Assembly (NCBI RefSeq): GCF_900111275.1
Contig: NZ_FOGR01000004.1
Location: forward strand, 496,001 to 560,000
Direction of reading: 5' to 3'
DNA length: 64,000 nucleotides
Source of the DNA: Rhizobium sp. NFR03
GTDB taxonomy: Bacteria; Pseudomonadota; Alphaproteobacteria; Rhizobiales; Rhizobiaceae
In this document: positions 1 through 64,000 of the stretch, in pieces
Position numbering within the stretch: the stretch's first letter is position 1
How the letters are laid out: every line of letters starts with the position of its first letter
Program-made: the position numbers and the translations under genes
Notes under the pieces: model-generated
Databases searched by the model: none
What the model was told of the DNA's origin: nothing
The model's input: only the letters and a program-made list of their open reading frames with translations

Positions 1-789
1 GCGCTGACCGGCCACCGGGTGCTCGCGATCGATCTCGATCCGCAGGCCTCCCTGTCGGCGCTCTTCGGCTATCAGCCCGAGCTGGACCTCACCGGCAACG
101 ACACGCTCTACGGCGCCATCCGCTACGATGCAGAACAGCGGCCCTTGTCCGACGTCATCCGCCAGACCTATTTCCCCGGGCTCGATCTCGTGCCCGGCAA
201 TATCGAGCTGCAGGAGTTCGAGCATGTGACGCCGCAGGCGCTGGCCGATCGCCAGTCGGGGCGGGAGGGGGCGGGGCCCCTGTTCTTCGCCCGCATCCAG
301 GCCGTTCTGGACACTGTGGAATCCGATTACGATGTGGTCGTCATCGATTGCCCGCCGCAGCTCGGCTATCTCACGCTGTCGGCGCTCTGCGCCTCGACCT
401 CCGTCATCGTCACCGTGCACCCGCAGATGCTGGATATCGCCTCGATGAACCAGTTCCTGTTCATGACGGCCGACCTGCTGTCCGTCGTGCGGGATGCGGG
501 GGGAACGCTGAACTTCGATTTCCTGCGTTACCTCGTCACCCGCTTCGAGCCGAATGACGGGCCGCAGGCGCAGATCGTCGGCTTTATGCGCTCGCTGTTC
601 GGCGAACGGGTGCTGACGGCCCCCATGGTCAAATCGACCGCCGTGTCGGATGCGGGCCTGACCAAGCAGACGCTCTACGAGGTCGGACGAGAGAATTTTA
701 CCCGCGCGACCTACGACCGCGCGGTGGAATCGATGAATGCCGTCAACAGCGAGATCGAAACGCTGGTGCATGCGGTGTGGAACCGCTGA
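1..789 (+). CDS. repA: Plasmid partitioning ATPase RepA (5' truncated by window)
   Basis: ParA/MinD-type ATPase that segregates a repABC replicon and, with RepB, represses its own operon. The reading frame is open from base 1, so the N-terminal DNA-binding part and the Walker A loop lie outside the window. Visible are the DLDPQ segment just after the Walker A region (near base 31), the hydrophobic strand ending in VVVIDCPP (near base 345, the Walker B-type aspartate) and the C-terminal helices. A stop at 787-789 is followed by an 89-bp gap to repB. The family is usually about 400 residues, so roughly a third is missing. The assignment rests on the ParA motifs plus repB and repC in canonical order. 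Confidence 0.96.
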   Translation, partial: ALTGHRVLAIDLDPQASLSALFGYQPELDLTGNDTLYGAIRYDAEQRPLSDVIRQTYFPGLDLVPGNIELQEFEHVTPQALADRQSGREGAGPLFFARIQAVLDTVESDYDVVVIDCPPQLGYLTLSALCASTSVIVTVHPQMLDIASMNQFLFMTADLLSVVRDAGGTLNFDFLRYLVTRFEPNDGPQAQIVGFMRSLFGERVLTAPMVKSTAVSDAGLTKQTLYEVGRENFTRATYDRAVESMNAVNSEIETLVHAVWNR

Positions 790-878
790 CGGGACTTTGC
801 GACGGGCCGCAAGGCGCCGCGCTGTTGCTTAAGGGTTGAGCGAGAGGCTTTCGGGCCGCTTTCGCAGAAAGGGATCGG

Positions 879-2045
879 ATGATGGCGGGGAACCGCAAGA
901 GCGAACTGAAGGCGCTGTTTGGTGGCGGGCTGAGCCCGGCCGACGTGGCGCGTGCGGCGCAGGCTCATAAGCCGGCTCAACAGCTGAGCCCGCAGCCGGG
1001 CACCGAAGGTCCGGCACCGGAGCGGAAATCGGCTGTCGAGGACGGCAGTGCCGGTCCTGCAAGCCCGGGCGAGGGTACGCCGCATACGCGCAGCGCCTCC
1101 AGCGCGGTCAAGGCCATGGGGCTGTCGCTGAATGCCATCACCCGCGAGGCTGAAGAGGCCCGCGTGCTGCGTCAGGCGCTGTTGGAAGGCGAACGCGTTG
1201 TTGGCATCGACCCCGCGCAGATCGAGGCTTCCTTTGTCGAGGATCGCCTGGCGATCGACGGCCCGACGGACGAGGATTTCGAGGCGCTGGTCGAGAGCGT
1301 GCGCGAAGCCGGGCAGCAGGTGCCGGTGCTTCTGCGCCCGCACCCGGAAAAACAGGGCTTCTACCAGACCGCCTATGGCCACCGCCGCATTCGCGCCGCT
1401 GCCCGCCTCGGCCGTCCGGTCAAGGCGGTCATTCGCGCTCTGACCGACGACGAGCTGGTTCTGGCGCAGGGCAAGGAGAACGCCGAGCGGCGCAATCTCT
1501 CCTTCATCGAGCGCGCGCTTTTTGCCCGCAATCTCACCGAGCGGGGTTTCGACCGCAAGACGATCGGCGATGCGCTGGCCGTGCAGAAGAGCGAGCTTTC
1601 GCGGCTGTTGCAGGTGGTCGAGAGCGTGCCGGACCGGTTCATCCGCCACATCGGCCCGGCGCCGAAGGTCGGGCGCGAGCGCTGGATGAAGCTTGGGGAG
1701 ATCCTGTCGAAAGAAGCCCGGCAGGTGCAGTCCATCGACGTCATCCATTCCGCAAAGTTCAAGGCGGCCGACAGCGACCGGCGCTTCCAGATCCTGTTTT
1801 CCCATCTCGACGCCATCGGCAAGCCGATGAAGATCCGGCGCGGGGCAGGAGAGGACGATGCAAGGCCGCTGGCGGATGCACAGGGCCGGGTCTTTGCCCG
1901 GCTCAAGGTGGAGGGCGGGACGACGCGGATCGAGTTTGCCGAGCACACGCCGTCGGCCTTCATCGACGCCGCAGCCGAGCTTCTGGCCAGGGCGCACGAG
2001 ACATTCCAGCGCGACGACACCAGCCATCGTGAAAGCGAAAGCTGA
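879..2045 (+). CDS. repB: Plasmid partitioning protein RepB
   Basis: ParB/KorB-like centromere-binding protein of 388 residues that binds parS and works with RepA. The N-terminus is basic (MMAGNRKSELKALFGGG), as in other RepB proteins. A ParB nuclease-like domain follows at about residues 115-200 (PVLLRPHPEK, then the YGHRRIRAA signature). A helix-turn-helix region lies near 200-250 (KENAERRNLSFIERALFA), with a C-terminal dimerisation part. Two adjacent ATGs (879 and 882) make the exact start ambiguous by one codon. It is followed by the long repB-repC intergenic region typical of repABC operons. Confidence 0.96.
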   Translation: MMAGNRKSELKALFGGGLSPADVARAAQAHKPAQQLSPQPGTEGPAPERKSAVEDGSAGPASPGEGTPHTRSASSAVKAMGLSLNAITREAEEARVLRQALLEGERVVGIDPAQIEASFVEDRLAIDGPTDEDFEALVESVREAGQQVPVLLRPHPEKQGFYQTAYGHRRIRAAARLGRPVKAVIRALTDDELVLAQGKENAERRNLSFIERALFARNLTERGFDRKTIGDALAVQKSELSRLLQVVESVPDRFIRHIGPAPKVGRERWMKLGEILSKEARQVQSIDVIHSAKFKAADSDRRFQILFSHLDAIGKPMKIRRGAGEDDARPLADAQGRVFARLKVEGGTTRIEFAEHTPSAFIDAAAELLARAHETFQRDDTSHRESES

Positions 2046-2155
2046 GCGAACCGCGCGACAACCCCTTGCTGCCTTGAACACCGGGCGGCGAACCGGCCCC
2101 CGAATGTGAAGGGGCCAAACGAGACAAACCAGGAAAGGACGACCAAGAGAGCAAG

Positions 2156-2191
2156 AAAAAAGGCCCCCAAAACGTCACCGTCATGGAAGCC
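2156..2191 (-). terminator. Intrinsic terminator of the ctRNA
   Basis: On the minus strand, GGCTTCCA (2184-2191) pairs with TGGGGGCC (2162-2169), allowing two GU pairs. An inner ACG/CGT extension follows, then six T residues (2156-2161). In repABC systems the same stem-loop on the repC mRNA side takes part in attenuation. Confidence 0.75.
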
Positions 2192-2206
2192 CTCTTCAAT
2201 CTAAGC
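2156..2206 (-). ncRNA. Antisense counter-transcribed RNA (ctRNA/incA) of repABC
   Basis: repABC plasmids encode a roughly 50-60 nt antisense RNA between repB and repC that limits RepC synthesis and sets incompatibility. On the minus strand a -35 box TTGACA (2236-2241) lies 17 bp from a -10-like TTCTCT (2213-2218). About 50 nt downstream is an intrinsic terminator: stem arms 2184-2191 and 2162-2169 (8 pairs including GU), an inner 3-bp extension, and a T run at 2156-2161. Position, strand and size all fit. The exact 5' end is inferred from the promoter spacing. Confidence 0.8.
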
Positions 2207-2212
2207 AGTTCG

Positions 2213-2241
2213 AGAGAATCACTTCCAGCCATCAATGTCAA
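2213..2241 (-). promoter_or_regulatory. Predicted promoter of the ctRNA
   Basis: Minus-strand TTGACA at 2236-2241, a 17-bp spacer and TTCTCT at 2213-2218. The -35 matches consensus and the -10 is weak. It drives the antisense RNA against the repC leader. Confidence 0.6.
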
Positions 2242-2414
2242 GCGTCAGCGGCAGAAATGCCGAACGGCGAAGCTGTGACCGAAGAGTTCCGGTCTCCCCG
2301 CAGAGCCTTCTGACATTGAGGACATCTGTGCCTGAACGCCTGAAAACAAAGGCGTCAGCGAATGAGGACGTGTGCCGTGCCGGGGGAGGCTTGCCTCCCA
2401 ACGGAGATGGAGAG

Positions 2415-3626
2415 ATGGAGAAATTTGCAACGACGCCTTTTGGCGGCGCACGCCTGACTGCGCGCAATTTTGCGCTTCGGACCGATCTTGAGAGGCGGCA
2501 ATCGCGTCTGAGGGACGGCGAGGGCGGCACCGCGACGGGCCAGACGGAGAAGTATCGGATCATACGGGCGCTCAGCGAGGCCCGCACCGTCTGGAACCTC
2601 TCCGACAGAGCGATCGCCGTGCTGGAAGCGCTGGCGAGTTTCCACCACGACCGCCAGCTCGACGGGCGCGCGCCGATCATCGTTTTTCCGTCCAATGCCG
2701 AACTGTCGCTGCGGGCGCGGGGCATGTCTCCCGCCACGCTGCGCCGCCATCTCGCAAGCCTCGTGGAGGCCGGGTTGATCCTGCGCCGCGACAGTGCCAA
2801 CGGCAAGCGCTACTGCCGGCGCGACGATCATGGTGACATCGAAACGGCATTCGGCTTCGACCTTGCGCCTCTGGCGCTGCGGGCCGAGGATATTCTGGCC
2901 AGTGCCGCCATGGTGCGGGACGCAGCGCGGCGTATCTCGCGCCTGCGCGGCGAAATCACCCTGCACCTTCGCGATATCGCCAAGACCATCAACGCAGCCT
3001 TCATCGAGGCCCGCGCGGAACGGGGCGTCGGTCCCTGGCAGGGTTTCGCCGAGCGTCTGCGCGATCTTTCGGGGCGCGTACAGCGTAACGGCACGGAAGA
3101 GGCTTTGTCGGCCCGCCGCGATGCGCTCGTCCGTCTCCGTGCGGAGGTCGAAACCACCTATCTCGACGCGCTTACAGACGACGAAATGAGCGCCAGTGAC
3201 CGTCATTCTGAGCGCCATATTCAGAATTCAGAATCAGAACTCTTATTTGATAAAGCCGGCGAAAGAGTTGAATCGGGAAGCGACATCGGCGAACCCATCG
3301 CACCGGAACGGACATCGACAGGCATCGCGCTGCGGGATTTCCTGACCCTTTGCCCTGACATTGCCGATTATGCCCGTGGTGGCGTCTCGCGATGGCAGGA
3401 TGTGATCGCCGCCGCGGAGGTTGTGCGCTCCATGCTCGGCATCAGCCCCAGCGCCTGGGCCGCCGCGCGATCTGCGATGGGCGAGATCGCCGCGGCCATC
3501 GTGATGGCAGCCATCCTGCAGCGAAGTGCCGCCATCCGCTCGCCCGGCGGCTATCTGCGCAACCTTACCGCCAGGGCTGAGCAGGGACGGTTCTTGATCG
3601 CTCCGATGTTGAAAGCCCTGAGGTAA
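2415..3626 (+). CDS. repC: Replication initiator RepC
   Basis: Replication initiation protein of repABC replicons; the origin normally lies inside the repC gene itself. The frame is open from 2235, but the ATG at 2415 was chosen. It has GGAG just upstream, yields 403 residues (usual length about 400-440), and gives the family-typical N-terminus MEKFATTPFGGARLTARNF. A winged-helix region follows (LSDRAIAVLEALASFHHD, then the segment around PATLRRHLASLVEAGLI at about residues 95-120). The C-terminal domain (from DFLTLCPDIADYA) is the second conserved block. Expression should be limited by the upstream antisense RNA. Confidence 0.95.
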   Translation: MEKFATTPFGGARLTARNFALRTDLERRQSRLRDGEGGTATGQTEKYRIIRALSEARTVWNLSDRAIAVLEALASFHHDRQLDGRAPIIVFPSNAELSLRARGMSPATLRRHLASLVEAGLILRRDSANGKRYCRRDDHGDIETAFGFDLAPLALRAEDILASAAMVRDAARRISRLRGEITLHLRDIAKTINAAFIEARAERGVGPWQGFAERLRDLSGRVQRNGTEEALSARRDALVRLRAEVETTYLDALTDDEMSASDRHSERHIQNSESELLFDKAGERVESGSDIGEPIAPERTSTGIALRDFLTLCPDIADYARGGVSRWQDVIAAAEVVRSMLGISPSAWAAARSAMGEIAAAIVMAAILQRSAAIRSPGGYLRNLTARAEQGRFLIAPMLKALR

Positions 3627-3891
3627 GGCGGTTATGCGGCATGAACACGCCATCAACACCCGACGAGGTGATCAAGCGCGGTCTCACGCTTCTCGATCAT
3701 GGCGTATGCAGCTTTTGGCTGTCGATGCGGGAAGGCTGGATCGTCGTTTTGACGTTTGGGAGTTTAAATATCCACTTTCGGCATCCTGCGGCGAGATCAT
3801 TATTCCACAATCGACCGGAACATTAGCAAGCGTTTGTTACCAGTAAAATATTAAATCCATAGACTACGGGAACAAACAGGGTGTTCCGGCA

Positions 3892-4509
3892 ATGAAGATT
3901 TTGGGCCTTTCGGGTAATGTCAAACGACCATCACGCACGGCAGCTCTCGTCACGACGATTGTCGATGCCATCGGGGAGCGGTTGGACACAAGGATCGTGC
4001 AGGGTGGAGCGGAGCCTCCGGTCCCCCGTGTGATCGAGCTTGTGGATGCGGCGCCGGTTCTGTTCCGCGCGCTGCGGGCCGATCAGCTGGATGCCGAAGG
4101 ACGGGCGATCATCGATGCGGTGGAGGCGGCGGATGTGCTCGTCGTGGGGTCGCCGGTCTATCGGGCCTCCTATACCGGCGCGCTGAAGCATCTGTTCGAC
4201 CTTGTCGATTTTCGCGCACTTGCCGGCAAGCCGGTCATTCTCGCAGCCACCGGCGGCACGCCGCTGCACGGGCTGATGACGGAGCACCAGTTGCGGCCGC
4301 TGTTCGGCTTCTTCAACGCGCTGACGCTGCCAACGGCGATCTATGCGACGGAGGTCGATTTTGCCGATCATGCCATCGCCAATCCCGCCCTGCGGGGCCG
4401 CATCGACCGGGCCGTCGCGGAGTTGGAACGGGTGCTGCCCCATAGGGATGCCATCCATAGAGATCCGGCGCCCGCACCACGTCCGGTGCTGAGCGCGGCA
4501 TCCATCTGA
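3892..4509 (+). CDS. NADPH-dependent FMN reductase (MsuE/SsuE-like)
   Basis: Flavodoxin-fold protein of 205 residues that supplies reduced FMN to flavin-dependent monooxygenases. The N-terminus carries the phosphate-binding loop LSGNVKRPSRTAAL. The segment VLVVGSPVYRASYTGALKHLFD (about residues 83-104) is the hallmark of the SsuE/MsuE branch. It lies 22 bp upstream of sfnG, the enzyme that needs FMNH2, so the pair should be co-transcribed. A C-terminal tail after about residue 185 is proline- and alanine-rich. The substrate-specific name (msuE, ssuE or sfnE) cannot be settled from sequence alone. Confidence 0.88.
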   Translation: MKILGLSGNVKRPSRTAALVTTIVDAIGERLDTRIVQGGAEPPVPRVIELVDAAPVLFRALRADQLDAEGRAIIDAVEAADVLVVGSPVYRASYTGALKHLFDLVDFRALAGKPVILAATGGTPLHGLMTEHQLRPLFGFFNALTLPTAIYATEVDFADHAIANPALRGRIDRAVAELERVLPHRDAIHRDPAPAPRPVLSAASI

Positions 4510-4531
4510 ACGATTTCAAGAGGAGAAAACC

Positions 4532-5635
4532 ATGTCCTACAGCAGCCGCGAGCCGGTCAAATTCGCCTACTGGGTGCCCAATGTCTCGGGCGGCCTCGTC
4601 ATTTCCGATATCGAGCAGCGGACGAGCTGGTCCATCGACTATAACAGGAAGCTGGCGCAGATCGCGGAAGCCAGCGGCTTCGAATATGCCCTGAGCCAGA
4701 TCCGTTTCACGGCCGGTTACGGCGCGGAATTCCAGCATGAATCGGTTTCCTTCAGCCATGCGCTGCTGGAATCCACCACGACGCTGAAGGTCATCGCGGC
4801 CATCCTGCCGGGGCCGTGGAACCCCACGCTGGCAGCCAAGCAGATCGCGACGATCAACCATCTGACGAATGGCCGCGTCGCGGTCAACGTCGTCAGCGGC
4901 TGGTTCCGCGGCGAGTTCCACGCCATCGGCGAGCACTGGCTGGATCATGACGAGCGCTACCGGCGTTCCGAGGAGTTCATCCGGGCGTTGCGCGGCATCT
5001 GGACGGAAGACAATTTCACCTTCCACGGCGATTTCTACCGCTTCAACGATTACTCGCTGAAGCCGAAGCCGATCGATCCGCAGCCGGAGATTTTTCAGGG
5101 CGGCTCTTCGCGCGCCGCCCGCGACATGGCCTCCCGCGTGTCGGACTGGTACTTCACCAATGGCAACACGCCGCAGGAGATCGGCAAGCAGGTAGGCGAC
5201 ATCCAGAGCAAGGCGAAGGAGAACGGCCACAGCGTGCGCGTCGGGGTCAATGCCTTCGCCATCGTGCGCGATACAGAGGAAGAGGCGCGGGCAGTGCTTG
5301 CCGAAATCATCGAGAAGGCCAATCCGGAGGCCGTCAACGCCTTCGGCCATGAGGTGAAGAATGCCGGCAAGTCCTCGCCGGAAGGCGAGGGGAACTGGGC
5401 GAAATCCTCCTTCGACGACCTCGTGCAGTACAATGACGGCTTCCGCTCGAACCTGATCGGCACGCCGGAGCAGGTGGCGCAGCGCGTGGCGGACCTGAAG
5501 CGCGCCGGCGCCGATCTCATCCTTCTCGGCTTCCTCCATTTCCAGGAAGAGGTCGAATATTTCGGCAGCCACGTCATTCCGCTGGTGCGGGCGATCGAGG
5601 ATGCCGAGGCGGCAAGCGCCATCGCGGCGGAATGA
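4532..5635 (+). CDS. sfnG: Dimethylsulfone monooxygenase SfnG (FMNH2-dependent)
   Basis: Two-component flavin monooxygenase of the luciferase-like family, 367 residues. It converts dimethyl sulfone to methanesulfinate and so releases sulfur from DMSO2. Family-specific stretches are clear: FAYWVPNVSGGLV at the N-terminus, QIRFTAGYGAEFQHESVSFS, VIAAILPGPWNP, VNVVSGWFRGEF and IFQGGSSRAARDMASRVSDW. A strong ribosome-binding site (AGAGGAG, about 4519-4525) precedes the ATG. It follows the FMN reductase in the same direction. With sfnB (11011) it brackets a complete ABC transporter, suggesting that uptake and oxidation of an organosulfur compound are linked. Confidence 0.93.
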   Translation: MSYSSREPVKFAYWVPNVSGGLVISDIEQRTSWSIDYNRKLAQIAEASGFEYALSQIRFTAGYGAEFQHESVSFSHALLESTTTLKVIAAILPGPWNPTLAAKQIATINHLTNGRVAVNVVSGWFRGEFHAIGEHWLDHDERYRRSEEFIRALRGIWTEDNFTFHGDFYRFNDYSLKPKPIDPQPEIFQGGSSRAARDMASRVSDWYFTNGNTPQEIGKQVGDIQSKAKENGHSVRVGVNAFAIVRDTEEEARAVLAEIIEKANPEAVNAFGHEVKNAGKSSPEGEGNWAKSSFDDLVQYNDGFRSNLIGTPEQVAQRVADLKRAGADLILLGFLHFQEEVEYFGSHVIPLVRAIEDAEAASAIAAE

Positions 5636-5772
5636 CGCCATGAGAGCGGCGGCCGGCTGACGGTCGCCGCCACGACCATACGATATTTGCAACGGTGACA
5701 GCCGCAGGCACGCAAGGCCCTGCGGATGGGTAACTGCGCGCGTGAAAGCGGGATACGAGGGGCTTGGACGGG

Positions 5773-6747
5773 ATGACACTGGTGTTGACGGGAGCCTCGG
5801 CAGGGGCGTGGAGCGCGGCCTCGACCGCGGCTTTCGAGACGGCGCCGCGTGGACGGCCGGGCCTTGCGCCGGATGCGGATGCCGACGCGCAGGTGCATCC
5901 CGCCGCAAAACGGCCGGCGAGCCTGTATCGTGCGGCCGAGCCGGAGACAAGCGAGGCCGTGCTCGAACTCGTCGGCGTGTCCCTGTCCTTCGGCGGCGTT
6001 GCGGCGCTGTCGGAGGTCGATCTCTCGGTGCGACGGGGCGAGATCCTGGCGATCATCGGGCCGAACGGGGCGGGCAAGAGCTCGATTGTCAACGTGATCA
6101 GCGGGGTCTACCCGCCGGATCGCGGGCATGTGCGCCTCAAGGGGCAGCGATACGGGCAGGTTCCCACGCAGAAGCTGGCAAGGCTCGGTGTCGCCCGCAC
6201 CTTCCAGAACCTCGCGCTGTTTCCGGGCCTCAGCGTTCTCGACAATGTGGTGGCCGGCCGGGCGCACAGGGCGCGTTCCAGCTTCATCGAACAGTTAGCC
6301 GGCTTTGGTCGGGCGAAACGGGAGCGGCTGGATGCGCGGGAACGCGCCGCCGACGTCATCGATTTCCTGCAGCTTTCGCCTCTGAGCGAGCGCCTCGTCG
6401 GCACGCTTCCCTACGGTCTGCAGAAGCGCGTGGAGCTGGCGCGGGCGCTTGTGGCGGAACCCGATATCCTGCTGCTCGACGAGCCGATGGCCGGGATGAC
6501 GGCGACAGAGAAAAACGAGATGGCAGGCTTCGTCACGGCGGCACGCGACAGGTTCGGCACGACGGTCGTGCTGATCGAGCACGATATCGGCGTCGTCATG
6601 AGCCTGTCCGACCGGGTCGCCGTGTTCGACCACGGTCGCAGGATTGCTCTCGGAACGCCGGCCGAGGTGCAGCGCGACCAGCGCGTCATCGATGCCTATC
6701 TCGGCGTTGCCGAAGATGAAAACGCCGGGGAAGGGGAAGAGCTGTGA
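5773..6747 (+). CDS. LivG-type ABC transporter ATP-binding protein
   Basis: First ATPase of a branched-chain-amino-acid-type (HAAT) uptake system. Walker A is GPNGAGKSS, the signature region is PYGLQKRVELARAL (LSGGQ diverged to YGLQ as in LivG), and Walker B is ILLLDEP followed by MAGMT, all typical of LivG. An unusual alanine-rich extension of about 60 residues precedes the ATPase domain. The ATG at 5773 is used; a TTG at 5764 is also in frame, and the true start could lie closer to the domain. The stop overlaps the next gene's start. Confidence 0.88.
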   Translation: MTLVLTGASAGAWSAASTAAFETAPRGRPGLAPDADADAQVHPAAKRPASLYRAAEPETSEAVLELVGVSLSFGGVAALSEVDLSVRRGEILAIIGPNGAGKSSIVNVISGVYPPDRGHVRLKGQRYGQVPTQKLARLGVARTFQNLALFPGLSVLDNVVAGRAHRARSSFIEQLAGFGRAKRERLDARERAADVIDFLQLSPLSERLVGTLPYGLQKRVELARALVAEPDILLLDEPMAGMTATEKNEMAGFVTAARDRFGTTVVLIEHDIGVVMSLSDRVAVFDHGRRIALGTPAEVQRDQRVIDAYLGVAEDENAGEGEEL

Positions 6748-7643
6748 TGGCGGGGTTCGACGGGCTGTTCTTCCTTGAGGTTCTCGTCGGCGGGCTGCTC
6801 TCCGGCGTCATGTATGCGCTGGTCGCCATCGGTTTCGTGCTGATCTACAAGACCTCCGGCGTGCTGAATTTCGCGCAAGGGGCCATGCTGCTTTTCGCCG
6901 CGCTGACCTTCGTCAGTCTGACGGAGCGGGGCATCTCCTTTCCGCTCGCCTTTGCCATCACCTTCGCGATCATGGTCGCGCTCGGCATCGTCATCGAGCG
7001 TACGGTGCTGCGGCCGCTGACGAACCGGCCGCCGATCACGCTGTTCATGGCGACGCTCGGCCTGTCCTACGTCATCGAGGGCGCGGCGCAGCTGATCTGG
7101 GGCACGCAGGTGCACGGTCTCGATCTCGGCATCGAGGATGTGCCCTTCGATGTCGGCGGCGTCTTCATCAGCCAGTTCGATCTCTTCGCGGCCGCCGTCG
7201 CCGCCACGCTGGTGGCGGTGCTCTCGGTGTTCTTCCGGTATACGCGCATCGGGCTCGGTTTCCGGGCCGTGGCGGACGATCCTTTCGCAGCCCTCGCGGT
7301 CGGGCTGCGGCTGCCCTTCATCTGGGCGACCGTGTGGGCGGCGGCGGGCCTCGTCGCGCTGGTGGCGGGCCTTCTCTGGGGTGCGCGCGTCGGCGTGCAG
7401 TTCTCCCTGTCGCTGGTGGTGCTGAAAGCCCTGCCGGTTCTGGTGCTCGGCGGCTTCGATTCCATTCCCGGCGCCATCCTCGGCGGCCTGTTGATCGGCG
7501 CGGCCGAGAAGCTCGCGGAAGTCTATCTCGGCGAATATTTCGGCGGCGGCATCGAGAGCTGGTTTGCCTATGTGCTGGCCCTCGTCGTGCTGCTCGTGCG
7601 TCCCGCCGGCCTGTTCGGGCAGAAGCGTGTGGAAAGGGTATGA
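6747..7643 (+). CDS. LivH-type ABC transporter permease
   Basis: Integral membrane subunit of 298 residues with about eight hydrophobic segments. The N-terminal block GLLSGVMYALVAIGFVLIYKTSGVLNFAQG is the LivH hallmark (positions 6790-6880). The conserved EAA-like cytoplasmic loop is near FRAVADDPFAALAVGL. The ATG at 6747 overlaps the upstream TGA by one base; a GTG at 6744 is a less likely alternative. The 3' end overlaps the next permease (ATGA). Confidence 0.92.
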   Translation: MAGFDGLFFLEVLVGGLLSGVMYALVAIGFVLIYKTSGVLNFAQGAMLLFAALTFVSLTERGISFPLAFAITFAIMVALGIVIERTVLRPLTNRPPITLFMATLGLSYVIEGAAQLIWGTQVHGLDLGIEDVPFDVGGVFISQFDLFAAAVAATLVAVLSVFFRYTRIGLGFRAVADDPFAALAVGLRLPFIWATVWAAAGLVALVAGLLWGARVGVQFSLSLVVLKALPVLVLGGFDSIPGAILGGLLIGAAEKLAEVYLGEYFGGGIESWFAYVLALVVLLVRPAGLFGQKRVERV

Positions 7644-8698
7644 CCATGACCGCCTTTGCGACCGATCTCATTCCCGACACCCGTCCTTCGCGGGGCCTGC
7701 CCGGCTGGGCGCTTCCGGTATCGGTGCTCGCGGTGGCCTATCTCGCGGTGCCGCTGCTGGCGACGAACTATCTCTTCGAGGCGATCCTTCTGCCCTTTCT
7801 GGCGCTGTCGCTTGCCGGCGTCGGGCTCAACATTCTCACCGGCTATGCGGGCCAGGTCTCGCTCGGCAGCGCCGCCTTCATGGCCGTCGGCGCTTACGCG
7901 GCCTATAACCTCAACCTGCGCGTCGAGGGCTTGCCGCTGATCGGCAGCCTCGTTCTCGCGGGCCTGTCGGCGGCAGTCATCGGCCTTGCCTTCGGGCTGC
8001 CGAGCCTGCGGCTGAAGGGCTTCTACCTCGCGGTCTCCACCCTTGCCGCCCAGTTCTTCGTGCAATGGGCGCTGACGAAATTCAGCTGGTTTTCCAACGA
8101 TAGCGCCTCGGGCGTCATCGATGCGCCGCCGCTCAATATAGGCGGAGTGGCGCTCGACGGTCCGGTCGGGCGATATCTCTTCGCGCTTACCGTCGTCGCG
8201 GTGCTGACGTTCCTCAGCCACCGGCTGGTGATCTCGCAGACGGGCCGCAACTTCATCGCGGTGCGCGACAACGAGACGGCGGCGCGGATCATCGGCGTTC
8301 CCGTACTGAAGACGAAGCTTCTCGCCTTCGCCGTCTCCTCCTTCATCATCGGGATCGCCGGCGTGCTCTGGGCGTTCGCCTATCTGCGCACGGTGGAGCC
8401 GGCCGGCTTCAATCTCGACCGGTCGTTCCAGATCCTCTTCATCGTCATCATCGGCGGGCTCGCCACCATTCGCGGCGCCTTCTTCGGGGCGGCCCTGATC
8501 GTCGTCTTTCCGCTCGTGCTCTCCCGCTTCGGCGCCTTCGTGCTGGGCGATGTGTTCGATTCCGGCGTGCTCGACATGAGCCAGCGCATCGTGCTCGGGG
8601 CGCTGATCATCCTCTTTCTGGTGCTGGAACCCGACGGGCTCGCAGCCCTCGGCCATCGCATCCGGCGCCGCTTGCCGACCGTGCTCAGCCGACGCTGA
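7640..8698 (+). CDS. LivM-type ABC transporter permease
   Basis: Second permease of the HAAT system, 352 residues. LivM-type signatures include LSLAGVGLNILTGYAGQVSL and the downstream conserved FIAVRDNETAARIIGV cytoplasmic loop, with many hydrophobic segments. The start ATG (7640) overlaps the stop of the LivH-type gene in an ATGA arrangement, which indicates translational coupling. Confidence 0.92.
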   Translation: MTMTAFATDLIPDTRPSRGLPGWALPVSVLAVAYLAVPLLATNYLFEAILLPFLALSLAGVGLNILTGYAGQVSLGSAAFMAVGAYAAYNLNLRVEGLPLIGSLVLAGLSAAVIGLAFGLPSLRLKGFYLAVSTLAAQFFVQWALTKFSWFSNDSASGVIDAPPLNIGGVALDGPVGRYLFALTVVAVLTFLSHRLVISQTGRNFIAVRDNETAARIIGVPVLKTKLLAFAVSSFIIGIAGVLWAFAYLRTVEPAGFNLDRSFQILFIVIIGGLATIRGAFFGAALIVVFPLVLSRFGAFVLGDVFDSGVLDMSQRIVLGALIILFLVLEPDGLAALGHRIRRRLPTVLSRR

Positions 8699-8792
8699 CC
8701 AAGCCTTTTCCCCGATACCCGACCCGATACCAGACATGACAACGCAAACAGGACCGGCGTCGCGCCGGCCGGCAGCAGGAGTGTGCCCAGAC

Positions 8793-10127
8793 ATGACGAT
8801 CCTCAGCAAATTCAGAGTAGCCGCGCTTGCAGCAGGCCTGGCCTTCACGGCAGGCATCACGGCCGCGCATGCCGACGAGCAGTATTTTCCGCTCCAGAGC
8901 TACCGCGTCGGGCCCTATGCCGCTGGCGGCACCGGCTTTTTCGGCGGTTTCATCGATTATCTCAACCTGATCAACACCCGCGACGGCGGCGTCAACGGCG
9001 TCAAGCTGACATGGTCGGAGGCCGAGACGCAGTATGAGGTGGAGCGCGGCGTCGAGGCTTACGAGCGGCTGAAGAGCAACCCTGACGTTGCCGCCTGGAA
9101 CCCGCTCTCCGTCGGCATCGCCTATGCCATGATCGACCGGATCACCGCCGACAAGGTGCCGCTGATCACCATCAACCACGGCCGCACGGATTCCACCGAC
9201 GGGCGCGTCTTTCCTTACGTCTTTCCTCTGCTGCTCAACCCCTACAGCGAGACCTCCGGCATCGTGAACTACATCGCCGGCAAGGAAGGCGGGCTGGAGA
9301 AGCTGAAGGGCAAGAAGATCGCCGTGCTGTATCACGGCTCGCCCTATGGCAAGGAAACCATTCCGATCTACGAGCTTCTGGCGCAGAAATACGGGTTCGA
9401 GCTGCAGCAGATCGAGGTTCCCCATCCCGGCAACGAGCAGCAGTCGCAATGGCTGACGATCCGTAGATCCAAGCCCGATTACGTCGTGCTGCGCGGCTGG
9501 GGCGTGATGAACCCGGTGGCGCTGAAGACGGCGGCAAAGACCGGCTTCCCGGTCGATCATATCATCGGCAATGTCTGGTCGAACTCGGAAGAGGACGCCA
9601 TTCCCGCAGGCGCCGCCGCCAAGGGCTATACCGCGATCACCACGCAGGCCTCCGGCGCGGAATATCCCGTGGTGCAGGAGATCGTGAAGACGCTCTACGA
9701 CACCGGCAAGGGCAACCTCGACGACAAGAAACGCATCGGCTCGGTCTACCACAATCTCGGCATCGTCAACGGTATCCTGAATGTCGAGGCGATCCGCATC
9801 GCGCAGGAGAAATTCGGCAAGCGCACGCTGACCGGTGACGAGGTGCGCTGGGGCTTCGAGCACCTGAAACTCGACCCCGCCCGCGTGGAGGCGCTGGGCG
9901 CCAAGGGGCTGTTCCACTCGATCAACGTCACCTGGGACAATCACGAGGGCAATGGCTACGTGACCTTCCAGCAGTGGGACGGCGCGAAATGGAGGGTCGT
10001 TTCCGACTGGATCGCCCCGGACTGGGCGCTCTTGCGTCCCATCATCGAAAAGTCGTCCGAGGCCTATGCAGCCGGGAAGGGCATCAAGCTGCGCACGGCG
10101 GAAGACGCCGAAGCCGCCTTGAACTGA
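8793..10127 (+). CDS. HAAT-family periplasmic substrate-binding protein
   Basis: Secreted binding protein of 444 residues (type-1 periplasmic fold). The signal peptide is MTILSKFRVAALAAGLAF..., with a predicted cleavage after AHA near residue 28. The start at 8793 was chosen because it places the signal peptide at the N-terminus and has AGGAG at 8777-8781; the frame stays open upstream to 8736. It belongs to the large-subtype LivK-like proteins, recognisable by IVNGILNVEAIRIAQEKFG near the C-terminus. The position between sfnG and sfnB suggests an organosulfur ligand rather than an amino acid, but the sequence does not prove this. Confidence 0.88.
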   Translation: MTILSKFRVAALAAGLAFTAGITAAHADEQYFPLQSYRVGPYAAGGTGFFGGFIDYLNLINTRDGGVNGVKLTWSEAETQYEVERGVEAYERLKSNPDVAAWNPLSVGIAYAMIDRITADKVPLITINHGRTDSTDGRVFPYVFPLLLNPYSETSGIVNYIAGKEGGLEKLKGKKIAVLYHGSPYGKETIPIYELLAQKYGFELQQIEVPHPGNEQQSQWLTIRRSKPDYVVLRGWGVMNPVALKTAAKTGFPVDHIIGNVWSNSEEDAIPAGAAAKGYTAITTQASGAEYPVVQEIVKTLYDTGKGNLDDKKRIGSVYHNLGIVNGILNVEAIRIAQEKFGKRTLTGDEVRWGFEHLKLDPARVEALGAKGLFHSINVTWDNHEGNGYVTFQQWDGAKWRVVSDWIAPDWALLRPIIEKSSEAYAAGKGIKLRTAEDAEAALN

Positions 10128-10192
10128 TCCGTGCTCCGCGCCGGTCATCGGCGTGGATCTTTCATCGGCCTCTTGTCTCAGGACCGCGCAGA

Positions 10193-10987
10193 ATGCCTTT
10201 GGACAACTCCCTCCTCGTCGTCGATGGCCTGAAGGCGACCTATGCGAATGCCATCACGGCGCTCGACGGCGTCGGCTTCACGCTTGGCCGCGGCGAGATC
10301 CTGGCGCTGCTCGGCGCCAACGGGGCCGGCAAGACGACGGTGCTGAAGGCGCTGTCGAACCTGCTGTCCGCCGAGCGCGGGCAGATCCGTGCCGGCAGCA
10401 TCCGCTTTGCCGACCTCGACGTCGCCCGTACCCGCCCCGCCGATCTCGTTCGCGCGGGCCTCGTGCAGGTGCTGGAAGGCCGCCATTGCTTTCCAAGCCT
10501 GACGGTCGAGGAAAACCTCGTTTCCGGCGGGCTCGGGCGCAGCGCCGCGCGCAGGGAAATCGCGGCCGACCTCGAAAAGGTCTATGCGCATTTTCCCCGC
10601 CTGAGGGACAAGCGCCGGACATCGAGCGGCCTGACCTCCGGCGGCGAGCAGCAGATGACGGCCATCGGCCGGGCGCTGATGTCGCGTCCGCGCCTGCTCG
10701 TTCTCGACGAACCCTCCATGGGCCTCGCCCCGATCGTTGTCCGGGACATTTTCGACACGCTGCGCCGGCTCAACCGCGAGGAGGGGCTGTCCATTCTCGT
10801 GGCCGAGCAGAACGCGGCCGTGGCCCTGCGGTTCGCGCATCGCGCCATCGTGCTCGAAAACGGCATCACGGTGCTCTCCGGCACGGCGTCGGACCTGAAA
10901 GCCCGCGACGACATCAAGGCCTTCTACCTCGGCCACAAACCACCCGCGATCATCGCGCCCAACCCAGATCCGGCATTTGCCGGCTAA
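10193..10987 (+). CDS. LivF-type ABC transporter ATP-binding protein
   Basis: Second ATPase of the HAAT system, 264 residues. Walker A is GANGAGKTT, the LivF-typical QVLEGRHCFPSLTVEENL follows, then the signature region TSGGEQQM and Walker B LLVLDEPSMGLAP. ATG 10193 was selected because it begins the domain directly (MPLDNSLLVVDGLKA). This completes a five-gene transporter. The next gene, sfnB, follows after 23 bp with a good ribosome-binding site. Confidence 0.92.
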   Translation: MPLDNSLLVVDGLKATYANAITALDGVGFTLGRGEILALLGANGAGKTTVLKALSNLLSAERGQIRAGSIRFADLDVARTRPADLVRAGLVQVLEGRHCFPSLTVEENLVSGGLGRSAARREIAADLEKVYAHFPRLRDKRRTSSGLTSGGEQQMTAIGRALMSRPRLLVLDEPSMGLAPIVVRDIFDTLRRLNREEGLSILVAEQNAAVALRFAHRAIVLENGITVLSGTASDLKARDDIKAFYLGHKPPAIIAPNPDPAFAG

Positions 10988-11010
10988 CAGATGTCAAAGG
11001 AGATATCGAC

Positions 11011-12258
11011 ATGACGATTTCCAACATCAATACGCAGAATGCCGCCAAAGCCGTGCCGCCGGTGCCGCGTCCGGCTGAACCCGCGCACATCATCTCGACG
11101 GACGCCGAGGCGATCGCGATTGCAAAGCGGCTCGCCGCCGACTTCGTGAAGGACGCGGCGCTGCGCGACCGCGAGCGGATCTGGCCCGTCAAGGAGCTGG
11201 ATGCCTTCTCGCAGAGCGGCCTCTGGTCGATCAACGTGCCCAAGGCCTTCGGCGGGCCGGAACTCTCCTATGCGACGCTCGCCCGCGTGATCGAGATCAT
11301 CTCGGCGGCGGACCCGTCCATCGGGCAGGTCGCGCAGAACCATCTGGGCGTCGTCGCCGCCATCCGCACCGTCTCCGATCCGGCGCAGCAGGCGCTGCTG
11401 TTTGCCGAGGTGCTGCGCGGCACCCGCTTCGGCAACGCCTTCTCCGAGTTCGGCTCGAAGCGCGCCGTGGATTTCGAAACGCGCTTCGTGGATGCCGGCG
11501 ATCATGTCGTCGTCAACGGGCAGAAATTCTATGCCTCGGGCGCTCTGCTTGCCCATCTCGTGCCCATCGTCGCGCTCGATGACGAGGGCCGGGCCTGGTA
11601 TGCGATTGCCGAGCGGGACGCGCCGGGCCTGACGGTGATCGACGACTGGTCGTCCTTCGGGCAGCGCACCACCCTGTCGGGCACAGTGCTCCTGGACAAT
11701 GTGAAGGTGCCGAAAACACATCTGGTGCCCGGCTACAAGGGCTATGAGGTGCCCACGGCCGACGGGGCGATCTTCCAGATCATTCAGGTGGCGGTGGACA
11801 CGGGCATCGCGCAGGCCGCGATCGACGAGACCGTTTCCTTCGTGCGCACGAAGAGCCGCGCCTGGGTGGATTCCGGCGTCGACAATGCCTGGGACGACCC
11901 CTACACGATCCAGGCGGTGGGGGACCTGACGCTGCGGCTGCATGCGGCGCAGGCGCTTCTGGAAAAGGCCGGATACGCTATCGACCGGGCGATCCTCGAC
12001 CCCACCGCGGAAACCGTGGCGGAAGCGCAGATCGTAACGGCGGAGGCGAAGATTCTCTCCACCGAGATCGCCATCGCCGCCACCAACAAGCTCTTCGAAC
12101 TGGCGGGAACGCGCTCGACGCTTGCCGAGCACGGTCTCGACCGCCATTGGCGCAATGCCCGCACCCACACGCTGCACGATCCGGTGCGCTGGAAATACGC
12201 CATTCTCGGCAAGTATTTCCTGAACGGTGAAAAGCCACCGCTCCATGCCTGGAGCTGA
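11011..12258 (+). CDS. sfnB: SfnB-family sulfur acquisition oxidoreductase
   Basis: Acyl-CoA-dehydrogenase-fold flavoprotein of 415 residues, in the SfnB/DszC/SoxC group induced by sulfur starvation and active with reduced flavin rather than CoA thioesters. Diagnostic are the N-terminal AHIISTDAEAIAIAKRLAADF and the core GQVAQNHLGVVAAIRT. The mid-protein GNAFSEFGSKRA and the C-terminal AGTRSTLAEHGLDRHWRNART also fit, with HDPVRWKYAILGKYFL at the end. AAAGGAG at about 10994-11000 supports the ATG at 11011. It is the last gene of the sfn/transporter block. Confidence 0.9.
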   Translation: MTISNINTQNAAKAVPPVPRPAEPAHIISTDAEAIAIAKRLAADFVKDAALRDRERIWPVKELDAFSQSGLWSINVPKAFGGPELSYATLARVIEIISAADPSIGQVAQNHLGVVAAIRTVSDPAQQALLFAEVLRGTRFGNAFSEFGSKRAVDFETRFVDAGDHVVVNGQKFYASGALLAHLVPIVALDDEGRAWYAIAERDAPGLTVIDDWSSFGQRTTLSGTVLLDNVKVPKTHLVPGYKGYEVPTADGAIFQIIQVAVDTGIAQAAIDETVSFVRTKSRAWVDSGVDNAWDDPYTIQAVGDLTLRLHAAQALLEKAGYAIDRAILDPTAETVAEAQIVTAEAKILSTEIAIAATNKLFELAGTRSTLAEHGLDRHWRNARTHTLHDPVRWKYAILGKYFLNGEKPPLHAWS

Positions 12259-12300
12259 GGCTCCTGAAGGGCCGCGCGTCAGGCGAGATGCGCGGCGCTC

Positions 12301-12466
12301 GAACCCGTCGATCCTTCCGGCCGGCCCGAGGCGCTGACCGACATCGACGGCGCCGACCGCAATGCGCGCACCGTTGCGGAGGGCGACTGCCTGATCGAGG
12401 TCGTCGAGCCGGCCGGCGCCGATACCTTCGCCGTCACGAGGCTTGGCGGCAAGGAAGTGACCGGTG
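12301..12466 (+). pseudogene. Remnant of an ABC ATPase C-terminal (TOBE/UgpC-like) domain
   Basis: The frame beginning at base 12301 encodes EGDCLIEVVEPAGADTF followed by AVTRLGGKEVT. This resembles the TOBE tail of sugar-type (UgpC/MalK) ABC ATPases. No ATPase core precedes it and the similarity ends abruptly at about 12466, so it is a fragment. It shows that a sugar-transporter operon was once here. The call rests on a short stretch. Confidence 0.45.
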
Positions 12467-12980
12467 GCTCGCCAAGGGGCGCACCCCCTGGGACGCGCAT
12501 CCGAATGCTGACGACGGCAAGATGGATGCCGAAAGCGCGGCCCTCGCTCTGGCTCTCGGCCATCCCAATGTCACGCTGCAGACGGGCGCGATCGTCCGGC
12601 TTCTCGAAACGGATGCCTCCGGCCGCTGCATCGAGCGCGTGGTCTACACTGCGGCCGAGGCAAACCCGCAGCGTCTCGCCAAGGCTCGTGGTGCTCGCCG
12701 CCGGCGCGGCCCAGTCGGCGGTCCTGTTGCTGCGTTCGGCCAATGTGCGGTTTCCCAAGGGGCTTGCCAACAGCTCCGATCAGGTCGGCCGCAACTTCAT
12801 GAACCACAACTCGTCCGTCATGCCCCGCGTGCCCTCCTGCAACACCAATGCTCCGACCATCATGGTCGGAGAGAAAGGCGCCGACATCATTCGCGGCCTC
12901 GATCCCCTGCCGGCGACGATCTTTGCCGATGAGCGCAGCGACCAGCGCCCGCGCGCCCGCGCTTATGTTCGCTAGAGCGA
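12467..12980 (+). pseudogene. Decayed GMC-family oxidoreductase
   Basis: Two frames carry consecutive parts of a GMC (glucose-methanol-choline) flavoenzyme. One frame encodes GKMDAESAALALALGHPNVT and continues through LQTGAIVRLLETDASGR (about 12520-12650). A +1 shifted frame encodes RLVVLAAGAAQSAVLLLRSA and then GLANSSDQVGRNFMNHNSSV (about 12680-12830). The order matches GMC proteins, so a frameshift near 12660-12690 split the gene. The N-terminal FAD-binding loop and the catalytic C-terminus are absent. It is an inactive fragment between sfnB and the glycerate kinase gene. Confidence 0.7.
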
Positions 12981-13053
12981 TGCCGCGGCTTTGCATTCTG
13001 TCGCGGGCTTTGCCACAAAAAGGCGTCGCCACAGCCAGGAAGGTCAGACCCTG

Positions 13054-14316
13054 ATGAACATCGAGAACCCGCGCGCGTTCCTCGCGTCGCTCTTTCACGT
13101 TGCCGTTCGCGCGGCCGATCCGCTGAAGGCGATCCGCGCCCATCTGCCGGCGCGACCGAAGGGCCGCACGGTGGTGATCGGCGCGGGCAAGGCGGCAAGC
13201 CAGATGGCGCAGGCGCTCGAAAGCCTGTGGGATGCTCCGCTGGAGGGCGTGGTCGTCGCGCGGCACGGGCCCATCGCCGCCTGTTCGCGCATCCGGGTGC
13301 TGCAATCGGCCCATCCGGTTCCCGATCAGGCGGGCATCGTCGCGGCGCAGGCCTTGATGGCGGCAGTGCGCGGGCTGACGCCGGACGATCTCGTCATCGC
13401 GCTGATCTCGGGCGGCGGCTCCGCCCTCCTGCCATCGCCGCCGCCGGGCTTTGCCCTTGCCGACGAGGTCGCCCTGAACGAGGCGCTTCTCTCCTCCGGC
13501 GCGCCCATCTCCGCCATGAACGTGGTGCGCAAGCACGTCTCGATGATCAAGGGCGGGCGGCTGGCAGCTCTCGCCCATCCGGCACGGGTCGTCAGCCTCG
13601 TCGTGTCCGACGTTCCCGGCGACAATCCGGCTTTCGTCGCCTCCGGCCCGACCATTCCCGATGCCGCCGGCCGCGAGGATGCGCTGCGGGCGATCCGCGA
13701 CTACCGGATGAACATTTCGACCGATATTCTCGACCATATCGGAACCGTCGAAACGCCGCGTCCGGATGACCCGGTCTTTGCCGGCCATGCCGCGCATGTC
13801 ATCGCGTCCGCCCGCGTCTCGTTGCAGGCGGCGGCGCAACGGTGCGGCGAGGCCGGCGTGACGCCGCTGATCCTTTCCGACAGGATCGAGGGGGAAGCGC
13901 GTGACATCGGGCGCATGCATGCGGCGCTGGCACTTGAGTTTCAGGCGCAGGAGGGCCCGATGGTTCTGCTCTCGGGCGGGGAAACGACCGTTACCATCGG
14001 TCCCAGCGAAGCACAGGCGGCAGGAAAGGGCGGGCGAAACACCGAACTGCTGCTGGCCGCCGCCATCGACCTCGACGGCGCGAGCGGCATCACGGCACTT
14101 GCGGCCGATACCGACGGGATCGACGGATCCGAGGACAATGCGGGCGCCTTTTGCGATGGCGGAACCGCCGCGCGCATACGGGCTGCCGGCGGGGAGCCGC
14201 GCGCCCACCTTGCGCGACACGACGCATGGTCCGCCTTCTCGCTGTCGGGCGACCTGTTCGAAACGGGCCCGACCGGCACGAACGTCAACGACTTCAGGGC
14301 CTTTCTTCTGCTGTAG
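13054..14316 (+). CDS. Glycerate 2-kinase, MOFRL family (TtuD/GckA-like)
   Basis: Cytoplasmic enzyme of 420 residues that phosphorylates D-glycerate to 2-phosphoglycerate; older annotations call it hydroxypyruvate reductase TtuD. The N-terminal DUF4147-type domain shows VVIGAGKAASQMAQALE, ISGGGSALLPSPPPG and MNVVRKHVSMIKGGRLA. The C-terminal MOFRL domain shows LLSGGETTVTI, the signature GGRNTELLLA, TDGIDG and GPTGTNVNDF. It lies downstream of the decayed sugar-transport/GMC fragments, suggesting it is a survivor of a sugar-acid catabolic operon. Confidence 0.9.
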   Translation: MNIENPRAFLASLFHVAVRAADPLKAIRAHLPARPKGRTVVIGAGKAASQMAQALESLWDAPLEGVVVARHGPIAACSRIRVLQSAHPVPDQAGIVAAQALMAAVRGLTPDDLVIALISGGGSALLPSPPPGFALADEVALNEALLSSGAPISAMNVVRKHVSMIKGGRLAALAHPARVVSLVVSDVPGDNPAFVASGPTIPDAAGREDALRAIRDYRMNISTDILDHIGTVETPRPDDPVFAGHAAHVIASARVSLQAAAQRCGEAGVTPLILSDRIEGEARDIGRMHAALALEFQAQEGPMVLLSGGETTVTIGPSEAQAAGKGGRNTELLLAAAIDLDGASGITALAADTDGIDGSEDNAGAFCDGGTAARIRAAGGEPRAHLARHDAWSAFSLSGDLFETGPTGTNVNDFRAFLLL

Positions 14317-14554
14317 GCGACGCCGCGCGGTTCCGGGCGGAGAATAGCTGAGGGCGGTCTTTGGGGAATGAAATACCGCGAAACGGCGTCCGGGTAGATG
14401 GAAATGTCACATCTGCCCGGTCGGGCAGCGTCTACCGTCTTTGAACAGCTTGGAATAACGCGGCATTCTGCACGTGGCTGGTTGCCTCTCATCCACCTCC
14501 CGGATCGATCGCTGCCAGCCGTTCCCCTCTGGAGGTATATCCTTCATGACTTGA

Positions 14555-14584
14555 GGCCGTGGGTTACCCTGCGGCCCTTTTTTT
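14555..14584 (+). terminator. Intrinsic terminator in the 14.3-14.7 kb gap
   Basis: Stem arms GGCCG (14555-14559) and CGGCC (14572-14576) enclose an inner GGG/CCC stem, followed by seven T residues (14578-14584). It is about 240 bp past the glycerate kinase stop and faces the end of the convergent operon. Apart from this I see no gene in 14317-14664. Confidence 0.6.
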
Positions 14585-14664
14585 GCGCGCTGTTCATCGC
14601 CGCGGAAGGCCGCCTCGACTCGGTCGAGGCCGCGTCGACTCCGTCACGGCGCTTTCGTGCGCGT

Positions 14665-15576
14665 CTACCGCTCGAACGGTTCGCCGAGCGAGGCCACGCC
14701 GTTGAGCTTGAGAAGGCGGCGGTCGGCCGAGATGATGCCGAGAACGATGATGGTGACGAGGTAGGGCAGGCTGGAGAGGAGCTGCGAGGGCAGGTCGAGG
14801 CCGGTGGCCTGCGCTGCGAGCGACATCAGCGATACCGCGCCGAACAGGCATGCGCCGAGGAAGATGCGGCCCGTGAGCCATGTGCCGAAGACGACGAGCG
14901 CAATGGCGATCCACCCGCGCCCGGCAATCATGCCGTCCGCCCAGAGCGGCGTGTAGACCGCAGCCGCATAGGCCCCGGCAAAGCCCGCCATCATGCCCCC
15001 GAAGGCGATGGCCGCCACCCGCACGGCGATGACGGGATAGCCGATGGCGTGCGCGGCCTTCGGGTTCTCGCCCACGGCGCGGATGACGAGGCCGATGCGG
15101 GTAAAGGCGAAGGTCGCCCAGATCGCCAGCGTCGCGAGCAGCGACAGCCAGACGACGGCGTCCTGCACGAAGAGGCCGCCGATGACCGGGATCTCCGAGA
15201 GGCCGGGCACCGCAAGCTTCGGCAGACCCTTGATCGTCAGGCTCTCGTAGCTCTTGCCGAACAGGGCAGACAGGCCCTGACCGAGAATGCCGATGGCAAG
15301 GCCCGTCGCCACCTGATTGGCGCGAAAACCGAGCGCGACGAAGGCGAAGACCAGCGACAGGAGCGCGCCCGCAGCACCCGCCGCGAGAAAGCCGAGAATG
15401 TGGCCGGCGCCGTGATAGACCACGATGAAGGCGATGACGGCGCCGAGCGCCATGAGGCCCTCCACCCCGAGATTGAGAACGCCGGCGCGCTCGACCACCA
15501 TTTCGCCGAGCGCTGCCAGCAGAAAGGGCGTGGCGGCGGCCAGCATGCCGGCGAGGATGAATTCGAGGCCGTTCAT
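14665..15576 (-). CDS. Nucleoside/purine ABC transporter permease 2 (NupQ/YufQ-like)
   Basis: Membrane subunit of 303 residues. The N-terminal block ATPFLLAALGEMVVERAGVLNLGVEGLM is characteristic of permeases paired with BMP-type binding proteins. The cytoplasmic loop VIRAVGENPKAAHAIGYPV is typical too. The ATG (15576) overlaps the upstream permease stop by four bases. It is the last gene of the purine operon. Confidence 0.9.
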   Translation of the reverse strand: MNGLEFILAGMLAAATPFLLAALGEMVVERAGVLNLGVEGLMALGAVIAFIVVYHGAGHILGFLAAGAAGALLSLVFAFVALGFRANQVATGLAIGILGQGLSALFGKSYESLTIKGLPKLAVPGLSEIPVIGGLFVQDAVVWLSLLATLAIWATFAFTRIGLVIRAVGENPKAAHAIGYPVIAVRVAAIAFGGMMAGFAGAYAAAVYTPLWADGMIAGRGWIAIALVVFGTWLTGRIFLGACLFGAVSLMSLAAQATGLDLPSQLLSSLPYLVTIIVLGIISADRRLLKLNGVASLGEPFER

Positions 15577-16670
15577 GATGGTTTCCCCGGTGGGTCGGGC
15601 CATGCGAGGCGATAGCGCACGAAGGCGACGGCGATGAGGTAGGAGAGAAGCAGGCTGCCCTGGAAGACGCGGACCACGGCAATCGGCAGGTTGGCCGAGA
15701 CCATGGCATTGTCGCCGCCGATGTAAATGACGGCCATGACCAGCGACGAGACGATGATGCCGAGCGGATGCAGGGCCCCGAGGTAGGCGACGATGATCGC
15801 CGCATAGCCATAGCCGGTGGGAATGGAGCGCTGAAGCTGGCCGAGCGGCCCCGCAACCTCCGCCGCACCGGCGAGACCGGCGGCAAACCCGCCGATCAGC
15901 AGCGACAGCCAGATCGCCCGGCCCTCGCTGAACCCCGCATAGCTTGCCGCGCGCGGCGCCATGCCGCCCACCTGCAGCTTGTAGCCCATGAAACTCTTCT
16001 GCATGAACACCCAAGCGGCAAGCGATGCGGCGAAGGCGAGAAGAAGCGAGACGTTGACCCGCGTGCCGGGGATCAGCGTCGGCACCATGGCGTCGTACTG
16101 GAAGAGCACGGATTGCGGAAAGTTGAAGCCGTTCGGGTCCTTCCACGGTCCGAGCAGCAGGAAATAGAGAAACTGGATGGCGACGAGGCTCAGCATCAGC
16201 GAGACGAGGATCTCGTTCGCATTCAGCCGGACGCGCCAGAAGGCCGCAATCGACGCCCAGAGCGCGCCGCCGACAGCACCCAGCAGCAGCATGGACGGCC
16301 AGATCCAGCCGCCCGTCGCCTGCGGAAACCAGACCGGGATGGCGGAGGCGAAGATGGCGCCGAGAACGAACTGACCCTCCGCGCCGATGTTGAAGACCCG
16401 CGCGCGAAAGCCGATGGCGAGCCCCTGTGCGATCAGGAGCAGCGGCCCGGTTTTCAGCAGGACCTCGGAGAAGGAGGCCCAGGACAGGAAGGGCTCGAGG
16501 ATCAGCGCGTGGAGCACGGCGGCGGGGTCCCGCCCGATGACCATGGACAGCAGGAGATTGAGAATGATGGCGACCGCGAGCGCGACCGGCGGCGCCACCA
16601 GCTTGGCGGTGAGCGAGGCACGCTCGCGGCGTACCAGAGAGGGGAGAAAGGCAAACGCGGATCTCGTCAT
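15573..16670 (-). CDS. Nucleoside/purine ABC transporter permease 1 (NupP/YufP-like)
   Basis: Membrane subunit of 365 residues with an N-terminal basic cytoplasmic stretch, then about ten hydrophobic segments. Typical features are GLAIGFRARVFNIGAEGQFV and LNANEILVSLMLSLVA, both conserved in permeases of BMP-linked nucleoside importers. ATGA overlaps at both ends show coupling with the ATPase and the second permease. Confidence 0.9.
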   Translation of the reverse strand: MTRSAFAFLPSLVRRERASLTAKLVAPPVALAVAIILNLLLSMVIGRDPAAVLHALILEPFLSWASFSEVLLKTGPLLLIAQGLAIGFRARVFNIGAEGQFVLGAIFASAIPVWFPQATGGWIWPSMLLLGAVGGALWASIAAFWRVRLNANEILVSLMLSLVAIQFLYFLLLGPWKDPNGFNFPQSVLFQYDAMVPTLIPGTRVNVSLLLAFAASLAAWVFMQKSFMGYKLQVGGMAPRAASYAGFSEGRAIWLSLLIGGFAAGLAGAAEVAGPLGQLQRSIPTGYGYAAIIVAYLGALHPLGIIVSSLVMAVIYIGGDNAMVSANLPIAVVRVFQGSLLLSYLIAVAFVRYRLAWPDPPGKPS

Positions 16671-18190
16671 GAGGCAATGCTTTCCCCGGCCGTTTTCGCA
16701 CCGATCATATAGCGGCCGATCTCCTCGGGCTGCGTGTCCCGCGTGATCAGAGGCGGGCTGAGAGTGCCGTGATGCAGGACCTGAAGGGTGTCGCAGAGCT
16801 CGAAAAGCTCTTCCAGTTCCTCGGAAACGACAAGGATCGCCATGCCGGCATTGCGCAGCGCGATGAGCCGCTGGCGGATGGCCGACGCAGCGCCGATATC
16901 CACGCCCCATGTCGGTTGCGCCACGAAAAGCAGCTTCGGCGCCAGCATGATCTCGCGCCCGACGATGAATTTCTGCAGGTTGCCGCCCGAAAGCGAGCCG
17001 GCTTCGCTTTCCGGTCCCTGGCAGCGGACATCGAAATCGCGGATGCAGTCGGTGGTGAAGGCCAGCATGCGGGCCTCATCGACAAGACCGCGCTTCAGAA
17101 GCTTCAGCGGATGGGCCGTCAGCAGGCCGTTCAGCGCCAGAGACATTTCCGGCACGGCGCCGCGACCCAGCCGGTCTTCCGGCACAAAGGCAAAGCCGAG
17201 CGCGCGCCGGTCGGCCGGACGCAACGGCCCGACATCCCGGCCCATCATGAAGATGCGGTCCGGATGCTCCCGCCCGAGCGTGGTTTCGCCGGAGATCAGC
17301 CCCGCCAGCTCGCGCTGGCCATTGCCGGAGATGCCGGCGATCCCCAGGATTTCCCCGGCGCGAACCGTCAGCGTGATATTCGACAAGGGAACGGCGAAGG
17401 GGTCTTCCGGCGTGTGGTCGAGGCCGATGATCTCCAGCTGCTTTTCGCCGCCGGCAAACGGCAGGGCGGGGATCGGCTCGGGCATGTCGCGGCCGATCAT
17501 CATGCGGGCGAGATCCTGCGCGTCATGCTCGCGCGGATCGACATGGCCCGTCACCCGCCCGCCGCGCAGAATGGTCGCGCGGTCGCAGATGGCGCGGATC
17601 TCGTCCAGCTTGTGGGAAATGAAGAGGATCGAGACGCCGCCATCGCGCAAGGCCCGCAGCGTCTCGAACAGCCTGTCGACAAGCTGCGGCGGCAGGACGG
17701 ATGTGGGTTCGTCGAGGATCAGCAGCTTCGGATCGGTCATCAGGCAACGGATGATCTCCACCCGCTGCCGCTCGCCGACCGACAGCGCATGCACATGGGC
17801 CAGCGGATCGACCTCCAGCCCGAAGCTGCGGCCGAGCGCCCGGATGCGCTCGGCAAGCGCGGCCTTGCGCCCGGGCACGACGAGCCGGATGTTTTCAACC
17901 ACCGTCAGGGTCTCGAACAGCGAGAAATGCTGGAAGACCATGCCGATGCCCTTGGCCCTCGCGTCCGCAGGCGAGGCCAGGCTCAAGGGTTGGCCCCGCC
18001 AGACGGCGGTTCCGCCGTCCGGCTGCTCGACGCCATAGATGAGCTTCATCAGCGTCGATTTACCGGCCCCGTTCTCGCCGAGAATCGCGTGGATGGAGCT
18101 TTCGCCCACATCCAGGTCGATCTCCTGATTGGCCCTGATCGGGCCATAGCTCTTGGAAATGCCGCGAAGCGACAGAAGCGGGGCGGTCAT
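16667..18190 (-). CDS. Nucleoside/purine ABC transporter ATPase, double domain (NupO/YufO-like)
   Basis: A 507-residue protein with two tandem ABC domains. The first has Walker A GENGAGKST, signature LSVGERQRVEI and Walker B LLILDEPTSVL. The second is degenerate: GISGNGQRELAGL replaces Walker A, LSGGNLQK is the signature and LLFVAQPTWGVD stands at Walker B. This pattern is normal for sugar/nucleoside-type ATPases. It sits between the BMP gene (3 bp apart) and the first permease (overlap). Confidence 0.92.
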   Translation of the reverse strand: MTAPLLSLRGISKSYGPIRANQEIDLDVGESSIHAILGENGAGKSTLMKLIYGVEQPDGGTAVWRGQPLSLASPADARAKGIGMVFQHFSLFETLTVVENIRLVVPGRKAALAERIRALGRSFGLEVDPLAHVHALSVGERQRVEIIRCLMTDPKLLILDEPTSVLPPQLVDRLFETLRALRDGGVSILFISHKLDEIRAICDRATILRGGRVTGHVDPREHDAQDLARMMIGRDMPEPIPALPFAGGEKQLEIIGLDHTPEDPFAVPLSNITLTVRAGEILGIAGISGNGQRELAGLISGETTLGREHPDRIFMMGRDVGPLRPADRRALGFAFVPEDRLGRGAVPEMSLALNGLLTAHPLKLLKRGLVDEARMLAFTTDCIRDFDVRCQGPESEAGSLSGGNLQKFIVGREIMLAPKLLFVAQPTWGVDIGAASAIRQRLIALRNAGMAILVVSEELEELFELCDTLQVLHHGTLSPPLITRDTQPEEIGRYMIGAKTAGESIAS

Positions 18191-18193
18191 GAC

Positions 18194-19294
18194 TTACTTT
18201 GGCAGCGGGGTGGCGACACCCTTGACGTGCCAGTTCATGGCGATGATCTCCGGGTCGGACATCGCGACGCCCGCACCCACGCCCTCGCTGCCATCCGCCT
18301 TGGTGATCGGCCCGGTGAAAGGCGAGAAGCTGCCGGCGGCGATCTGGCCCTCGAGTTCCTTGATCTTCGTCATGGTGTCGGCCGGGATCGCGGGGTTCCA
18401 GTCCACCACCTCGACCACCTTCTCCGCCACGCCGAGAAACGCGTTCGCGCCCTTGAAGGAGCCGGCGAGGTGCGCGTCCACCGACGCCTTGAAGAAGGGC
18501 GACCAGTCGGTCGATACGCAGCCGAGATAGGTCTTCTCGGCATATTTCTTCATGGAGGAGTTGAGATTGAAGGAATAGACGCCGGCTTCCTCGCAGGCGG
18601 CGACGACGGATGGCGTGTCCTGCGCGTTGGAGAAGATCACATCGCACTTCTGGGCAATCAGCGCCTTGGCGGCTTCCTGCTCCTTGGCGGGATCGAACCA
18701 GGAATTGACCCAGACGACCGAGACCTCGATATCCGGTTTCACGGCCTGCGCGCCGAGCGTGAAGGCGTTGATCGAGGTGATGAGCTCGGGAATGGCGAAG
18801 GCCGAGACCGAGCCGAGCTTGCCCGTCTTGGAAAGGGCTGCCGCCGCCATGCCGAGCAGATAGGTGCCCTGGAAATATTTGGCGGCAAAGGGCGAGAAGT
18901 TCGGCGCGACCTGAAAGCCGGATGCATGCAGCACGGTCACATCGGGGTTGCGGCGGGCGATCTGGAGCGCTCCGTTCTGGTAACCGAATGAACCGGCGAT
19001 CAGCACCTTGTTTCCGTCCGCAACCGTCTTGTTCATGATGCGGTCGGCATCCGGCCCCTCGGCGATGTTTTCGAGAATGGTGACCTTGACCTTGTCGCCA
19101 TAGGCAGCCTTGATCGGCTCCAGACCGGCGGCGAGCGCATGGCCCCAGCCGACATCGCCGACCGGCGAGGGGATGACGAGGGCGATGCCCAGCGGCTCGT
19201 CGGCGGCAAAGGCAAGGCGGCTGCCAATAGCACTGGCAAGGCCGGTGGCTGCGGCCGCCTGCATCAGATGTCGGCGTGTCAGGTTGGTGTTCAC
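18194..19294 (-). CDS. BMP-family purine/nucleoside-binding protein
   Basis: Exported binding protein of 366 residues. The N-terminus TRRHLMQAAAATGLASAIG is a twin-arginine-like signal with cleavage expected after AFA near residue 30. BMP family features include ALVIPSPVGDVGWGHAL, ENIAEGPDADRIM and ADGNKVLIAGSFGYQNG. Rhizobial relatives are often annotated as purine-binding. Neighbouring deaminase and split-oxygenase genes agree with a purine-like ligand. Confidence 0.9.
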   Translation of the reverse strand: MNTNLTRRHLMQAAAATGLASAIGSRLAFAADEPLGIALVIPSPVGDVGWGHALAAGLEPIKAAYGDKVKVTILENIAEGPDADRIMNKTVADGNKVLIAGSFGYQNGALQIARRNPDVTVLHASGFQVAPNFSPFAAKYFQGTYLLGMAAAALSKTGKLGSVSAFAIPELITSINAFTLGAQAVKPDIEVSVVWVNSWFDPAKEQEAAKALIAQKCDVIFSNAQDTPSVVAACEEAGVYSFNLNSSMKKYAEKTYLGCVSTDWSPFFKASVDAHLAGSFKGANAFLGVAEKVVEVVDWNPAIPADTMTKIKELEGQIAAGSFSPFTGPITKADGSEGVGAGVAMSDPEIIAMNWHVKGVATPLPK

Positions 19295-19317
19295 TGTGGC
19301 GTTCCCTTTGTTATCGT

Positions 19318-20697
19318 TCAGAAATTGACGGTCGCGAGTGCGGCCTCGGCGTCGGCTGCAAGTTTAGCCTCGTCGAGACCCGGAAATTCGCCGTTCGCCC
19401 ACACGATCCGGCCGTTGATCATGGTCATGTCCGTCGCCATGCCGATGCCGACGCGGGGAATGAGGCTCAGCGGATCGTGCCGCGTGCCGACATAATCCAT
19501 GCGGCGGGTGTCGATGGCAAAGAGGTCGGCGGCCATTCCGGGCGCAAGGCGGCCGATATCGCTGCGCCCCAGCAGGCTCGCGCCGCCGCTGGTGCCGTAG
19601 CGCAGGAATTCGACCGGCGGTGGCACCGGATGGGCGCGGGTCGAGGCGGCGAGGCATTGCAGCATGTAGGCCGAGTGCAGGCTGTGCATCAGGTTGGAAT
19701 TGTCGTTGGAGGCCGCACCGTCGCAGCCGAGCCCGATGCGCACACCGAAGGCCGCCATGGCGGGGATGTCGGTGACCTCGGCGCCGACGAGATAGACGGG
19801 CTCCGGGCAATGGGAGACGCCGGTGCCGCTTGCCGCCATTCGCCGCAGCTCGTCATGGGTCAGTTCCCAGCAATGGGCATAGAAGGTATCGGGCCCGGCA
19901 AAGCCGATCTCTTCGAGATAATCGACGGTGCGCAGCCCGTGGCGCGCCTGAATGACCGGGCTTTCGCCTTCGCCGACATGGGTGTGGAGCATCACGCCGC
20001 GATCGCGGGCGAGCGCCACGGATTCCACGAAAGTCTCGCGGTAGGCGTTGACGGGCTGGCAGGGCGCGACGACGACCTGGCGCATGCTGAACGGGCGGGC
20101 GTCGTGATAGCTGTCGATCAGCCGGGCGCAGTCATTGATGAATTCGTCCGTCGTCTCCAGCATCTCGTCGGGGATCGTGGACCCTTCCGATTTGGGCAGC
20201 GTATTGCCGCCGCGACCGGCGTGAAACCGCATGCCGAGGAGATCGGCTGCCTCGAACTGGCGGTCGATCAGCCGCTTTCCGGCGTGGCGGGGAAAATTAT
20301 ACTGGTGATCGAAGGCCGTGGTGCAGCCATGCTTGATCAGCTCGGCCATGGCGGTGAGCGAGGAATGGTAGAAGCAGGCTTCGTTCAGCTGCGAAAAGAC
20401 CGGGTAGATGCGATCGAGCCATTCGATCACCGAGAGCTTCGTCCAGTCGAGATCGGCGCGGTTGCGCACGAAGCACTGGAAAAAATGGTGATGCGTGTTG
20501 ACGAGGCCGGGATAGACGAACCAGCCGGTGGCGTCCTGCACCGTCGTGCCCTCGGGCAGAGCTTCGCCTTCAAGGTTTTCGCCGATAGCGCGGATGGCAG
20601 GGCCTTCAGTCAGGAGATCGACATTGCGGCGCACGACCGGGCCGCTACCGTCGTCGGTGATGACGGCCGCGCAGTTCTTCAGCAGATATCCGCTCAT
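19318..20697 (-). CDS. Zn-dependent amidohydrolase, 8-oxoguanine/purine-deaminase type
   Basis: Amidohydrolase-superfamily enzyme of 459 residues that probably deaminates a purine or pterin ring. PGLVNTHHHFFQ (HHH at residues 69-71) is the metal-binding start. LHTHVGEGE, HCWELTHDE and IGLGCDGAASND supply the remaining ligands and the catalytic aspartate, as in the 8-oxoguanine deaminase/AtzB/TrzN group. The ATG at 20697 overlaps nothing essential; one at 20718 is in frame. It follows the GST-like gene with almost no spacing. The exact substrate (8-oxoguanine, methylguanine or related) is inferred from context. Confidence 0.85.
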   Translation of the reverse strand: MSGYLLKNCAAVITDDGSGPVVRRNVDLLTEGPAIRAIGENLEGEALPEGTTVQDATGWFVYPGLVNTHHHFFQCFVRNRADLDWTKLSVIEWLDRIYPVFSQLNEACFYHSSLTAMAELIKHGCTTAFDHQYNFPRHAGKRLIDRQFEAADLLGMRFHAGRGGNTLPKSEGSTIPDEMLETTDEFINDCARLIDSYHDARPFSMRQVVVAPCQPVNAYRETFVESVALARDRGVMLHTHVGEGESPVIQARHGLRTVDYLEEIGFAGPDTFYAHCWELTHDELRRMAASGTGVSHCPEPVYLVGAEVTDIPAMAAFGVRIGLGCDGAASNDNSNLMHSLHSAYMLQCLAASTRAHPVPPPVEFLRYGTSGGASLLGRSDIGRLAPGMAADLFAIDTRRMDYVGTRHDPLSLIPRVGIGMATDMTMINGRIVWANGEFPGLDEAKLAADAEAALATVNF

Positions 20698-20698
20698 G

Positions 20699-21358
20699 TC
20701 ATGCCTCGTCCTGTTCAAGATGCGGTTCGGGCTTCAGCTCGTGCAGGCGGTGGATACCGGGCATCTCGATGAAGCCCTTGAGCGAGCGGATCGCGCGCGA
20801 CCAGAGGCGGATGGCGGGGTAGGGATCGAGCGATACGCCGCCATCCGGCGCGAGCGCCACATAAGGGAAGCAGGCGATATCGGCGATGGTCGGGCGATCG
20901 GTCACGAGGAAGGCCTGTCCGGCGAGCCGCTGCTCGACAAGGCCGGCTTCAAGCTCGCGAAGGCTGGCAACGCCTCCGGCTTGCAAGGCGGCGATGTCGC
21001 CCGGCCGGAGCAGCATTTCGTGCAGCCGCGCGCCCCCGAGGGTCGCCGTCAGCCGGCTGGAAAAGGCAAGCCATTGCTGCTCGCGCGCCGTCTCCATGGC
21101 TGAGGCGCGGCCGAGCCATTCGGGTGCTGAAAGGCTCGCGATGTAGGCGAGCATGGCCGAGGATTCGGTGAGAACAAGGTCGCCGTCCTCAAGGATCGGG
21201 ATGGAGCCTGCCGGGTTGAGCGAGAGAAGGTCCGGGCCGCGATGTTCCAGGCCGGGATGGAAATCGACGGCGCGCAGATCGAGCTTGATGCCGGCAAGGG
21301 CCGCCATCAGGCGGACTTTGTAGCAGCTGGGCGAAAGGATGTAGTCGTAGAGCTTCAT
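20699..21358 (-). CDS. Glutathione S-transferase-like protein (NdmE-like by context)
   Basis: Protein of 219 residues with an N-terminal thioredoxin-like domain (MKLYDYILSPSCYKVRLMAA, then NPAGSIPILEDGDLVLTESSAMLAYI) and an all-helical C-terminal domain (RPTIADIACFPYVALAPDGG). It is sandwiched between a Rieske-less oxygenase subunit (one-base overlap) and a purine-type deaminase. In caffeine-degrading pseudomonads the GST-like NdmE holds the NdmC/NdmD complex together for N7-demethylation without needing glutathione turnover. A similar structural role is plausible here but unproven. Confidence 0.85.
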   Translation of the reverse strand: MKLYDYILSPSCYKVRLMAALAGIKLDLRAVDFHPGLEHRGPDLLSLNPAGSIPILEDGDLVLTESSAMLAYIASLSAPEWLGRASAMETAREQQWLAFSSRLTATLGGARLHEMLLRPGDIAALQAGGVASLRELEAGLVEQRLAGQAFLVTDRPTIADIACFPYVALAPDGGVSLDPYPAIRLWSRAIRSLKGFIEMPGIHRLHELKPEPHLEQDEA

Positions 21359-22263
21359 TATCGCGCCACCAGCTGTGCGCCATAGGTGTAATCGTGCCGC
21401 TTCAGCCAGCGCCGGTAGGCAATCGAGGTGAGGTCGGCACGGGTCGGAATTTCCATGCCGGGATCGAGCGGCAGGAGCCGGGGGATCTGGTTTTCAAGGA
21501 TCGAGCGATCCTGAAGGAAGATCATCTGCTGGAAATGAATGAGGTCCGTCATCGACGTCTCGTCATCGAAGAGGGCCATCCAAGGCCAGACGTCGCAGAG
21601 ATCCTCAGCCAGCGGCTGCACGAAGAGCGTGATCACATCCCACTCGCTCGGGCGGGGCGGGCAGGTCTTGTAGAGCACCGAGCAGGTCGGGGCGGGGACG
21701 CGGTACATATATTCCGTGGTGATGCCGCCGCTGGCCGACTTCGAGGCCTGCGGCTGGTAGAACTTCACCTGCGTCGCCCAGACTTCATCCACGTCGGCGC
21801 GGATTTCGGCCGTATAGTTCTGCACCTCCGTATGGGGTTCGGCACCCAGCACATCGGTATGTACGAAGGGGAAATGGGCGATGTCGAGAAAGTTCTCGAC
21901 GGCCCGCAGCGGCGAGCAGCGCACGCGCACGACACCGACATCCACGAAGCGACGGCCGGGCTGATCGGCTTCCGGGATCGAAAAGATATCCTTCGTGGGC
22001 GTGCCCAGCGACGACCAGACATGCCCGTAACGCACCTTGACAGGGAGGATGCGACCGTTGCCGCCGGTAACGAGGGGATTGCCCGCATCGTCGCCGGACA
22101 CCACGATCGGCTCGCCCATGAGGGCTGTGTGCCGGCCTGACCTGTCGAGCTGGCTGACGAGGCCGACGGGATACCATTCGTCGATCATGGCTTGATGGGG
22201 TGGGGCCTGATGGGGTGGGGCCTGATGAGGCATCGCCTGTTGCAGCGTTGTCTGGGCGGTCAT
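21358..22263 (-). CDS. Rieske-less oxygenase catalytic subunit (NdmC-like)
   Basis: A 301-residue protein carrying only the catalytic half of a Rieske non-heme iron oxygenase. The mononuclear iron site is visible: NFLDIAHFPFVH supplies D127, H130 and H135, and D252 in FLQDRSILENQ fits the third ligand. No CxH...CxxH Rieske motif exists anywhere in it, yet the first ~100 residues retain a Rieske-like beta scaffold (EWYPVGLVSQLDRS to YGHVWSSLG). The C-terminus SIAYRRWLKRH is like N-demethylases of the NdmA/C type. The extreme N-terminus is a HQAPP repeat from a 15-bp DNA duplication. The start overlaps the stop of the separate Rieske gene (ATGA). Confidence 0.82.
   Translation of the reverse strand: MTAQTTLQQAMPHQAPPHQAPPHQAMIDEWYPVGLVSQLDRSGRHTALMGEPIVVSGDDAGNPLVTGGNGRILPVKVRYGHVWSSLGTPTKDIFSIPEADQPGRRFVDVGVVRVRCSPLRAVENFLDIAHFPFVHTDVLGAEPHTEVQNYTAEIRADVDEVWATQVKFYQPQASKSASGGITTEYMYRVPAPTCSVLYKTCPPRPSEWDVITLFVQPLAEDLCDVWPWMALFDDETSMTDLIHFQQMIFLQDRSILENQIPRLLPLDPGMEIPTRADLTSIAYRRWLKRHDYTYGAQLVAR
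22193..22222. repeat. Tandem 15-bp duplication in the NdmC-like gene
   Basis: TGATGGGGTGGGGCC occurs twice, perfectly, at 22193-22207 and 22208-22222. A degraded third copy starts at 22223. In frame it encodes repeated HQAPP units at the N-terminus of the oxygenase subunit. Confidence 0.9.
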
Positions 22264-22913
22264 TGCACGCCTCCTTTATGGCTGGCACTCTCCGCCATCC
22301 GCCGCAGCCTTTCGACGCTGCGCGATGCTGCAATCCGTGCAGCCGCATCGCTTCCGCTCCTCACGAGCACATGGATCAGGGTCCGGCCCTCCGGCTGATC
22401 GGCGAGCAGCAGACAGAGGTCCTGTCCGGCGATGTTCGTCACGAGGCGACCGTCCTCATCCGCCTGCGCGCCGGCGGCTAACGCAAGGGCGGCGCGGTCC
22501 GCGTCTGCGGTGAGCGAGCGCAACGGGGTGAAGCCGTCGAGATCAGGCGGGTCTCCCGCCGGTATACCGGAGGCAACCCAGACGATACCGCCGGTATCCC
22601 GAACGTCATGGGTCACCACGCGGATGGCGTCGGGTGGCGTCAGGCCGGGATGGGCGGGGATGCGCAGACAGTTTCCGGCCCTGCCATAGCTCCATCCGTG
22701 ATAGATGCAGGACAGCACCTCGCCACGAACGAAGCCGTGCGAGAGGCTCATGCCACGATGGGGACAGCGATCTGCGGAGGCTGCGATATGCCCGGTCTGG
22801 CTGCGCCAGAGGGCAATGGTACCGGCTGCCATGCGCGCCGGAATGACGGTTCCCGCCGGCAGGTCGGCAGAAAGGGCGACTGGCGTCCAGAAGCCCGTCG
22901 TATCGGAGCGCAT
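22260..22913 (-). CDS. Stand-alone Rieske [2Fe-2S] protein
   Basis: A 217-residue protein whose first ~115 residues form a Rieske domain: C50-P-H52 and C69-I-Y-H72, with RCPHRGMSLSHG and SCIYHGWSYG, spaced as in oxygenase Rieske centres. The remaining ~100 residues lack the mononuclear iron motif and resemble no catalytic domain I recognise. Together with the overlapping downstream gene this makes a complete but split oxygenase alpha subunit. No reductase (FMN/2Fe-2S) gene is present nearby, so electrons must come from elsewhere. It is the first gene of the purine operon. Confidence 0.88.
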   Translation of the reverse strand: MRSDTTGFWTPVALSADLPAGTVIPARMAAGTIALWRSQTGHIAASADRCPHRGMSLSHGFVRGEVLSCIYHGWSYGRAGNCLRIPAHPGLTPPDAIRVVTHDVRDTGGIVWVASGIPAGDPPDLDGFTPLRSLTADADRAALALAAGAQADEDGRLVTNIAGQDLCLLLADQPEGRTLIHVLVRSGSDAAARIAASRSVERLRRMAESASHKGGVQ

Positions 22914-23026
22914 GTCTGAAATTCCCGAGCAGATTCATTGGTGTGACGAGCATGAAGCCGTTTGGTTCGGCCCGGTCATGTGCTCGGCCGCTTAAGCTTG
23001 CATAGATAATCTGCAATGGCAATAAT

Positions 23027-23055
23027 GATTAAATAACAGGCAACAGATTTTTCAA
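23027..23055 (-). promoter_or_regulatory. Possible promoter of the split-oxygenase/purine operon
   Basis: In the AT-rich gap upstream of the Rieske gene, minus-strand TTGAAA (23050-23055) lies 17 bp from TTAATC (23027-23032). Position and spacing suit a sigma-70-type promoter, but the -10 is imperfect. Confidence 0.4.
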
Positions 23056-23077
23056 GCGTGCGTTCCCGCGGAGGAAT

Positions 23078-23347
23078 TTACGACGTCTGCACAGCAAGCG
23101 GTTCGCGGCCGATGGTTTCCACCCAGACATCGATCGGCCCCAGCAGGCAGCCGACCTCCATCATGTCGATCAGCTCTTCCGGTCCGTCCAGTTCAAGCTC
23201 GATCCGCTCGTCATCGGCATGGGAAACGGTCTGCGCGAGCCCCAGACGGTCGGCATGACGGCGGATCCAGGGCAGGAAGGAGGCAGCGCCGAGGTCGCCG
23301 AGGATCGTCATCCGCTGCCGCCTGTCGTTTCGATGTCCCTGCGTCAT
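23078..23347 (-). CDS. Acylphosphatase-like small protein
   Basis: An 89-residue protein aligning in outline with acylphosphatases: the helix LPWIRRHADRLGLAQTV, a central strand and the segment ELDGPEELIDMMEVGCLLGPIDVW. The catalytic phosphate-binding GxVQGVxFR motif is missing: the corresponding segment is DLGAASFLPW, with no arginine. It is therefore probably not an active acylphosphatase. ATG 23347 is preceded by a GGACGAG ribosome-binding site; a GTG at 23386 is also in frame and ATG 23311 is possible. Confidence 0.6.
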   Translation of the reverse strand: MTQGHRNDRRQRMTILGDLGAASFLPWIRRHADRLGLAQTVSHADDERIELELDGPEELIDMMEVGCLLGPIDVWVETIGREPLAVQTS

Positions 23348-23410
23348 AAAGATCTCGTCCGGTTCGGCATGAAGATGTTCGTCCACTGTGACGGATGCGG
23401 GCGCCGGGCG

Positions 23411-23797
23411 TCAAGCCGGCGGGCTCACCCGGTCCTCGTCGAATTGCTCGGTTCCCGGAAGGGCGGCCAACCACGTCTCGCGGCGCTTCGTCCAAAGCTC
23501 GTAGCTCGGCGCCAGCCCGCTCGGCGCATCCGTCAGGCTGCCAAGCTTGATCTCGGCTTCCTCGTCGTTCAGCGAAAACAGCCGCGATCCGCAGGCAGGG
23601 CAGAACCGGCGCTCGGCATAGTCCACCGTCTCTCCATGACCCTCGAAAGCGGATGCGGGCCAGATGCCGAAGAAGGCGAAGGCCGATCCGCTTTCCCTCC
23701 GGCAATCGGTGCAATGGCAGATGCCGACCCGCAGCGGCTCGCCTGCGACCCTGAAGCGGACATTGCCACACCGGCATGATCCTTCCCGCACTGTCAT
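23411..23797 (-). CDS. GFA/CENP-V-type zinc protein
   Basis: A 128-residue protein of the GFA (glutathione-dependent formaldehyde-activating-like) family. Zinc ligands are visible in SCRCGNVRF (C8, C10), ICHCTDCRR (C27, C29, C32) and FCPACGSRLF (C66, C69). Most family members have no established reaction; many are simply small zinc proteins linked to electrophile or thiol metabolism. It is a single gene facing the TrxR-like gene's 3' end. Confidence 0.88.
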   Translation of the reverse strand: MTVREGSCRCGNVRFRVAGEPLRVGICHCTDCRRESGSAFAFFGIWPASAFEGHGETVDYAERRFCPACGSRLFSLNDEEAEIKLGSLTDAPSGLAPSYELWTKRRETWLAALPGTEQFDEDRVSPPA

Positions 23798-23869
23798 GAT
23801 GTCCTCCCGTTGGCTATTCCTCTATCGCCGCCTAACTGTTCCGGCGAAACCATGTTCCGCGACCGTCTC

Positions 23870-25588
23870 TCAGGTGGAACCGTTGGCGAGGCCCGATGCC
23901 GGCCGGGCGGGTGGGTTCGCGCTCAGCGCCGCATGGATCTGGGAGACCACGGCCGCGCCTTCGCCGACCGCTGCGGCAACGCGTTTGGTGGAGCCGGCGC
24001 GCACGTCGCCGATGGCAAAGACGTTGGGCAGGCTGGTTTCGAGCGGCAAAGGGGTGCGGGTGACATTGCACTGCGCGTCGAAGGTCTGGCCCGTGACGAT
24101 GAAGCCTTTTGCGTCGACATGGACGCGGCCGCTGACCCAGCCTGTGTTCGGGTCCGCGCCGATGAAGAGGAACAGATGGTGAAGGGCGAGTTGCTGCGTG
24201 CTGCCGTCGCGCCGGTTGCGCAGGGTGGCGGAGGAGAGACCGGTGACGGGATCGCCGCCGACGGCATCCACCTCGCAGTTCATGTGAATCTGGACATTCG
24301 GCAGCGCCTTGATGCGGTCGATCAGATATTGCGACATGGTTTCCTCCAGCGCCCGCCGGACGACGAGATGCAGGGTCTGCACCTGCGGGGCCAGAAACAC
24401 GATGGCCTGACCTGCCGAATTGCCGCCGCCGACCAGAGCCACCTCTTCGCCGGCGCAGAGCTTGGCCTCGATGGGTGACGCCCAGTAGGATACGCCATTG
24501 CCTTCGAAGGTGGCGATACCGGCGACATCGGGCCGTCGATACCGCGCGCCGGAGGCGATGACCACGGTGCGCGCGTCCACGCTCATGCCGCCCGCAAGGT
24601 CGAGCTTCAACGGGCTCCGCGCATCAGCGGGCGAAACCAGACGATCGACCTCGACCGGAAGGACGATCTCCGCGCCGAATTTCAGCGCCTGATTATAGGC
24701 GCGACCGGCCAGAGCCTGGCCGGAAATGCCGGTGGGGAAGCCGAGATAATTCTCGATGCGCGATGACGCACCGGCCTGACCACCGACGGAGCGTTCGTCG
24801 ATGACGATGACATCGAGCCCTTCGGAGGCCGCATAGACGGCCGTGGCAAGCCCGGCGGGACCGGCGCCGACGACCGCGACATCATAGATCTTTCCCGCAA
24901 CGAGCTGCGGCGTCATGCCGAGGCAGGCTGCGGCCTCCGCATCGGTCGGATCCCGAAGCACCGTGCCATTCGGGCAGACCATCAGCGGAAGCTCGGAGGG
25001 GACGATGCCCAGCCGTTCGATGAGCGCCCGGCCTTCGCCTTCGATGGCGGCGTCGAGCACGACATAGGGAAAGGCGTTGCGGGCGAGAAAACCCTGAAGG
25101 CGCGCAAGGGCTGCGTGGCCGGCCGTGCCGATGAGAACGGAGCCGGCGCCGGCATCGATCAGGCCGACGCGGCGCAGGATGAAGGAGCGCATGATGATCT
25201 CGCCCACATCCGCCGAGCCGATGACCAGCGCCCGCAAATGTGCGGCGTCGAAGGCGACAGCCGTGCAGCCCGACGCCCCGGCCCGCGCACCGGCAAGCGT
25301 CGGGCGGCGGGAGAGCTGGTTTACCTCGCCGGACAGCTGACCGACCGTGTGCGTGGTGATCGGCGCCTCGTGCGGCAGGCCCCCGGCCTGAAGACCTTCA
25401 TGGCGAAAGACGTCCATCGACCCGTCGAGCACCAGCCAGGCAGGGGCCGCGTGATCGCCCACCTTGTAGATGAACGCGCCGGGTTCGAAATGCTGCGGCT
25501 CGCCCAGCGCGAAACGTCTGGCGATATCAACCTGATGCGGGCTGAGCACCGGAAACATCTGGTGCTGACGTGCGCTGAGATCTGCCAT
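23870..25588 (-). CDS. cNMP-binding domain/thioredoxin-reductase-like flavoprotein
   Basis: A 572-residue fusion. Residues ~15-140 look like a cyclic-nucleotide-binding beta-roll (FEPGAFIYKVGDHAAPAWLVL). An intermediate region of about 60 residues follows. From ~235 there is an FAD/NAD(P)H reductase fold with VVGAGPAGLATAVYAASEGL, GGQAGASSRIENYLGFP and LVGGGNSAGQAIVFLA, ending with ETSLPNVFAIGDVRAGS. The redox CxxC of true thioredoxin reductases is absent. The gene is followed upstream by a UBP zinc-finger gene and a FixJ-type two-component system, a cluster seen in other rhizobia. The ligand and electron acceptor are unknown. Confidence 0.88.
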   Translation of the reverse strand: MADLSARQHQMFPVLSPHQVDIARRFALGEPQHFEPGAFIYKVGDHAAPAWLVLDGSMDVFRHEGLQAGGLPHEAPITTHTVGQLSGEVNQLSRRPTLAGARAGASGCTAVAFDAAHLRALVIGSADVGEIIMRSFILRRVGLIDAGAGSVLIGTAGHAALARLQGFLARNAFPYVVLDAAIEGEGRALIERLGIVPSELPLMVCPNGTVLRDPTDAEAAACLGMTPQLVAGKIYDVAVVGAGPAGLATAVYAASEGLDVIVIDERSVGGQAGASSRIENYLGFPTGISGQALAGRAYNQALKFGAEIVLPVEVDRLVSPADARSPLKLDLAGGMSVDARTVVIASGARYRRPDVAGIATFEGNGVSYWASPIEAKLCAGEEVALVGGGNSAGQAIVFLAPQVQTLHLVVRRALEETMSQYLIDRIKALPNVQIHMNCEVDAVGGDPVTGLSSATLRNRRDGSTQQLALHHLFLFIGADPNTGWVSGRVHVDAKGFIVTGQTFDAQCNVTRTPLPLETSLPNVFAIGDVRAGSTKRVAAAVGEGAAVVSQIHAALSANPPARPASGLANGST

Positions 25589-25624
25589 GACGTGCCTCCC
25601 GGGCTGATGTGTGTTCGATGCGGC

Positions 25625-25930
25625 TTAATAGTAACGCGGGATCGGTCCGCGTTGCGGGGTCTGGTCCGGCAGCTCCACCATGGTCTCGTCAATGTAGCAC
25701 CAGCCCCAGCCTTCCGGCGGGTCATAGCCCTCGATGATCGGATGGCCGGTCGCGTGGAAATGCGCCGTGGCGTGCCTCCCGGGCGACTGGTCGCAGCAGC
25801 CGACATGGCCGCATTCCCGGCAGAGCCGCAGGTGCAGCCAGACCTGTCCGGTCTTCAGGCACTCCTCGCAACCGAGCGTGCGCGGCTCGACTGTTTCGAT
25901 TGTGGACGTGTGGGTGCATTGGTAGGACAT
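25625..25930 (-). CDS. UBP-type zinc finger protein
   Basis: A 101-residue single-domain protein with the cysteine/histidine pattern of ubiquitin-protease-type zinc fingers: CEECLKTGQVWLHLRLCREC, GHVGCCDQSPGRHATAHFHATGHP. Such proteins are common next to the cNMP/TrxR-like flavoprotein. Bacterial function is unknown; ubiquitin binding is not implied. It lies 36 bp upstream of the flavoprotein gene. Confidence 0.88.
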   Translation of the reverse strand: MSYQCTHTSTIETVEPRTLGCEECLKTGQVWLHLRLCRECGHVGCCDQSPGRHATAHFHATGHPIIEGYDPPEGWGWCYIDETMVELPDQTPQRGPIPRYY

Positions 25931-25954
25931 CGTTCCGTTCCCTTGCTCTTTTTG

Positions 25955-26332
25955 TTATCCCGGATGTTTCAGCGCGTCTTCGAGACAGCGGACGAGCTGG
26001 TTGAAATCGACCGGCTTGCCGAGAAAGGCATAAGCGCCGCCATCCATGGCCGCTGCCCGCGTCCGCTCGTCGCGGTAGGAGGTCATGAAGATCATCGGCG
26101 GCTTGTCTGCCGGTGTCTCGTTGAGAGCCGCCTGAAGCTCGATGCCGCTCAGGCCGGGCATGGCGACATCCACGAGCATGCAGGCGATGGCGGCGCGATC
26201 GGCGTCGGCCAGAAAGGCTTCCGCGGACGAAAAGAGCCGGCTGCGATAGCCGCAGGACAGGACAAGATCGTCAAGGGCTTCGCGGATCGACGGATCGTCG
26301 TCGACGATGGCTATGACCGGTGTGATGGACAC
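25955..26332 (-). CDS. Single-domain response regulator
   Basis: A receiver domain without an output domain, 125 residues. The acidic cluster D11-D13, phosphoacceptor D55 (in VDVAMPG) and K106 are present, with a FixJ-like pattern MTSYRDER. The start is GTG at 26332. It probably acts as a phosphate sink or adaptor for the neighbouring histidine kinase. Confidence 0.9.
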   Translation of the reverse strand: MSITPVIAIVDDDPSIREALDDLVLSCGYRSRLFSSAEAFLADADRAAIACMLVDVAMPGLSGIELQAALNETPADKPPMIFMTSYRDERTRAAAMDGGAYAFLGKPVDFNQLVRCLEDALKHPG

Positions 26333-26423
26333 TGTGCTGACGCCTTGCGTGAGTTTCTCAGGGTCTTATGCGCTCTCCGACGCGCCCTTTGAACCATACA
26401 AGGGTCTAGGTTTCCGCCTTTTG

Positions 26424-27065
26424 CTACAGTCCCAGCAGCTCGGCCTTGCGCACGAGATCGGCGACCGAGCGCGCTTCCATCTTCCGCATCACATTGCCCC
26501 TGTGCAGCTTGACGGTGATTTCGCTGATGCCGAGGTTGAAGGCGATCTGCTTGTTCATGAGCCCTTTCACGACGGCGGCCATGACCTCGTGCTCACGGCG
26601 GGTGAGGGTCCTTGCCAGATCGGCGACCGCGCCGTTGGCGGCCGATTGCTCTCGCTGCTCGCGATCCCTCTGAAGCGCCAGAGAGACCGCATCGAGAATA
26701 TCCTGATCCCGGAACGGCTTGGCAAGGAAATCCACCGCGCCCGCCTTCATGGCGCGCACCGTCATGGGTATGTCGCCATGCCCGGTCATGAAGATGATCG
26801 GCATGCGGTTACCAAGCTTTTCCAGATGCGCCTGCAGGTCGAGCCCGTTGCCGCCCGGCAGTCTGACATCGAGAAGAATGCAGCCGGGCCGCTCCAGATC
26901 GGCTGTGTCGAGCAGCTGCTGTGCGCTCTCGAAGGCTTTCGCGTCCGTGCGCACCGACAGGAAGAGATCGACCAGCGCCTCGCGGATCGAGGGATCGTCA
27001 TCGACGATGTAGACGACGGCCATATCGGCATTGCCGGTCGTGGCCGGCTTTCTCGCATCAGTCAT
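26424..27065 (-). CDS. FixJ-family response regulator (receiver + LuxR HTH)
   Basis: A 213-residue transcription regulator. The receiver domain has D22-D24, D66 (LLDVRLPGGNG), T94 and K116. The C-terminal LuxR-type helix-turn-helix at about 145-213 contains LTRREHEVMAAVVKGLMNKQ and EITVKLHRGNVMRKM. It overlaps the histidine kinase gene by eight bases, so the two are a cognate pair. It probably controls the flavoprotein/zinc-finger genes downstream and perhaps the divergent dps gene. Confidence 0.92.
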   Translation of the reverse strand: MTDARKPATTGNADMAVVYIVDDDPSIREALVDLFLSVRTDAKAFESAQQLLDTADLERPGCILLDVRLPGGNGLDLQAHLEKLGNRMPIIFMTGHGDIPMTVRAMKAGAVDFLAKPFRDQDILDAVSLALQRDREQREQSAANGAVADLARTLTRREHEVMAAVVKGLMNKQIAFNLGISEITVKLHRGNVMRKMEARSVADLVRKAELLGL

Positions 27066-28680
27066 GGTCCGCCTCGATGGGTATGGTCATGTCGAACAGG
27101 GCGCCGCCATCCGGGTGGTTGCTGGCGGTCAATGTTCCGCCACGCGCCTCCAGCATGCTGCGGCAGATGGCAAGACCGATGCCGAGACCGGTCTCCTTGG
27201 TGGTGCAGAAGGGCTTGAACAGGTTCTTGAAGACCTCCGGGCTGAGGCCGGGTCCGGTGTCGCGGATCCTGACGACCGCGCCGGCAGCGTCTGTAGCCTC
27301 GATCGTCACCCCTATCCGCCGCTCCGCTTCCGGTGTGACCGCCATGGCGTGCAGCGCATTGGTGATGAGGTTGATCAGGACCTGTTGCAGCTCGATGCGA
27401 ACCGCGCGAACCACGGGCGTTCCCTCTTTCACCTCCACGTCGAGGACGGCCCTGGCTCTCAGCAGTTCGCTCTCCAAGAGGGTCCGCGTCTCCAGAACGA
27501 GATCGGGCAGCGATACGAGCTCGAAGGCGGGCGGGCGGTTGCCGAGCATCGACCGGGTGCTCTGGATGATGTCGCTTGCGCGCTGGCTGTCGCGGACGAT
27601 GCGCTCGGCGGAACGGGACACGGCAGCCAGATCCGGCGGATCGCGGTCGAGCCACCGCTGAAGGGTCTGCGCATTGACGACGACGGCGCCGAGCGGCTGG
27701 TTCAGCTCATGGGCGAGCGATGCCGACAAGGCGCCGATGGTGGCGGCGCGGGAGGCGAGCGCAAGCTCCGCCTGAGCATCGAACAGCGCCTTCTGCGCCG
27801 TCTCGCGCTCGGTGATATCGAACATGCCCACAACGACCCGGTTGAAATCGGCCGCATCCTGGGGAAAGCCGACGGTGAGCAGGACCAGCTTGCTCGTGCC
27901 ATCGGCGGTGATGACTGTGCCCCTGCCTTCGAAATGCCGCCTCTCTTCGAAGATCGCGACCAGAAGCTCGAGGAATGTCGCATCGTCCTGCGCGATATAG
28001 CGCCGGATCGCCCGCACGTCGCCGGCCCGCACCTTGGGATCGACATTGCCGAGAAGGTCGAGGGCCGCGGCATTGGCGGCGATGGTGGGGACGCGGGCGA
28101 TGCAGGTTTCGATGAAGGCCGGATGCTCCCGCGCATAGGCCCGCAGATCTTGGATGCCGTCCGCCCGCAGACGCATCAGCATCTTGCGAACGTCGGAGTA
28201 ATCCCGCTCCCAGAGGGCTACCCGTCCCTGCTCGAAAAGGGTGCGATAGCGCTCCTCGCTGCTGCGCAGATCGGCGTTGAACCGCAGCAGATGCAGGCGG
28301 GCGCGCTGGTTTCGGATCACGAGCGCGCAGGTGATCGCAAGGGCGGCGAGCGCAACTGTCAGTCGCAGGGCCGCCGCGAGATCCGCCTGGAGGCCGTGAG
28401 CCGTGAGATAGGAAAAGATCGCAAGGCTGCCGCAGATGACCGACAGGAACAGCGTACCCTTCTCCGTCAATGTTTCCGCCGACAGAAGCACCGTGATGAC
28501 ATAGAGCGTGGCGAGCGCGCTGTGGATATCGGTAAACGTATCGAGATAGAAAACCGTGGCCGCCAGGAGAGCGGCGAGCGAGAGAATGCCGCCCTCATGG
28601 CGCGCCGACATGCGCCGTTTCGGGTTCACAAGGCCATGCGTCTGCAATGCTTTTTCCAAAGCTGGTGTCGAAAGCGGCAT
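27058..28680 (-). CDS. Membrane sensor histidine kinase (FixL/DctB-like)
   Basis: A 540-residue sensor. Four or five hydrophobic segments fill residues ~25-140, followed by a PAS-like domain (~155-290, ending FDITERETAQKAL). The HisKA domain has the phospho-accepting histidine in SLAHELNQPLGAVV near residue 322, and the HATPase domain shows LINLITNALHAM, DTGPGLSP and GLGIGLAICRSM. ATG 28680 was chosen; the frame is open a further nine codons upstream to a weaker TTG-type start. The gene is divergent from dps. Confidence 0.9.
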   Translation of the reverse strand: MPLSTPALEKALQTHGLVNPKRRMSARHEGGILSLAALLAATVFYLDTFTDIHSALATLYVITVLLSAETLTEKGTLFLSVICGSLAIFSYLTAHGLQADLAAALRLTVALAALAITCALVIRNQRARLHLLRFNADLRSSEERYRTLFEQGRVALWERDYSDVRKMLMRLRADGIQDLRAYAREHPAFIETCIARVPTIAANAAALDLLGNVDPKVRAGDVRAIRRYIAQDDATFLELLVAIFEERRHFEGRGTVITADGTSKLVLLTVGFPQDAADFNRVVVGMFDITERETAQKALFDAQAELALASRAATIGALSASLAHELNQPLGAVVVNAQTLQRWLDRDPPDLAAVSRSAERIVRDSQRASDIIQSTRSMLGNRPPAFELVSLPDLVLETRTLLESELLRARAVLDVEVKEGTPVVRAVRIELQQVLINLITNALHAMAVTPEAERRIGVTIEATDAAGAVVRIRDTGPGLSPEVFKNLFKPFCTTKETGLGIGLAICRSMLEARGGTLTASNHPDGGALFDMTIPIEADHD

Positions 28681-28927
28681 CAAGCCATCCCGATATCGAA
28701 AAGGCAAACATCATGGCGTCCATTTACCGAAGGCGGACACTTAAACACCAGAAATGGGGTGGCACATCCAATGCCCGGAGAGCGCGGGCGATCTATCGCG
28801 AATGTAAGCCATGTGAAACTATACGATGGTGTGGGTTCGACTAGCCAAGCATTGGATATGGCGCATCGGCCACCTGAACTAGACATGTCTCCAGCAACCC
28901 GCTGAACCCACCTCAATGGAGACCATC

Positions 28928-29446
28928 ATGGACCGCGTCATCGCAGAAAAGCATCGCAAAGCCCCGCTCGCAACGCCGACCGGCCTCGGAACCAATGCGA
29001 CGGCCGACATTTCCGGCGCCCTCACAGCCCTTCTCGGCGATGTCTTCGCACTCTACCTCAAGACCAAGAACTTCCATTGGCACATGAGCGGCCCGCACTT
29101 TCGCGACTACCACCTGATGCTCGATGAGCAAAGCGAGCAGATCCTCGCCATCACGGACGATATCGCCGAACGGGCCCGCAAGATCGGCGGCACGACCATC
29201 CGCTCCGTCGGTCACATCTCCCGCGTCCAGCGCCTCCTCGACAATGACGCGGATTTCGTCACGCCGGCCGATATGCTGGCCGAGCTTCGGGAGGACAACA
29301 TTACGCTGGTGTCGCTGATGAAGGAGACGCACGCGCTTTGCGACGAACATGGAGACATCGCCACCGCCAGCCTGATCGAGAACTGGGTGGACGAGGCGGA
29401 GCGCCGCGCTTGGTTCCTGTTCGAAAGCACCCGTGGCGCCGAGTAA
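28928..29446 (+). CDS. dps: DNA-protecting ferritin-like protein Dps
   Basis: Iron-storing, DNA-protecting dodecameric protein. The shared-subunit ferroxidase motif is [22 protein letters not shown], and the four-helix pattern continues with [10 protein letters not shown] and [17 protein letters not shown]. The ATG at 28928 is preferred because GGAG (28918-28921) sits six bases before it; an ATG at 28916 is also in frame. It stands beside oxidative-stress-like genes and is divergent from the histidine kinase. Confidence 0.93.
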
Positions 29447-29453
29447 GCCCGCG

Positions 29454-30449
29454 ATGTCCGAGAACGCCCAGATAGACCCCTTCGCCCTCTCGCGCCGTCA
29501 GGTTCTCGTCGTCGGCTCCACCCTCTCTCTCGCCGTTGCCATGCCGGCATTCGGCCAGAGCGCATCCCGCAAACCCGCTTCCCCTCAACCGAAAGGACTT
29601 GAACCCATGACCCATCATTTCGTCACCACCAAGGACGGCGTCGAGATCTTCTTTAAGGACTGGGGTCCGAAGGACGCGCAGCCGATCGTCTTCCACCACG
29701 GCTGGCCGCTGTCCTCCGACGACTGGGATGCCCAGATGCTGTTCTTCGTCAACAAGGGCTACCGTGTCGTTGCCCATGACCGCCGGGGCCATGGCCGGTC
29801 GAGCCAGGTCAGCGACGGTCATGATATGGACCACTACGCCGCCGACGCCTCGGCCGTGGCCGAACATCTCGACCTGCGCAACGCCGTCCATATCGGCCAT
29901 TCCACCGGCGGCGGCGAGGTTGCCCGCTATGTCGCGCGCTACGGCCAGCCGCAGGGCCGCGTTGCCAAGGCCGTTCTCGTCAGCGCCGTTCCGCCGCTGA
30001 TGCTGAAGACCGAAACCAACCCGGAGGGAACCGCGATCGAGGTCTTCGACGGCTTCCGGCAGGCCCTAGCCGCCAACCGCGCCCAGTTCTTCCTCGATGT
30101 CGCTGCCGGCCCCTTCTACGGCTTCAACCGCCCGGATGCGAAGGTGTCGCAGGGCGTGATCGACAATTGGTGGCGTCAGGGCATGATGGGCAGCGCAAAG
30201 GCGCATTATGACGGCATCAAGGCCTTCTCCGAGACCGACCAGACCGAGGACCTGAAGGCGATCACCGTCCCGACGCTCGTCACACAGGGCGACGACGACC
30301 AGATCGTCCCCTACAAGGCCGCCGTCGAGATGCAGGCCAAGCTGGTCAAGGGCAGCGTCCTCAAGCTCTACAAGGGCTTTCCGCACGGCATGCTCACCAC
30401 GCATGCCGATGTGATCAACCCGGATCTTCTGGCGTTCATCAAGGGCTGA
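29454..30449 (+). CDS. Exported alpha/beta hydrolase (non-haem chloroperoxidase type)
   Basis: A 331-residue alpha/beta hydrolase. An N-terminal twin-arginine-like signal ([19 protein letters not shown], cleavage near AFGQS) precedes the hydrolase domain, which starts at [16 protein letters not shown]. The nucleophile elbow is GHSTGGGE, with the acid in QGDDDQIVP and the histidine in FPHGMLTTH. This branch ([25 protein letters not shown]) is the cofactor-free chloroperoxidase/esterase group. It is eight bases downstream of dps. The frame is open to a GTG at 29433; ATG 29454 is preferred. Confidence 0.88.
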
Positions 30450-30469
30450 CAGGCCGGCCATCCAAAAGC

Positions 30470-30512
30470 AGCGCGGCCATCCCAGGGGGATGACCGCGCT
30501 GACGGTTTGTTT
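30470..30512. terminator. Bidirectional intrinsic terminator
   Basis: AGCGCGG...CATCCC (from 30470) pairs with GGGATG...CCGCGCT (to 30500) around one mismatch. T-rich tracts lie on both sides (TTTGTTT on plus, CTTTT on minus). It separates the convergent hydrolase and FAD oxidoreductase genes. Confidence 0.75.
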
Positions 30513-30539
30513 AACGTCCAAGAGCAGATTGCCGTCTGC

Positions 30540-32129
30540 CTAGAACTTGAGAATTTGCCCTGCGGCGGAAAGGGTACTGCGAAGCTTGTTGATATTCACT
30601 TCACTGACCCTGCCTTTTGGCGCCAGCGCCGCCGCCGCCCCTGCGGCCTGACCGAGCACCATGAACGTCGGCTCCACGCGGACGGACGTGAAGGCTGCAT
30701 GGCTTGCGGACAGGGCAACGGGGACGATGAGGTTGGTAACCTGCGACGTCTTGGGCAACATGGCCCGGTACGGGATCTGGTAAGGGCCAACGCCGATGCT
30801 TTCGCGCGACTCGTCCGCGATGAAGCCATTCAGGACGGTTCTGATCATTCCATGCTCATCCATCGGGTAGAAACCGAGACCGATGGTGTCGCTATAGGGG
30901 GTCTTCTTGACGAGATTGTTTTGCGTCAGAACGACCTGACCGATCAGGCGTCGCGCTTGCCGGACATACATCTGGTAGGGAAAGCCACCATTGTCGGTGA
31001 ACTCGTCGGCGCAGTAGCCGAACTTTGCCATGTACTGGCGCACATTGCTCGGCACCCGGGGATCGGACTGTGCAAACCACATCAAGCCCGTAATGTGATT
31101 GCGCACCCTGGTCCGGATTGCCTCACGCTTCGCTTCCGTGCCGGTGGTATAGTCATAGCCGATGTGCCAGACGTTGGTGGAGAAATAGCGCGTGGAATTG
31201 ACGTCCAGCTTACCGTTCACCGTCATGCCACGGCCGATGAAATGGGCTGCATCGACGCCCTTGCCCGAAGCCTTCAAAGCCTGAAGGAACCGTGCCGTCG
31301 TTTCGTAGAGCAGCGGATCATAGCTGTCAGGCCGCGTGAAGGGGATCCGGTTGTCGGCATTGTCTGTCACGCAGAGCCGATAGTTGAAGGCCATCATGCT
31401 CGTATCTGCAGAACCGAGGGCCTTTTGACCGACATCGATGACGCCCGGCAGAAGGCCGCTGTTCCGGTTGCCGGCGACGACATAGGGATCGACCAGGATC
31501 GCAGATCCATCGACTTCGGGCCGTTTCAGCTTCTGGACGCCGGCGGCGCTCTCGCCGTACTTCGCCCGGCTTTCCCGCCCGACGATCGTCTGCGCACCCG
31601 ATTTCAGCGTCAGGTCGCCCTCGTAGCTGGCATCGACGAAGACGGTGCCGCAGTAGGACTTGCCCGAGACCATGGTGATCTCGGTCAACGCCGTCGATGC
31701 ACGCGCTGCCTTCAGGATGCGCTGTTCCAGCTCGACCGTGACATTTGCGGATCTCAACATTACATTGAAGGTCGCTTCCGCCCACTTCGATTCGAAGTAG
31801 ATCCGGATCGGATCCGACGTGCGATAGCGGGCCTTTGCCTTTTTCAGGAACTCGGCCGCGATGCCGCCATAGACATTTTTGCGGGGAGACGCGTCGGTTT
31901 TGGTCAGCCCGCTCGACAGCATTCCCCCGACGTGACGTGTCGGCTCGAGGAGGATCACGCTTTTCTTCAAACGGGCCGCCTGAATGGCCGCAGCAATCCC
32001 GCCGGGCGTGCCACCATACACCACGACGTCAGCGCGCTGACAGGCGGCATAGGCCGGAGCGGCAACACACGACAGCAGGAGAGCAAGAGCTCCGCCGACC
32101 AGCCTGACGTATCCAGCTTTTCGATCCAT
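30540..32129 (-). CDS. Exported FAD-dependent oxidoreductase
   Basis: A 529-residue flavoprotein of the FAD-oxidored family (secreted). A Sec signal (GGALALLLSCVAAPAYAAC) ends near residue 29. The dinucleotide-binding motif is VVVYGGTPGGIAAAIQAARL. Further family features are GGMLSSGLTKTD, TVFVDASYEGDL and, at the C-terminus, PTFMVLGQAAGAAAALAP. ATG 32129 was selected because GAGGGGA precedes it; an upstream ATG (32150) is in frame. Related proteins oxidise polyols or are part of carbohydrate degradation, but the substrate is not evident here. Confidence 0.85.
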   Translation of the reverse strand: MDRKAGYVRLVGGALALLLSCVAAPAYAACQRADVVVYGGTPGGIAAAIQAARLKKSVILLEPTRHVGGMLSSGLTKTDASPRKNVYGGIAAEFLKKAKARYRTSDPIRIYFESKWAEATFNVMLRSANVTVELEQRILKAARASTALTEITMVSGKSYCGTVFVDASYEGDLTLKSGAQTIVGRESRAKYGESAAGVQKLKRPEVDGSAILVDPYVVAGNRNSGLLPGVIDVGQKALGSADTSMMAFNYRLCVTDNADNRIPFTRPDSYDPLLYETTARFLQALKASGKGVDAAHFIGRGMTVNGKLDVNSTRYFSTNVWHIGYDYTTGTEAKREAIRTRVRNHITGLMWFAQSDPRVPSNVRQYMAKFGYCADEFTDNGGFPYQMYVRQARRLIGQVVLTQNNLVKKTPYSDTIGLGFYPMDEHGMIRTVLNGFIADESRESIGVGPYQIPYRAMLPKTSQVTNLIVPVALSASHAAFTSVRVEPTFMVLGQAAGAAAALAPKGRVSEVNINKLRSTLSAAGQILKF

Positions 32130-32352
32130 AGAAGATATTCCCCTCGACATTCCGAACCCTTAAAGGTGTTCGTAAGCGAAGACAATTGCGGCTCGTCAGC
32201 CGCATCCCTGAAGATCCCTACACGCCTGACCTAAGGCTTCAGACCTGGTCAGCCTGGAAACAGGCATGAAATATATTTTTCTGCGGCGAACAGGATCAGT
32301 TTCTCGGAATAACCGGTTCCTGCGCCGTCGTTATGATCGGGACCCAGTTTTC

Positions 32353-33201
32353 ATGGACAGGATACTTTTCTCTCTTCCGGTGCATGATCGGCCGGATATT
32401 GTTCGCGACCAGATCGAGAATATCAATTACTTCTGCCCGGGCTCCTTGATCTGTCTGCATGTGGCCGAGGGCGCTGCTGCAAGTCGTGAGGAATTCGCAC
32501 GGTCCTGCGATTTCGAGAATGTCGTTCTCAACCCTCAGTCTCTCGCTTTCGCCGTGTCCGATGGGCTCATGCACACGCATGTCAGCAATTTCCTGCATAT
32601 GCTCGATACCGGGCTGCCGTTCGACAAGATCGTGCTGATCTCTTCTGACGAGATGCTCGTCAAGGACGGTCTCGGTGCGTATGTTTCCAGATACCCGCTT
32701 GGCGTCCATGCCGAGGTTCTCGATCTCGCCACCGACTGGGGCGTGTTCAGTCCGGAGCTTTTGCAGACTGTCGCAATGCAGGGGTTTCTGACGGCAATGG
32801 GGCTTCCCCTTTACTTCGGCGGTCAGGCAGAAGGGCAGTTTTTCAGCAAAAGCATCTTTAGCCATTTGACGAGGCTCTTCATCGAAAACTTTCCGATGAA
32901 GCCATGTGGCTTTCCAACCGAACAGGTTATCGGGCCGACCGTGGCCGCCCGATATTTCGTCACCCGTACCGATGGCGTGCCCCCGGTCACGCTTTCGAAC
33001 AAATCCAACACCCTGGTCATCTCGGATGACGTCATCGCACGGGTCCGAAGCGGCAAAGGGACCATCTTTGCGAAACGACGCCCGGGCGCGCTGCGGTCTC
33101 CTCACATAGGGGCATCGGTGCTGAAAGGCGTTTTCAGCGTCACGCATGTTCCCCGTGAGGACTGCGATCTTCGCCGCCATATTCGCAGTCTGATGATCTA
33201 G
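32353..33201 (+). CDS. Conserved protein of unknown function, paralogue A
   Basis: A 282-residue protein highly similar throughout to the following gene. Shared blocks are ILFSLPVHDRPDIVRDQIEN, GLMHTHVSNFLHML, FDKIVLISSDEMLVK, YFGGQAEGQFF and the C-terminal PREDCDLRRHIRSLMI. The N-terminus and the mid block hint at a distant core-2/GT14-like glycosyltransferase (VHEKP-type start, LSS-D-like motif), but the similarity is too weak to assign. It has no signal peptide. It may share a tandem duplication with its neighbour. Confidence 0.8.
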   Translation: MDRILFSLPVHDRPDIVRDQIENINYFCPGSLICLHVAEGAAASREEFARSCDFENVVLNPQSLAFAVSDGLMHTHVSNFLHMLDTGLPFDKIVLISSDEMLVKDGLGAYVSRYPLGVHAEVLDLATDWGVFSPELLQTVAMQGFLTAMGLPLYFGGQAEGQFFSKSIFSHLTRLFIENFPMKPCGFPTEQVIGPTVAARYFVTRTDGVPPVTLSNKSNTLVISDDVIARVRSGKGTIFAKRRPGALRSPHIGASVLKGVFSVTHVPREDCDLRRHIRSLMI

Positions 33202-33315
33202 AGTATTTCTCGTGAACACGGGTTCACCGGACATGCTCTATCCTCTTGTTTTCTCTAAATTGTCTGACGCCGGGGCGATCCCGCTTCGGCTGGAAATGCC
33301 CTAGGACGCAACGCA

Positions 33316-34158
33316 ATGATACTGTTTTCTCTTCCTGTGCATGAAAAGCCTGAAATCGTCCGGGATCAGGTCGAGAATATCCGCTATTTCTGCCCTGAGG
33401 CTCTCATCTGCATCCACGTTTCCTCCGGTGCGACGAGCGCCAAGGACGAATTCCGGCGTCAGTGCGATGTGGAGAACGTTTTCGTCAATCCCAGTTCCTA
33501 CGAGACCATCTGGTGCGAAGGACTGATGCATACGCATGTCAGCAACTTTCTCTATGCTCTCGAACAGGGACGCCGCTTCGACAAGGTGGTGCTGCTCTCC
33601 TCCAACGAATTGCTGGTGAAACCCGGACTTGCCGCTTATGTGGCAGACTATTCGATCGGCAGTCAGACCGAGATCTACGATACGGCCACGGATTGGGGGT
33701 CGTTCCGTTCGGACGTGCTCAGTGCGATCCCGATGCGCAAGTTCCTGTCCAGGCTCGATATGAGGGGTTACTTCGGCGGGCAAGCAGAAGGGCAGTTCTA
33801 CGATACGGCGATCTTTGCCCATATCACCAGAATGTTCATCGATCACTTTCCGATGGCGCCGTGCGGCTTCCCCAGCGAGGAAGTCATTCCACCGACCATT
33901 GCAGCCCATTATGCCATGAATGGCATGGACGCAGCCTTGCCGATAACATTCTGCGACTATTGCACGAACCTCGTCATCTCGACCGATACGATCGATCACA
34001 TAAGGGAAGGCACGGGGACAGTTTACGCCCGGCGTTATCTACAGGCCTTGCGGTCTCCGCATATGGGCATCTGCGCAATGCCGGGCGTCTTCAGCGTCAA
34101 GCGCATTCCCCGCGAAGACTGCGATCTGCGCCGCTATGTGCGCAGCCTGATGGTCTGA
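33316..34158 (+). CDS. Conserved protein of unknown function, paralogue B
   Basis: A 280-residue paralogue of the preceding gene, 114 bp downstream. Matching blocks are ILFSLPVHEKPEIVRDQVEN, GLMHTHVSNFLYALEQG, FDKVVLLSSNELLVKPGLAAY, YFGGQAEGQFYDTAIF and REDCDLRRYVRSLMV. VHEKPEIVRDQ is suggestive of GT14-type enzymes. A strong HVSNFL segment and a well-conserved C-terminal tail argue that both copies are under selection. The function is unknown. Confidence 0.8.
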   Translation: MILFSLPVHEKPEIVRDQVENIRYFCPEALICIHVSSGATSAKDEFRRQCDVENVFVNPSSYETIWCEGLMHTHVSNFLYALEQGRRFDKVVLLSSNELLVKPGLAAYVADYSIGSQTEIYDTATDWGSFRSDVLSAIPMRKFLSRLDMRGYFGGQAEGQFYDTAIFAHITRMFIDHFPMAPCGFPSEEVIPPTIAAHYAMNGMDAALPITFCDYCTNLVISTDTIDHIREGTGTVYARRYLQALRSPHMGICAMPGVFSVKRIPREDCDLRRYVRSLMV

Positions 34159-34316
34159 TTGCCGTACGATCGGCCAGCGCCATCCACTACCGGCTGGCTG
34201 TAGGCCGTGTCATGCAGAGTCTGGGAGGGATCGCGGTTCACGATGTGAGAACTGCTGTCGCGCCAAGGGAACTCGCCTCTCTCGTGACAGTTGGTGAACG
34301 CAAAAGGAGCAAAGCG

Positions 34317-34574
34317 ATGACCAACGAGAACGAGCAGCTTGCGAACAATGCGGGCCTTGGAAGCGGTGATATAACCGAGCCTGCGGCACTGGATGTCGAA
34401 CGCCAGCCCCAGCCGGACAAGGCGCCCGAGACGACCTCGAACCGCAACACGGTGCCACCGGTCAGGATGGGGCAGGCTTCTGAGGCGCCCGAGACGCCGA
34501 CGGAGGCAGATATGGATGATAACCCTGTGCATCACACAGGCCACATCCCCGCTCCGGTTACCAGCAACAGGTAA
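34317..34574 (+). CDS. Small hydrophilic disordered protein
   Basis: An 85-residue, charge-rich, proline- and threonine-rich protein with no hydrophobic segment (MTNENEQLANNAGLGSG...). It is probably intrinsically disordered. AAGGAG (34304-34309) precedes the ATG by seven bases, which supports translation. No family is recognised. Confidence 0.55.
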   Translation: MTNENEQLANNAGLGSGDITEPAALDVERQPQPDKAPETTSNRNTVPPVRMGQASEAPETPTEADMDDNPVHHTGHIPAPVTSNR

Positions 34575-34626
34575 TACCAGGTCGCCAGCAACGGGACAAT
34601 TTACCGAGCTTGGAAAGGCACCGAGG

Positions 34627-34815
34627 ATGACGGATCATAGACGAGAGCATGGCGTCGACCTGAATGCGCCGACGGGCACGCCGGAACAGAGAGCATCAAA
34701 GGAGCAGGAGCCACCTGTCCGCGAGTCGAGCGAGCAATATTCGAAGGACGCAACCGATCGTGGTCTCATGCCGATCGGATCGACCCTGGAAAAGGGCAAG
34801 CCGACGGTTCCGTAA
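34627..34815 (+). CDS. Small hydrophilic protein
   Basis: A 62-residue polar protein (MTDHRREHGVDLNAPTG..., ending TLEKGKPTVP) just after the previous small gene. Short hydrophilic proteins of this kind are common in rhizobia and often stress-induced. The coding assignment rests on length and position. Confidence 0.45.
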   Translation: MTDHRREHGVDLNAPTGTPEQRASKEQEPPVRESSEQYSKDATDRGLMPIGSTLEKGKPTVP

Positions 34816-34844
34816 GGGCGTGCCGCCCTTGATGCGCTATGCTG

Positions 34845-35096
34845 TCAGTGAGACACGATTTGAATGTCGGCTTCCTCAGCCGCCTTCAGGAATTGGAGGC
34901 GGCTTTCTTCTGGTTCCACAGTGCCCTTCAAGGCCGATCTGCACATTTCCAGAGCCTTCTCGTAAAAGATGCCATGTCGGATGGGCCACTCGTTGTTGAG
35001 GACCTTCGACGCCTCTTTGGCGCTCGTCACGATGCGATAATGCCCGTGTCCGTACATCTCCAATGTCACGGGATGGTCCCAGATCTTCATATCCAT
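34845..35096 (-). CDS. DUF982-type small protein
   Basis: An 83-residue protein with the rhizobial DUF982 pattern: VTLEMYGHGHYRIVTSAKEAS, VLNNEWPIRHG and the middle stretch EKALEMCRSALKG. The frame continues upstream, but the ATG at 35096 has GGAGG six bases before it and gives the usual family size. The function is unknown; the family is abundant on rhizobial plasmids. Confidence 0.75.
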   Translation of the reverse strand: MDMKIWDHPVTLEMYGHGHYRIVTSAKEASKVLNNEWPIRHGIFYEKALEMCRSALKGTVEPEESRLQFLKAAEEADIQIVSH

Positions 35097-35170
35097 GATG
35101 TCCTCCGGATCGACAACCGAAGGTGTCCCGCCGAAGTTCCTTGCCGCGCATCTTTTACATCTGCCAGAAG

Positions 35171-35509
35171 TCAACGACCCTGAAGGATCTTGATGAGCTT
35201 TGGCGTTATCTTTCCCTGCTTGAACGCGACGGCGTCGGCATAGTCCAGCCGTCCCGACCTGAACGCGTCGAGATATCGTTTGCAAGCGACGCGCGGGGCC
35301 AGCTTCTCGGTCGTATCGAGCAGCATAGCGGCATTCTGAATGTTTTTACGCTGCCAGCCCTTGGTCGTGCATTCTCTCATCGCGAATGCGCGCGTTTTTT
35401 CACTTCCCCGAACTGCCTCGCGCGCGGCCTCGAATTGCTGCTGCGACGGGGCGCAGCCTGTCAGCAGCACAACCGTCATCAGTGTCGAAAATAGATGAAT
35501 GCGCCTCAT
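35171..35509 (-). CDS. Putative lipoprotein
   Basis: A 112-residue protein starting MRRIHLFSTLMTVVLLTGC, a lipobox-type signal with the lipidated cysteine at residue 19. GGAGGAGG just upstream fixes the start at 35509. The remainder is basic with no known domain. It is predicted to be anchored in a membrane. Confidence 0.72.
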   Translation of the reverse strand: MRRIHLFSTLMTVVLLTGCAPSQQQFEAAREAVRGSEKTRAFAMRECTTKGWQRKNIQNAAMLLDTTEKLAPRVACKRYLDAFRSGRLDYADAVAFKQGKITPKLIKILQGR

Positions 35510-35723
35510 GTCGTCCTCCTCCGGCAAGCAGGACGGTATCAGAATCCTCCCGATCGGCAATCTGGCGAGCGCGAATTCCGTCAGAGAAAGATAACCGAGA
35601 CGGCTTGGCAGCACCATGTCGGGGCCGGACGACGGGTCACATCCGCCTCAGCCCTCAGCCTGCCGACAACAGCGGCAGCAGAGCCATGCCGTGATATACC
35701 AGAGGAATTCGGTACCGCGCGCT

Positions 35724-36707
35724 TTACGGCTCAGCAACGCTGGCGACGATGTCGAGCGCGACCGAACCCGGCCGCCCGCCATCCCGTGCCAGCCGGGCAA
35801 CGGCCTGTTGCAGGGCCGCATTCAGCGGGGCCGAGACGCCGTGAAGGCGGGCGAGACGGACGATTTCGCCGTTGAGGTAATCGACTTCGCTCGACGTGCC
35901 GCGCGTGAAGCTCTGCCACGTCGATTGCTGACCCTGCTCGATGCCGCTGTCTTCGGCCAAATGCCAGCCGGAGATGTCGACCTTGCGTTCGGACGGCAGG
36001 GCCGGATTAAGGCCGGCGGCGTGCAGCACCTTCCGCGCTTCGTCGGCCACGCGGGCGGCTATGGCAGCACGGTTCTCAGGGGTGGCTGCGAAGAGTTCGG
36101 TGGCGTTGGTGACGTTGTGGATCAGCTTTTCCGCCTTCCACCTGATGATATCGGCCCGTGTCTCGGTCAGGTAGCCCGCCTTGATGAGGTCGGCCGCGAT
36201 CTCCTGCGCGGTGTCGTCGAGACCGTGGGGATAGCGGCCGAGCGTGACGATGCCGAGGTTCGGCGCACCGCCGACGACGACTTCACCCGTGACCGTGTAG
36301 CGCGCGGGGATCTTGATGCTGGTGGCATAGATGCGGGAGAAGCGGCGCAGCGCGATATCTTCCGCCGCAAGCCCGTTCTGCACCGTGACCAGCGGCAGGT
36401 CGGCGGCGAGGCCGCCCCCGTCCACCGGTTGCCACGCCCAGAAGGCGGTCGCCGCCTCCACATCCTGCGTCTTCACGGTGAGAACGAGCACATCGCCCGG
36501 TGCGAGCGACGGAGGCGTCGCGGTATCCACCGCCGTCAGCCGGATCTGGCGCGTGCCGCTCGGGCGGCGATAGGTCAGGCCGTGCCGGGCGATATGGTCG
36601 ATCTGCGCGCCGCGCCCGACGAGAATATACGGGATGGCGTGGGTTTCGAACTCGGCGGCAAGGCTCGCGCCCACGGCGCCGGCACCGATGATGATGTAGC
36701 GGGTCAT
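35724..36707 (-). CDS. Ketopantoate-reductase-like (PanE-family) oxidoreductase
   Basis: A 327-residue NAD(P)-dependent protein. The Rossmann motif is IIIGAGAVGASLAAEF, with LTVKTQDVEAA, LVTVQNGLAAED, and WKAEKLIHNVTNATELF where the catalytic lysine of PanE should lie. The C-terminal helical domain has GTSSEVDYLNGEIVRLARLHGV, typical of PanE. It is the last gene of the second organosulfur-type cluster, so it may act on a sulfur-compound breakdown product rather than in pantothenate synthesis. Confidence 0.85.
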   Translation of the reverse strand: MTRYIIIGAGAVGASLAAEFETHAIPYILVGRGAQIDHIARHGLTYRRPSGTRQIRLTAVDTATPPSLAPGDVLVLTVKTQDVEAATAFWAWQPVDGGGLAADLPLVTVQNGLAAEDIALRRFSRIYATSIKIPARYTVTGEVVVGGAPNLGIVTLGRYPHGLDDTAQEIAADLIKAGYLTETRADIIRWKAEKLIHNVTNATELFAATPENRAAIAARVADEARKVLHAAGLNPALPSERKVDISGWHLAEDSGIEQGQQSTWQSFTRGTSSEVDYLNGEIVRLARLHGVSAPLNAALQQAVARLARDGGRPGSVALDIVASVAEP

Positions 36708-36790
36708 GGCGATCCGATCACGTTGCGGGATGCCGCAGCTTTATACCGGCGACGCGCGGGAGGACAGACATTTGAAGGGTGAGGGCATGT

Positions 36791-38008
36791 TCAGGCTGTC
36801 TTCAGGACGGGGAGGGGTACGGCGGTCCTCGCGGCGTCCTTCGCCCAGCGGTCGAAGGCGCTTCGGCCGAGGATCGACAGGGACGTATCCTCCTGCGGGG
36901 CATGGACGAGCACCGACTGGATGTCGCGAAAATGCCGCTCCAGTCCGAGATCGGCGCCGAGGCCGGGATTGCCGATGCCGCGCACCGCGATCTCAACCGC
37001 ATCGCGCAGCTGCCGGCCGGCAAGGATGCGCGCGCGGATCAGCGCTTGCGCATCGTCGCCCCGGTGGGCGAGCGTGTCGAAGATCAGCTGCCGTGCGCCG
37101 GAGACGAGCAGGTCGATCTCGCCCGACAGCGTGACAAAACGCTCCGTGCGGGCGATGGGATGGCCGAGATTGGCGGGAACGCGTGTCTGCGCAAAGCGGA
37201 TGAACGCCTCCTGCGCGGCTTCGGCCACGCCGAGATAGAGCGCGGTCAGCGCGAGCGTCATGCCCGTATGAGCGCGGTTGTCCTGCTGGGCAACGGAGGG
37301 ATCGACCAGATCGAGCACGTTCTCGACGGGAATCTCGACATCGGTATAGACGACATCATGCGAGCCGCTCGCGCGCATGCCGAGGCTGTTCCAGTTCTCG
37401 ACGACCTCGATACCGGGAAGCCCGTTTTCCACCACGAAGGTGCCGACGCGCGACGGCGTCTCGTCCGTATGGGCCCAGACGAGGAAATGCGTGAGGCCAT
37501 GGGCGCCGGTGACGAAGCGCTTGTGGCCGGAGATCGACCAGCCCGTGCCCGTGCGGCGGGCGACCGTTGCGGGCAGTCCGCCGCGCGCCGGCGAGCCGAG
37601 TTCCGGCTCCACCCGGGCGGCATTCACCAGCAGCGGGCGGTCCTTCGCCTGTTCGAGCAGTTGCCGATAGAGGTCGTCCGGCCAGTTGCTCTTCGTCGCC
37701 TGCCCCAGATGATGGAAGAGCGTCATGGCGCTGATCAGCGCGACGGACGGATCGCCCCGGCCGAGAGCGGCAAGGATCGTGGCAGCATCGAGCAGCGTGC
37801 CGCCGGGCCCGCCATAGCGTGTGGCCACGGTATGCTCCAGCAGGCCGCTGCGATGCACCGCATGGATACCCGTCCAGGGAAACCCGCCGGAAGCATCCGC
37901 CTGCGGTGCGGCATCTGCCAGCGCCCGGGTCGCATCCCCGAGAAGCGTCGCGTTGAGGACGGGCGGCTTCGAGCCCGAGGTTCGGGGAAGGGGGAGCGGA
38001 CGATGCAT
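36791..38008 (-). CDS. Acyl-CoA-dehydrogenase-fold flavoprotein (SfnB/DszC-like)
   Basis: A 405-residue member of the acyl-CoA dehydrogenase superfamily. It resembles reduced-flavin monooxygenases of sulfur metabolism rather than catabolic dehydrogenases: LLMTLFHHLGQ is replaced by ISAMTLFHHLGQ, SGHKRFVTGAHGLTHFLVW is the flavin region, and NSLGMRASGSHDVVYTDV is the conserved beta domain. The usual catalytic glutamate cannot be confirmed. It is 121 bp downstream of the SsuD-like gene. Confidence 0.82.
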   Translation of the reverse strand: MHRPLPLPRTSGSKPPVLNATLLGDATRALADAAPQADASGGFPWTGIHAVHRSGLLEHTVATRYGGPGGTLLDAATILAALGRGDPSVALISAMTLFHHLGQATKSNWPDDLYRQLLEQAKDRPLLVNAARVEPELGSPARGGLPATVARRTGTGWSISGHKRFVTGAHGLTHFLVWAHTDETPSRVGTFVVENGLPGIEVVENWNSLGMRASGSHDVVYTDVEIPVENVLDLVDPSVAQQDNRAHTGMTLALTALYLGVAEAAQEAFIRFAQTRVPANLGHPIARTERFVTLSGEIDLLVSGARQLIFDTLAHRGDDAQALIRARILAGRQLRDAVEIAVRGIGNPGLGADLGLERHFRDIQSVLVHAPQEDTSLSILGRSAFDRWAKDAARTAVPLPVLKTA

Positions 38009-38128
38009 GATCTCGGGCTTTCTGGCTTCGGGGAAACAACCGCTGCGCGCATGCGGGGGAGGCGCGAGCGCGCGTGCGGCGTTCGCGGGCCGGGCGGGGG
38101 AGGTGCCCGGCCTGCGATCTTCGATGGG

Positions 38129-39271
38129 TCAGGCCGCCGCTTTCTCGCCGGCCTTTTTGCCCGCCTCTTCGCTCGCCCTTGCGCGTGCGCGAAGGCCCTC
38201 GCGCACGAGCGGCAGGACGTAGCGGCCATAGTCCACGGCGTCGTTATAGTTGTCGTAGCCGCGGATCGAGATCAGGTCTGCGCCGAGATCGATATAGTCG
38301 AGGATGGAGTCCGCGATGGTCTGCGGCGAACCGACGAGGGCGGTGGTCGCGCCGCTCGCATTGGTGGCCGTCACGGTCGGATACCAGAGCGCCCGGTCGT
38401 GCACATGGCCGCGCGCGGCGATATCCAGAAGCCGCTGCGAGCCGACATTGGCGGGCGGAGCGGATGAGGCCGGCTTGCGCGAAAGGCCTTTTTCGCGGTT
38501 TGCATTCAGCTGGTCGAGCACCTTGTGCGCCTTCACCCAGGCCAGTTCGTCCGTCTCGGCGATGATGGGGCGGAAGGTGACCCAGATGCGGGGGCGGTCG
38601 GTGCGGCCGGCCTTCGCAGCCTCCTCGTAGATCCGGTCGATCTGCTGTTTGGTTTCCGCCAGCGGCTCGCCCCAGAGGCCGAAGATGTCGCAGAGCGCGC
38701 CGCCGATGCGATAGGCGGCATCCGACGAGCCGCCGAGCGAGATCGGGATGTGCCCCCTGGTCGGCCTGACATGGCTGATGAACTGCTTGAACTGATAATA
38801 TTTTCCGTCGAAATCGAAAGGCTCGGTCGCGCTCCAGACGTGGCGCAGGATGCGGATATATTCCTCCTGCCGCTCATAGCGTTCGTCCTTGTTGAGGAAG
38901 TCGCCCTCGCGCGCCTGCTCGTCGTCGCTGCCGCCCGCGATGAAGTGGACGACGACGCGGCCGCCGCTCAGCTGGTCGAGTGTCGCCAGCGCCTTCGCCG
39001 CGACCGTGGGGTAGACCGTGTTCGGCCGGAGCGCCACGATGATGTTGATGTTCTTCGTGTGCGCCAGAATCGTTGCGCCGATGGTGAAGGGGTCGAAGGA
39101 GGACGATGCATAGGGGATCAGCGTATAGTTAAACCCGTAATCGTCCAGCATGCGCGCATAGCGCTGCAGGTAGGCCGGATCGATCGGCGCCTGCGGCTCG
39201 GGATGGAGGTCGTTGGACTCGTTTGGAAAGGTGACGCTGATGAATTCTGCTGGCACGAGGCTTTCTCCCAT
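38129..39271 (-). CDS. SsuD-like FMNH2-dependent alkanesulfonate-type monooxygenase
   Basis: A 380-residue luciferase-like monooxygenase. Sequences fit the SsuD branch: TLIPYASSSFDPFTIG, IIVALRPNTVYPTVAAKALA, TLDQLSGGRVVVHFIAGG, DEYIRIL-type segment EEYIRILRHVWS and ISLGGSSDAAYRIG. A C-terminal extension is rich in A/R/K. No flavin reductase is next to it; the FMN reductase at 3.9 kb could serve. A candidate regulatory motif lies about 80-100 bp upstream. Confidence 0.85.
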   Translation of the reverse strand: MGESLVPAEFISVTFPNESNDLHPEPQAPIDPAYLQRYARMLDDYGFNYTLIPYASSSFDPFTIGATILAHTKNINIIVALRPNTVYPTVAAKALATLDQLSGGRVVVHFIAGGSDDEQAREGDFLNKDERYERQEEYIRILRHVWSATEPFDFDGKYYQFKQFISHVRPTRGHIPISLGGSSDAAYRIGGALCDIFGLWGEPLAETKQQIDRIYEEAAKAGRTDRPRIWVTFRPIIAETDELAWVKAHKVLDQLNANREKGLSRKPASSAPPANVGSQRLLDIAARGHVHDRALWYPTVTATNASGATTALVGSPQTIADSILDYIDLGADLISIRGYDNYNDAVDYGRYVLPLVREGLRARARASEEAGKKAGEKAAA

Positions 39272-39344
39272 ACGATGCCGGCTCGCAGGAGACCGGTTGA
39301 TGCTGTCAGCCTAGGGCGCGATACCGGGCCGAGGAAGACAGGTC

Positions 39345-39376
39345 GTTCTATTTCTAGTGAATCTATAGAATATATT
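39345..39376. promoter_or_regulatory. Candidate sulfur-regulon motif upstream of SsuD-like gene
   Basis: A 32-bp stretch starting GTTCT with core AATCTATAGAATA lies in the gap before the SsuD-like gene. A closely matching 32-bp stretch occurs at 44902-44933, and a shorter core at 3853-3866 before the FMN reductase gene. It is partly palindromic (TCTATAGA). Confidence 0.4.
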
Positions 39377-39390
39377 CCTCAAGATGGGGA

Positions 39391-41100
39391 TCAGCCGGCC
39401 CCGATGAACACAGGTTGCGCTGCCGGCCGCACGGCGCGGGCCCGAACGGGCGCCGCAGCACCCGACGGGATCGATTGCAGCAGGGCCACCGTATAGGGTT
39501 CGCCGGGGTTCTCGAAGATGTCGGACACCGCGCCATGCTCCACGATCCGGCCGTGGCGCATGACGGAGACGGTGTGGGCGAGCTGGCGCACCAGTGCGAG
39601 ATCGTGGGAGACGAACACATAGGTGAGGCCCAGCTTGGCCTGGAGTTCGAGCAGCACGGCGACGATATCGGCCTGCACGCTGACATCGAGCGCCGAGGTC
39701 GGCTCGTCGAGCACGATCACGTCGGGACGCAGCACCAGCGAGCGGGCAATCGCCACGCGCTGACGCTGTCCACCGGACAGCGCCTGCGGTTTGCGCGTGA
39801 CCAGATGCGCGCCGAGCCCGACATCGGACAAGGCCGCGCGCACCCATTCGGCCCGCTCCGCAGGCGTTCCGATCCTGAAGCGGTCGAGAGGTTCGCGTAC
39901 CAGACGCTCGACGGTCCATGTCGGATCGAGCGAGGTGAACGGGTTCTGGTAGACGAGCTGGAGATGCCGCCAGGCCGTCTGCATCGAGCGGCGCGTGCGC
40001 CCGGTGATGGTCTCGCCGGCGACCGTGATCTCGCCGGTATCGGGCTGTTCGAGCCCGAGCAGCAGCCGGATCGTCGTCGTTTTGCCGGAGCCCGACTCGC
40101 CGACCAGTGCATGAGTCGTGCCCGACGGGACCGAGAAGGAGACGTCGTTGACAGCTGTCAACGCCCTGCCATCGACCTCGAAAGTCTTGGTGAGGTTGCG
40201 AACGGTAATCTTCGGCGCGCTATCCTTAAGGCGACGAAAACCGGGATCGCGCAGCGCCGCATAGCGATGCGGGTTCAGCGCGGGCACATCGGCATGCAGC
40301 TTCTTCGCGTAGAGCGAGGTGGGGGAGGCAAAGACGGCGGCTGTGCTGCCTACCTCCTGCACGGAGCCGTCCTTCAGCACCACGATGCTGTCGGCCCGCT
40401 CGGCTGCAATCGCGAGATCGTGGGTGATCAGAAGCAGGCTGATGTCGAGATCCTGCTGAAGACGCGAGAGCAGATCGAGGATGCGCTTCTGGATGGTCAC
40501 GTCGAGGGCCGAGGTCGGCTCGTCGGCCACCAGCAGGAGCGGCCGGGGCAGGACGGCAAGGCCGATCAGCACACGCTGGAGCATGCCGCCCGAGAGCTGG
40601 TGTGGATAGCTGTCGAAGACGCGCTGCGGATTGTCGAGCCCAACCTGCGCGAAGGTTTCGAGGATACGCTCTTTGGCGATGCGTAGGTCGCGCTCGTCGG
40701 TCAGCGCCACGGCCTCCAGCGCCTGCGAGCCGATGGTGCGCACGGGGTTGAGCGCATTGCCCGGGTCCTGCGGCACGAAGCCGATGGCGCGCCCGCGCAG
40801 CGGCCGGAAGCGGCGCTCGGAAAGGCCGAGGATCTCTTCGCCATCGAACGAGACGCGGCCGCTCACGCAGGCCGATCCGGGAAGGAGGCGCAGCACGGTG
40901 CGGGCGATGGTGGACTTGCCGGAACCGGACTCGCCGATGAGCGCGAGGCTTCGGCCACGGCCGAGCGAGAAGCCGACATCGGTCACGACGCGGTTTGCGC
41001 CATAGGAGACGTCGAGGTTCTCCACGTGGAGGAGCGGCGCTGCGCGCTCCGTCGCGATGTTGCGGGGGAAGGCGGCGGTCAGTCTGTCGTGCGGAGCCAT
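39391..41100 (-). CDS. Dual-domain oligopeptide-type ABC transporter ATPase
   Basis: A 569-residue protein with two complete DppD/DppF-like ATPase domains. Domain 1 has Walker [26 protein letters not shown] and [10 protein letters not shown]. Domain 2 has Walker [25 protein letters not shown] and [11 protein letters not shown]. The first ~25 residues are a variable lead-in. ATG 41100 is preferred (the frame stays open upstream) and overlaps the permease gene by 22 bp. It energises the permease pair upstream. Confidence 0.92.
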
Positions 41101-41924
41101 CGGCTGATCCTGTTTACTGAGAGGACTGTGGCAATCGTGACGAGGGCCGGGGCGTAAACCAGCCAGGGCCATTTGGGATAGTCCTTGCCGATCGAGATCA
41201 GCAGGCCCCAGTCGGAGGCGGGCGGCGGATCGCCGTAGCCGAGAAAGGCGAGGCTGGCGATGACGAGGATCGCGTCGCCGAAATGCAGAACGCCAAGCGG
41301 GAGAACCGAGCGCGAGGCATTCGGCAGCACGTGGCGCAAGAGGATATGCCAGCGGGAGCCGCCTGACAGGAAGGACGCCTCGACGAAGGTCGCCTCCCGC
41401 GTCTTGATCACCTCCGAGCGCATGACGCGGGCAAAGACCGCGACGGCGGAGACGCCCGTTGCAATGGCCGCATTGATCGTGTCGAAGCCGATCGCCGTGA
41501 CGACGATGACTGCAAGCAGGAATTTCGGGATCGCCAGCAGCACATCCACGAAGCGGGCCAGCACCGTATCGACCCAGCCGCCGAGAAACCCGGCGACGAG
41601 CCCGATGAGCCCGCCGGCGAGGACGCCGATGACGACGGCGATAAGCGCGCTGGTGACCGATGAGGCACTGCCGAAGACGACGCGGGCAAAGAGGTCGCGG
41701 CCGAGATGATCGGTGCCGAACCAGTGGGCAAGGCTCGGGGGCCTCAGCTTGTCGGCGGGTACCCCCGCGATCGGGTCATGACCGGTAAAGAGGCCGGGCG
41801 CGAGCGACCAGGCGATGACGAGCGCGACGAAGACGAGCGACAGCATGACGGGAAGCGGCGGAAGCGCCGGCCGGCGGCGTGCCGGCGCGAGGTGTGCGGC
41901 GGTGGCCGTGGAGAGAAGGGTCAT
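41079..41924 (-). CDS. Oligopeptide-type ABC permease (DppC-like)
   Basis: A 281-residue membrane protein with an N-terminal basic stretch, a first hydrophobic segment, then HWFGTDHLGRDLFARVVFG, a hallmark of DppC/OppC, and the conserved MRSEVIKTREATFVEA region. It overlaps the DppB-like gene's stop by four bases. Confidence 0.92.
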   Translation of the reverse strand: MTLLSTATAAHLAPARRRPALPPLPVMLSLVFVALVIAWSLAPGLFTGHDPIAGVPADKLRPPSLAHWFGTDHLGRDLFARVVFGSASSVTSALIAVVIGVLAGGLIGLVAGFLGGWVDTVLARFVDVLLAIPKFLLAVIVVTAIGFDTINAAIATGVSAVAVFARVMRSEVIKTREATFVEASFLSGGSRWHILLRHVLPNASRSVLPLGVLHFGDAILVIASLAFLGYGDPPPASDWGLLISIGKDYPKWPWLVYAPALVTIATVLSVNRISRWLRTTD

Positions 41925-42916
41925 GGCGACGTTGCTCCCGCAGGTTTGGACGCGGAGGGGCGGAGGGCTCTCGTCCCCGACAGTTTCACGCGCGGGTCGA
42001 GCAGGGGATAGACGAGATCGGCGATGAGATTGGCGAGCACGAAGACGACGGCTGCCAGCGACACCACGGCCTGCAGCACCGGCAGATCCTGCGTGCTGAC
42101 GGAGCGCTGAACGAGGCTGCCGATGCCCGTGCGGCCGAAGACCGTTTCGGTGATCAGCGATCCGCCGAGCAGCTCGCCGATGGTGAGCGCGATGACGGTG
42201 ACGACCGGCAGCGAGGAGGGCTTAAGCAGGTGGCGGGTGAAGAGATGGAACTGCCGCAGCCCGCGCCCACGCGCCACCGCGATGTAATCCTGCCCGGCTT
42301 CATGGTCGAGGCTTGCGATCAGCACCTCCGCGATCTGGGCCGAAATGGGGATGGCCAGCGTGACCGCGGCAAAGAAGGTCGCCCAGGCGCTATCCGGATT
42401 GATGACCCGGAAGAGCCCGAGCTGGAAGCCGAAGAGGTGGATGAGCAGCAGCCCGATGACGAAGTTGGGTACCGAGAGGAACAGCGAGGGAAAGGCGCGC
42501 AGCAGCCCTTGTCCGTAGCGTTTCGGCAGAACCTGCGTGCCGTAGGCGACGACCACCGCCAGCACCAGAGCGAGGGCGAGCGCAGATGTCGCGAGGATGA
42601 GGGTCGAGGGCAGCACCTCGGCGATCATCGTCGTCACCGGCCGGCTGGAGCGCATGGAGAGGCCGAGATCGCCTGTGAGGAAGCCCGAGAGTGACGACCA
42701 GAGCTGTTCGAGAACCGGCCGGTCGATGCCCTGTGCGGCTACGATCTGCGCGATCTCCTCCTCGGTGAACCCGTTCTGGGGATTGCGCAGCACGCTGGTG
42801 ATCGGGTCGCCCGGCAGAATGCTGACGACCACGAAGGTGAAGACATAGGCGAGCAGGATGACGATGGCGGCCTGCGCCAGCCGCTTGCCCGCATAGGTGA
42901 GATAGGGGCTGTTCAT
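41921..42916 (-). CDS. Oligopeptide-type ABC permease (DppB-like)
   Basis: A 331-residue membrane subunit. DppB features are VSILPGDPITSVL at the N-terminus, LGLSMRSSRPV, SVPNFVIGLLLIHLF, and the DYIAVARGRGLRQFHLFTRH loop. ATG 42916 was chosen because it starts just before the first hydrophobic segment, preceded by GGGAG. The next gene overlaps in an ATGA arrangement. Confidence 0.92.
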   Translation of the reverse strand: MNSPYLTYAGKRLAQAAIVILLAYVFTFVVVSILPGDPITSVLRNPQNGFTEEEIAQIVAAQGIDRPVLEQLWSSLSGFLTGDLGLSMRSSRPVTTMIAEVLPSTLILATSALALALVLAVVVAYGTQVLPKRYGQGLLRAFPSLFLSVPNFVIGLLLIHLFGFQLGLFRVINPDSAWATFFAAVTLAIPISAQIAEVLIASLDHEAGQDYIAVARGRGLRQFHLFTRHLLKPSSLPVVTVIALTIGELLGGSLITETVFGRTGIGSLVQRSVSTQDLPVLQAVVSLAAVVFVLANLIADLVYPLLDPRVKLSGTRALRPSASKPAGATSP

Positions 42917-42941
42917 GCCGCCGCTCCCGCGTTTGCTGCCA

Positions 42942-44621
42942 TCATTGCCCGACCTCGCTCTTGGTCGCGGTGTAGTAGCTGGCATAGGCGACGCCGTTGT
43001 AGACCTCGCCCTTCAGCGCTGGCGACTGGACGTAGACGCGCTGGACGATCTGGGTGCGGGGAATGAAATAGCCCTGTTCCAGCACATATTTCTGCAGCGT
43101 ATTGAGGAGGGGCAGCCGGGCCTCGATGGTGCTGGCGCCCGCGATCTTGTCGCGCAGGTCGTTGATAGTCGTGTCCCGCTCGTCGAGCGCGAACCAGTTC
43201 TCGCCATTGTTGGCATTGGTCAGGATGCCGGCGACGGTGCCCGCGTCGATGAAGCTGCGCGTGACCTCGTAGGCGGGAACGGCGGCGCCGCCGAACTTGA
43301 CCTTCTCGCCGAATGTCACCACGTCATAGGCGCGGATGGCGACTTTCCAGCCGATCTTGCCGAGTTGCTGCGATAACAGCTCGTCCACGGCTTTCGAGGT
43401 CGCGAGATAGGGATTGGAGTGGAGCGTCAGCAACAACGGCTTGCCGTCCTTGACGCGCACGCCGTCAGCGCCCTTCACCCATCCGGCCTCGTCGAGCAGT
43501 TTTTCGGCCTTTTCCGGATTGTACGCAAGGAGATCGCTCTGATCGGTCGCACCGGGCACATTGCTCTGGATGAAGGAGGTCGCGAGCTTCCAATCCGGCG
43601 TATAGACGGTGTCGATGATCTCCTGCCGGTTGATGCCTGCTTGCAGCGCCTGACGCACCTTCACATCGTCATAGGGCGCGAGCTTGGTGTTGATCGCAAA
43701 ACCGTTGACGAAGCCGAGATAGCGCGGCGTGGCCACCGTGAAGCCCTCGTCCTTCAGCGACGACAGCTCCTGCGGCGAAGCGTTGTAGGCGACATCGGCC
43801 TGTCCGGACTGGACGGAGGCGACACGCAGCGACGGCTCGGTGACGAGCTTGTAGGTGATGGTATCGAGGAAGGCCGGGCCTGTGTGGCCGACGGCGGGCG
43901 GGCCCCAGTTGTAATCCTTGCGCTTGACGAGCGTGACATGATCGCCTTCCTTCCACGACTCGACGATATAGGGGCCGCTTCCGGCAGTCCTGGAAAGATC
44001 CGCCTGTTCGGAGGCCGGCTGGGCGAGCGTCTTCGGCGAAATCAGGATGGAGCCGTGATAGCCGAGCGTGGGAATGAAGCCGAGCGTCGGCTTCCTGAAG
44101 GAAACCTTTACCGTCGCCGCATCCACGGCCTCTGCGCGCTCGTAGGTCTTGGGGAAGAGGCCGATCGGATTGATGCCATCCTTCTTGCGTCCGGCATACC
44201 AGATATCGAGATTGGCAACGACGGCTGCAGCATCGAGCGGCGTCCCATCCGAGAAGGTAACGCCCGGCTTCAGGTGCAGCGTGAACTCCGTAGCGTCGAC
44301 ATTCTGCTCCCAGCGCTCGGCAATCCACGGGCTGACCTTCCCGTCCGCATCGACATAGAGAAGCTTGTCGGCCACGTGGCCCCAGATATGGCCCTGGAAG
44401 CTGGAGATCGCGCTGTTGTTGGGGATCCATGTATCGCCGAGCGAGTCGATGAGGAAGGTGATGTCGCCACCCTCCTTCTTCGCATCGTTCGCGAATGTGG
44501 CAGCGGGGCCGGCAACTGTCGCAAGGAGCGCGAGCGCGGTCATGGCCGAGGTGGCGCGCAGCAGGCGGCGGCGGGCGGGGGAGAAGCGGGTGAGGGAAAG
44601 CAGGGAGGCGCGGTCGGTCAT
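42942..44621 (-). CDS. Oligopeptide-type periplasmic substrate-binding protein
   Basis: A 559-residue SBP_bac_5-family binding protein. The signal peptide is basic (SPARRRLLRATSAMTALALLATVAG), with cleavage expected near ATFAN, residue 44. Family blocks are FTLHLKPGVTFSDGTPLDA, GSGPYIVESWKEGD and VRQALQAGINRQEIID. The frame remains open upstream to 44753, but the ATG at 44621 puts the signal at the start. The ligand is unknown; neighbours suggest a sulfur-containing compound rather than a peptide. Confidence 0.9.
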   Translation of the reverse strand: MTDRASLLSLTRFSPARRRLLRATSAMTALALLATVAGPAATFANDAKKEGGDITFLIDSLGDTWIPNNSAISSFQGHIWGHVADKLLYVDADGKVSPWIAERWEQNVDATEFTLHLKPGVTFSDGTPLDAAAVVANLDIWYAGRKKDGINPIGLFPKTYERAEAVDAATVKVSFRKPTLGFIPTLGYHGSILISPKTLAQPASEQADLSRTAGSGPYIVESWKEGDHVTLVKRKDYNWGPPAVGHTGPAFLDTITYKLVTEPSLRVASVQSGQADVAYNASPQELSSLKDEGFTVATPRYLGFVNGFAINTKLAPYDDVKVRQALQAGINRQEIIDTVYTPDWKLATSFIQSNVPGATDQSDLLAYNPEKAEKLLDEAGWVKGADGVRVKDGKPLLLTLHSNPYLATSKAVDELLSQQLGKIGWKVAIRAYDVVTFGEKVKFGGAAVPAYEVTRSFIDAGTVAGILTNANNGENWFALDERDTTINDLRDKIAGASTIEARLPLLNTLQKYVLEQGYFIPRTQIVQRVYVQSPALKGEVYNGVAYASYYTATKSEVGQ

Positions 44622-44901
44622 GCGGTGTTCCTGAAAAGGTTCGGGTTCTCGTAGCCCGCCGGCCATCGCAGGCTCTCGCGGGAGATCAATTTTGTAGCTG
44701 GCTAAAGGAAGGTTGCCGGACAACATGTGCCACCGCCGGCAATGCCGATACAACGGGTGCCCGCCGATGCCGGGAGGCCGGTGACAGCCTTGGGAATGTC
44801 AATGTCCGGAAATGCGGGTGCTGTCTCTCGGTTCACGGTCGTCGGCTCTCGTTTCTGAAGCCTAGACTAGGGTGCAGCGCACGCGATGAGAAAGACCAGT
44901 T

Positions 44902-44933
44902 GTTCTTATTCGATCGATTTTATAGATTATTTT
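44902..44933. promoter_or_regulatory. Candidate sulfur-regulon motif upstream of the transporter operon
   Basis: The stretch beginning GTTCTTATTC matches the 39345-39376 motif at roughly two thirds of positions over 32 bp without gaps, sharing ATAGA and flanking T/A blocks. It lies 281 bp upstream of the binding-protein gene. Confidence 0.4.
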
Positions 44934-44985
44934 GGTCGGTTTTCGCCCTTGGCCGGGATCAGCGTTTCAGGCGGGGATCGAGGCG

Positions 44986-45105
44986 ATGTTTATGATGGTC
45001 TTCACGCGCTCCAAGCATTGAACCCGCAATTGACAACGCCATCCTTGCACCGCTGTCTCCAGCGTCAAGGCATCTCACGCTTGTCAGAAGTCGAAGGCGA
45101 CCAAA
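44986..45105 (+). pseudogene. IS481-family transposase fragment
   Basis: About 40 codons encode LHALQALNPQLTTPSLHRCL followed by QRQGISRLSEVEGDQ. These are the helix-turn-helix segment and linker of IS481-type transposases. The DDE domain is missing and no inverted repeats were found. The similarity ends at about 45105. Elsewhere the 44.6-45.5 kb gap shows no gene. Confidence 0.7.
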
Positions 45106-45557
45106 TGCGCCGATCCGATTCAGTCAGACCGAATGGCGTTCTGGCGCGGACTTCACGCGCTTTCGCGCTGCATGCTTAAATTGCAAGAGGGGCCATAATA
45201 GCTCTACGGCGCAATTTAAGGGTGAACGGAAAGCGTACAGATACAACAATGTCGTTGGTATGTTCTTCAACTCGCAAGCATGCGGTGGTGGTTTGAAGTA
45301 GTGATTTTAAATCAGCTGAATCTTTATAAGAAAAGATGCATTTTTGGAAACTTTTGTCCTGAAATTTCGCCATAACGCAAAACTTATTTTGCAAACGACC
45401 TGTGGCGTGGCAAAAGATACATGCATACGACCGATGGCCAACCTCATGCGGTGGCGCAATGATACGCACTATAACAGCGTAGCCGCACTTTACGAGGACC
45501 AGCTTTGCACTCGTCTTAACAGGTAGGAACATCCTGACTTTGACCGCGCTTACAGGC

Positions 45558-47363
45558 ATGACGAAGATTTCATTTTATCGTCTGACCTCAGCTTTCCGGA
45601 ACTCTGCCGCGGCGAGCCGGAGCGCAGCAAAGTTTGCGCCGCAATACGACATGCCGGGCGATACAATCCTCATCTGCGGCCAGACGAGTTCCTGCAGGGA
45701 TCTGGTGGCCGAAGCCCTTGCCAGCGAGGCTGGCCGCGATGCGCGCCAGAGCCTGCGCCCTCATGCACAGCCCCGGACGAACGCGCAGCGCGAAGATGAC
45801 ACGCATGCTTCCCCGGTTGCGCAACTGGAAGCATTCATGCTGGCGGACATCGTTATTCTCGTGATCGACGCCCGTGACCCGGCGCATGACGGGCTGCCCG
45901 GCTTGCTCATCCGCCACCATCTCTTCCGCAGATGCGGCCTCGTCATCGCGGTGACAGCGCTCGAGCAGACCGAGGATGGAAGGGCATTTTTCGAGACCCT
46001 TCGTAACGAAATCGCGGCATTCTGCATGGACCGCGAGATGCCGCCAATGGTTCCGCTTGCCGGCAACCTGTCCGACCCGACCCAAGGCCACGACAAGCTG
46101 GCCTTTTACCCCTCCTGGTTTGCTGGGCAGACGCTCCGCGAGGTCCTCGAAGCCGAGGCCGCGCGCTCGATGCCATGGGAGGAGCGGCCCTTCAGATTGT
46201 CGGTCTCAGCCTTCGATCGGAGCCAGCCGGACGGGCCGTCCATCGAGGGCGTGGTCTACCAGGGCCAGATCGCGGTAGGCGAGCAGGTGCGCATCCTGCC
46301 CGGCGGCATGCTGTCGTCTGTTGGAGGGCTTATGACGCTTGCCCGAAAGGCCGAGGACGGCGCAGGTCATGCTGCCTTGCGCGTGACGCTCTCAGGTCCG
46401 GCTGCCTGCCGCCCGGGCCTGATCCTGGTGCCGGCGGACCGCCCCTGCGAGGTGACCGACCAGGTCGAGGCGACGATCGCCTGGTTCGACGACGCGCCGC
46501 TTCTGCCAGGGCGCACCTATGGCTTCAACCTCGGCGGGCAGTCAGCATCCGCCTCGGTGACCAAGGTCAAACAGGCGGTCGATCTCGACACGGCCCACGC
46601 TCTGGCGGCCGACAATCTTGGCCCGTCTGCCGCCGGCGTAGCCCATATTGCGCTCGACACGCCGTTGGCCTTCGATGTCGAGACCAATGGCCTCAGTTGT
46701 TTCCACCTTACGGACCCTGTCGCCGGCCACGTGATCGGCCTCGGACGGATCCAGCATGCCTTGCGCCGCGCTGACAATATTCACTGGCAGGCGCTGACCA
46801 TCGACCGCCGCCGCCGCGCAGCAATGAAGGATCAGACGCCGCTGGTGGTCTGGATGACTGGCTTGTCCGGCGCCGGAAAATCCACGATCGCCAATCTGGT
46901 CGAACAAAAGCTCGCCGTAGCAGGCAGGCACACCTTCCTGCTCGATGGCGACAATGTGCGCCACGGCCTGAACCGCGACCTCGGCTTCACCGAGCCTGAG
47001 CGAGTGGAAAATATTCGCCGAGTGGCGGAGGTGGCTCGCCTCATGAGCGATGCCGGCCTGATCGTTCTGTGTGCCTTTATATCGCCCTTTCGCAGCGAGC
47101 GGCAGATGGCGCGCAAGCTGATGGGATCAGGCGAATTCATCGAGGTCCACGTCAAGGCATCTGTCGAAATCGCCGAAGCCCGTGATCCCAAGGGGCTATA
47201 TCGCAAGGCCCGCGCGGGAAAACTCAAGAACTTCACGGGCATCGACAGCCCCTATGAAGAGCCGGAAGCCGCCGAGGTCGTACTGGACACTTCCGTTCTT
47301 TCCGTGCAGGAGGCAGCCAACCTGCTGGTCCGGCACATTACCGACAGTCTTCAAAGACGGTGA
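45558..47363 (+). CDS. APS kinase fused to a degenerate CysN/EF-Tu-like module
   Basis: A 601-residue protein laid out like CysNC/NodQ. The C-terminal APS kinase domain (~425-600) looks intact: P-loop GLSGAGKST, LLDGDNVRHGLNRDLGF, CAFISPFRSERQ, DPKGLYRKARAG and FTGIDSPYEEP. It should make PAPS from APS. The N-terminal GTPase-like part has lost its P-loop (ICGQTSSCRDLV lacks GK[ST]) and its NKxD motif (AVTALEQ), so it cannot bind GTP in the usual way. Domain II (SIEGVVYQGQIAVGEQVRIL) is kept. No CysD partner is nearby. The sulfotransferase gene begins 12 bases downstream. A TTG at 45540, with AGGA upstream, is an alternative start. Confidence 0.85.
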   Translation: MTKISFYRLTSAFRNSAAASRSAAKFAPQYDMPGDTILICGQTSSCRDLVAEALASEAGRDARQSLRPHAQPRTNAQREDDTHASPVAQLEAFMLADIVILVIDARDPAHDGLPGLLIRHHLFRRCGLVIAVTALEQTEDGRAFFETLRNEIAAFCMDREMPPMVPLAGNLSDPTQGHDKLAFYPSWFAGQTLREVLEAEAARSMPWEERPFRLSVSAFDRSQPDGPSIEGVVYQGQIAVGEQVRILPGGMLSSVGGLMTLARKAEDGAGHAALRVTLSGPAACRPGLILVPADRPCEVTDQVEATIAWFDDAPLLPGRTYGFNLGGQSASASVTKVKQAVDLDTAHALAADNLGPSAAGVAHIALDTPLAFDVETNGLSCFHLTDPVAGHVIGLGRIQHALRRADNIHWQALTIDRRRRAAMKDQTPLVVWMTGLSGAGKSTIANLVEQKLAVAGRHTFLLDGDNVRHGLNRDLGFTEPERVENIRRVAEVARLMSDAGLIVLCAFISPFRSERQMARKLMGSGEFIEVHVKASVEIAEARDPKGLYRKARAGKLKNFTGIDSPYEEPEAAEVVLDTSVLSVQEAANLLVRHITDSLQRR

Positions 47364-47375
47364 AAAAGCCAACTC

Positions 47376-48176
47376 ATGCCGAACAGTAACAACATCAACA
47401 CGCCCTTGACCCTGATCTCCTTCGGTCGCTCCGGCACCTCGCTGATCTCCTCGGTTCTCGATCAGCATCGCGAGGTGGAGTTCGTTGGCGAGACCGCACA
47501 GACTATATTCTTTGCCTGGATGGCAGCGGAACAGAGCAGTGGCGTGGTCAGAATGAATGCTGACCGGAATCAAGTCTTCGACCGGAATGCCTTCAGCGCG
47601 CGGGCGGTCCAGGGCCTCTTTTCCCACCTCTTCCCGTCCCAGAAGCGCTTCTGGCTGCATAAGCCGATCGGGATTCCGCAGGCGATATGGCATTATGCGG
47701 GCGACGATTTTCCCGCATGGTATTGGAACGTGCTGCATCAGAGCTTTCCGGGATCGAGGATGTTCACGATCCTGCGCAACCCCGTGGATGTCGCGGTCTC
47801 GGCCCGCCTCTACTGGGGCTTTGACAGTGAGGAGATCGTGCAGCAACTTGCGCAGATGGCGGAGCTGATCATTCATCCTTACGCCTCGGTCAGCTTCGCG
47901 GTCAACTATCACGACTTCGCCTCCGAGCCCGCAGTCCAAGTGCCGAAGCTCTGCGAGCAGCTCGGCATAGATTATCAGCCTCAGATGCTGGATGCCTTCA
48001 AGGTCAGGCATGTCGAGCATCGCCAAAGCGCTGCGGTGATCGAAACGGCTGTTCGGGAGATCCTGGCCGTCGAAAACCTGGAAACCTATCTGGAACGCAT
48101 CGCCGTTATGTGGCGAACCTTTGGCCCAGAACCAGACTCTTTTCTGCAGACCTCGAAATATCTGCGGGCGCGGTAA
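47376..48176 (+). CDS. PAPS-dependent sulfotransferase
   Basis: A 266-residue sulfotransferase. The 5'-phosphosulfate loop is ISFGRSGTSLISSVLDQH (residues ~14-31) and the 3'-phosphate motif is FTILRNPVDVAVSARLYW (R134, S142). It follows the APS kinase gene by 12 bases, so donor synthesis and transfer are co-expressed. With glycosyltransferases downstream, the acceptor is probably a surface polysaccharide or lipid-linked glycan. No signal peptide is seen; it should act in the cytoplasm. Confidence 0.88.
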   Translation: MPNSNNINTPLTLISFGRSGTSLISSVLDQHREVEFVGETAQTIFFAWMAAEQSSGVVRMNADRNQVFDRNAFSARAVQGLFSHLFPSQKRFWLHKPIGIPQAIWHYAGDDFPAWYWNVLHQSFPGSRMFTILRNPVDVAVSARLYWGFDSEEIVQQLAQMAELIIHPYASVSFAVNYHDFASEPAVQVPKLCEQLGIDYQPQMLDAFKVRHVEHRQSAAVIETAVREILAVENLETYLERIAVMWRTFGPEPDSFLQTSKYLRAR

Positions 48177-48596
48177 GCGGTCCGAGCCTGATGGACGGAA
48201 TCGATGTTGATACGCGCCCGCGGCGATCTCACGGATCAAATTTTATATCTGTAACTCCATTTTGAGACAGAATCTCAGTAACGCCCTTCACGATTTTGAT
48301 ATTTGCCGTGCGAGGCGCTGCAAGCGGTTGCAAATGTCAAAATAGACCGCTGGAACATCGGACCGATTTCGGATGGTATTGCGATCAAGCGCGGAGACCT
48401 GCCGCTCGTTATAAGAGGTAGTTCTGCGATTTGTTGAAGTCTCCTTGAGCGGCACTTGCGGAATACTATCCGGAGATGGTGAGCCCATAACGCATTTGCG
48501 TTGTCTGATAGGACTCGGATTCTCCGTCCGAGTTGCTTGTCTTGCGGATAGGGACGCATGTCGCCCGTCCCCAACACCAGGCATCATATCTTCAAG
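48177..48596. other. Intergenic gap, no gene seen
   Basis: This convergent gap holds only short non-homologous frames. A 7-bp hairpin (ACTCGGA at 48513-48519 with TCCGAGT at 48527-48533) may help end transcription; it lacks a T tract. Confidence 0.5.
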
Positions 48597-50120
48597 TTAC
48601 TCTTGCCGATCGATACGCTCGGGCTCCCCGCTCTCCTGAGGCTCTGTCTCGCCTGGCGAGTTGCTCTCTTCTTCGGTTCCAGCCAAGGCCTCCTCAAGCG
48701 CGCGAATCCGCTCGGCGCGGGCCTCCAGCTGCGGCTCCCACCACTCGCGCTTCGTCTTTTCATGCGTCTCGACCGTCTCTTTTAAACGTCCGATTTCCGG
48801 AACGAACCAGTCGTCGATCAGCTGGCGGCTTTCATCGAGCTGCATCTGCAGGTCGGCGATCACCAGCTGCGCCCGCTCGGCCTCGCTGATCAGACGCCTG
48901 CGCAGGATCTGGACCTCCTTTTCAAACTGCAACTCGCGGCTGTCAATGCTCAGCCGCGTGACTTCGAGTGCTCCCTCGTCCTTTGGCAGGCGCGTCTTCT
49001 CGATCAGGCCCCTGGTCTTGGCCTTGAGTGCGTCAAGATCCGCAGCGAGAGCATCGTCCGAGATGTCCTGCGATCCAGACGAATCGAGAAGGAGGCTGCG
49101 GAGTCGCTCTCTGAGCGCCATCTGCTGCACCGTGCCGGTGGCCAGCCGCTCTGCCTGGTTGTCACAGAGGCTCTTCAGGCGGGCAATCTCGCTATCGCGG
49201 CTTTCGAACTGGGCTTGGCGCCATTCGACGCTGAGCCGCTCGAATTCACCGATGACGGCCTGCAACCGTTCGCTTTCGGAGGAGCCTGTCTTCTGGTTAG
49301 CCTCCAGCTCTGCCACACGCTGACGAAGCCAGCCGATCAGTTGCCAGGGCTCCAGGTAGCTCGGTAGCGATAGGGTGCTGAGCGCAAGATTGGCCGGCAG
49401 CGAGCCGCCCCAGACGCCGATATAATGTGCGCAACTCTCGTCAGTGGTGACGACGTTGTGCTGGGCCGGAATCTGAACGGCGTTCTCGACCGTCTTGACC
49501 TTGATCATGCTCACCTGATCGTGATGCGGAATTTCGACAAAGTCGTCGCCAATAGTGAAGTTCAGCATGCCCAGGATCGGCGTGCCCATAAGCCAGGTGT
49601 CAGCCACGCCAAGATGCGCCTCGGCCATTTCGCGGAACTCAGCGAAGCTATAGGGGCGGATATGAAAGCTGTTGTCATGGCCGGGATAGGCCTTGTCGTT
49701 CGGGCAGCTGATGACCATTAGGCCACCTTCGGCCAGCAAGCCGGGCAGCTTCCTCAGAAAGTCCTCCGGTTTGCCCAGATGTTCGATTGTCTCGAAGGAG
49801 ACGATCACGTCAAAGAGCTCGACGTCGGCCAGCACAGTCTCCAGCTGTTCGGCATCGCCCTGAAGAAACGATATGCCATCGCCGCCAAAGAGCCGCTGCG
49901 CGGTTGCCACGGCCTGCTGATCAATCTCGATGCCCACAACCGCACGCGCACCCCAGTCGTGCATCAGACGGCAGCCATAGCCTTCGCCGCATGCGACATC
50001 CAGAACCCGCTTGCCGGCGACCAGATTACGCAAGGCCGCATAGCGGACCACATGCTCCGCACTGTTATAGCTGTGATAGGTCACTTCGGGATTGTCGAAG
50101 GGAAGACGCTCGAGGCTCAT
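48597..50120 (-). CDS. SAM-dependent methyltransferase with long coiled-coil tail
   Basis: A 507-residue protein. Residues ~25-150 form a class I methyltransferase (VLDVACGEGYGCRL, VVGIEIDQQAV, FDVIVSFETIEHL). From ~260 the sequence is charged and heptad-like (long runs of ER/EL/LE), predicted coiled coil to the acidic C-terminus. ATG 50120 is preferred: AGAGGA lies six bases before it, while ATG 50126 has no spacing. Proteins of this type commonly cap or length-control O-antigen-like chains together with glycosyltransferases, matching the next gene. Confidence 0.85.
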   Translation of the reverse strand: MSLERLPFDNPEVTYHSYNSAEHVVRYAALRNLVAGKRVLDVACGEGYGCRLMHDWGARAVVGIEIDQQAVATAQRLFGGDGISFLQGDAEQLETVLADVELFDVIVSFETIEHLGKPEDFLRKLPGLLAEGGLMVISCPNDKAYPGHDNSFHIRPYSFAEFREMAEAHLGVADTWLMGTPILGMLNFTIGDDFVEIPHHDQVSMIKVKTVENAVQIPAQHNVVTTDESCAHYIGVWGGSLPANLALSTLSLPSYLEPWQLIGWLRQRVAELEANQKTGSSESERLQAVIGEFERLSVEWRQAQFESRDSEIARLKSLCDNQAERLATGTVQQMALRERLRSLLLDSSGSQDISDDALAADLDALKAKTRGLIEKTRLPKDEGALEVTRLSIDSRELQFEKEVQILRRRLISEAERAQLVIADLQMQLDESRQLIDDWFVPEIGRLKETVETHEKTKREWWEPQLEARAERIRALEEALAGTEEESNSPGETEPQESGEPERIDRQE

Positions 50121-50249
50121 GCTCATTCCTCTGCTCAAGTTGGTGTCTGAAGTACTTAATTGAAAATCAGAATCAGCCTGATGTTTCGGGGCTCTGCTTC
50201 CACTTCAGATCTTTTTCGAAAACCTGATATTGTTATTCGTCGTTATGCT

Positions 50250-52394
50250 CTATGGACGCGGCTTGGCTAGCGCTGACACAGGCTTGAAGATTTCGCCGAT
50301 CCTTTTCAGATAGGCCACCCGCGAATGCCGCTGACGCAGCCGGTCCGAGGCTCTTGCAGCGCGTTTACGGGCCTCGGGCCAGTTGTCATAGAGCATCTGG
50401 ATCGCCTTGACGTAATTGGCAGCCACGGCATCCCGATCGACATCGCTATCGATGAGATAGCCGGTCTCTTCATCGATAAACTCTCCGATGCCGCCGACAT
50501 CGGGCGCAAGGACCGGCATCCCGGCCGCCGCAGCCTCAAGAATGATGTTCGGCAGCCCGTCAAAGGCGGCTGTGTACAGCAAGGCGTCGAAAGAGGCCAA
50601 AGGCAGGGTTTCGAAACGCGTGAAGGGCCCCTTGTAAAGGAGATTTGGCAGCCCATCGAAGGCAGCCGGATCAAAGCGCGCATCGCTCCGCGTGCCGAAG
50701 ACCTCGATGACGATTTCAGGTCGCTCCCGCGCCAGTTGCCGCGCGATCAGCGGCAGGAGATCGGGCCGCTTCTGGCCGTCAAGCCGCGAGGCCCAGAGCA
50801 GGCGCTGACGCGGCTGCTCATCCTGCGCTGTCTCGTGTGGGGAAGGCTCGCACAGCGTGTAGAGCACGTGCGCCTTGTCGGCGATTGGACGTCCTATCCG
50901 GTCGATGGCGTCCGACAGATGCCGGGTATGGTCCGAGACGATCGCGTGGATTACGTCGGCAGTCTCGGAGACTACCTCGAAAGCATAGCCGTTCTTGAAA
51001 TCCCGGCCGAAAATTTCCGCTGACGGATCGCAGAAATAATAATGATAGATCTCCGCGCCGTCGATCTTCGCCGCAAAGTGCTTGAGAAACCTGTCGCCAT
51101 AGCTGGAATGCTTGACGTGGATGCGCCTGACACCGACAATGTTCTGGAGCAGCCGCAGGGTCACCAGTTGGATGTCATCCACGCTCGGGGGCGTGGCCGT
51201 CAGCCGTGTGAGATCGACGAAGACGCTGCCTTCAGGCAGCCGGTTGAGCCAAGCCGTCTCGTCGAAGGGTTGCCCCGCCAGGAACAGGCATCGGCCTGCG
51301 GGCTCGAGATCCACCAGCGCCTCGGCAATCGAGATCAGATATTTCTCGCCACCTCCGGCCGCCAGAAAGGGCAGCAGGAAGACATCGGTGAACTGCCGTC
51401 CCGCCACCGCGTGGCAGAGATTGAAATAGGCCTCTGACGCTGAACGGTCGGCCGGCAGGTTTGACTGGATCTTGCGGCGCAAGAGAATTTCGAGATTGAT
51501 GGTGGGATCGATCCGGTTGGCCGCGGCAAGAATGTCGATCATGCCGGGCTTCTGCGTAAAGTCCTCCAGCTGGAGCGCCTCGCGCGGATCGGTGTCTGGC
51601 TGCTTCTGAGCATCGAAAACAGGGGCGTTTAGTCTGAGATAAGTATAAGGCCGAAAGAGCCGACTAGGAGGAATTACAGGATTGCGAAGCGCGTTGGCGC
51701 GACGTAGCAGGCTGCCTTGTCTCTGCCGATAGAAGAGAACCGTGTTCTCTGCGATCTGAATATCGTGACCGGAGGCCAGGCATTCGCTGTTGAAATGCCA
51801 TTCCTCATAGGCGAACCGAGGGTCGAGAGACATATCCAGAAACCGGAGCTCGTCGAAGACGCGGCGGTGACAAAACAGACGCGAGACATAGGGATGCTGC
51901 GCAAAGAAGTCGCAGGCGCCAATATGCTCCCGTCCATAAAATTTCCAGATATAGGAGGTTTCGCCGAAGCCTATGACATAGTTCGGAAAAATGACGGTCA
52001 AGCGGTCGCTCGATGTCGCCACGGCAAGCATGCGCTCGTAGAAGTCGAAGGAAATCAGATCATCGGCGTCGGCCGTAGCGATATAGGTCCCGCGGGCGGC
52101 GCGGATGCCGTCATTGCGCGACAGCCCCAGCGAACCATGGTCGACCTCCACGATACTTGCGCCATTAAAGGCGCTGTAATCATAGGTCTGCACAATCGCA
52201 TCCGTTTCCCGGTCGGCCCTGTCGAGGACGACGACGATTTCGAAGGTGCTGCCGAGTTGGCGGGCGTAACGCACGGCCTCTTCGAGGGATAGAAGCGTCC
52301 GCACGACATACCGTGCTTCGTCATGCACATTCAGGATGATGGAGACGTCGAATTCCGCACGCGGGCCAGGCGTCTCGTTGCCGTCAAAGTTCAT
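50250..52394 (-). CDS. Bifunctional GT2 + GT4 glycosyltransferase
   Basis: A 714-residue two-domain enzyme. The N-terminal GT2 (GT-A) domain has SIILNVHDEARYVVRTL, SRNDGIRAARGTYIATADADD (D-x-D-D site) and AYEEWHFNSECL. The C-terminal GT4 (GT-B) domain has LLWASRLDGQKRPDLLP, PNLLYKGPFTRFETLPLASFDALLYT and GLPNIILEAAAAGMPVLAPDVGG, where the nucleotide-sugar site lies. The middle ~100 residues link the two. It probably adds two sugars in a row in polysaccharide synthesis. ATG 52394 is used; a TTG at 52406 is possible. Confidence 0.87.
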   Translation of the reverse strand: MNFDGNETPGPRAEFDVSIILNVHDEARYVVRTLLSLEEAVRYARQLGSTFEIVVVLDRADRETDAIVQTYDYSAFNGASIVEVDHGSLGLSRNDGIRAARGTYIATADADDLISFDFYERMLAVATSSDRLTVIFPNYVIGFGETSYIWKFYGREHIGACDFFAQHPYVSRLFCHRRVFDELRFLDMSLDPRFAYEEWHFNSECLASGHDIQIAENTVLFYRQRQGSLLRRANALRNPVIPPSRLFRPYTYLRLNAPVFDAQKQPDTDPREALQLEDFTQKPGMIDILAAANRIDPTINLEILLRRKIQSNLPADRSASEAYFNLCHAVAGRQFTDVFLLPFLAAGGGEKYLISIAEALVDLEPAGRCLFLAGQPFDETAWLNRLPEGSVFVDLTRLTATPPSVDDIQLVTLRLLQNIVGVRRIHVKHSSYGDRFLKHFAAKIDGAEIYHYYFCDPSAEIFGRDFKNGYAFEVVSETADVIHAIVSDHTRHLSDAIDRIGRPIADKAHVLYTLCEPSPHETAQDEQPRQRLLWASRLDGQKRPDLLPLIARQLARERPEIVIEVFGTRSDARFDPAAFDGLPNLLYKGPFTRFETLPLASFDALLYTAAFDGLPNIILEAAAAGMPVLAPDVGGIGEFIDEETGYLIDSDVDRDAVAANYVKAIQMLYDNWPEARKRAARASDRLRQRHSRVAYLKRIGEIFKPVSALAKPRP

Positions 52395-52663
52395 GCTCTG
52401 GCCCAAATGTTACCCCCGTCCGAGCGCCGCGTTCGGGCGGCATTGTCCTTCACGTATGCCGCTCTGTCGTTCGGTCAGGTTTGGCATTTGCAAGGTGGGT
52501 TTGCAAGGGAACGCCCTGTCGCATGCACAATAGGCATGGCCCTCAGTTCATGAAGGCAGGCGGCGGTACGCGATGGCAGCCTTGCCGGATCGGCGATGGC
52601 TTTGAGGAAAATTATGCCGACACGTCAACTTCTGATGTGGATGGTGCCGTCGGTTTCGCGGTC

Positions 52664-52897
52664 TCACATGTGTAGGCATGGCCGCAAGACCATGCGGGTG
52701 CCTCCAGCGATGCACGCATGCTGCACATGGTCTGAAGGATGGAGCAGCTTCGCCCCGAATGCTTCGACATCGCGCAGAATGGCCAACAGCCAATCCGGCC
52801 GAATCGCGACGTTATTGTTCTTGACGAGGCAGAGGAGGCAGACGCGTCTGTCTGACGCAGCCTCGACGCCGAGATTGCAGAGGCGCGAGACGTTGAA
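52664..52897 (-). pseudogene. Decayed GT2 glycosyltransferase fragment
   Basis: The minus-strand frame encodes FNVSRLCNLGVEAASDRRVC, the segment around NNNVAIRPDWLLAIL, and FGAKLLHPSDHVQHACIAGG. This matches the core of long GT2 (O-antigen/rhamnan-type) enzymes (FNFS...NNLGVE...LNND..PDWL...VGAKLLYP...QHAGV). Mutated motif residues and frame breaks show it is dead. The remaining 52395-53331 gap holds only short frames. Confidence 0.65.
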
Positions 52898-53331
52898 GGG
52901 GGTTGGCGCGGTGAGGCCGTCGCGGTTCGGCGCGCCTTGTCCGCCGGGCTTTTGACAGGATTCGACCCTTCCGAAAGGCAGCTTCCAGGGAAACCGGACG
53001 GCAAATTGCGGATATTCGCCTTGGGCCACGTAGCGGCCGTCGCGAATGGAGAGATCGCGTTTCGCTGCCAAGCTTAGCACGACATTGCGGCCAGCATCAG
53101 GTGAACGAGCCGGTCAGCCTGGGCAGGGCCATCCCCGCCGCGGTGCGCATAGCCTCAACCGCCTCACGCCAGTACTGCTCATGATTCAACCCATCGATAT
53201 CTCGCGCCACGCCACCGTCCCGGAGCCTGATGTCGGGTCATCGCATCTCGCGATAGGCGCCGCCACGGAGCCGAAGCGTAACCTTCCTCCGTCGGCTTTC
53301 AGGCAAGGTGCGGCGACAAGGGTCAGCCCGA

Positions 53332-54162
53332 TCAGGACTGACCGGACAGGGCTGTGTCCCCATAGACCCTATTAACATAGCGTGCGGCCGTGGCGAAGGC
53401 GTCAGGCCCACCGGCCTTGGCGGCGAGCATTTCCACCACCACCCAGCCGTCATAGCCTTGGGCGCGCAATGTCGCGGCGGCGCCCGGGTGATCTGCGACA
53501 GGCATGTCGAAGCCGCGCAGATCCGGCTCGGCAGCATGGAAATGCACGATCTTGCCGGCACAGCCATGAATGGCCTCGATAATGCTGTCGCCGCTCAGTT
53601 CGACGCAACTCGTATCGAGATGAATGCCGAGCCCAGGATGGCTGACCGCATCGACCATCTCGCGCATCTCGGTCCACCGATCGAGAAAGTCGCAGCCATA
53701 ACTCTGCGGAACCGGCTCGAGGCCCAGCACCAGACCATATTGCGCGGCGACCTGCGCCAGCGCACCGAGCCGCTCTCGGCCCAGATCGAAGGCCTCCGCC
53801 ACGCTGAGCGCACCGCGGCGGCGCTGGCGCGGCGCGCCGAACACAGCCGTGCGCGCGCCTAGCGCTTGGCCGACCCTGCCGACCAGATGAATATGCATGC
53901 GCATACGCTCAAACGCGCTAGGCTCGCTTAGTAACTCGACACCCTCGGCGCCGAAGAAGATCGCCTGCAGCGACGAGGCGCTGAGACCGAAACGTGCGAG
54001 ATTGCCAGCATAATCGGCCAGCCGCTGGTCGGTCAACTCGCTCCAGGGGGCGATCCGAGTCGGAGCCACCTCGATGCCGGTAAAGCCGATAGCCGCCAGC
54101 GCTTCGAGTTCGCTTACGGTCGGCTCCTGCTCAAAAGCCAGATTGGATAGGCCGAGCTTCAT
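53332..54162 (-). CDS. Sugar phosphate isomerase/epimerase (TIM barrel)
   Basis: A 276-residue xylose-isomerase-like TIM barrel. Features are KLGLSNLAFEQEPTVSELEA, GFTGIEVAPTRIAPW, LVLGLEPVPQSYGCDF, LGIHLDTSCVELSGDS, HFHAAEPDLRGF and GYDGWVVVEML. E, D, H and E ligands expected for the family are present. It starts within the stop of the upstream gene (ATGA), so three genes of this module are translationally coupled. Confidence 0.82.
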   Translation of the reverse strand: MKLGLSNLAFEQEPTVSELEALAAIGFTGIEVAPTRIAPWSELTDQRLADYAGNLARFGLSASSLQAIFFGAEGVELLSEPSAFERMRMHIHLVGRVGQALGARTAVFGAPRQRRRGALSVAEAFDLGRERLGALAQVAAQYGLVLGLEPVPQSYGCDFLDRWTEMREMVDAVSHPGLGIHLDTSCVELSGDSIIEAIHGCAGKIVHFHAAEPDLRGFDMPVADHPGAAATLRAQGYDGWVVVEMLAAKAGGPDAFATAARYVNRVYGDTALSGQS

Positions 54163-54929
54163 GCCTTGGCGCTTTCGATGAACAGCTTGAGTTCGTCCAG
54201 CATGGTCGCGCGGTCTATATGATAATCGCCTTGACCGCCGAGAAGAGTGGCATGCAGCGTGCGCATGTCGTATCGCGGCGCGGCCTGCGATGGCCCGCCG
54301 ATCTCTGTGCCGGGAAAGAACGTCTCGACAATGGCGGCGGTCTCCAGCGGCTCGACCGCAACATTCACCACTTCGAGGCCCGAGGCCACGACTCTGTCGA
54401 GATCGTCGGCGAAGCGGCGCATCGGATACCATTGCAGCGCAGCGTTCGGCACGATCTTATCGACCTGGTTGCCGACGATAAGATCGTAGATCGGGTTCTT
54501 CTTCAGGCCTTCGCCGAAGAGGCCCGGCAGGCGGATGATCGTGCAGCGCTTGAAGCGGGCCTGCGCCCAGAGTTCCAGTTCGCGCCGATGACGGCCATAG
54601 GGCTGCGCCAATGCCGGATCGGGCTGATCGGCCTCGCTCACGCCAACGGGGACGGGATAGACATCGACCGTGGAAACCAGCACGAAATGATCCGCCTTCA
54701 CCGTTTCCAGCGGCTCCGTCAGCAGGGCTATGCCGGCCTTGTCCTGCTCCGGCTCCTTGTTGGCCAGCCACTTGACCGCCGAGACCCCGGCGCAGACCAG
54801 CGTCGAAAAATGCTCCCCCTTGATCTCTTGAATGTTGGAGGAATTGTAGCGTGCGTCGTAGGCGTGGCTGCGCGCCAGCGTCGAGCCGACGAACCCCGTG
54901 TAACCGATCAAGCCCGTCTTTGCGCTCAT
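54159..54929 (-). CDS. NAD-dependent epimerase/dehydratase-like protein
   Basis: A 256-residue Rossmann protein. The N-terminus is TGLIGYTGFVGSTLARSH (GxxGxxG), with VLVSTVDVYPVPVG (serine, near-Tyr site) and RLPGLFGEGLKKNPIYDLI. The usual YxxxK is PYGRHRREL-like and not fully canonical, so the reaction is uncertain. It overlaps both neighbours. Confidence 0.78.
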   Translation of the reverse strand: MSAKTGLIGYTGFVGSTLARSHAYDARYNSSNIQEIKGEHFSTLVCAGVSAVKWLANKEPEQDKAGIALLTEPLETVKADHFVLVSTVDVYPVPVGVSEADQPDPALAQPYGRHRRELELWAQARFKRCTIIRLPGLFGEGLKKNPIYDLIVGNQVDKIVPNAALQWYPMRRFADDLDRVVASGLEVVNVAVEPLETAAIVETFFPGTEIGGPSQAAPRYDMRTLHATLLGGQGDYHIDRATMLDELKLFIESAKA

Positions 54930-56041
54930 CTGCTCGCTCCCCCGAAACCCGGCATGAGAATGTCGTCGCGGATTGCGAAGGATCGCGCAACAGGTCCTTT
55001 GGAATTGTTTTCTTCAAGCAGCGAGAGAATCCGCTCCGTGGCGTAGAAAATCGTGTCGATCTTGCCCGAGAGCACGCTGAACGTTCGGCCATCGCGATAG
55101 ATGGCGCAGCTGCGGTCATCTTCCTTACCCATCGGCTTGGTCTTGATAGAGAGCTGAACACCGCCATAGCTGAAGGAATCTGCAAAATGCGGCACATAGC
55201 GGCGGATCTGCTCTTCCATCGCCGCACGCTTCATCGCCACCAGTTCACCATCGACGCTGCGCAGCTTTGCCCAGGCCTCCTCAGAACTCGCATATTGCCC
55301 AAGCGGCGTATGTACCACGCTCGACAGGGTGAAGATCGAGGGATCCTCTGTCGGATAGACCGAGCAGAGCGGCCCATCCACGAGCGTGATCGCTGGATGC
55401 GGCTCTTTGGCTTCGTAGTAGAGCAGCATGGTCGGCTCGAAGAAGATGTCGCGCGGAATATCGGAGAAGTGGCCCCAAGTTGCGTCAATCACATAGTCGA
55501 AGCGCTCGCCATCCACCTCCACATGCGTATCGAACCGCTTCAGCGACGTGACCCGGGCGTTAAGCTGGAGGATATTGGCAAGCCGCTCCTCGAAATGTTC
55601 ACGCGCATGCTTGATCATCAGCACCCGCTCTTCCGCCAGCACCGCGCCGCTGATATTCTCGAGCCAGGGCTTGGTCTGCGTCGTCTCGATGAAATCGATG
55701 CCCGAGGAGGCCATGATCATCTTGTAGGTTGGAAAGTCCATCAGGCTGTCGCGGTTCGGTACGGCATAGATGTTGTGCGCGATGGGGGCGGAGAGATCCG
55801 GATAGCGCTCCAGAAAGCGCAGGAAGCCATCGCGCGACTGCTGCCGCGTGCCGTGATGGCGGGCATAGTGGAAACCCATGTGCAGGCGGAACTGGTTGTT
55901 GCCGGAGGCACAATGCAGCGTCCGCCGCTCTGCCTCGAATATCTTGACCTCGAAGCCAAGGCTCGCCAGCGAAGAGCCGATGTGGCAGCCATACCAACCG
56001 GCCCCGATGATTGCGACTTTAAAAGGCAATTCCGTCTCCAC
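54926..56041 (-). CDS. FAD-dependent oxidoreductase (DadA/GlpD-like)
   Basis: A 371-residue flavoprotein. The FAD loop is VAIIGAGWYGCHIGSSLASLG, followed by FEAERRTLHCASGNNQFRLHMGFHYAR and, later, FDYVIDATWGHFSDIP. Membership of the DAO-type family is likely. It starts a three-gene overlapping module (with the epimerase-like and isomerase genes), so it probably modifies a sugar or its nucleotide form. Confidence 0.82.
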   Translation of the reverse strand: METELPFKVAIIGAGWYGCHIGSSLASLGFEVKIFEAERRTLHCASGNNQFRLHMGFHYARHHGTRQQSRDGFLRFLERYPDLSAPIAHNIYAVPNRDSLMDFPTYKMIMASSGIDFIETTQTKPWLENISGAVLAEERVLMIKHAREHFEERLANILQLNARVTSLKRFDTHVEVDGERFDYVIDATWGHFSDIPRDIFFEPTMLLYYEAKEPHPAITLVDGPLCSVYPTEDPSIFTLSSVVHTPLGQYASSEEAWAKLRSVDGELVAMKRAAMEEQIRRYVPHFADSFSYGGVQLSIKTKPMGKEDDRSCAIYRDGRTFSVLSGKIDTIFYATERILSLLEENNSKGPVARSFAIRDDILMPGFGGASR

Positions 56042-56403
56042 GAATATGTCAAGCGGCTTTTATCGACTTCCACTGAAAGCCTTGGGGAAATAATAACACG
56101 TCCGCGGCCGCATATCACCGCGCGCGAACGCAGTCAAAGCCTCTTCAGTCTGCCGCGACCAACTGAATGACCATCACACGAAGAGCCTCAAAAGAAAACG
56201 TCATGTCATCAAGCGCCGTCGAGCGGCATGGACATTGTCACCAAATTATGCGAAGTGCTCGGCCGATATTTACAGCACAACCTTAACCATTAGAAGGCGA
56301 CAAAGATTAACCCTAAAATACATTACCATTTTTAATGTAAGATTCAGGGAAATTTTTGGATTATTGCTAAAAATCAAGCAGAAAGCAAAGAAGGTGCATA
56401 GCG
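56042..56403. other. AT-rich divergent intergenic region
   Basis: A 362-bp gap between divergent genes. From about 56230 it is much AT-richer than the flanking DNA. It must hold both promoters, but I cannot place them with confidence, and no gene is seen. Confidence 0.5.
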
Positions 56404-57387
56404 GTGGCAAAAGTCGGAATATGCTTCATTTTCAACCATCCATTTCCACTTCAAATCCCCATTTTGAGGAAAATTTACGGGCCAAGATTCTCGAAAATAC
56501 TTTTTCTTATTCCGTTTCACAGAGATGAAGAAAGTGATGATGTTCACACAGTCTATCATGGCGCGTATAGTTTCGACGCAATAATTGTTGACGCACGTGA
56601 TAGAATTAAGGAGCGGTTCAGTGACTGTGAGCACGTCTTGTTTGTTCACAACGATCTCATGCTGGCGGGCCGCTACAATGAAAATTCTGTTACTGATCTT
56701 CTAAATCTCAACGAGCACCCCTTCATTGCAGGCGTCGGTAAGTTGGGAAGATTTGCCTTCGATTGGATATGGAAGGCCGCCCTACCTTATAAGTGGCGCT
56801 TTCCTATGGACCCTTTTCTCGGCAGTGGGGCGGAAAAGGCTAAGCAATATCTTCCAAGCAGGGAGGTCGTCAGCAAAATCTCTGAAGGCGCCGGCCATGA
56901 TGGGGGGCCTACTCATCTAGAGGCTAGAGAGTCGGATTTGAGTTACATGTATTTTTATCCCTTTATATATCAACAGATATACATGAATCCTAACCATGTC
57001 GATAGCAATCAGGTCTTTGAAATCGAATACCCGCTCTACGGAGGATATTCAGACATATTTACTGTGCCGATGGCTCAGTTTCCTGAATGGATTCATACGA
57101 TGGGTGTTCTGGCTTCGATGCAGCTTTTCCCCGAAATAACGATCCCAACCTCGCTAGTGTGGACTTTCGGTCGCCTTAATACAGAGCATACGCTTCAGTT
57201 AAAGAGCTCAATCCTTTGGCAGAAAGATCGTGAGCTTGCAAATGATATTAACTGGGTCATTGATCGTTTTCAAGAAGGGCGTGATTATATTCATCCCGTA
57301 AAGTATGAGAGATATGCTGCGGGATCTTATGATAATCTTATTGAAGAGATTTCCAATGCGAGCGCGATGCCAAAGGTGGAAATTTGA
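56404..57387 (+). CDS. AT-rich gene of unknown function
   Basis: A 327-residue protein starting at GTG (no in-frame ATG near the start; GAAGGTG just upstream). The beginning VGICFIFNHPFPLQIPIL and mid FVHNDLMLAGRYNENS might suggest a glycosyltransferase-like fold, but no motif is decisive. It has no signal or membrane segment. Codon use is AT-rich, unlike its neighbours, which indicates acquisition by transfer. A perfect hairpin follows its stop. Confidence 0.72.
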   Translation: MAKVGICFIFNHPFPLQIPILRKIYGPRFSKILFLIPFHRDEESDDVHTVYHGAYSFDAIIVDARDRIKERFSDCEHVLFVHNDLMLAGRYNENSVTDLLNLNEHPFIAGVGKLGRFAFDWIWKAALPYKWRFPMDPFLGSGAEKAKQYLPSREVVSKISEGAGHDGGPTHLEARESDLSYMYFYPFIYQQIYMNPNHVDSNQVFEIEYPLYGGYSDIFTVPMAQFPEWIHTMGVLASMQLFPEITIPTSLVWTFGRLNTEHTLQLKSSILWQKDRELANDINWVIDRFQEGRDYIHPVKYERYAAGSYDNLIEEISNASAMPKVEI

Positions 57388-57423
57388 CATTGTCGTTTCT
57401 TTTCCCTCAAGCTCATATGACCT

Positions 57424-57451
57424 CGTAATCTTCTCTTTAAAGAAGATTACG
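57424..57451 (+). terminator. Perfect 11-bp hairpin after the AT-rich gene
   Basis: CGTAATCTTCT (57424-57434) and AGAAGATTACG (57441-57451) are exact inverted copies around a 6-base loop. It sits 37 bp after the stop at 57387. No T run follows, so termination efficiency is uncertain. The remaining 57452-57815 shows no gene. Confidence 0.55.
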
Positions 57452-57815
57452 TAATTCATAATCGTGCTTGTAGATGGAAATCATGCAAAATGAGCTTCCA
57501 AATGCTGGTGTACGCCATTGATATTAGATACACGTGTAATTTCTTACTAAGAGCATGACCCACAACGCAATCATAGATTCTGGCGCGGTTCATGGGTAGG
57601 CAGAATTCCGCATCAGGCCGTACTGGTGAGCAACGCATGCGCATGGTTTTCCGGGTCGTTTGAGTTCAACATAGAGTATCAAACCCAATCAGGTATCAGC
57701 TTGAGGCTCTAAATCCCTATTTGCACACCGGCCCCTCGCGAGCCCAACTTAGACTTTAGAGGGTCAGGTCTTCGTGCGAGAGGTGAATAAAGATGGGCAG
57801 TAAGGAAACGGCTTC

Positions 57816-60740
57816 ATGATCTTTGATATCGATCAAGAGATAAGTATTAAAGCGCTGCAGGAAGCTGCTCAGACTGCGATGGCAGGGGGGAGACGTTCTG
57901 AAGCTGCACGTGCCTACGCACGTTTGGCGGATCTCATCGATATACCGAGTTTGAATATATGCCAAAGCGCGGTCGTTCTCGCCTTCGAGCATGATCTTGT
58001 TAATCTTACTTTCGACGTTGGCGAAAAGGCTTTGAAAATTTATCCAGATGATGGCGAACTCATCGTCTATTACGCTGCTGCTTCATATCAACTAACGCCC
58101 AATATCGAAACCTACCAGAAACTTAGATGGGCGCTGAAGACGAATCCGCGGCAGTGGGGCAGTGCCTACCGGGCTTTCGCCGCTGCAGCTCAAAATACTG
58201 ATAAAGCGCGAGAGGCCATTGCGGATCTACAATCTATCATCGGCGAACTCTCAGCTATTCAAGACAAGGGGACTGCCAAGGCGTCGGCAATTGTAGAACT
58301 CGTCAATCTTCTCCATCGTAATCCGCCGCTTGATAACGGTATGCTAGACGAAGCTTTGCGGCTAGCTTACGATCACTCGCCCGATCTCTATGAGTTGGTT
58401 TGGTATGCCGATCCCGATGGCCGGGTTATCCGGAAGATAAGCGGGGAGCGTGGAGATGAGCGTGCTGACAGGCTGGATCGAATTAATGAAGCTATTATCG
58501 AATTCGTATCCGGCAGAACTGTGGACTGGCCACGTGGCCAAGCATTGCTTCGGCACGACTTAGCAGCACTGATTGAAACATATGACGTTATTCCGACGTC
58601 AAGACTCGGGCAAAATCGTCGAGAACTCATCAAACGCGGTTTGTCAGAAACATTCATTGAGGTTCTTGAAGCCGGTCCTACTGCTTATGTCGATGTTATT
58701 TCTCCTAAGGAGGCTGGCAAGGCTTGGCGATGGGACGAGAATGTTAAGCCGCGCGTTAGAGATATTTTAGATGTTTTAGATCAACGCCATAAGAGATCGC
58801 TCTCGCCCTTTGCAAGCGGTCTTTTACAAACCGGCAGGATGATCGGGACGGAGGCGTTTGCTTTCCCTCAAGGACAGAACAGTTTCATCGTGGCCCAATG
58901 GTGTGAGGCGGGTTGCTATCTGTCCGATACAGTCTGGATCTTCCCTAGCCTCCGGACGATCCTGTTCTTTCGGGAAAGCAAAATCAGCGCGAAAGCGATC
59001 ACCGCCTTTGTCCATCGGCTCTTTTTTCATTTTGCGAAATTTTCGGTCCTGGCCTACCCATCATCTGACGCCTTCAATGGCTCGATCCACGTCGTCGCGC
59101 CGGTCCTACCCCATATCGGGCATTACATCTGGAATGCGATCTCAGGTTGGTCGCCCTTCTTCCGCTATGCGAAGCGGACGGAGGCTGACGGTCTTGCTGT
59201 CTATCAGAATATGTCGATCATCTGCGATGTCCGCGATCTTTATCCCGAACAGATAAAACAGCCACTACTGCTTCTCAACGATGAGCAAGATGCGGATCTG
59301 CGCATCCTGGCTGGCGAGACTATTCTGACGCTCAAATCCAATTACATCACCGAGGAACTCGCCAATCGCGTGATGATCGCAGCGGCAGACAAGGCGAAGG
59401 GCACTATTATAGAGGAGGCCCGTGCGCTGCGAAAGCACTGCTTCCCGCTGGTGCTCGTCACGCTGCGGCTCGGCAACCGGTCCTGGATCGGACAGGCCGA
59501 GGGGCTTAGCCTGATGATGGAGGGTCTTCACGCGGAGTTTCCCTCGATCGGCTTCATTCTGGACGGCATCAATACCGGCGTCTCACAGGGGTGGACGCAC
59601 GCCTTCATGTCGGTTCAGGAAGAGATCGACATGGCTCAGTCGATCATCGACCGGCTCGACCCGGATGTCATGATCCTTAACAGCATCAATTGTTCCGGCG
59701 CCGAGAGCATCGTCCTGTCACAGATGGCGGATGCTTTCATCGCACCGGTCGGCGCGGGCATGGCCAAGTACCGATGGATCGCGAATCTCCCGGGTGTCGC
59801 CTATTCCAATCGCGGTTTCTCCGCCGATGACCACTTGTACGGTCATCTCTACGACTACTACCGGGAGCATGCACGTGCCGCGCGCCACCTGCCGGCAGAG
59901 CTGGTGCGGGACATCGCCGTAGAAGGCATGGAAGCGTTGCGGAGCAATTTTCAGCTGGACTGGCGCGATCTCCAAGCGCTTGCCTCGGAACATTTTAAAG
60001 AATTGTTTTTTCAAGCGACGGCAGAAGATGAAGCCTTGGTGGATGCTGGGCTCCGACCGTTGGACCGCAGGCCGCAAATAACAACGCATGGGAAACCCAG
60101 CATGGCAGCACAGTATCAGCACTATATTTCCCTGGGGTCAAATTGCGAGATTGCCTTCCAGTTCCGGCGCGTCCTGCAGCAGGACAGCTCCAGCTTCTTC
60201 TCTTGGAACGTCACGGATTGCAGTGCCTTGCTGCGTCTCTTGAAGACCCGTTTCGAAGGAGTCGCGGAACTGGACAACATCCGGCCTCACAGCCATCCCT
60301 CGATGCTGCTCGACACGCGCTATGATTACCTTTTTCACAACCCCTTTGCGACAGGTGAGCCGAGCGAAGATCCGCAGTTCGATACGACCTGGGCAGCCTA
60401 TCGGTCGAAGGTCGAATATTTGGTCGCGAAGTTTCTGCGCGATGCTGCCTCGGACGATCGCACGGCCTATTTCTACAAGACCGATGAAGAGGATGTGCGC
60501 GGAAAAGCGCGACTGATCCGCGATGCCCTTCAGGATCTGCATCCGAAGGATAATTTTGATCTGGTTATCATCCAGACACGCGACCGCGAGGAAGCGGATT
60601 GGGGAGAGTCGCGGCTGAGAAACCGCTATGTCAGACGCTTCGCTCCATTTGACGATGCGACCGATGGGCATGTCAGCAGTTATGACGCGATCTTCCGCGA
60701 GTTCCCGAAGGCCGTAACGATGTATTATGCAGGCTATTGA
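57816..60740 (+). CDS. Mosaic 974-residue protein with TPR-like, GT-like and DUF1796-like parts
   Basis: A large cytoplasmic protein. Residues ~10-140 are helical and TPR-like (EAARAYARLADLIDIPS, then VGEKALKIYPDDGELIVYYA). Residues ~330-740 form a second, GC-richer region with QMADAFIAPVGAGMAKYRW and SNRGFSADDHLYGHLYDYYR, reminiscent of GT61-type glycosyltransferases. From ~770 a DUF1796-like (papain-like peptidase family) block reads ISLGSNCEIAFQFRR and FFSWNVTDC. The coding DNA is AT-rich before about 58850 and GC-rich after it, suggesting a fusion of transferred DNA. AAGGA precedes ATG 57816. Confidence 0.7.
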   Translation: MIFDIDQEISIKALQEAAQTAMAGGRRSEAARAYARLADLIDIPSLNICQSAVVLAFEHDLVNLTFDVGEKALKIYPDDGELIVYYAAASYQLTPNIETYQKLRWALKTNPRQWGSAYRAFAAAAQNTDKAREAIADLQSIIGELSAIQDKGTAKASAIVELVNLLHRNPPLDNGMLDEALRLAYDHSPDLYELVWYADPDGRVIRKISGERGDERADRLDRINEAIIEFVSGRTVDWPRGQALLRHDLAALIETYDVIPTSRLGQNRRELIKRGLSETFIEVLEAGPTAYVDVISPKEAGKAWRWDENVKPRVRDILDVLDQRHKRSLSPFASGLLQTGRMIGTEAFAFPQGQNSFIVAQWCEAGCYLSDTVWIFPSLRTILFFRESKISAKAITAFVHRLFFHFAKFSVLAYPSSDAFNGSIHVVAPVLPHIGHYIWNAISGWSPFFRYAKRTEADGLAVYQNMSIICDVRDLYPEQIKQPLLLLNDEQDADLRILAGETILTLKSNYITEELANRVMIAAADKAKGTIIEEARALRKHCFPLVLVTLRLGNRSWIGQAEGLSLMMEGLHAEFPSIGFILDGINTGVSQGWTHAFMSVQEEIDMAQSIIDRLDPDVMILNSINCSGAESIVLSQMADAFIAPVGAGMAKYRWIANLPGVAYSNRGFSADDHLYGHLYDYYREHARAARHLPAELVRDIAVEGMEALRSNFQLDWRDLQALASEHFKELFFQATAEDEALVDAGLRPLDRRPQITTHGKPSMAAQYQHYISLGSNCEIAFQFRRVLQQDSSSFFSWNVTDCSALLRLLKTRFEGVAELDNIRPHSHPSMLLDTRYDYLFHNPFATGEPSEDPQFDTTWAAYRSKVEYLVAKFLRDAASDDRTAYFYKTDEEDVRGKARLIRDALQDLHPKDNFDLVIIQTRDREEADWGESRLRNRYVRRFAPFDDATDGHVSSYDAIFREFPKAVTMYYAGY

Positions 60741-60821
60741 TCCGTACCGATCGGGAGCGTCGGGTTGAACCCCGAGGCCTGCTTTCCGGTCCAACGCTTT
60801 TAGAACTCATCGGCCAACAAA

Positions 60822-60851
60822 AACGCCCGCGATGTCCACACCGCGGGCGTT
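60822..60851. terminator. Bidirectional terminator
   Basis: AACGCCCGCG (60822-60831) pairs perfectly with CGCGGGCGTT (60842-60851). A T tract follows on the minus strand (TTTTTGTTGG) and GTTGTT on the plus strand. It separates two convergent genes. Confidence 0.8.
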
Positions 60852-60872
60852 GTTGTTCGGTGCTCTCTGTTA

Positions 60873-61030
60873 TACCAAGTGTCGATGATAGGAACCTATA
60901 GGATGGTTCAGTGCTTGCCTCTGGCGTTGTCGAGGCTCTTGATGGATGCGACGGCATCGATCTGCGAACCTCTCCTAGCCAGAAAACCCAAGACGCCTGT
61001 CCTATAGTTTTCTATAATCGACACTTGGTA
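60873..61030. mobile_element. 158-bp MITE-like element with 31-bp inverted repeats
   Basis: The left end 60873-60903 and the inverted right end 61000-61030 match at 28 of 31 bases; both begin TACCAAGTGTCGAT. Flanking direct TTA (60870-60872 and 61031-61033) looks like a 3-bp target duplication. The interior (about 96 bp) has no open frame, so it is non-autonomous. It sits in the convergent gap just after a terminator. Confidence 0.75.
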
Positions 61031-61037
61031 TTAGCAG

Positions 61038-63632
61038 TCAGCTCGCCTTGTCGCGCAGCTCCAGCCTTTTGTCGATCGCCTGCATCAGTCCCTTCATAGC
61101 CTGCGACCAGTCGCGCTGCTCCATGGCCGCCACGGCCGCCTGGCTTAGGCTCCGCAGCTTGTCGCGATTTTCCGCAAGTTCACGCAGATGCGCGACTGCT
61201 TGGGCGGGAACATCGCCTGTAGGGTCCATGACGTAGCCGGTCTCGCCATCGCGTATGGCCTCGCGCACCGCGCCGACATCATTGCCCAGCGCCACGACGC
61301 CGAGTTGCATCGCCTCGAGCAGCACGAGCGGCAAGCCCTCATATTGCGAGGGCAGGATCAGCACGTCATGCGCTCCATAAAGCGCGATCAGCTCGTCCCG
61401 GTCATAGACCGGCGGCTGCAGATACGGCATCAGCGTTTCGACGGCCGGATTGCGTGTATCGGATACGACTGACTTGCCGACGATCGTCCAGTTGATCGGC
61501 AGGTTCATCTCGTGGGTGCGCGCGACGATGTCTGCAAGCGTATCGAGACCCTTCTGTGGGTCCAGGCGGCCTAGGAAAAGCACGCGAAGGCGGTCGGCGC
61601 GGCCACGACCGGCGAGCGCCTCTTCGATGACGTGGGGCTCTGGCGCAAAGGTCGGCGCATTGACGACCGGCACCAGCTTTTCCGCCGGTATACCCATGCC
61701 CCGGCACCAGTCCGCCAGTCCCTGCGAGCAGGTGGCGATGTGGTCATAGGCATGTTCGAAAGCCAGCGTCAGGAACGTGTGCCCGACAGGACGACCCGTG
61801 GCCGTCAGGTCGGTCAGATGCAGGGACGCGACGGTGACGACCTTACGCCGGCGCAAAGCGCCCATCAGCCAATTGGCGCTGGCGGCATGGGCGTTGACCA
61901 CCACATCCTGCCAGCCCATCAGCGCCACGGCGCGCTCGCGCTGCCCTGGATCGTTCCAGGCCGAGAGCGGCGTGCCGAAATACTCCTCCGGTCCTGACCA
62001 GGGCATCTGTGTCGGATCGAGCAGGAAGATGATGTTGTCGAACACGGCCTGCCACTCTTCGGTCAGCCGGCCATTGTTGCGCTCGGTAATGTAGAGGTGA
62101 ACCCCCCAGCCCTCGGCCTTCATGGTCCGTGCCATGTTCAGCACGACCTTCTCCACGCCGCCGAATTCGACCAGCGGAAGCAGGAAACCAATATTGCGGC
62201 CGTGACGGCGGCTTGGCGGAAAGGTTGCCACCCCGCCCCAGCCCTTGCGTTCGATGTGATAGGCATCGACCCGGCGGAACAGCGTCTTGCGCCAGTTCCA
62301 CGGGATCCGCCCCGCCTCGCGATAGGGCGAATTGCACAGCCGCTCCGCGGCAAGCAGCAGATCGAAGCCGACCTTGCGACCAAGCGTCTGCGTGCCCTTG
62401 GCTGAAAGCGTCACCGACAGCTGCGCCAGGTCGGAGCCGCTGTGCATCACCAGCGTCTGCAGCCAGCCGAGATCGGTACGCGCCACATCGACGAGCGTGT
62501 TGAATGGCATCATGATGAGATGCGCGTCCTGTACCGTCTCTACCCGCTCAGGGCGGATGCTGTAATCCTCGGCGTCTTCGCCGGGCAAGTTGCTGGCCTC
62601 CACTCGCACAGCGCCGATCGGTGCCAAGCTGAGCTTCTCCTCCAGTGCCCAGAACAGCCAGGAGGCGATCCTTGCCTGCTGGAGAACCCGCAGAGATGCC
62701 GCGGTGGTCACCGCCAGGAAGGCTGGCACCGAGGAACGGCCGGGCTCGATCAGCGCGGCCCAGAAGTCCGCAGGGAAATCCGTGACGTCAGCGGAAAGAT
62801 CATGAGGATCGCTGGCATAGACGATGCGGTTCTCATCGGCCAGGTAGATCGCATAGCGTGGAAATTCGCGCTGCTCCTGCGCCCTTATCTCCTTCTCGGA
62901 GAAGAAGGCGTTGTGCTTGCGTTGCATCGAATACCGGATCATCGCATCCACCTTGGTGGATTCCGCCAGCATACTCTCCGGTCTTTTGCGATAAAGAAAG
63001 CCGAAGTTTTCGAGATGCTTTCCCTTGAAGCCGTGTTCTAACGCGCTGATGAAGAAGTCCCAATCCTCGTAGCCCTGACGCATCGCCTCATCGAAGAACA
63101 CGCCGGCCTCGAACACGCGCCGGTGCAGGAGACTACCCGCCTCGCAAAGGTTCATGTTGCGCATGAGCAGAGGCGAAAAGTCACCGCCATAATCCCAACC
63201 TTCGCGCAGGCCGAACATATCGACATCGGGATAGACCCAGTCCACCCCTTCCCGCAGCAAGTAAGCCGAAGCGCGCTCCAGCGCATGCGGATGCAGGCGA
63301 TTGTCGGCATCGAGGAAATAGAAGAGCTCGATCTCCGGCCGCATCGCCAGGATGTGGCGAACGCCGAAATTGCGGGCAGAGCTGAGGCCGCCATTCCTCT
63401 TGCGAAGATAAAGGGTCGCCTCGGGATAGGCCGTGGCGTAGGTCGCGCATGTCTCGTGCGTGGATTCGAACGGGCAGCCGTCATTCACCAGGACGTGCAG
63501 AATCTCGTCTGCCAGCGTCTGTTGGCGGATACTCTCGATCGCTTCGATGACCAAGCCGGAGTGCCGGAAGATAGGCGTGATTATGGCGATCCGGCGCTTC
63601 AATGGAACGGAAGGCGACATTTCAGGCGGCAT
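61038..63632 (-). CDS. Large bifunctional GT2 + GT4 glycosyltransferase
   Basis: An 864-residue enzyme. The GT2 domain at ~10-260 has RIAIITPIFRHSGLVIEAIES, GGLSSARNFGVRHIL and FYFLDADNRLHPHALERA (the DxD-type site). The GT4 domain at ~470-855 has FLLPLVEFGGVEKVVLNMAR, VLFLGRLDPQKGLDTLADI and ILPSQYEGLPLVLLEAMQLG. Both should act on the same growing glycan. ATG 63632 is favoured: AAGGGGG lies six bases upstream. It overlaps the end of the partial upstream gene. Confidence 0.87.
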   Translation of the reverse strand: MPPEMSPSVPLKRRIAIITPIFRHSGLVIEAIESIRQQTLADEILHVLVNDGCPFESTHETCATYATAYPEATLYLRKRNGGLSSARNFGVRHILAMRPEIELFYFLDADNRLHPHALERASAYLLREGVDWVYPDVDMFGLREGWDYGGDFSPLLMRNMNLCEAGSLLHRRVFEAGVFFDEAMRQGYEDWDFFISALEHGFKGKHLENFGFLYRKRPESMLAESTKVDAMIRYSMQRKHNAFFSEKEIRAQEQREFPRYAIYLADENRIVYASDPHDLSADVTDFPADFWAALIEPGRSSVPAFLAVTTAASLRVLQQARIASWLFWALEEKLSLAPIGAVRVEASNLPGEDAEDYSIRPERVETVQDAHLIMMPFNTLVDVARTDLGWLQTLVMHSGSDLAQLSVTLSAKGTQTLGRKVGFDLLLAAERLCNSPYREAGRIPWNWRKTLFRRVDAYHIERKGWGGVATFPPSRRHGRNIGFLLPLVEFGGVEKVVLNMARTMKAEGWGVHLYITERNNGRLTEEWQAVFDNIIFLLDPTQMPWSGPEEYFGTPLSAWNDPGQRERAVALMGWQDVVVNAHAASANWLMGALRRRKVVTVASLHLTDLTATGRPVGHTFLTLAFEHAYDHIATCSQGLADWCRGMGIPAEKLVPVVNAPTFAPEPHVIEEALAGRGRADRLRVLFLGRLDPQKGLDTLADIVARTHEMNLPINWTIVGKSVVSDTRNPAVETLMPYLQPPVYDRDELIALYGAHDVLILPSQYEGLPLVLLEAMQLGVVALGNDVGAVREAIRDGETGYVMDPTGDVPAQAVAHLRELAENRDKLRSLSQAAVAAMEQRDWSQAMKGLMQAIDKRLELRDKAS

Positions 63633-64000
63633 CCGCGTCCCCCTTGGCATAGTCGAAGGTGATGTCGCTGAAATGGGCCCAGCAGAAGCGTGCGCGCTCG
63701 CCTTCCGGTAAGCGTGTCAGAAGATAGAGGTCTGCCGGCTCGGCCAGAGGTTCGGCCAGAAACAGGGTCACCATCGACGGCGTGCGGGCAGGCAGTACCA
63801 CCCAGTCGCTCTGATGCTCCAGATTGAGGCTCGGCAAGGTGATCTCGCCGCGCGTGGCCGGCGATCCCAGGCCGAGCCCATAGACCACGCGGCCCGCTTC
63901 CGGATGCATTGTCTCGACGCGGGCAGAGATGCGCACGACACCGGCTGGACAGGCGAGCGGCAGACATGCCTTGGTGGGTGACAATCCAACGGGATGGACC
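63622..64000 (-). CDS. Partial gene at right edge, glycan-related by context
   Basis: The frame is open through base 64000, so the 5' part lies outside the window; the visible C-terminal ~125 residues are beta-rich (VVRISARVETMHPEAG, RGEITLPSLNLEH). Its stop overlaps the start of the large glycosyltransferase gene, so the two form one operon. No family is recognised. Confidence 0.6.
   Translation of the reverse strand, partial: VHPVGLSPTKACLPLACPAGVVRISARVETMHPEAGRVVYGLGLGSPATRGEITLPSLNLEHQSDWVVLPARTPSMVTLFLAEPLAEPADLYLLTRLPEGERARFCWAHFSDITFDYAKGDADAA

Follow-up and report, generated by a model that had tools for sequence, protein, structure and literature searches.

A reductase-free variant of the caffeine-pathway enzyme NdmCDE, with a putative purine substrate, in a conserved rhizobial operon

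How does a Rieske oxygenase work when its cluster and its catalytic iron lie on separate proteins and no reductase is encoded beside them? This question is raised by an operon in the window, by which we mean the whole stretch of 64,000 nucleotides analysed here. An earlier note, made from the letters of the DNA, had described a split Rieske protein, an overlapping catalytic subunit, and a GST-like protein, tightly coupled to a deaminase and a BMP importer. We confirm this layout: coordinates, frames, and Pfam domains hold, and the start of the deaminase gene is mended, most likely to 20697 in place of 20718 as first given. On the minus strand, eight genes follow one another in the order Rieske, catalytic, GST-like, amidohydrolase, BMP, ATPase, and two permeases:

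22260-22913, minus strand: Rieske subunit (alpha-prime), 217 aa, ATG start; Rieske domain and, as modelled, a C-terminal catalytic-domain remnant of about 90 aa
21358-22263, minus strand: catalytic subunit (NdmC-type alpha), 301 aa, ATG start; mononuclear-iron domain with an N-terminal cluster-less Rieske core
20699-21358, minus strand: NdmE-type GST-like subunit, predicted to be structural, 219 aa; GST_N 52.8 bits, over cut-off
19318-20697, minus strand: amidohydrolase deaminase, 8-oxoguanine-deaminase-like, 459 aa; Amidohydro_1 169 bits (Pfam)
18194-19294, minus strand: BMP/PnrA-type substrate-binding protein of an ABC importer; Pfam Bmp 136 bits
16667-18190, minus strand: ABC importer ATPase with two nucleotide-binding domains; ABC_tran in two stretches (Pfam)
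15573-16670, minus strand: ABC importer permease 1; homologues at the same place in Rhizobiaceae relatives, mostly 75-87% identical
14665-15576, minus strand: ABC importer permease 2; homologues at the same place in relatives; ATG and frame checked

The Rieske, catalytic, GST, and deaminase genes overlap or almost touch, and the end of the Rieske ORF shares 4 bp with the start of the catalytic ORF. With a Bmp protein, an ATPase, and a pair of permeases, the operon encodes a BMP/PnrA-type ABC importer, in which both permeases are named by position and homology to relatives; the start of permease 1 was set at MTRSAFAF from the translation.

The module resembles NdmCDE of Pseudomonas putida CBB5, which catalyses the N7-demethylation of 7-methylxanthine. 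Judged through the homologues at two plasmid loci, L156 and L157, both systems combine a Rieske-less catalytic subunit with a GST-like partner and carry the Rieske domain on another chain. In contrast, the Rieske domain of NdmD is fused to an FMN/2Fe-2S reductase, while that of the window is a free 217-aa protein with no reductase nearby; further, an importer and a deaminase lie within the window's operon. Since the fused reductase is absent, we do not file the window system as NdmCDE: it is a reductase-free variant of this caffeine-pathway enzyme, with a putative substrate. The putative oxygenase very likely works like NdmCDE. No description of a free-Rieske NdmC system was recognised in the open-licence literature searched.

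Two plasmid loci tie the family to methylxanthine demethylation. L156 (Klebsiella) carries an NdmB orthologue (623 bits to NdmB) in the same cluster as NdmC-, NdmD-, and NdmE-like genes, and the 585-aa fused reductase of L157 (Pseudomonas), which also has NdmC- and NdmE-like neighbours, matches 6icm_D, the solved ferredoxin chain of NdmD, at 1.7e-34. The window proteins are 44-45% (catalytic), 39-41% (GST), and 37-39% (Rieske, over about 105 residues) identical to their counterparts at these loci. In trees built by a quick method and containing long branches, the catalytic subunits of split and NdmD-fused types group together, apart from six single-chain oxygenases (SH-aLRT 96), in agreement with the NdmC-like assignment made earlier; one of the fused loci, L188, is classed as such from a 418-aa ORF matching both parts. 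The sequence comparison thereby supports NdmC-type proteins as nearest kin of the catalytic subunit. Within the group, 60 split rows form one clade (96); support is 53 when the long-branched locus L189 is counted as split, and 14 for the fused type. Architecture changes twice on this tree, the minimum possible. In the Rieske tree, the NdmD fusions form one clade (SH-aLRT 98) and the free form does not form a resolved group (support 0); in the GST tree the fused type falls within the split type, adjoining the clade of the window (99). Since the catalytic subunit shares only 44-45% of its residues with NdmC-type proteins and branches in a clade distinct from theirs, its substrate may differ.

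Homologues of ndmCDE in rhizobia have been listed before: a 2015 review (PMC4408171) places them, with function unassigned, mostly in Sinorhizobium and Mesorhizobium. The S. meliloti pSymA locus L158 is of the fused type, unlike the window's clade, which is of the free-Rieske type. It encodes, at 9812-20363, three NdmC-type catalytic paralogues, one NdmD-like fusion, and one GST, so that one Rieske/reductase protein may serve several catalytic subunits.

The distribution of metal ligands over the two oxygenase proteins is complementary. The catalytic protein scores 64.2 bits against VanA_C, over the Pfam cut-off, and D127, H130, H135, and D252 are invariant in an alignment of 25 catalytic proteins. 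All 123 catalytic proteins (a set that takes in those of fused-NdmD loci) contain D..H....H and none a Rieske motif, which makes this a 2-His-1-Asp subunit without Rieske cluster, as in NdmCDE. The Rieske protein has a single Pfam domain, Rieske (72.2 bits, over cut-off), with C50, H52, C69, and H72 invariant in 21 aligned proteins. CxH...CxxH is present in 110/110 stand-alone Rieske proteins, two of which have a D..H....H-like string after residue 115; in these counts of 110 and 123, some rows are near-duplicates, as a few genomes are common to both locus sets. The residues that the earlier note had assigned to each subunit thus stand. An ordinary Rieske oxygenase alpha-subunit has its mononuclear iron site in the same chain as its Rieske cluster, and neither window protein does so. 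Both nevertheless have the alpha-subunit fold: their models superpose over nearly full length on SxtT and GxtA (PDB 6wn3, 6wnc), which by sequence and model are the best solved relatives of both subunits, with NdmA next. SxtT and GxtA are described in PMC12445004 as single chains with both metal sites that assemble into homotrimers. NdmA and NdmB, the N1- and N3-demethylases, are likewise purine N-demethylating Rieske oxygenases that both subunits match structurally; they bear a Rieske cluster and an iron site on each chain, unlike the split pair of the window, and the descriptions covered here make no mention of a GST partner for them.

Accordingly, the Rieske protein as modelled is a degenerate full-length alpha-subunit, beyond a mere Rieske domain. 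This refines the idea of a separate small Rieske protein: the chain is indeed a free one of 217 aa, and structure comparison points to a remnant of the alpha-subunit besides the Rieske domain. This putative vestigial catalytic domain is assigned from structure comparison; profile alignment (hhalign) of the C-terminal extension with the catalytic domain gave no convincing match, and confidence drops past about residue 125. Among the parts measured, this extension shows the highest median dN/dS (0.31, maximum 1.0; 63 pairs) and is therefore under the weakest constraint; medians for whole proteins (NG86, close pairs) are 0.22 for the Rieske protein (63 pairs), 0.11 for the GST (394), and 0.08 for the catalytic protein (1024). 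For the catalytic profile, in turn, hhalign gives a match that spans residues 5-333 of a single-chain oxygenase (E 1.2e-48) but lacks the cluster-binding part, and strands of a cluster-less Rieske core stand ahead of the catalytic domain. The catalytic model is weak near H135 (residues 131-150, block means 51-59). At its N terminus (window 22189-22263, minus strand), the catalytic protein contains a tandem repeat of PHQAP type, absent in the relatives aligned with it, whose starts were picked by script; the part common to relatives begins at about M26.

Both oxygenase proteins may thus descend from complete Rieske-oxygenase alpha-subunits, one of which would have lost the iron site and the other the cluster-binding part. 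Consequently, one working unit would need both proteins.

How widely is this arrangement kept? When the catalytic alignment was run against one genome per species, at least 536 stretches proved to encode a relative, some with an architecture other than the split one. The best 80 of these serve as the relatives discussed here; they belong mostly to Rhizobiaceae and Rhodobacterales. The triad of Rieske, catalytic, and GST genes occurs in 80/80 (in L146 in broken frames) and all eight genes in 64/80, some of the rest being cut by a contig end. The 4-bp overlap between the Rieske stop and an in-frame start recurs in 77/79 loci. Rhizobium johnstonii 3841 has the same eight genes, RL_RS29070 to RL_RS29105, on pRL10. 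Hence the module is a real and conserved variation on NdmCDE, found chiefly, among these best 80, in Rhizobiaceae and Rhodobacterales. L146 (9324-17607, Rhizobium sp. RCAM05350) has the same operon broken into several frames, by decay or assembly errors, and is included in the 80 and excluded from the motif, overlap, and dN/dS counts.

Beyond the best relatives, 55/297 genomes drawn from the order match at E <= 1e-5, the weakest being probably ordinary oxygenases. Among 40 wider stretches of the order (L035-L074; L074 and L056 lie on the same contig and have their Rieske gene in common), eight have a fused NdmD-like reductase, two a separate reductase (L059, L071), and one a single-chain enzyme (L072, used as outgroup), while the other 29 hold no reductase-like ORF within the stretch. 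With the NdmC-like protein of L157 as query, 16/398 genomes drawn from the phylum match at E <= 1e-40. L189 (9265-10800), from a genome related to the window's at phylum level only, carries a free-Rieske module with catalytic and GST genes; its Rieske part lies at the end of an over-long ORF, and we count it as split.

Could one ordinary Rieske oxygenase gene simply have broken into N- and C-terminal halves? The matches are tiled as such a fission would predict, as residues 12-130 of SxtT are covered by the Rieske protein and residues 109-333 by the catalytic protein. Against this, each protein retains part of the fold it should have lost: cluster-less Rieske strands precede the catalytic domain, and NdmD-like fusions have a related stretch after their Rieske domain. 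Frameshift or chance as cause of the split is at odds with the overlap in 77/79 loci and with purifying selection. Because of the vestigial domains, the conserved overlap, and the purifying selection, we reject gene fission or frameshift and regard the fission as very improbable. More improbable still is that the small Rieske protein is a ferredoxin for another oxygenase, the catalytic subunit being reduced otherwise. Its whole-length match is to oxygenase alpha-subunits, the overlap and the occurrence of both genes in all 80 best relatives bind it to the catalytic gene, and NdmD is described in PMC10380055 as having the Rieske domain that NdmC needs.

Two degenerate alpha-subunits that complement each other would also bear on NdmCDE itself. 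According to the review PMC10380055, this complex contains three of each subunit (360 kDa), and NdmE has been proposed to play a structural role; a 2026 source (PMC13237722) states that the structure of the complex remains unsolved. The smaller, reductase-free variant leads to a direct hypothesis for its fit, with NdmC and NdmD as a pair of alpha-subunits degenerate in complementary ways.

The third protein of the triad corresponds to the GST-like, NdmE-type partner of NdmCDE. The window's GST falls into a 41-row group that holds all 11 NdmE-type GSTs from fused loci (SH-aLRT 99), with 16 GSTs from other split loci outside it, which bears out its designation as NdmE-like; the branch parting the whole family from eight other GSTs of the same genome reaches only 74. 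A Ser after an acidic residue, which we take to be the usual glutathione motif, is found in 7/18 aligned GST rows including the window's, with Thr in 3 and another residue in 8. Such variation among aligned rows is in keeping with a structural part played by these proteins. The Glu-Ser pair is nevertheless intact in the window's GST and those nearest to it, so that the window's GST may still bind glutathione.

Where do the electrons come from? The fusion of Rieske domain and FMN/NADH/2Fe-2S reductase that characterizes NdmD is missing here. No NdmD-type reductase is encoded in the operon, as noted before, and in 78/80 best relatives the stretch contains no reductase-like ORF. The missing reductase is therefore a trait of nearly all close relatives rather than a local loss. 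The rule has exceptions, since free-Rieske modules with a reductase close by occur at L059 and L071 (2/40 order loci) and at L195. The latter (9122-12072, of the window's own family) comprises Rieske, catalytic (189 aa only), and GST genes and a reductase ORF that overlaps the GST or comes after it.

The alternative of a specific, distant reductase as electron donor is compatible with our best explanation, and we consider it possible, though doubtful. The genome's only close NdmD-type reductase (39%), on the same contig as the operon (G000:C14:284495), is the obvious candidate, and the three modules with a nearby reductase speak for such a partner. Against it, this one close homologue yielded by the genome search adjoins a gene for a haem-dependent oxidative N-demethylase (HODM type, PF11927). 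A further point against it is that a VanB/NdmD-type reductase is found at E <= 1e-6 in 18/27 module-bearing genomes and in none of the other nine, three of which (G145, G080, G225) are single-contig assemblies. The next reductase of the own genome is a weak match (26%, E 1.3e-7) near the gene of a different Rieske protein, and 12 Fer2 matches represent other 2Fe-2S ferredoxin-type proteins. Because no donor is encoded alongside the operon, a general ferredoxin and its reductase are the likely source.

In its boldest form, our interpretation amounts to a new Rieske-oxygenase architecture, in which two paralogous alpha-subunits, each without the other's metal site, would act as an obligate electron-transferring pair on a GST scaffold, fed by the general ferredoxin pool. 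We put this forward tentatively, as somewhat short of an even chance. If true, fused NdmD as found in caffeine degraders would be derived rather than ancestral, and rhizobia would use their version as a dedicated route to salvage methylated aminopurines such as 7-methylguanine from RNA turnover.

What does the system act on? With moderate confidence, we read the operon as one that takes up a modified purine and demethylates it oxidatively. The purine, as base or nucleoside, would enter through the BMP-type importer. The catalytic subunit would bind it and activate O2 at the 2-His-1-Asp iron, with electrons from the cluster of the Rieske subunit, itself charged by a general ferredoxin or reductase; the GST-like protein would join the two, a part ascribed to NdmE in NdmCDE. 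Either ahead of demethylation or following it, the dedicated deaminase would take off the exocyclic amino group. Xanthine would then enter the host's xanthine dehydrogenase route and formaldehyde that of glutathione-dependent formaldehyde dehydrogenase. The own genome encodes XdhB (1381 bits) and formaldehyde dehydrogenase (589 bits) and, elsewhere and separate, a canonical guanine deaminase (572 bits), all over cut-off.

In none of the 25 NCBIfam families listed, out of 31, does the operon's deaminase reach the cut-off; its best family is 8-oxoguanine deaminase (NF006055, 373 bits against a cut-off of 532), and guanine deaminase (TIGR02967) scores 115 against 375. Purine genes also stand beside several relatives, as seen in 24 distinct neighbouring ORFs of 10 loci picked by eye for diversity, which are examples and not frequencies. 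Guanine deaminase is over cut-off beside the split-clade loci L055, L056, and L060, adenosine deaminase in L055 (by Pfam in L056), and 8-oxoguanine deaminase, at 598 bits, beside the catalytic gene of L056; a xanthine-dehydrogenase-like protein in L063 fits pucD best (670 bits, under the cut-off of 784). The other neighbours scanned are unrelated (amidases, aminotransferase, phosphotransferase, sensor kinase, GMC oxidoreductase, enoyl-CoA hydratase). The earlier reading as a purine-demethylation module is thus supported in part, by the NdmC/NdmE kinship and by these purine genes. An N-methylated aminopurine, for example 7-methylguanine, would suit a demethylase next to a deaminase.

The same complex might instead perform other chemistry, namely hydroxylation or dealkylation of a purine without a ring N-methyl group, such as aminopurine ring oxidation feeding the deaminase or N6-dealkylation of cytokinins. 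The deaminase's best family and the L056 neighbour over that family's cut-off would agree with this, as would HpxD proteins, annotated as xanthine hydroxylases, among the distant hits. We hold it to be unlikely: the HpxD matches are weak (28-29% over 57% of the query), a search of open-licence literature gave nothing relevant to Rieske-type cytokinin degradation, and the nearest kin of known function, the NdmC type, remove N-methyl groups. Demethylation of a modified purine remains our preferred reading, which makes the operon a candidate route of methylated-purine use in root-nodule and other alphaproteobacteria.

Two genes near the operon were considered as parts of the system and left out, since neither a formaldehyde-activating-family gene (23411-23797) nor a cNMP-binding/thioredoxin-reductase-like gene (23870-25588) has a match at E <= 1e-8 in any stretch from the 40 order loci or the best 80 relatives. 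When the remaining ORFs were clustered (E <= 1e-20, at least 8 loci) to look for a conserved ninth gene or regulator, only two families emerged, each in 12/80 loci. A small ORF (23078-23386, minus strand) precedes the Rieske gene and has a similar ORF in 12/80 best relatives; at its place, the record of strain 3841 annotates an acylphosphatase, a protein without a Pfam match. Window positions 1-3626 hold, from the ORF list, what we take to be partition and replication genes of repABC look, which suggests that the 708-kb contig is a plasmid or chromid. A purine riboswitch did not match in the window at the Rfam gathering score; the window's only match at that score is an ar15 alphaproteobacterial sRNA (14476-14582, plus strand, 52.2 bits), just downstream of the last gene of the operon.
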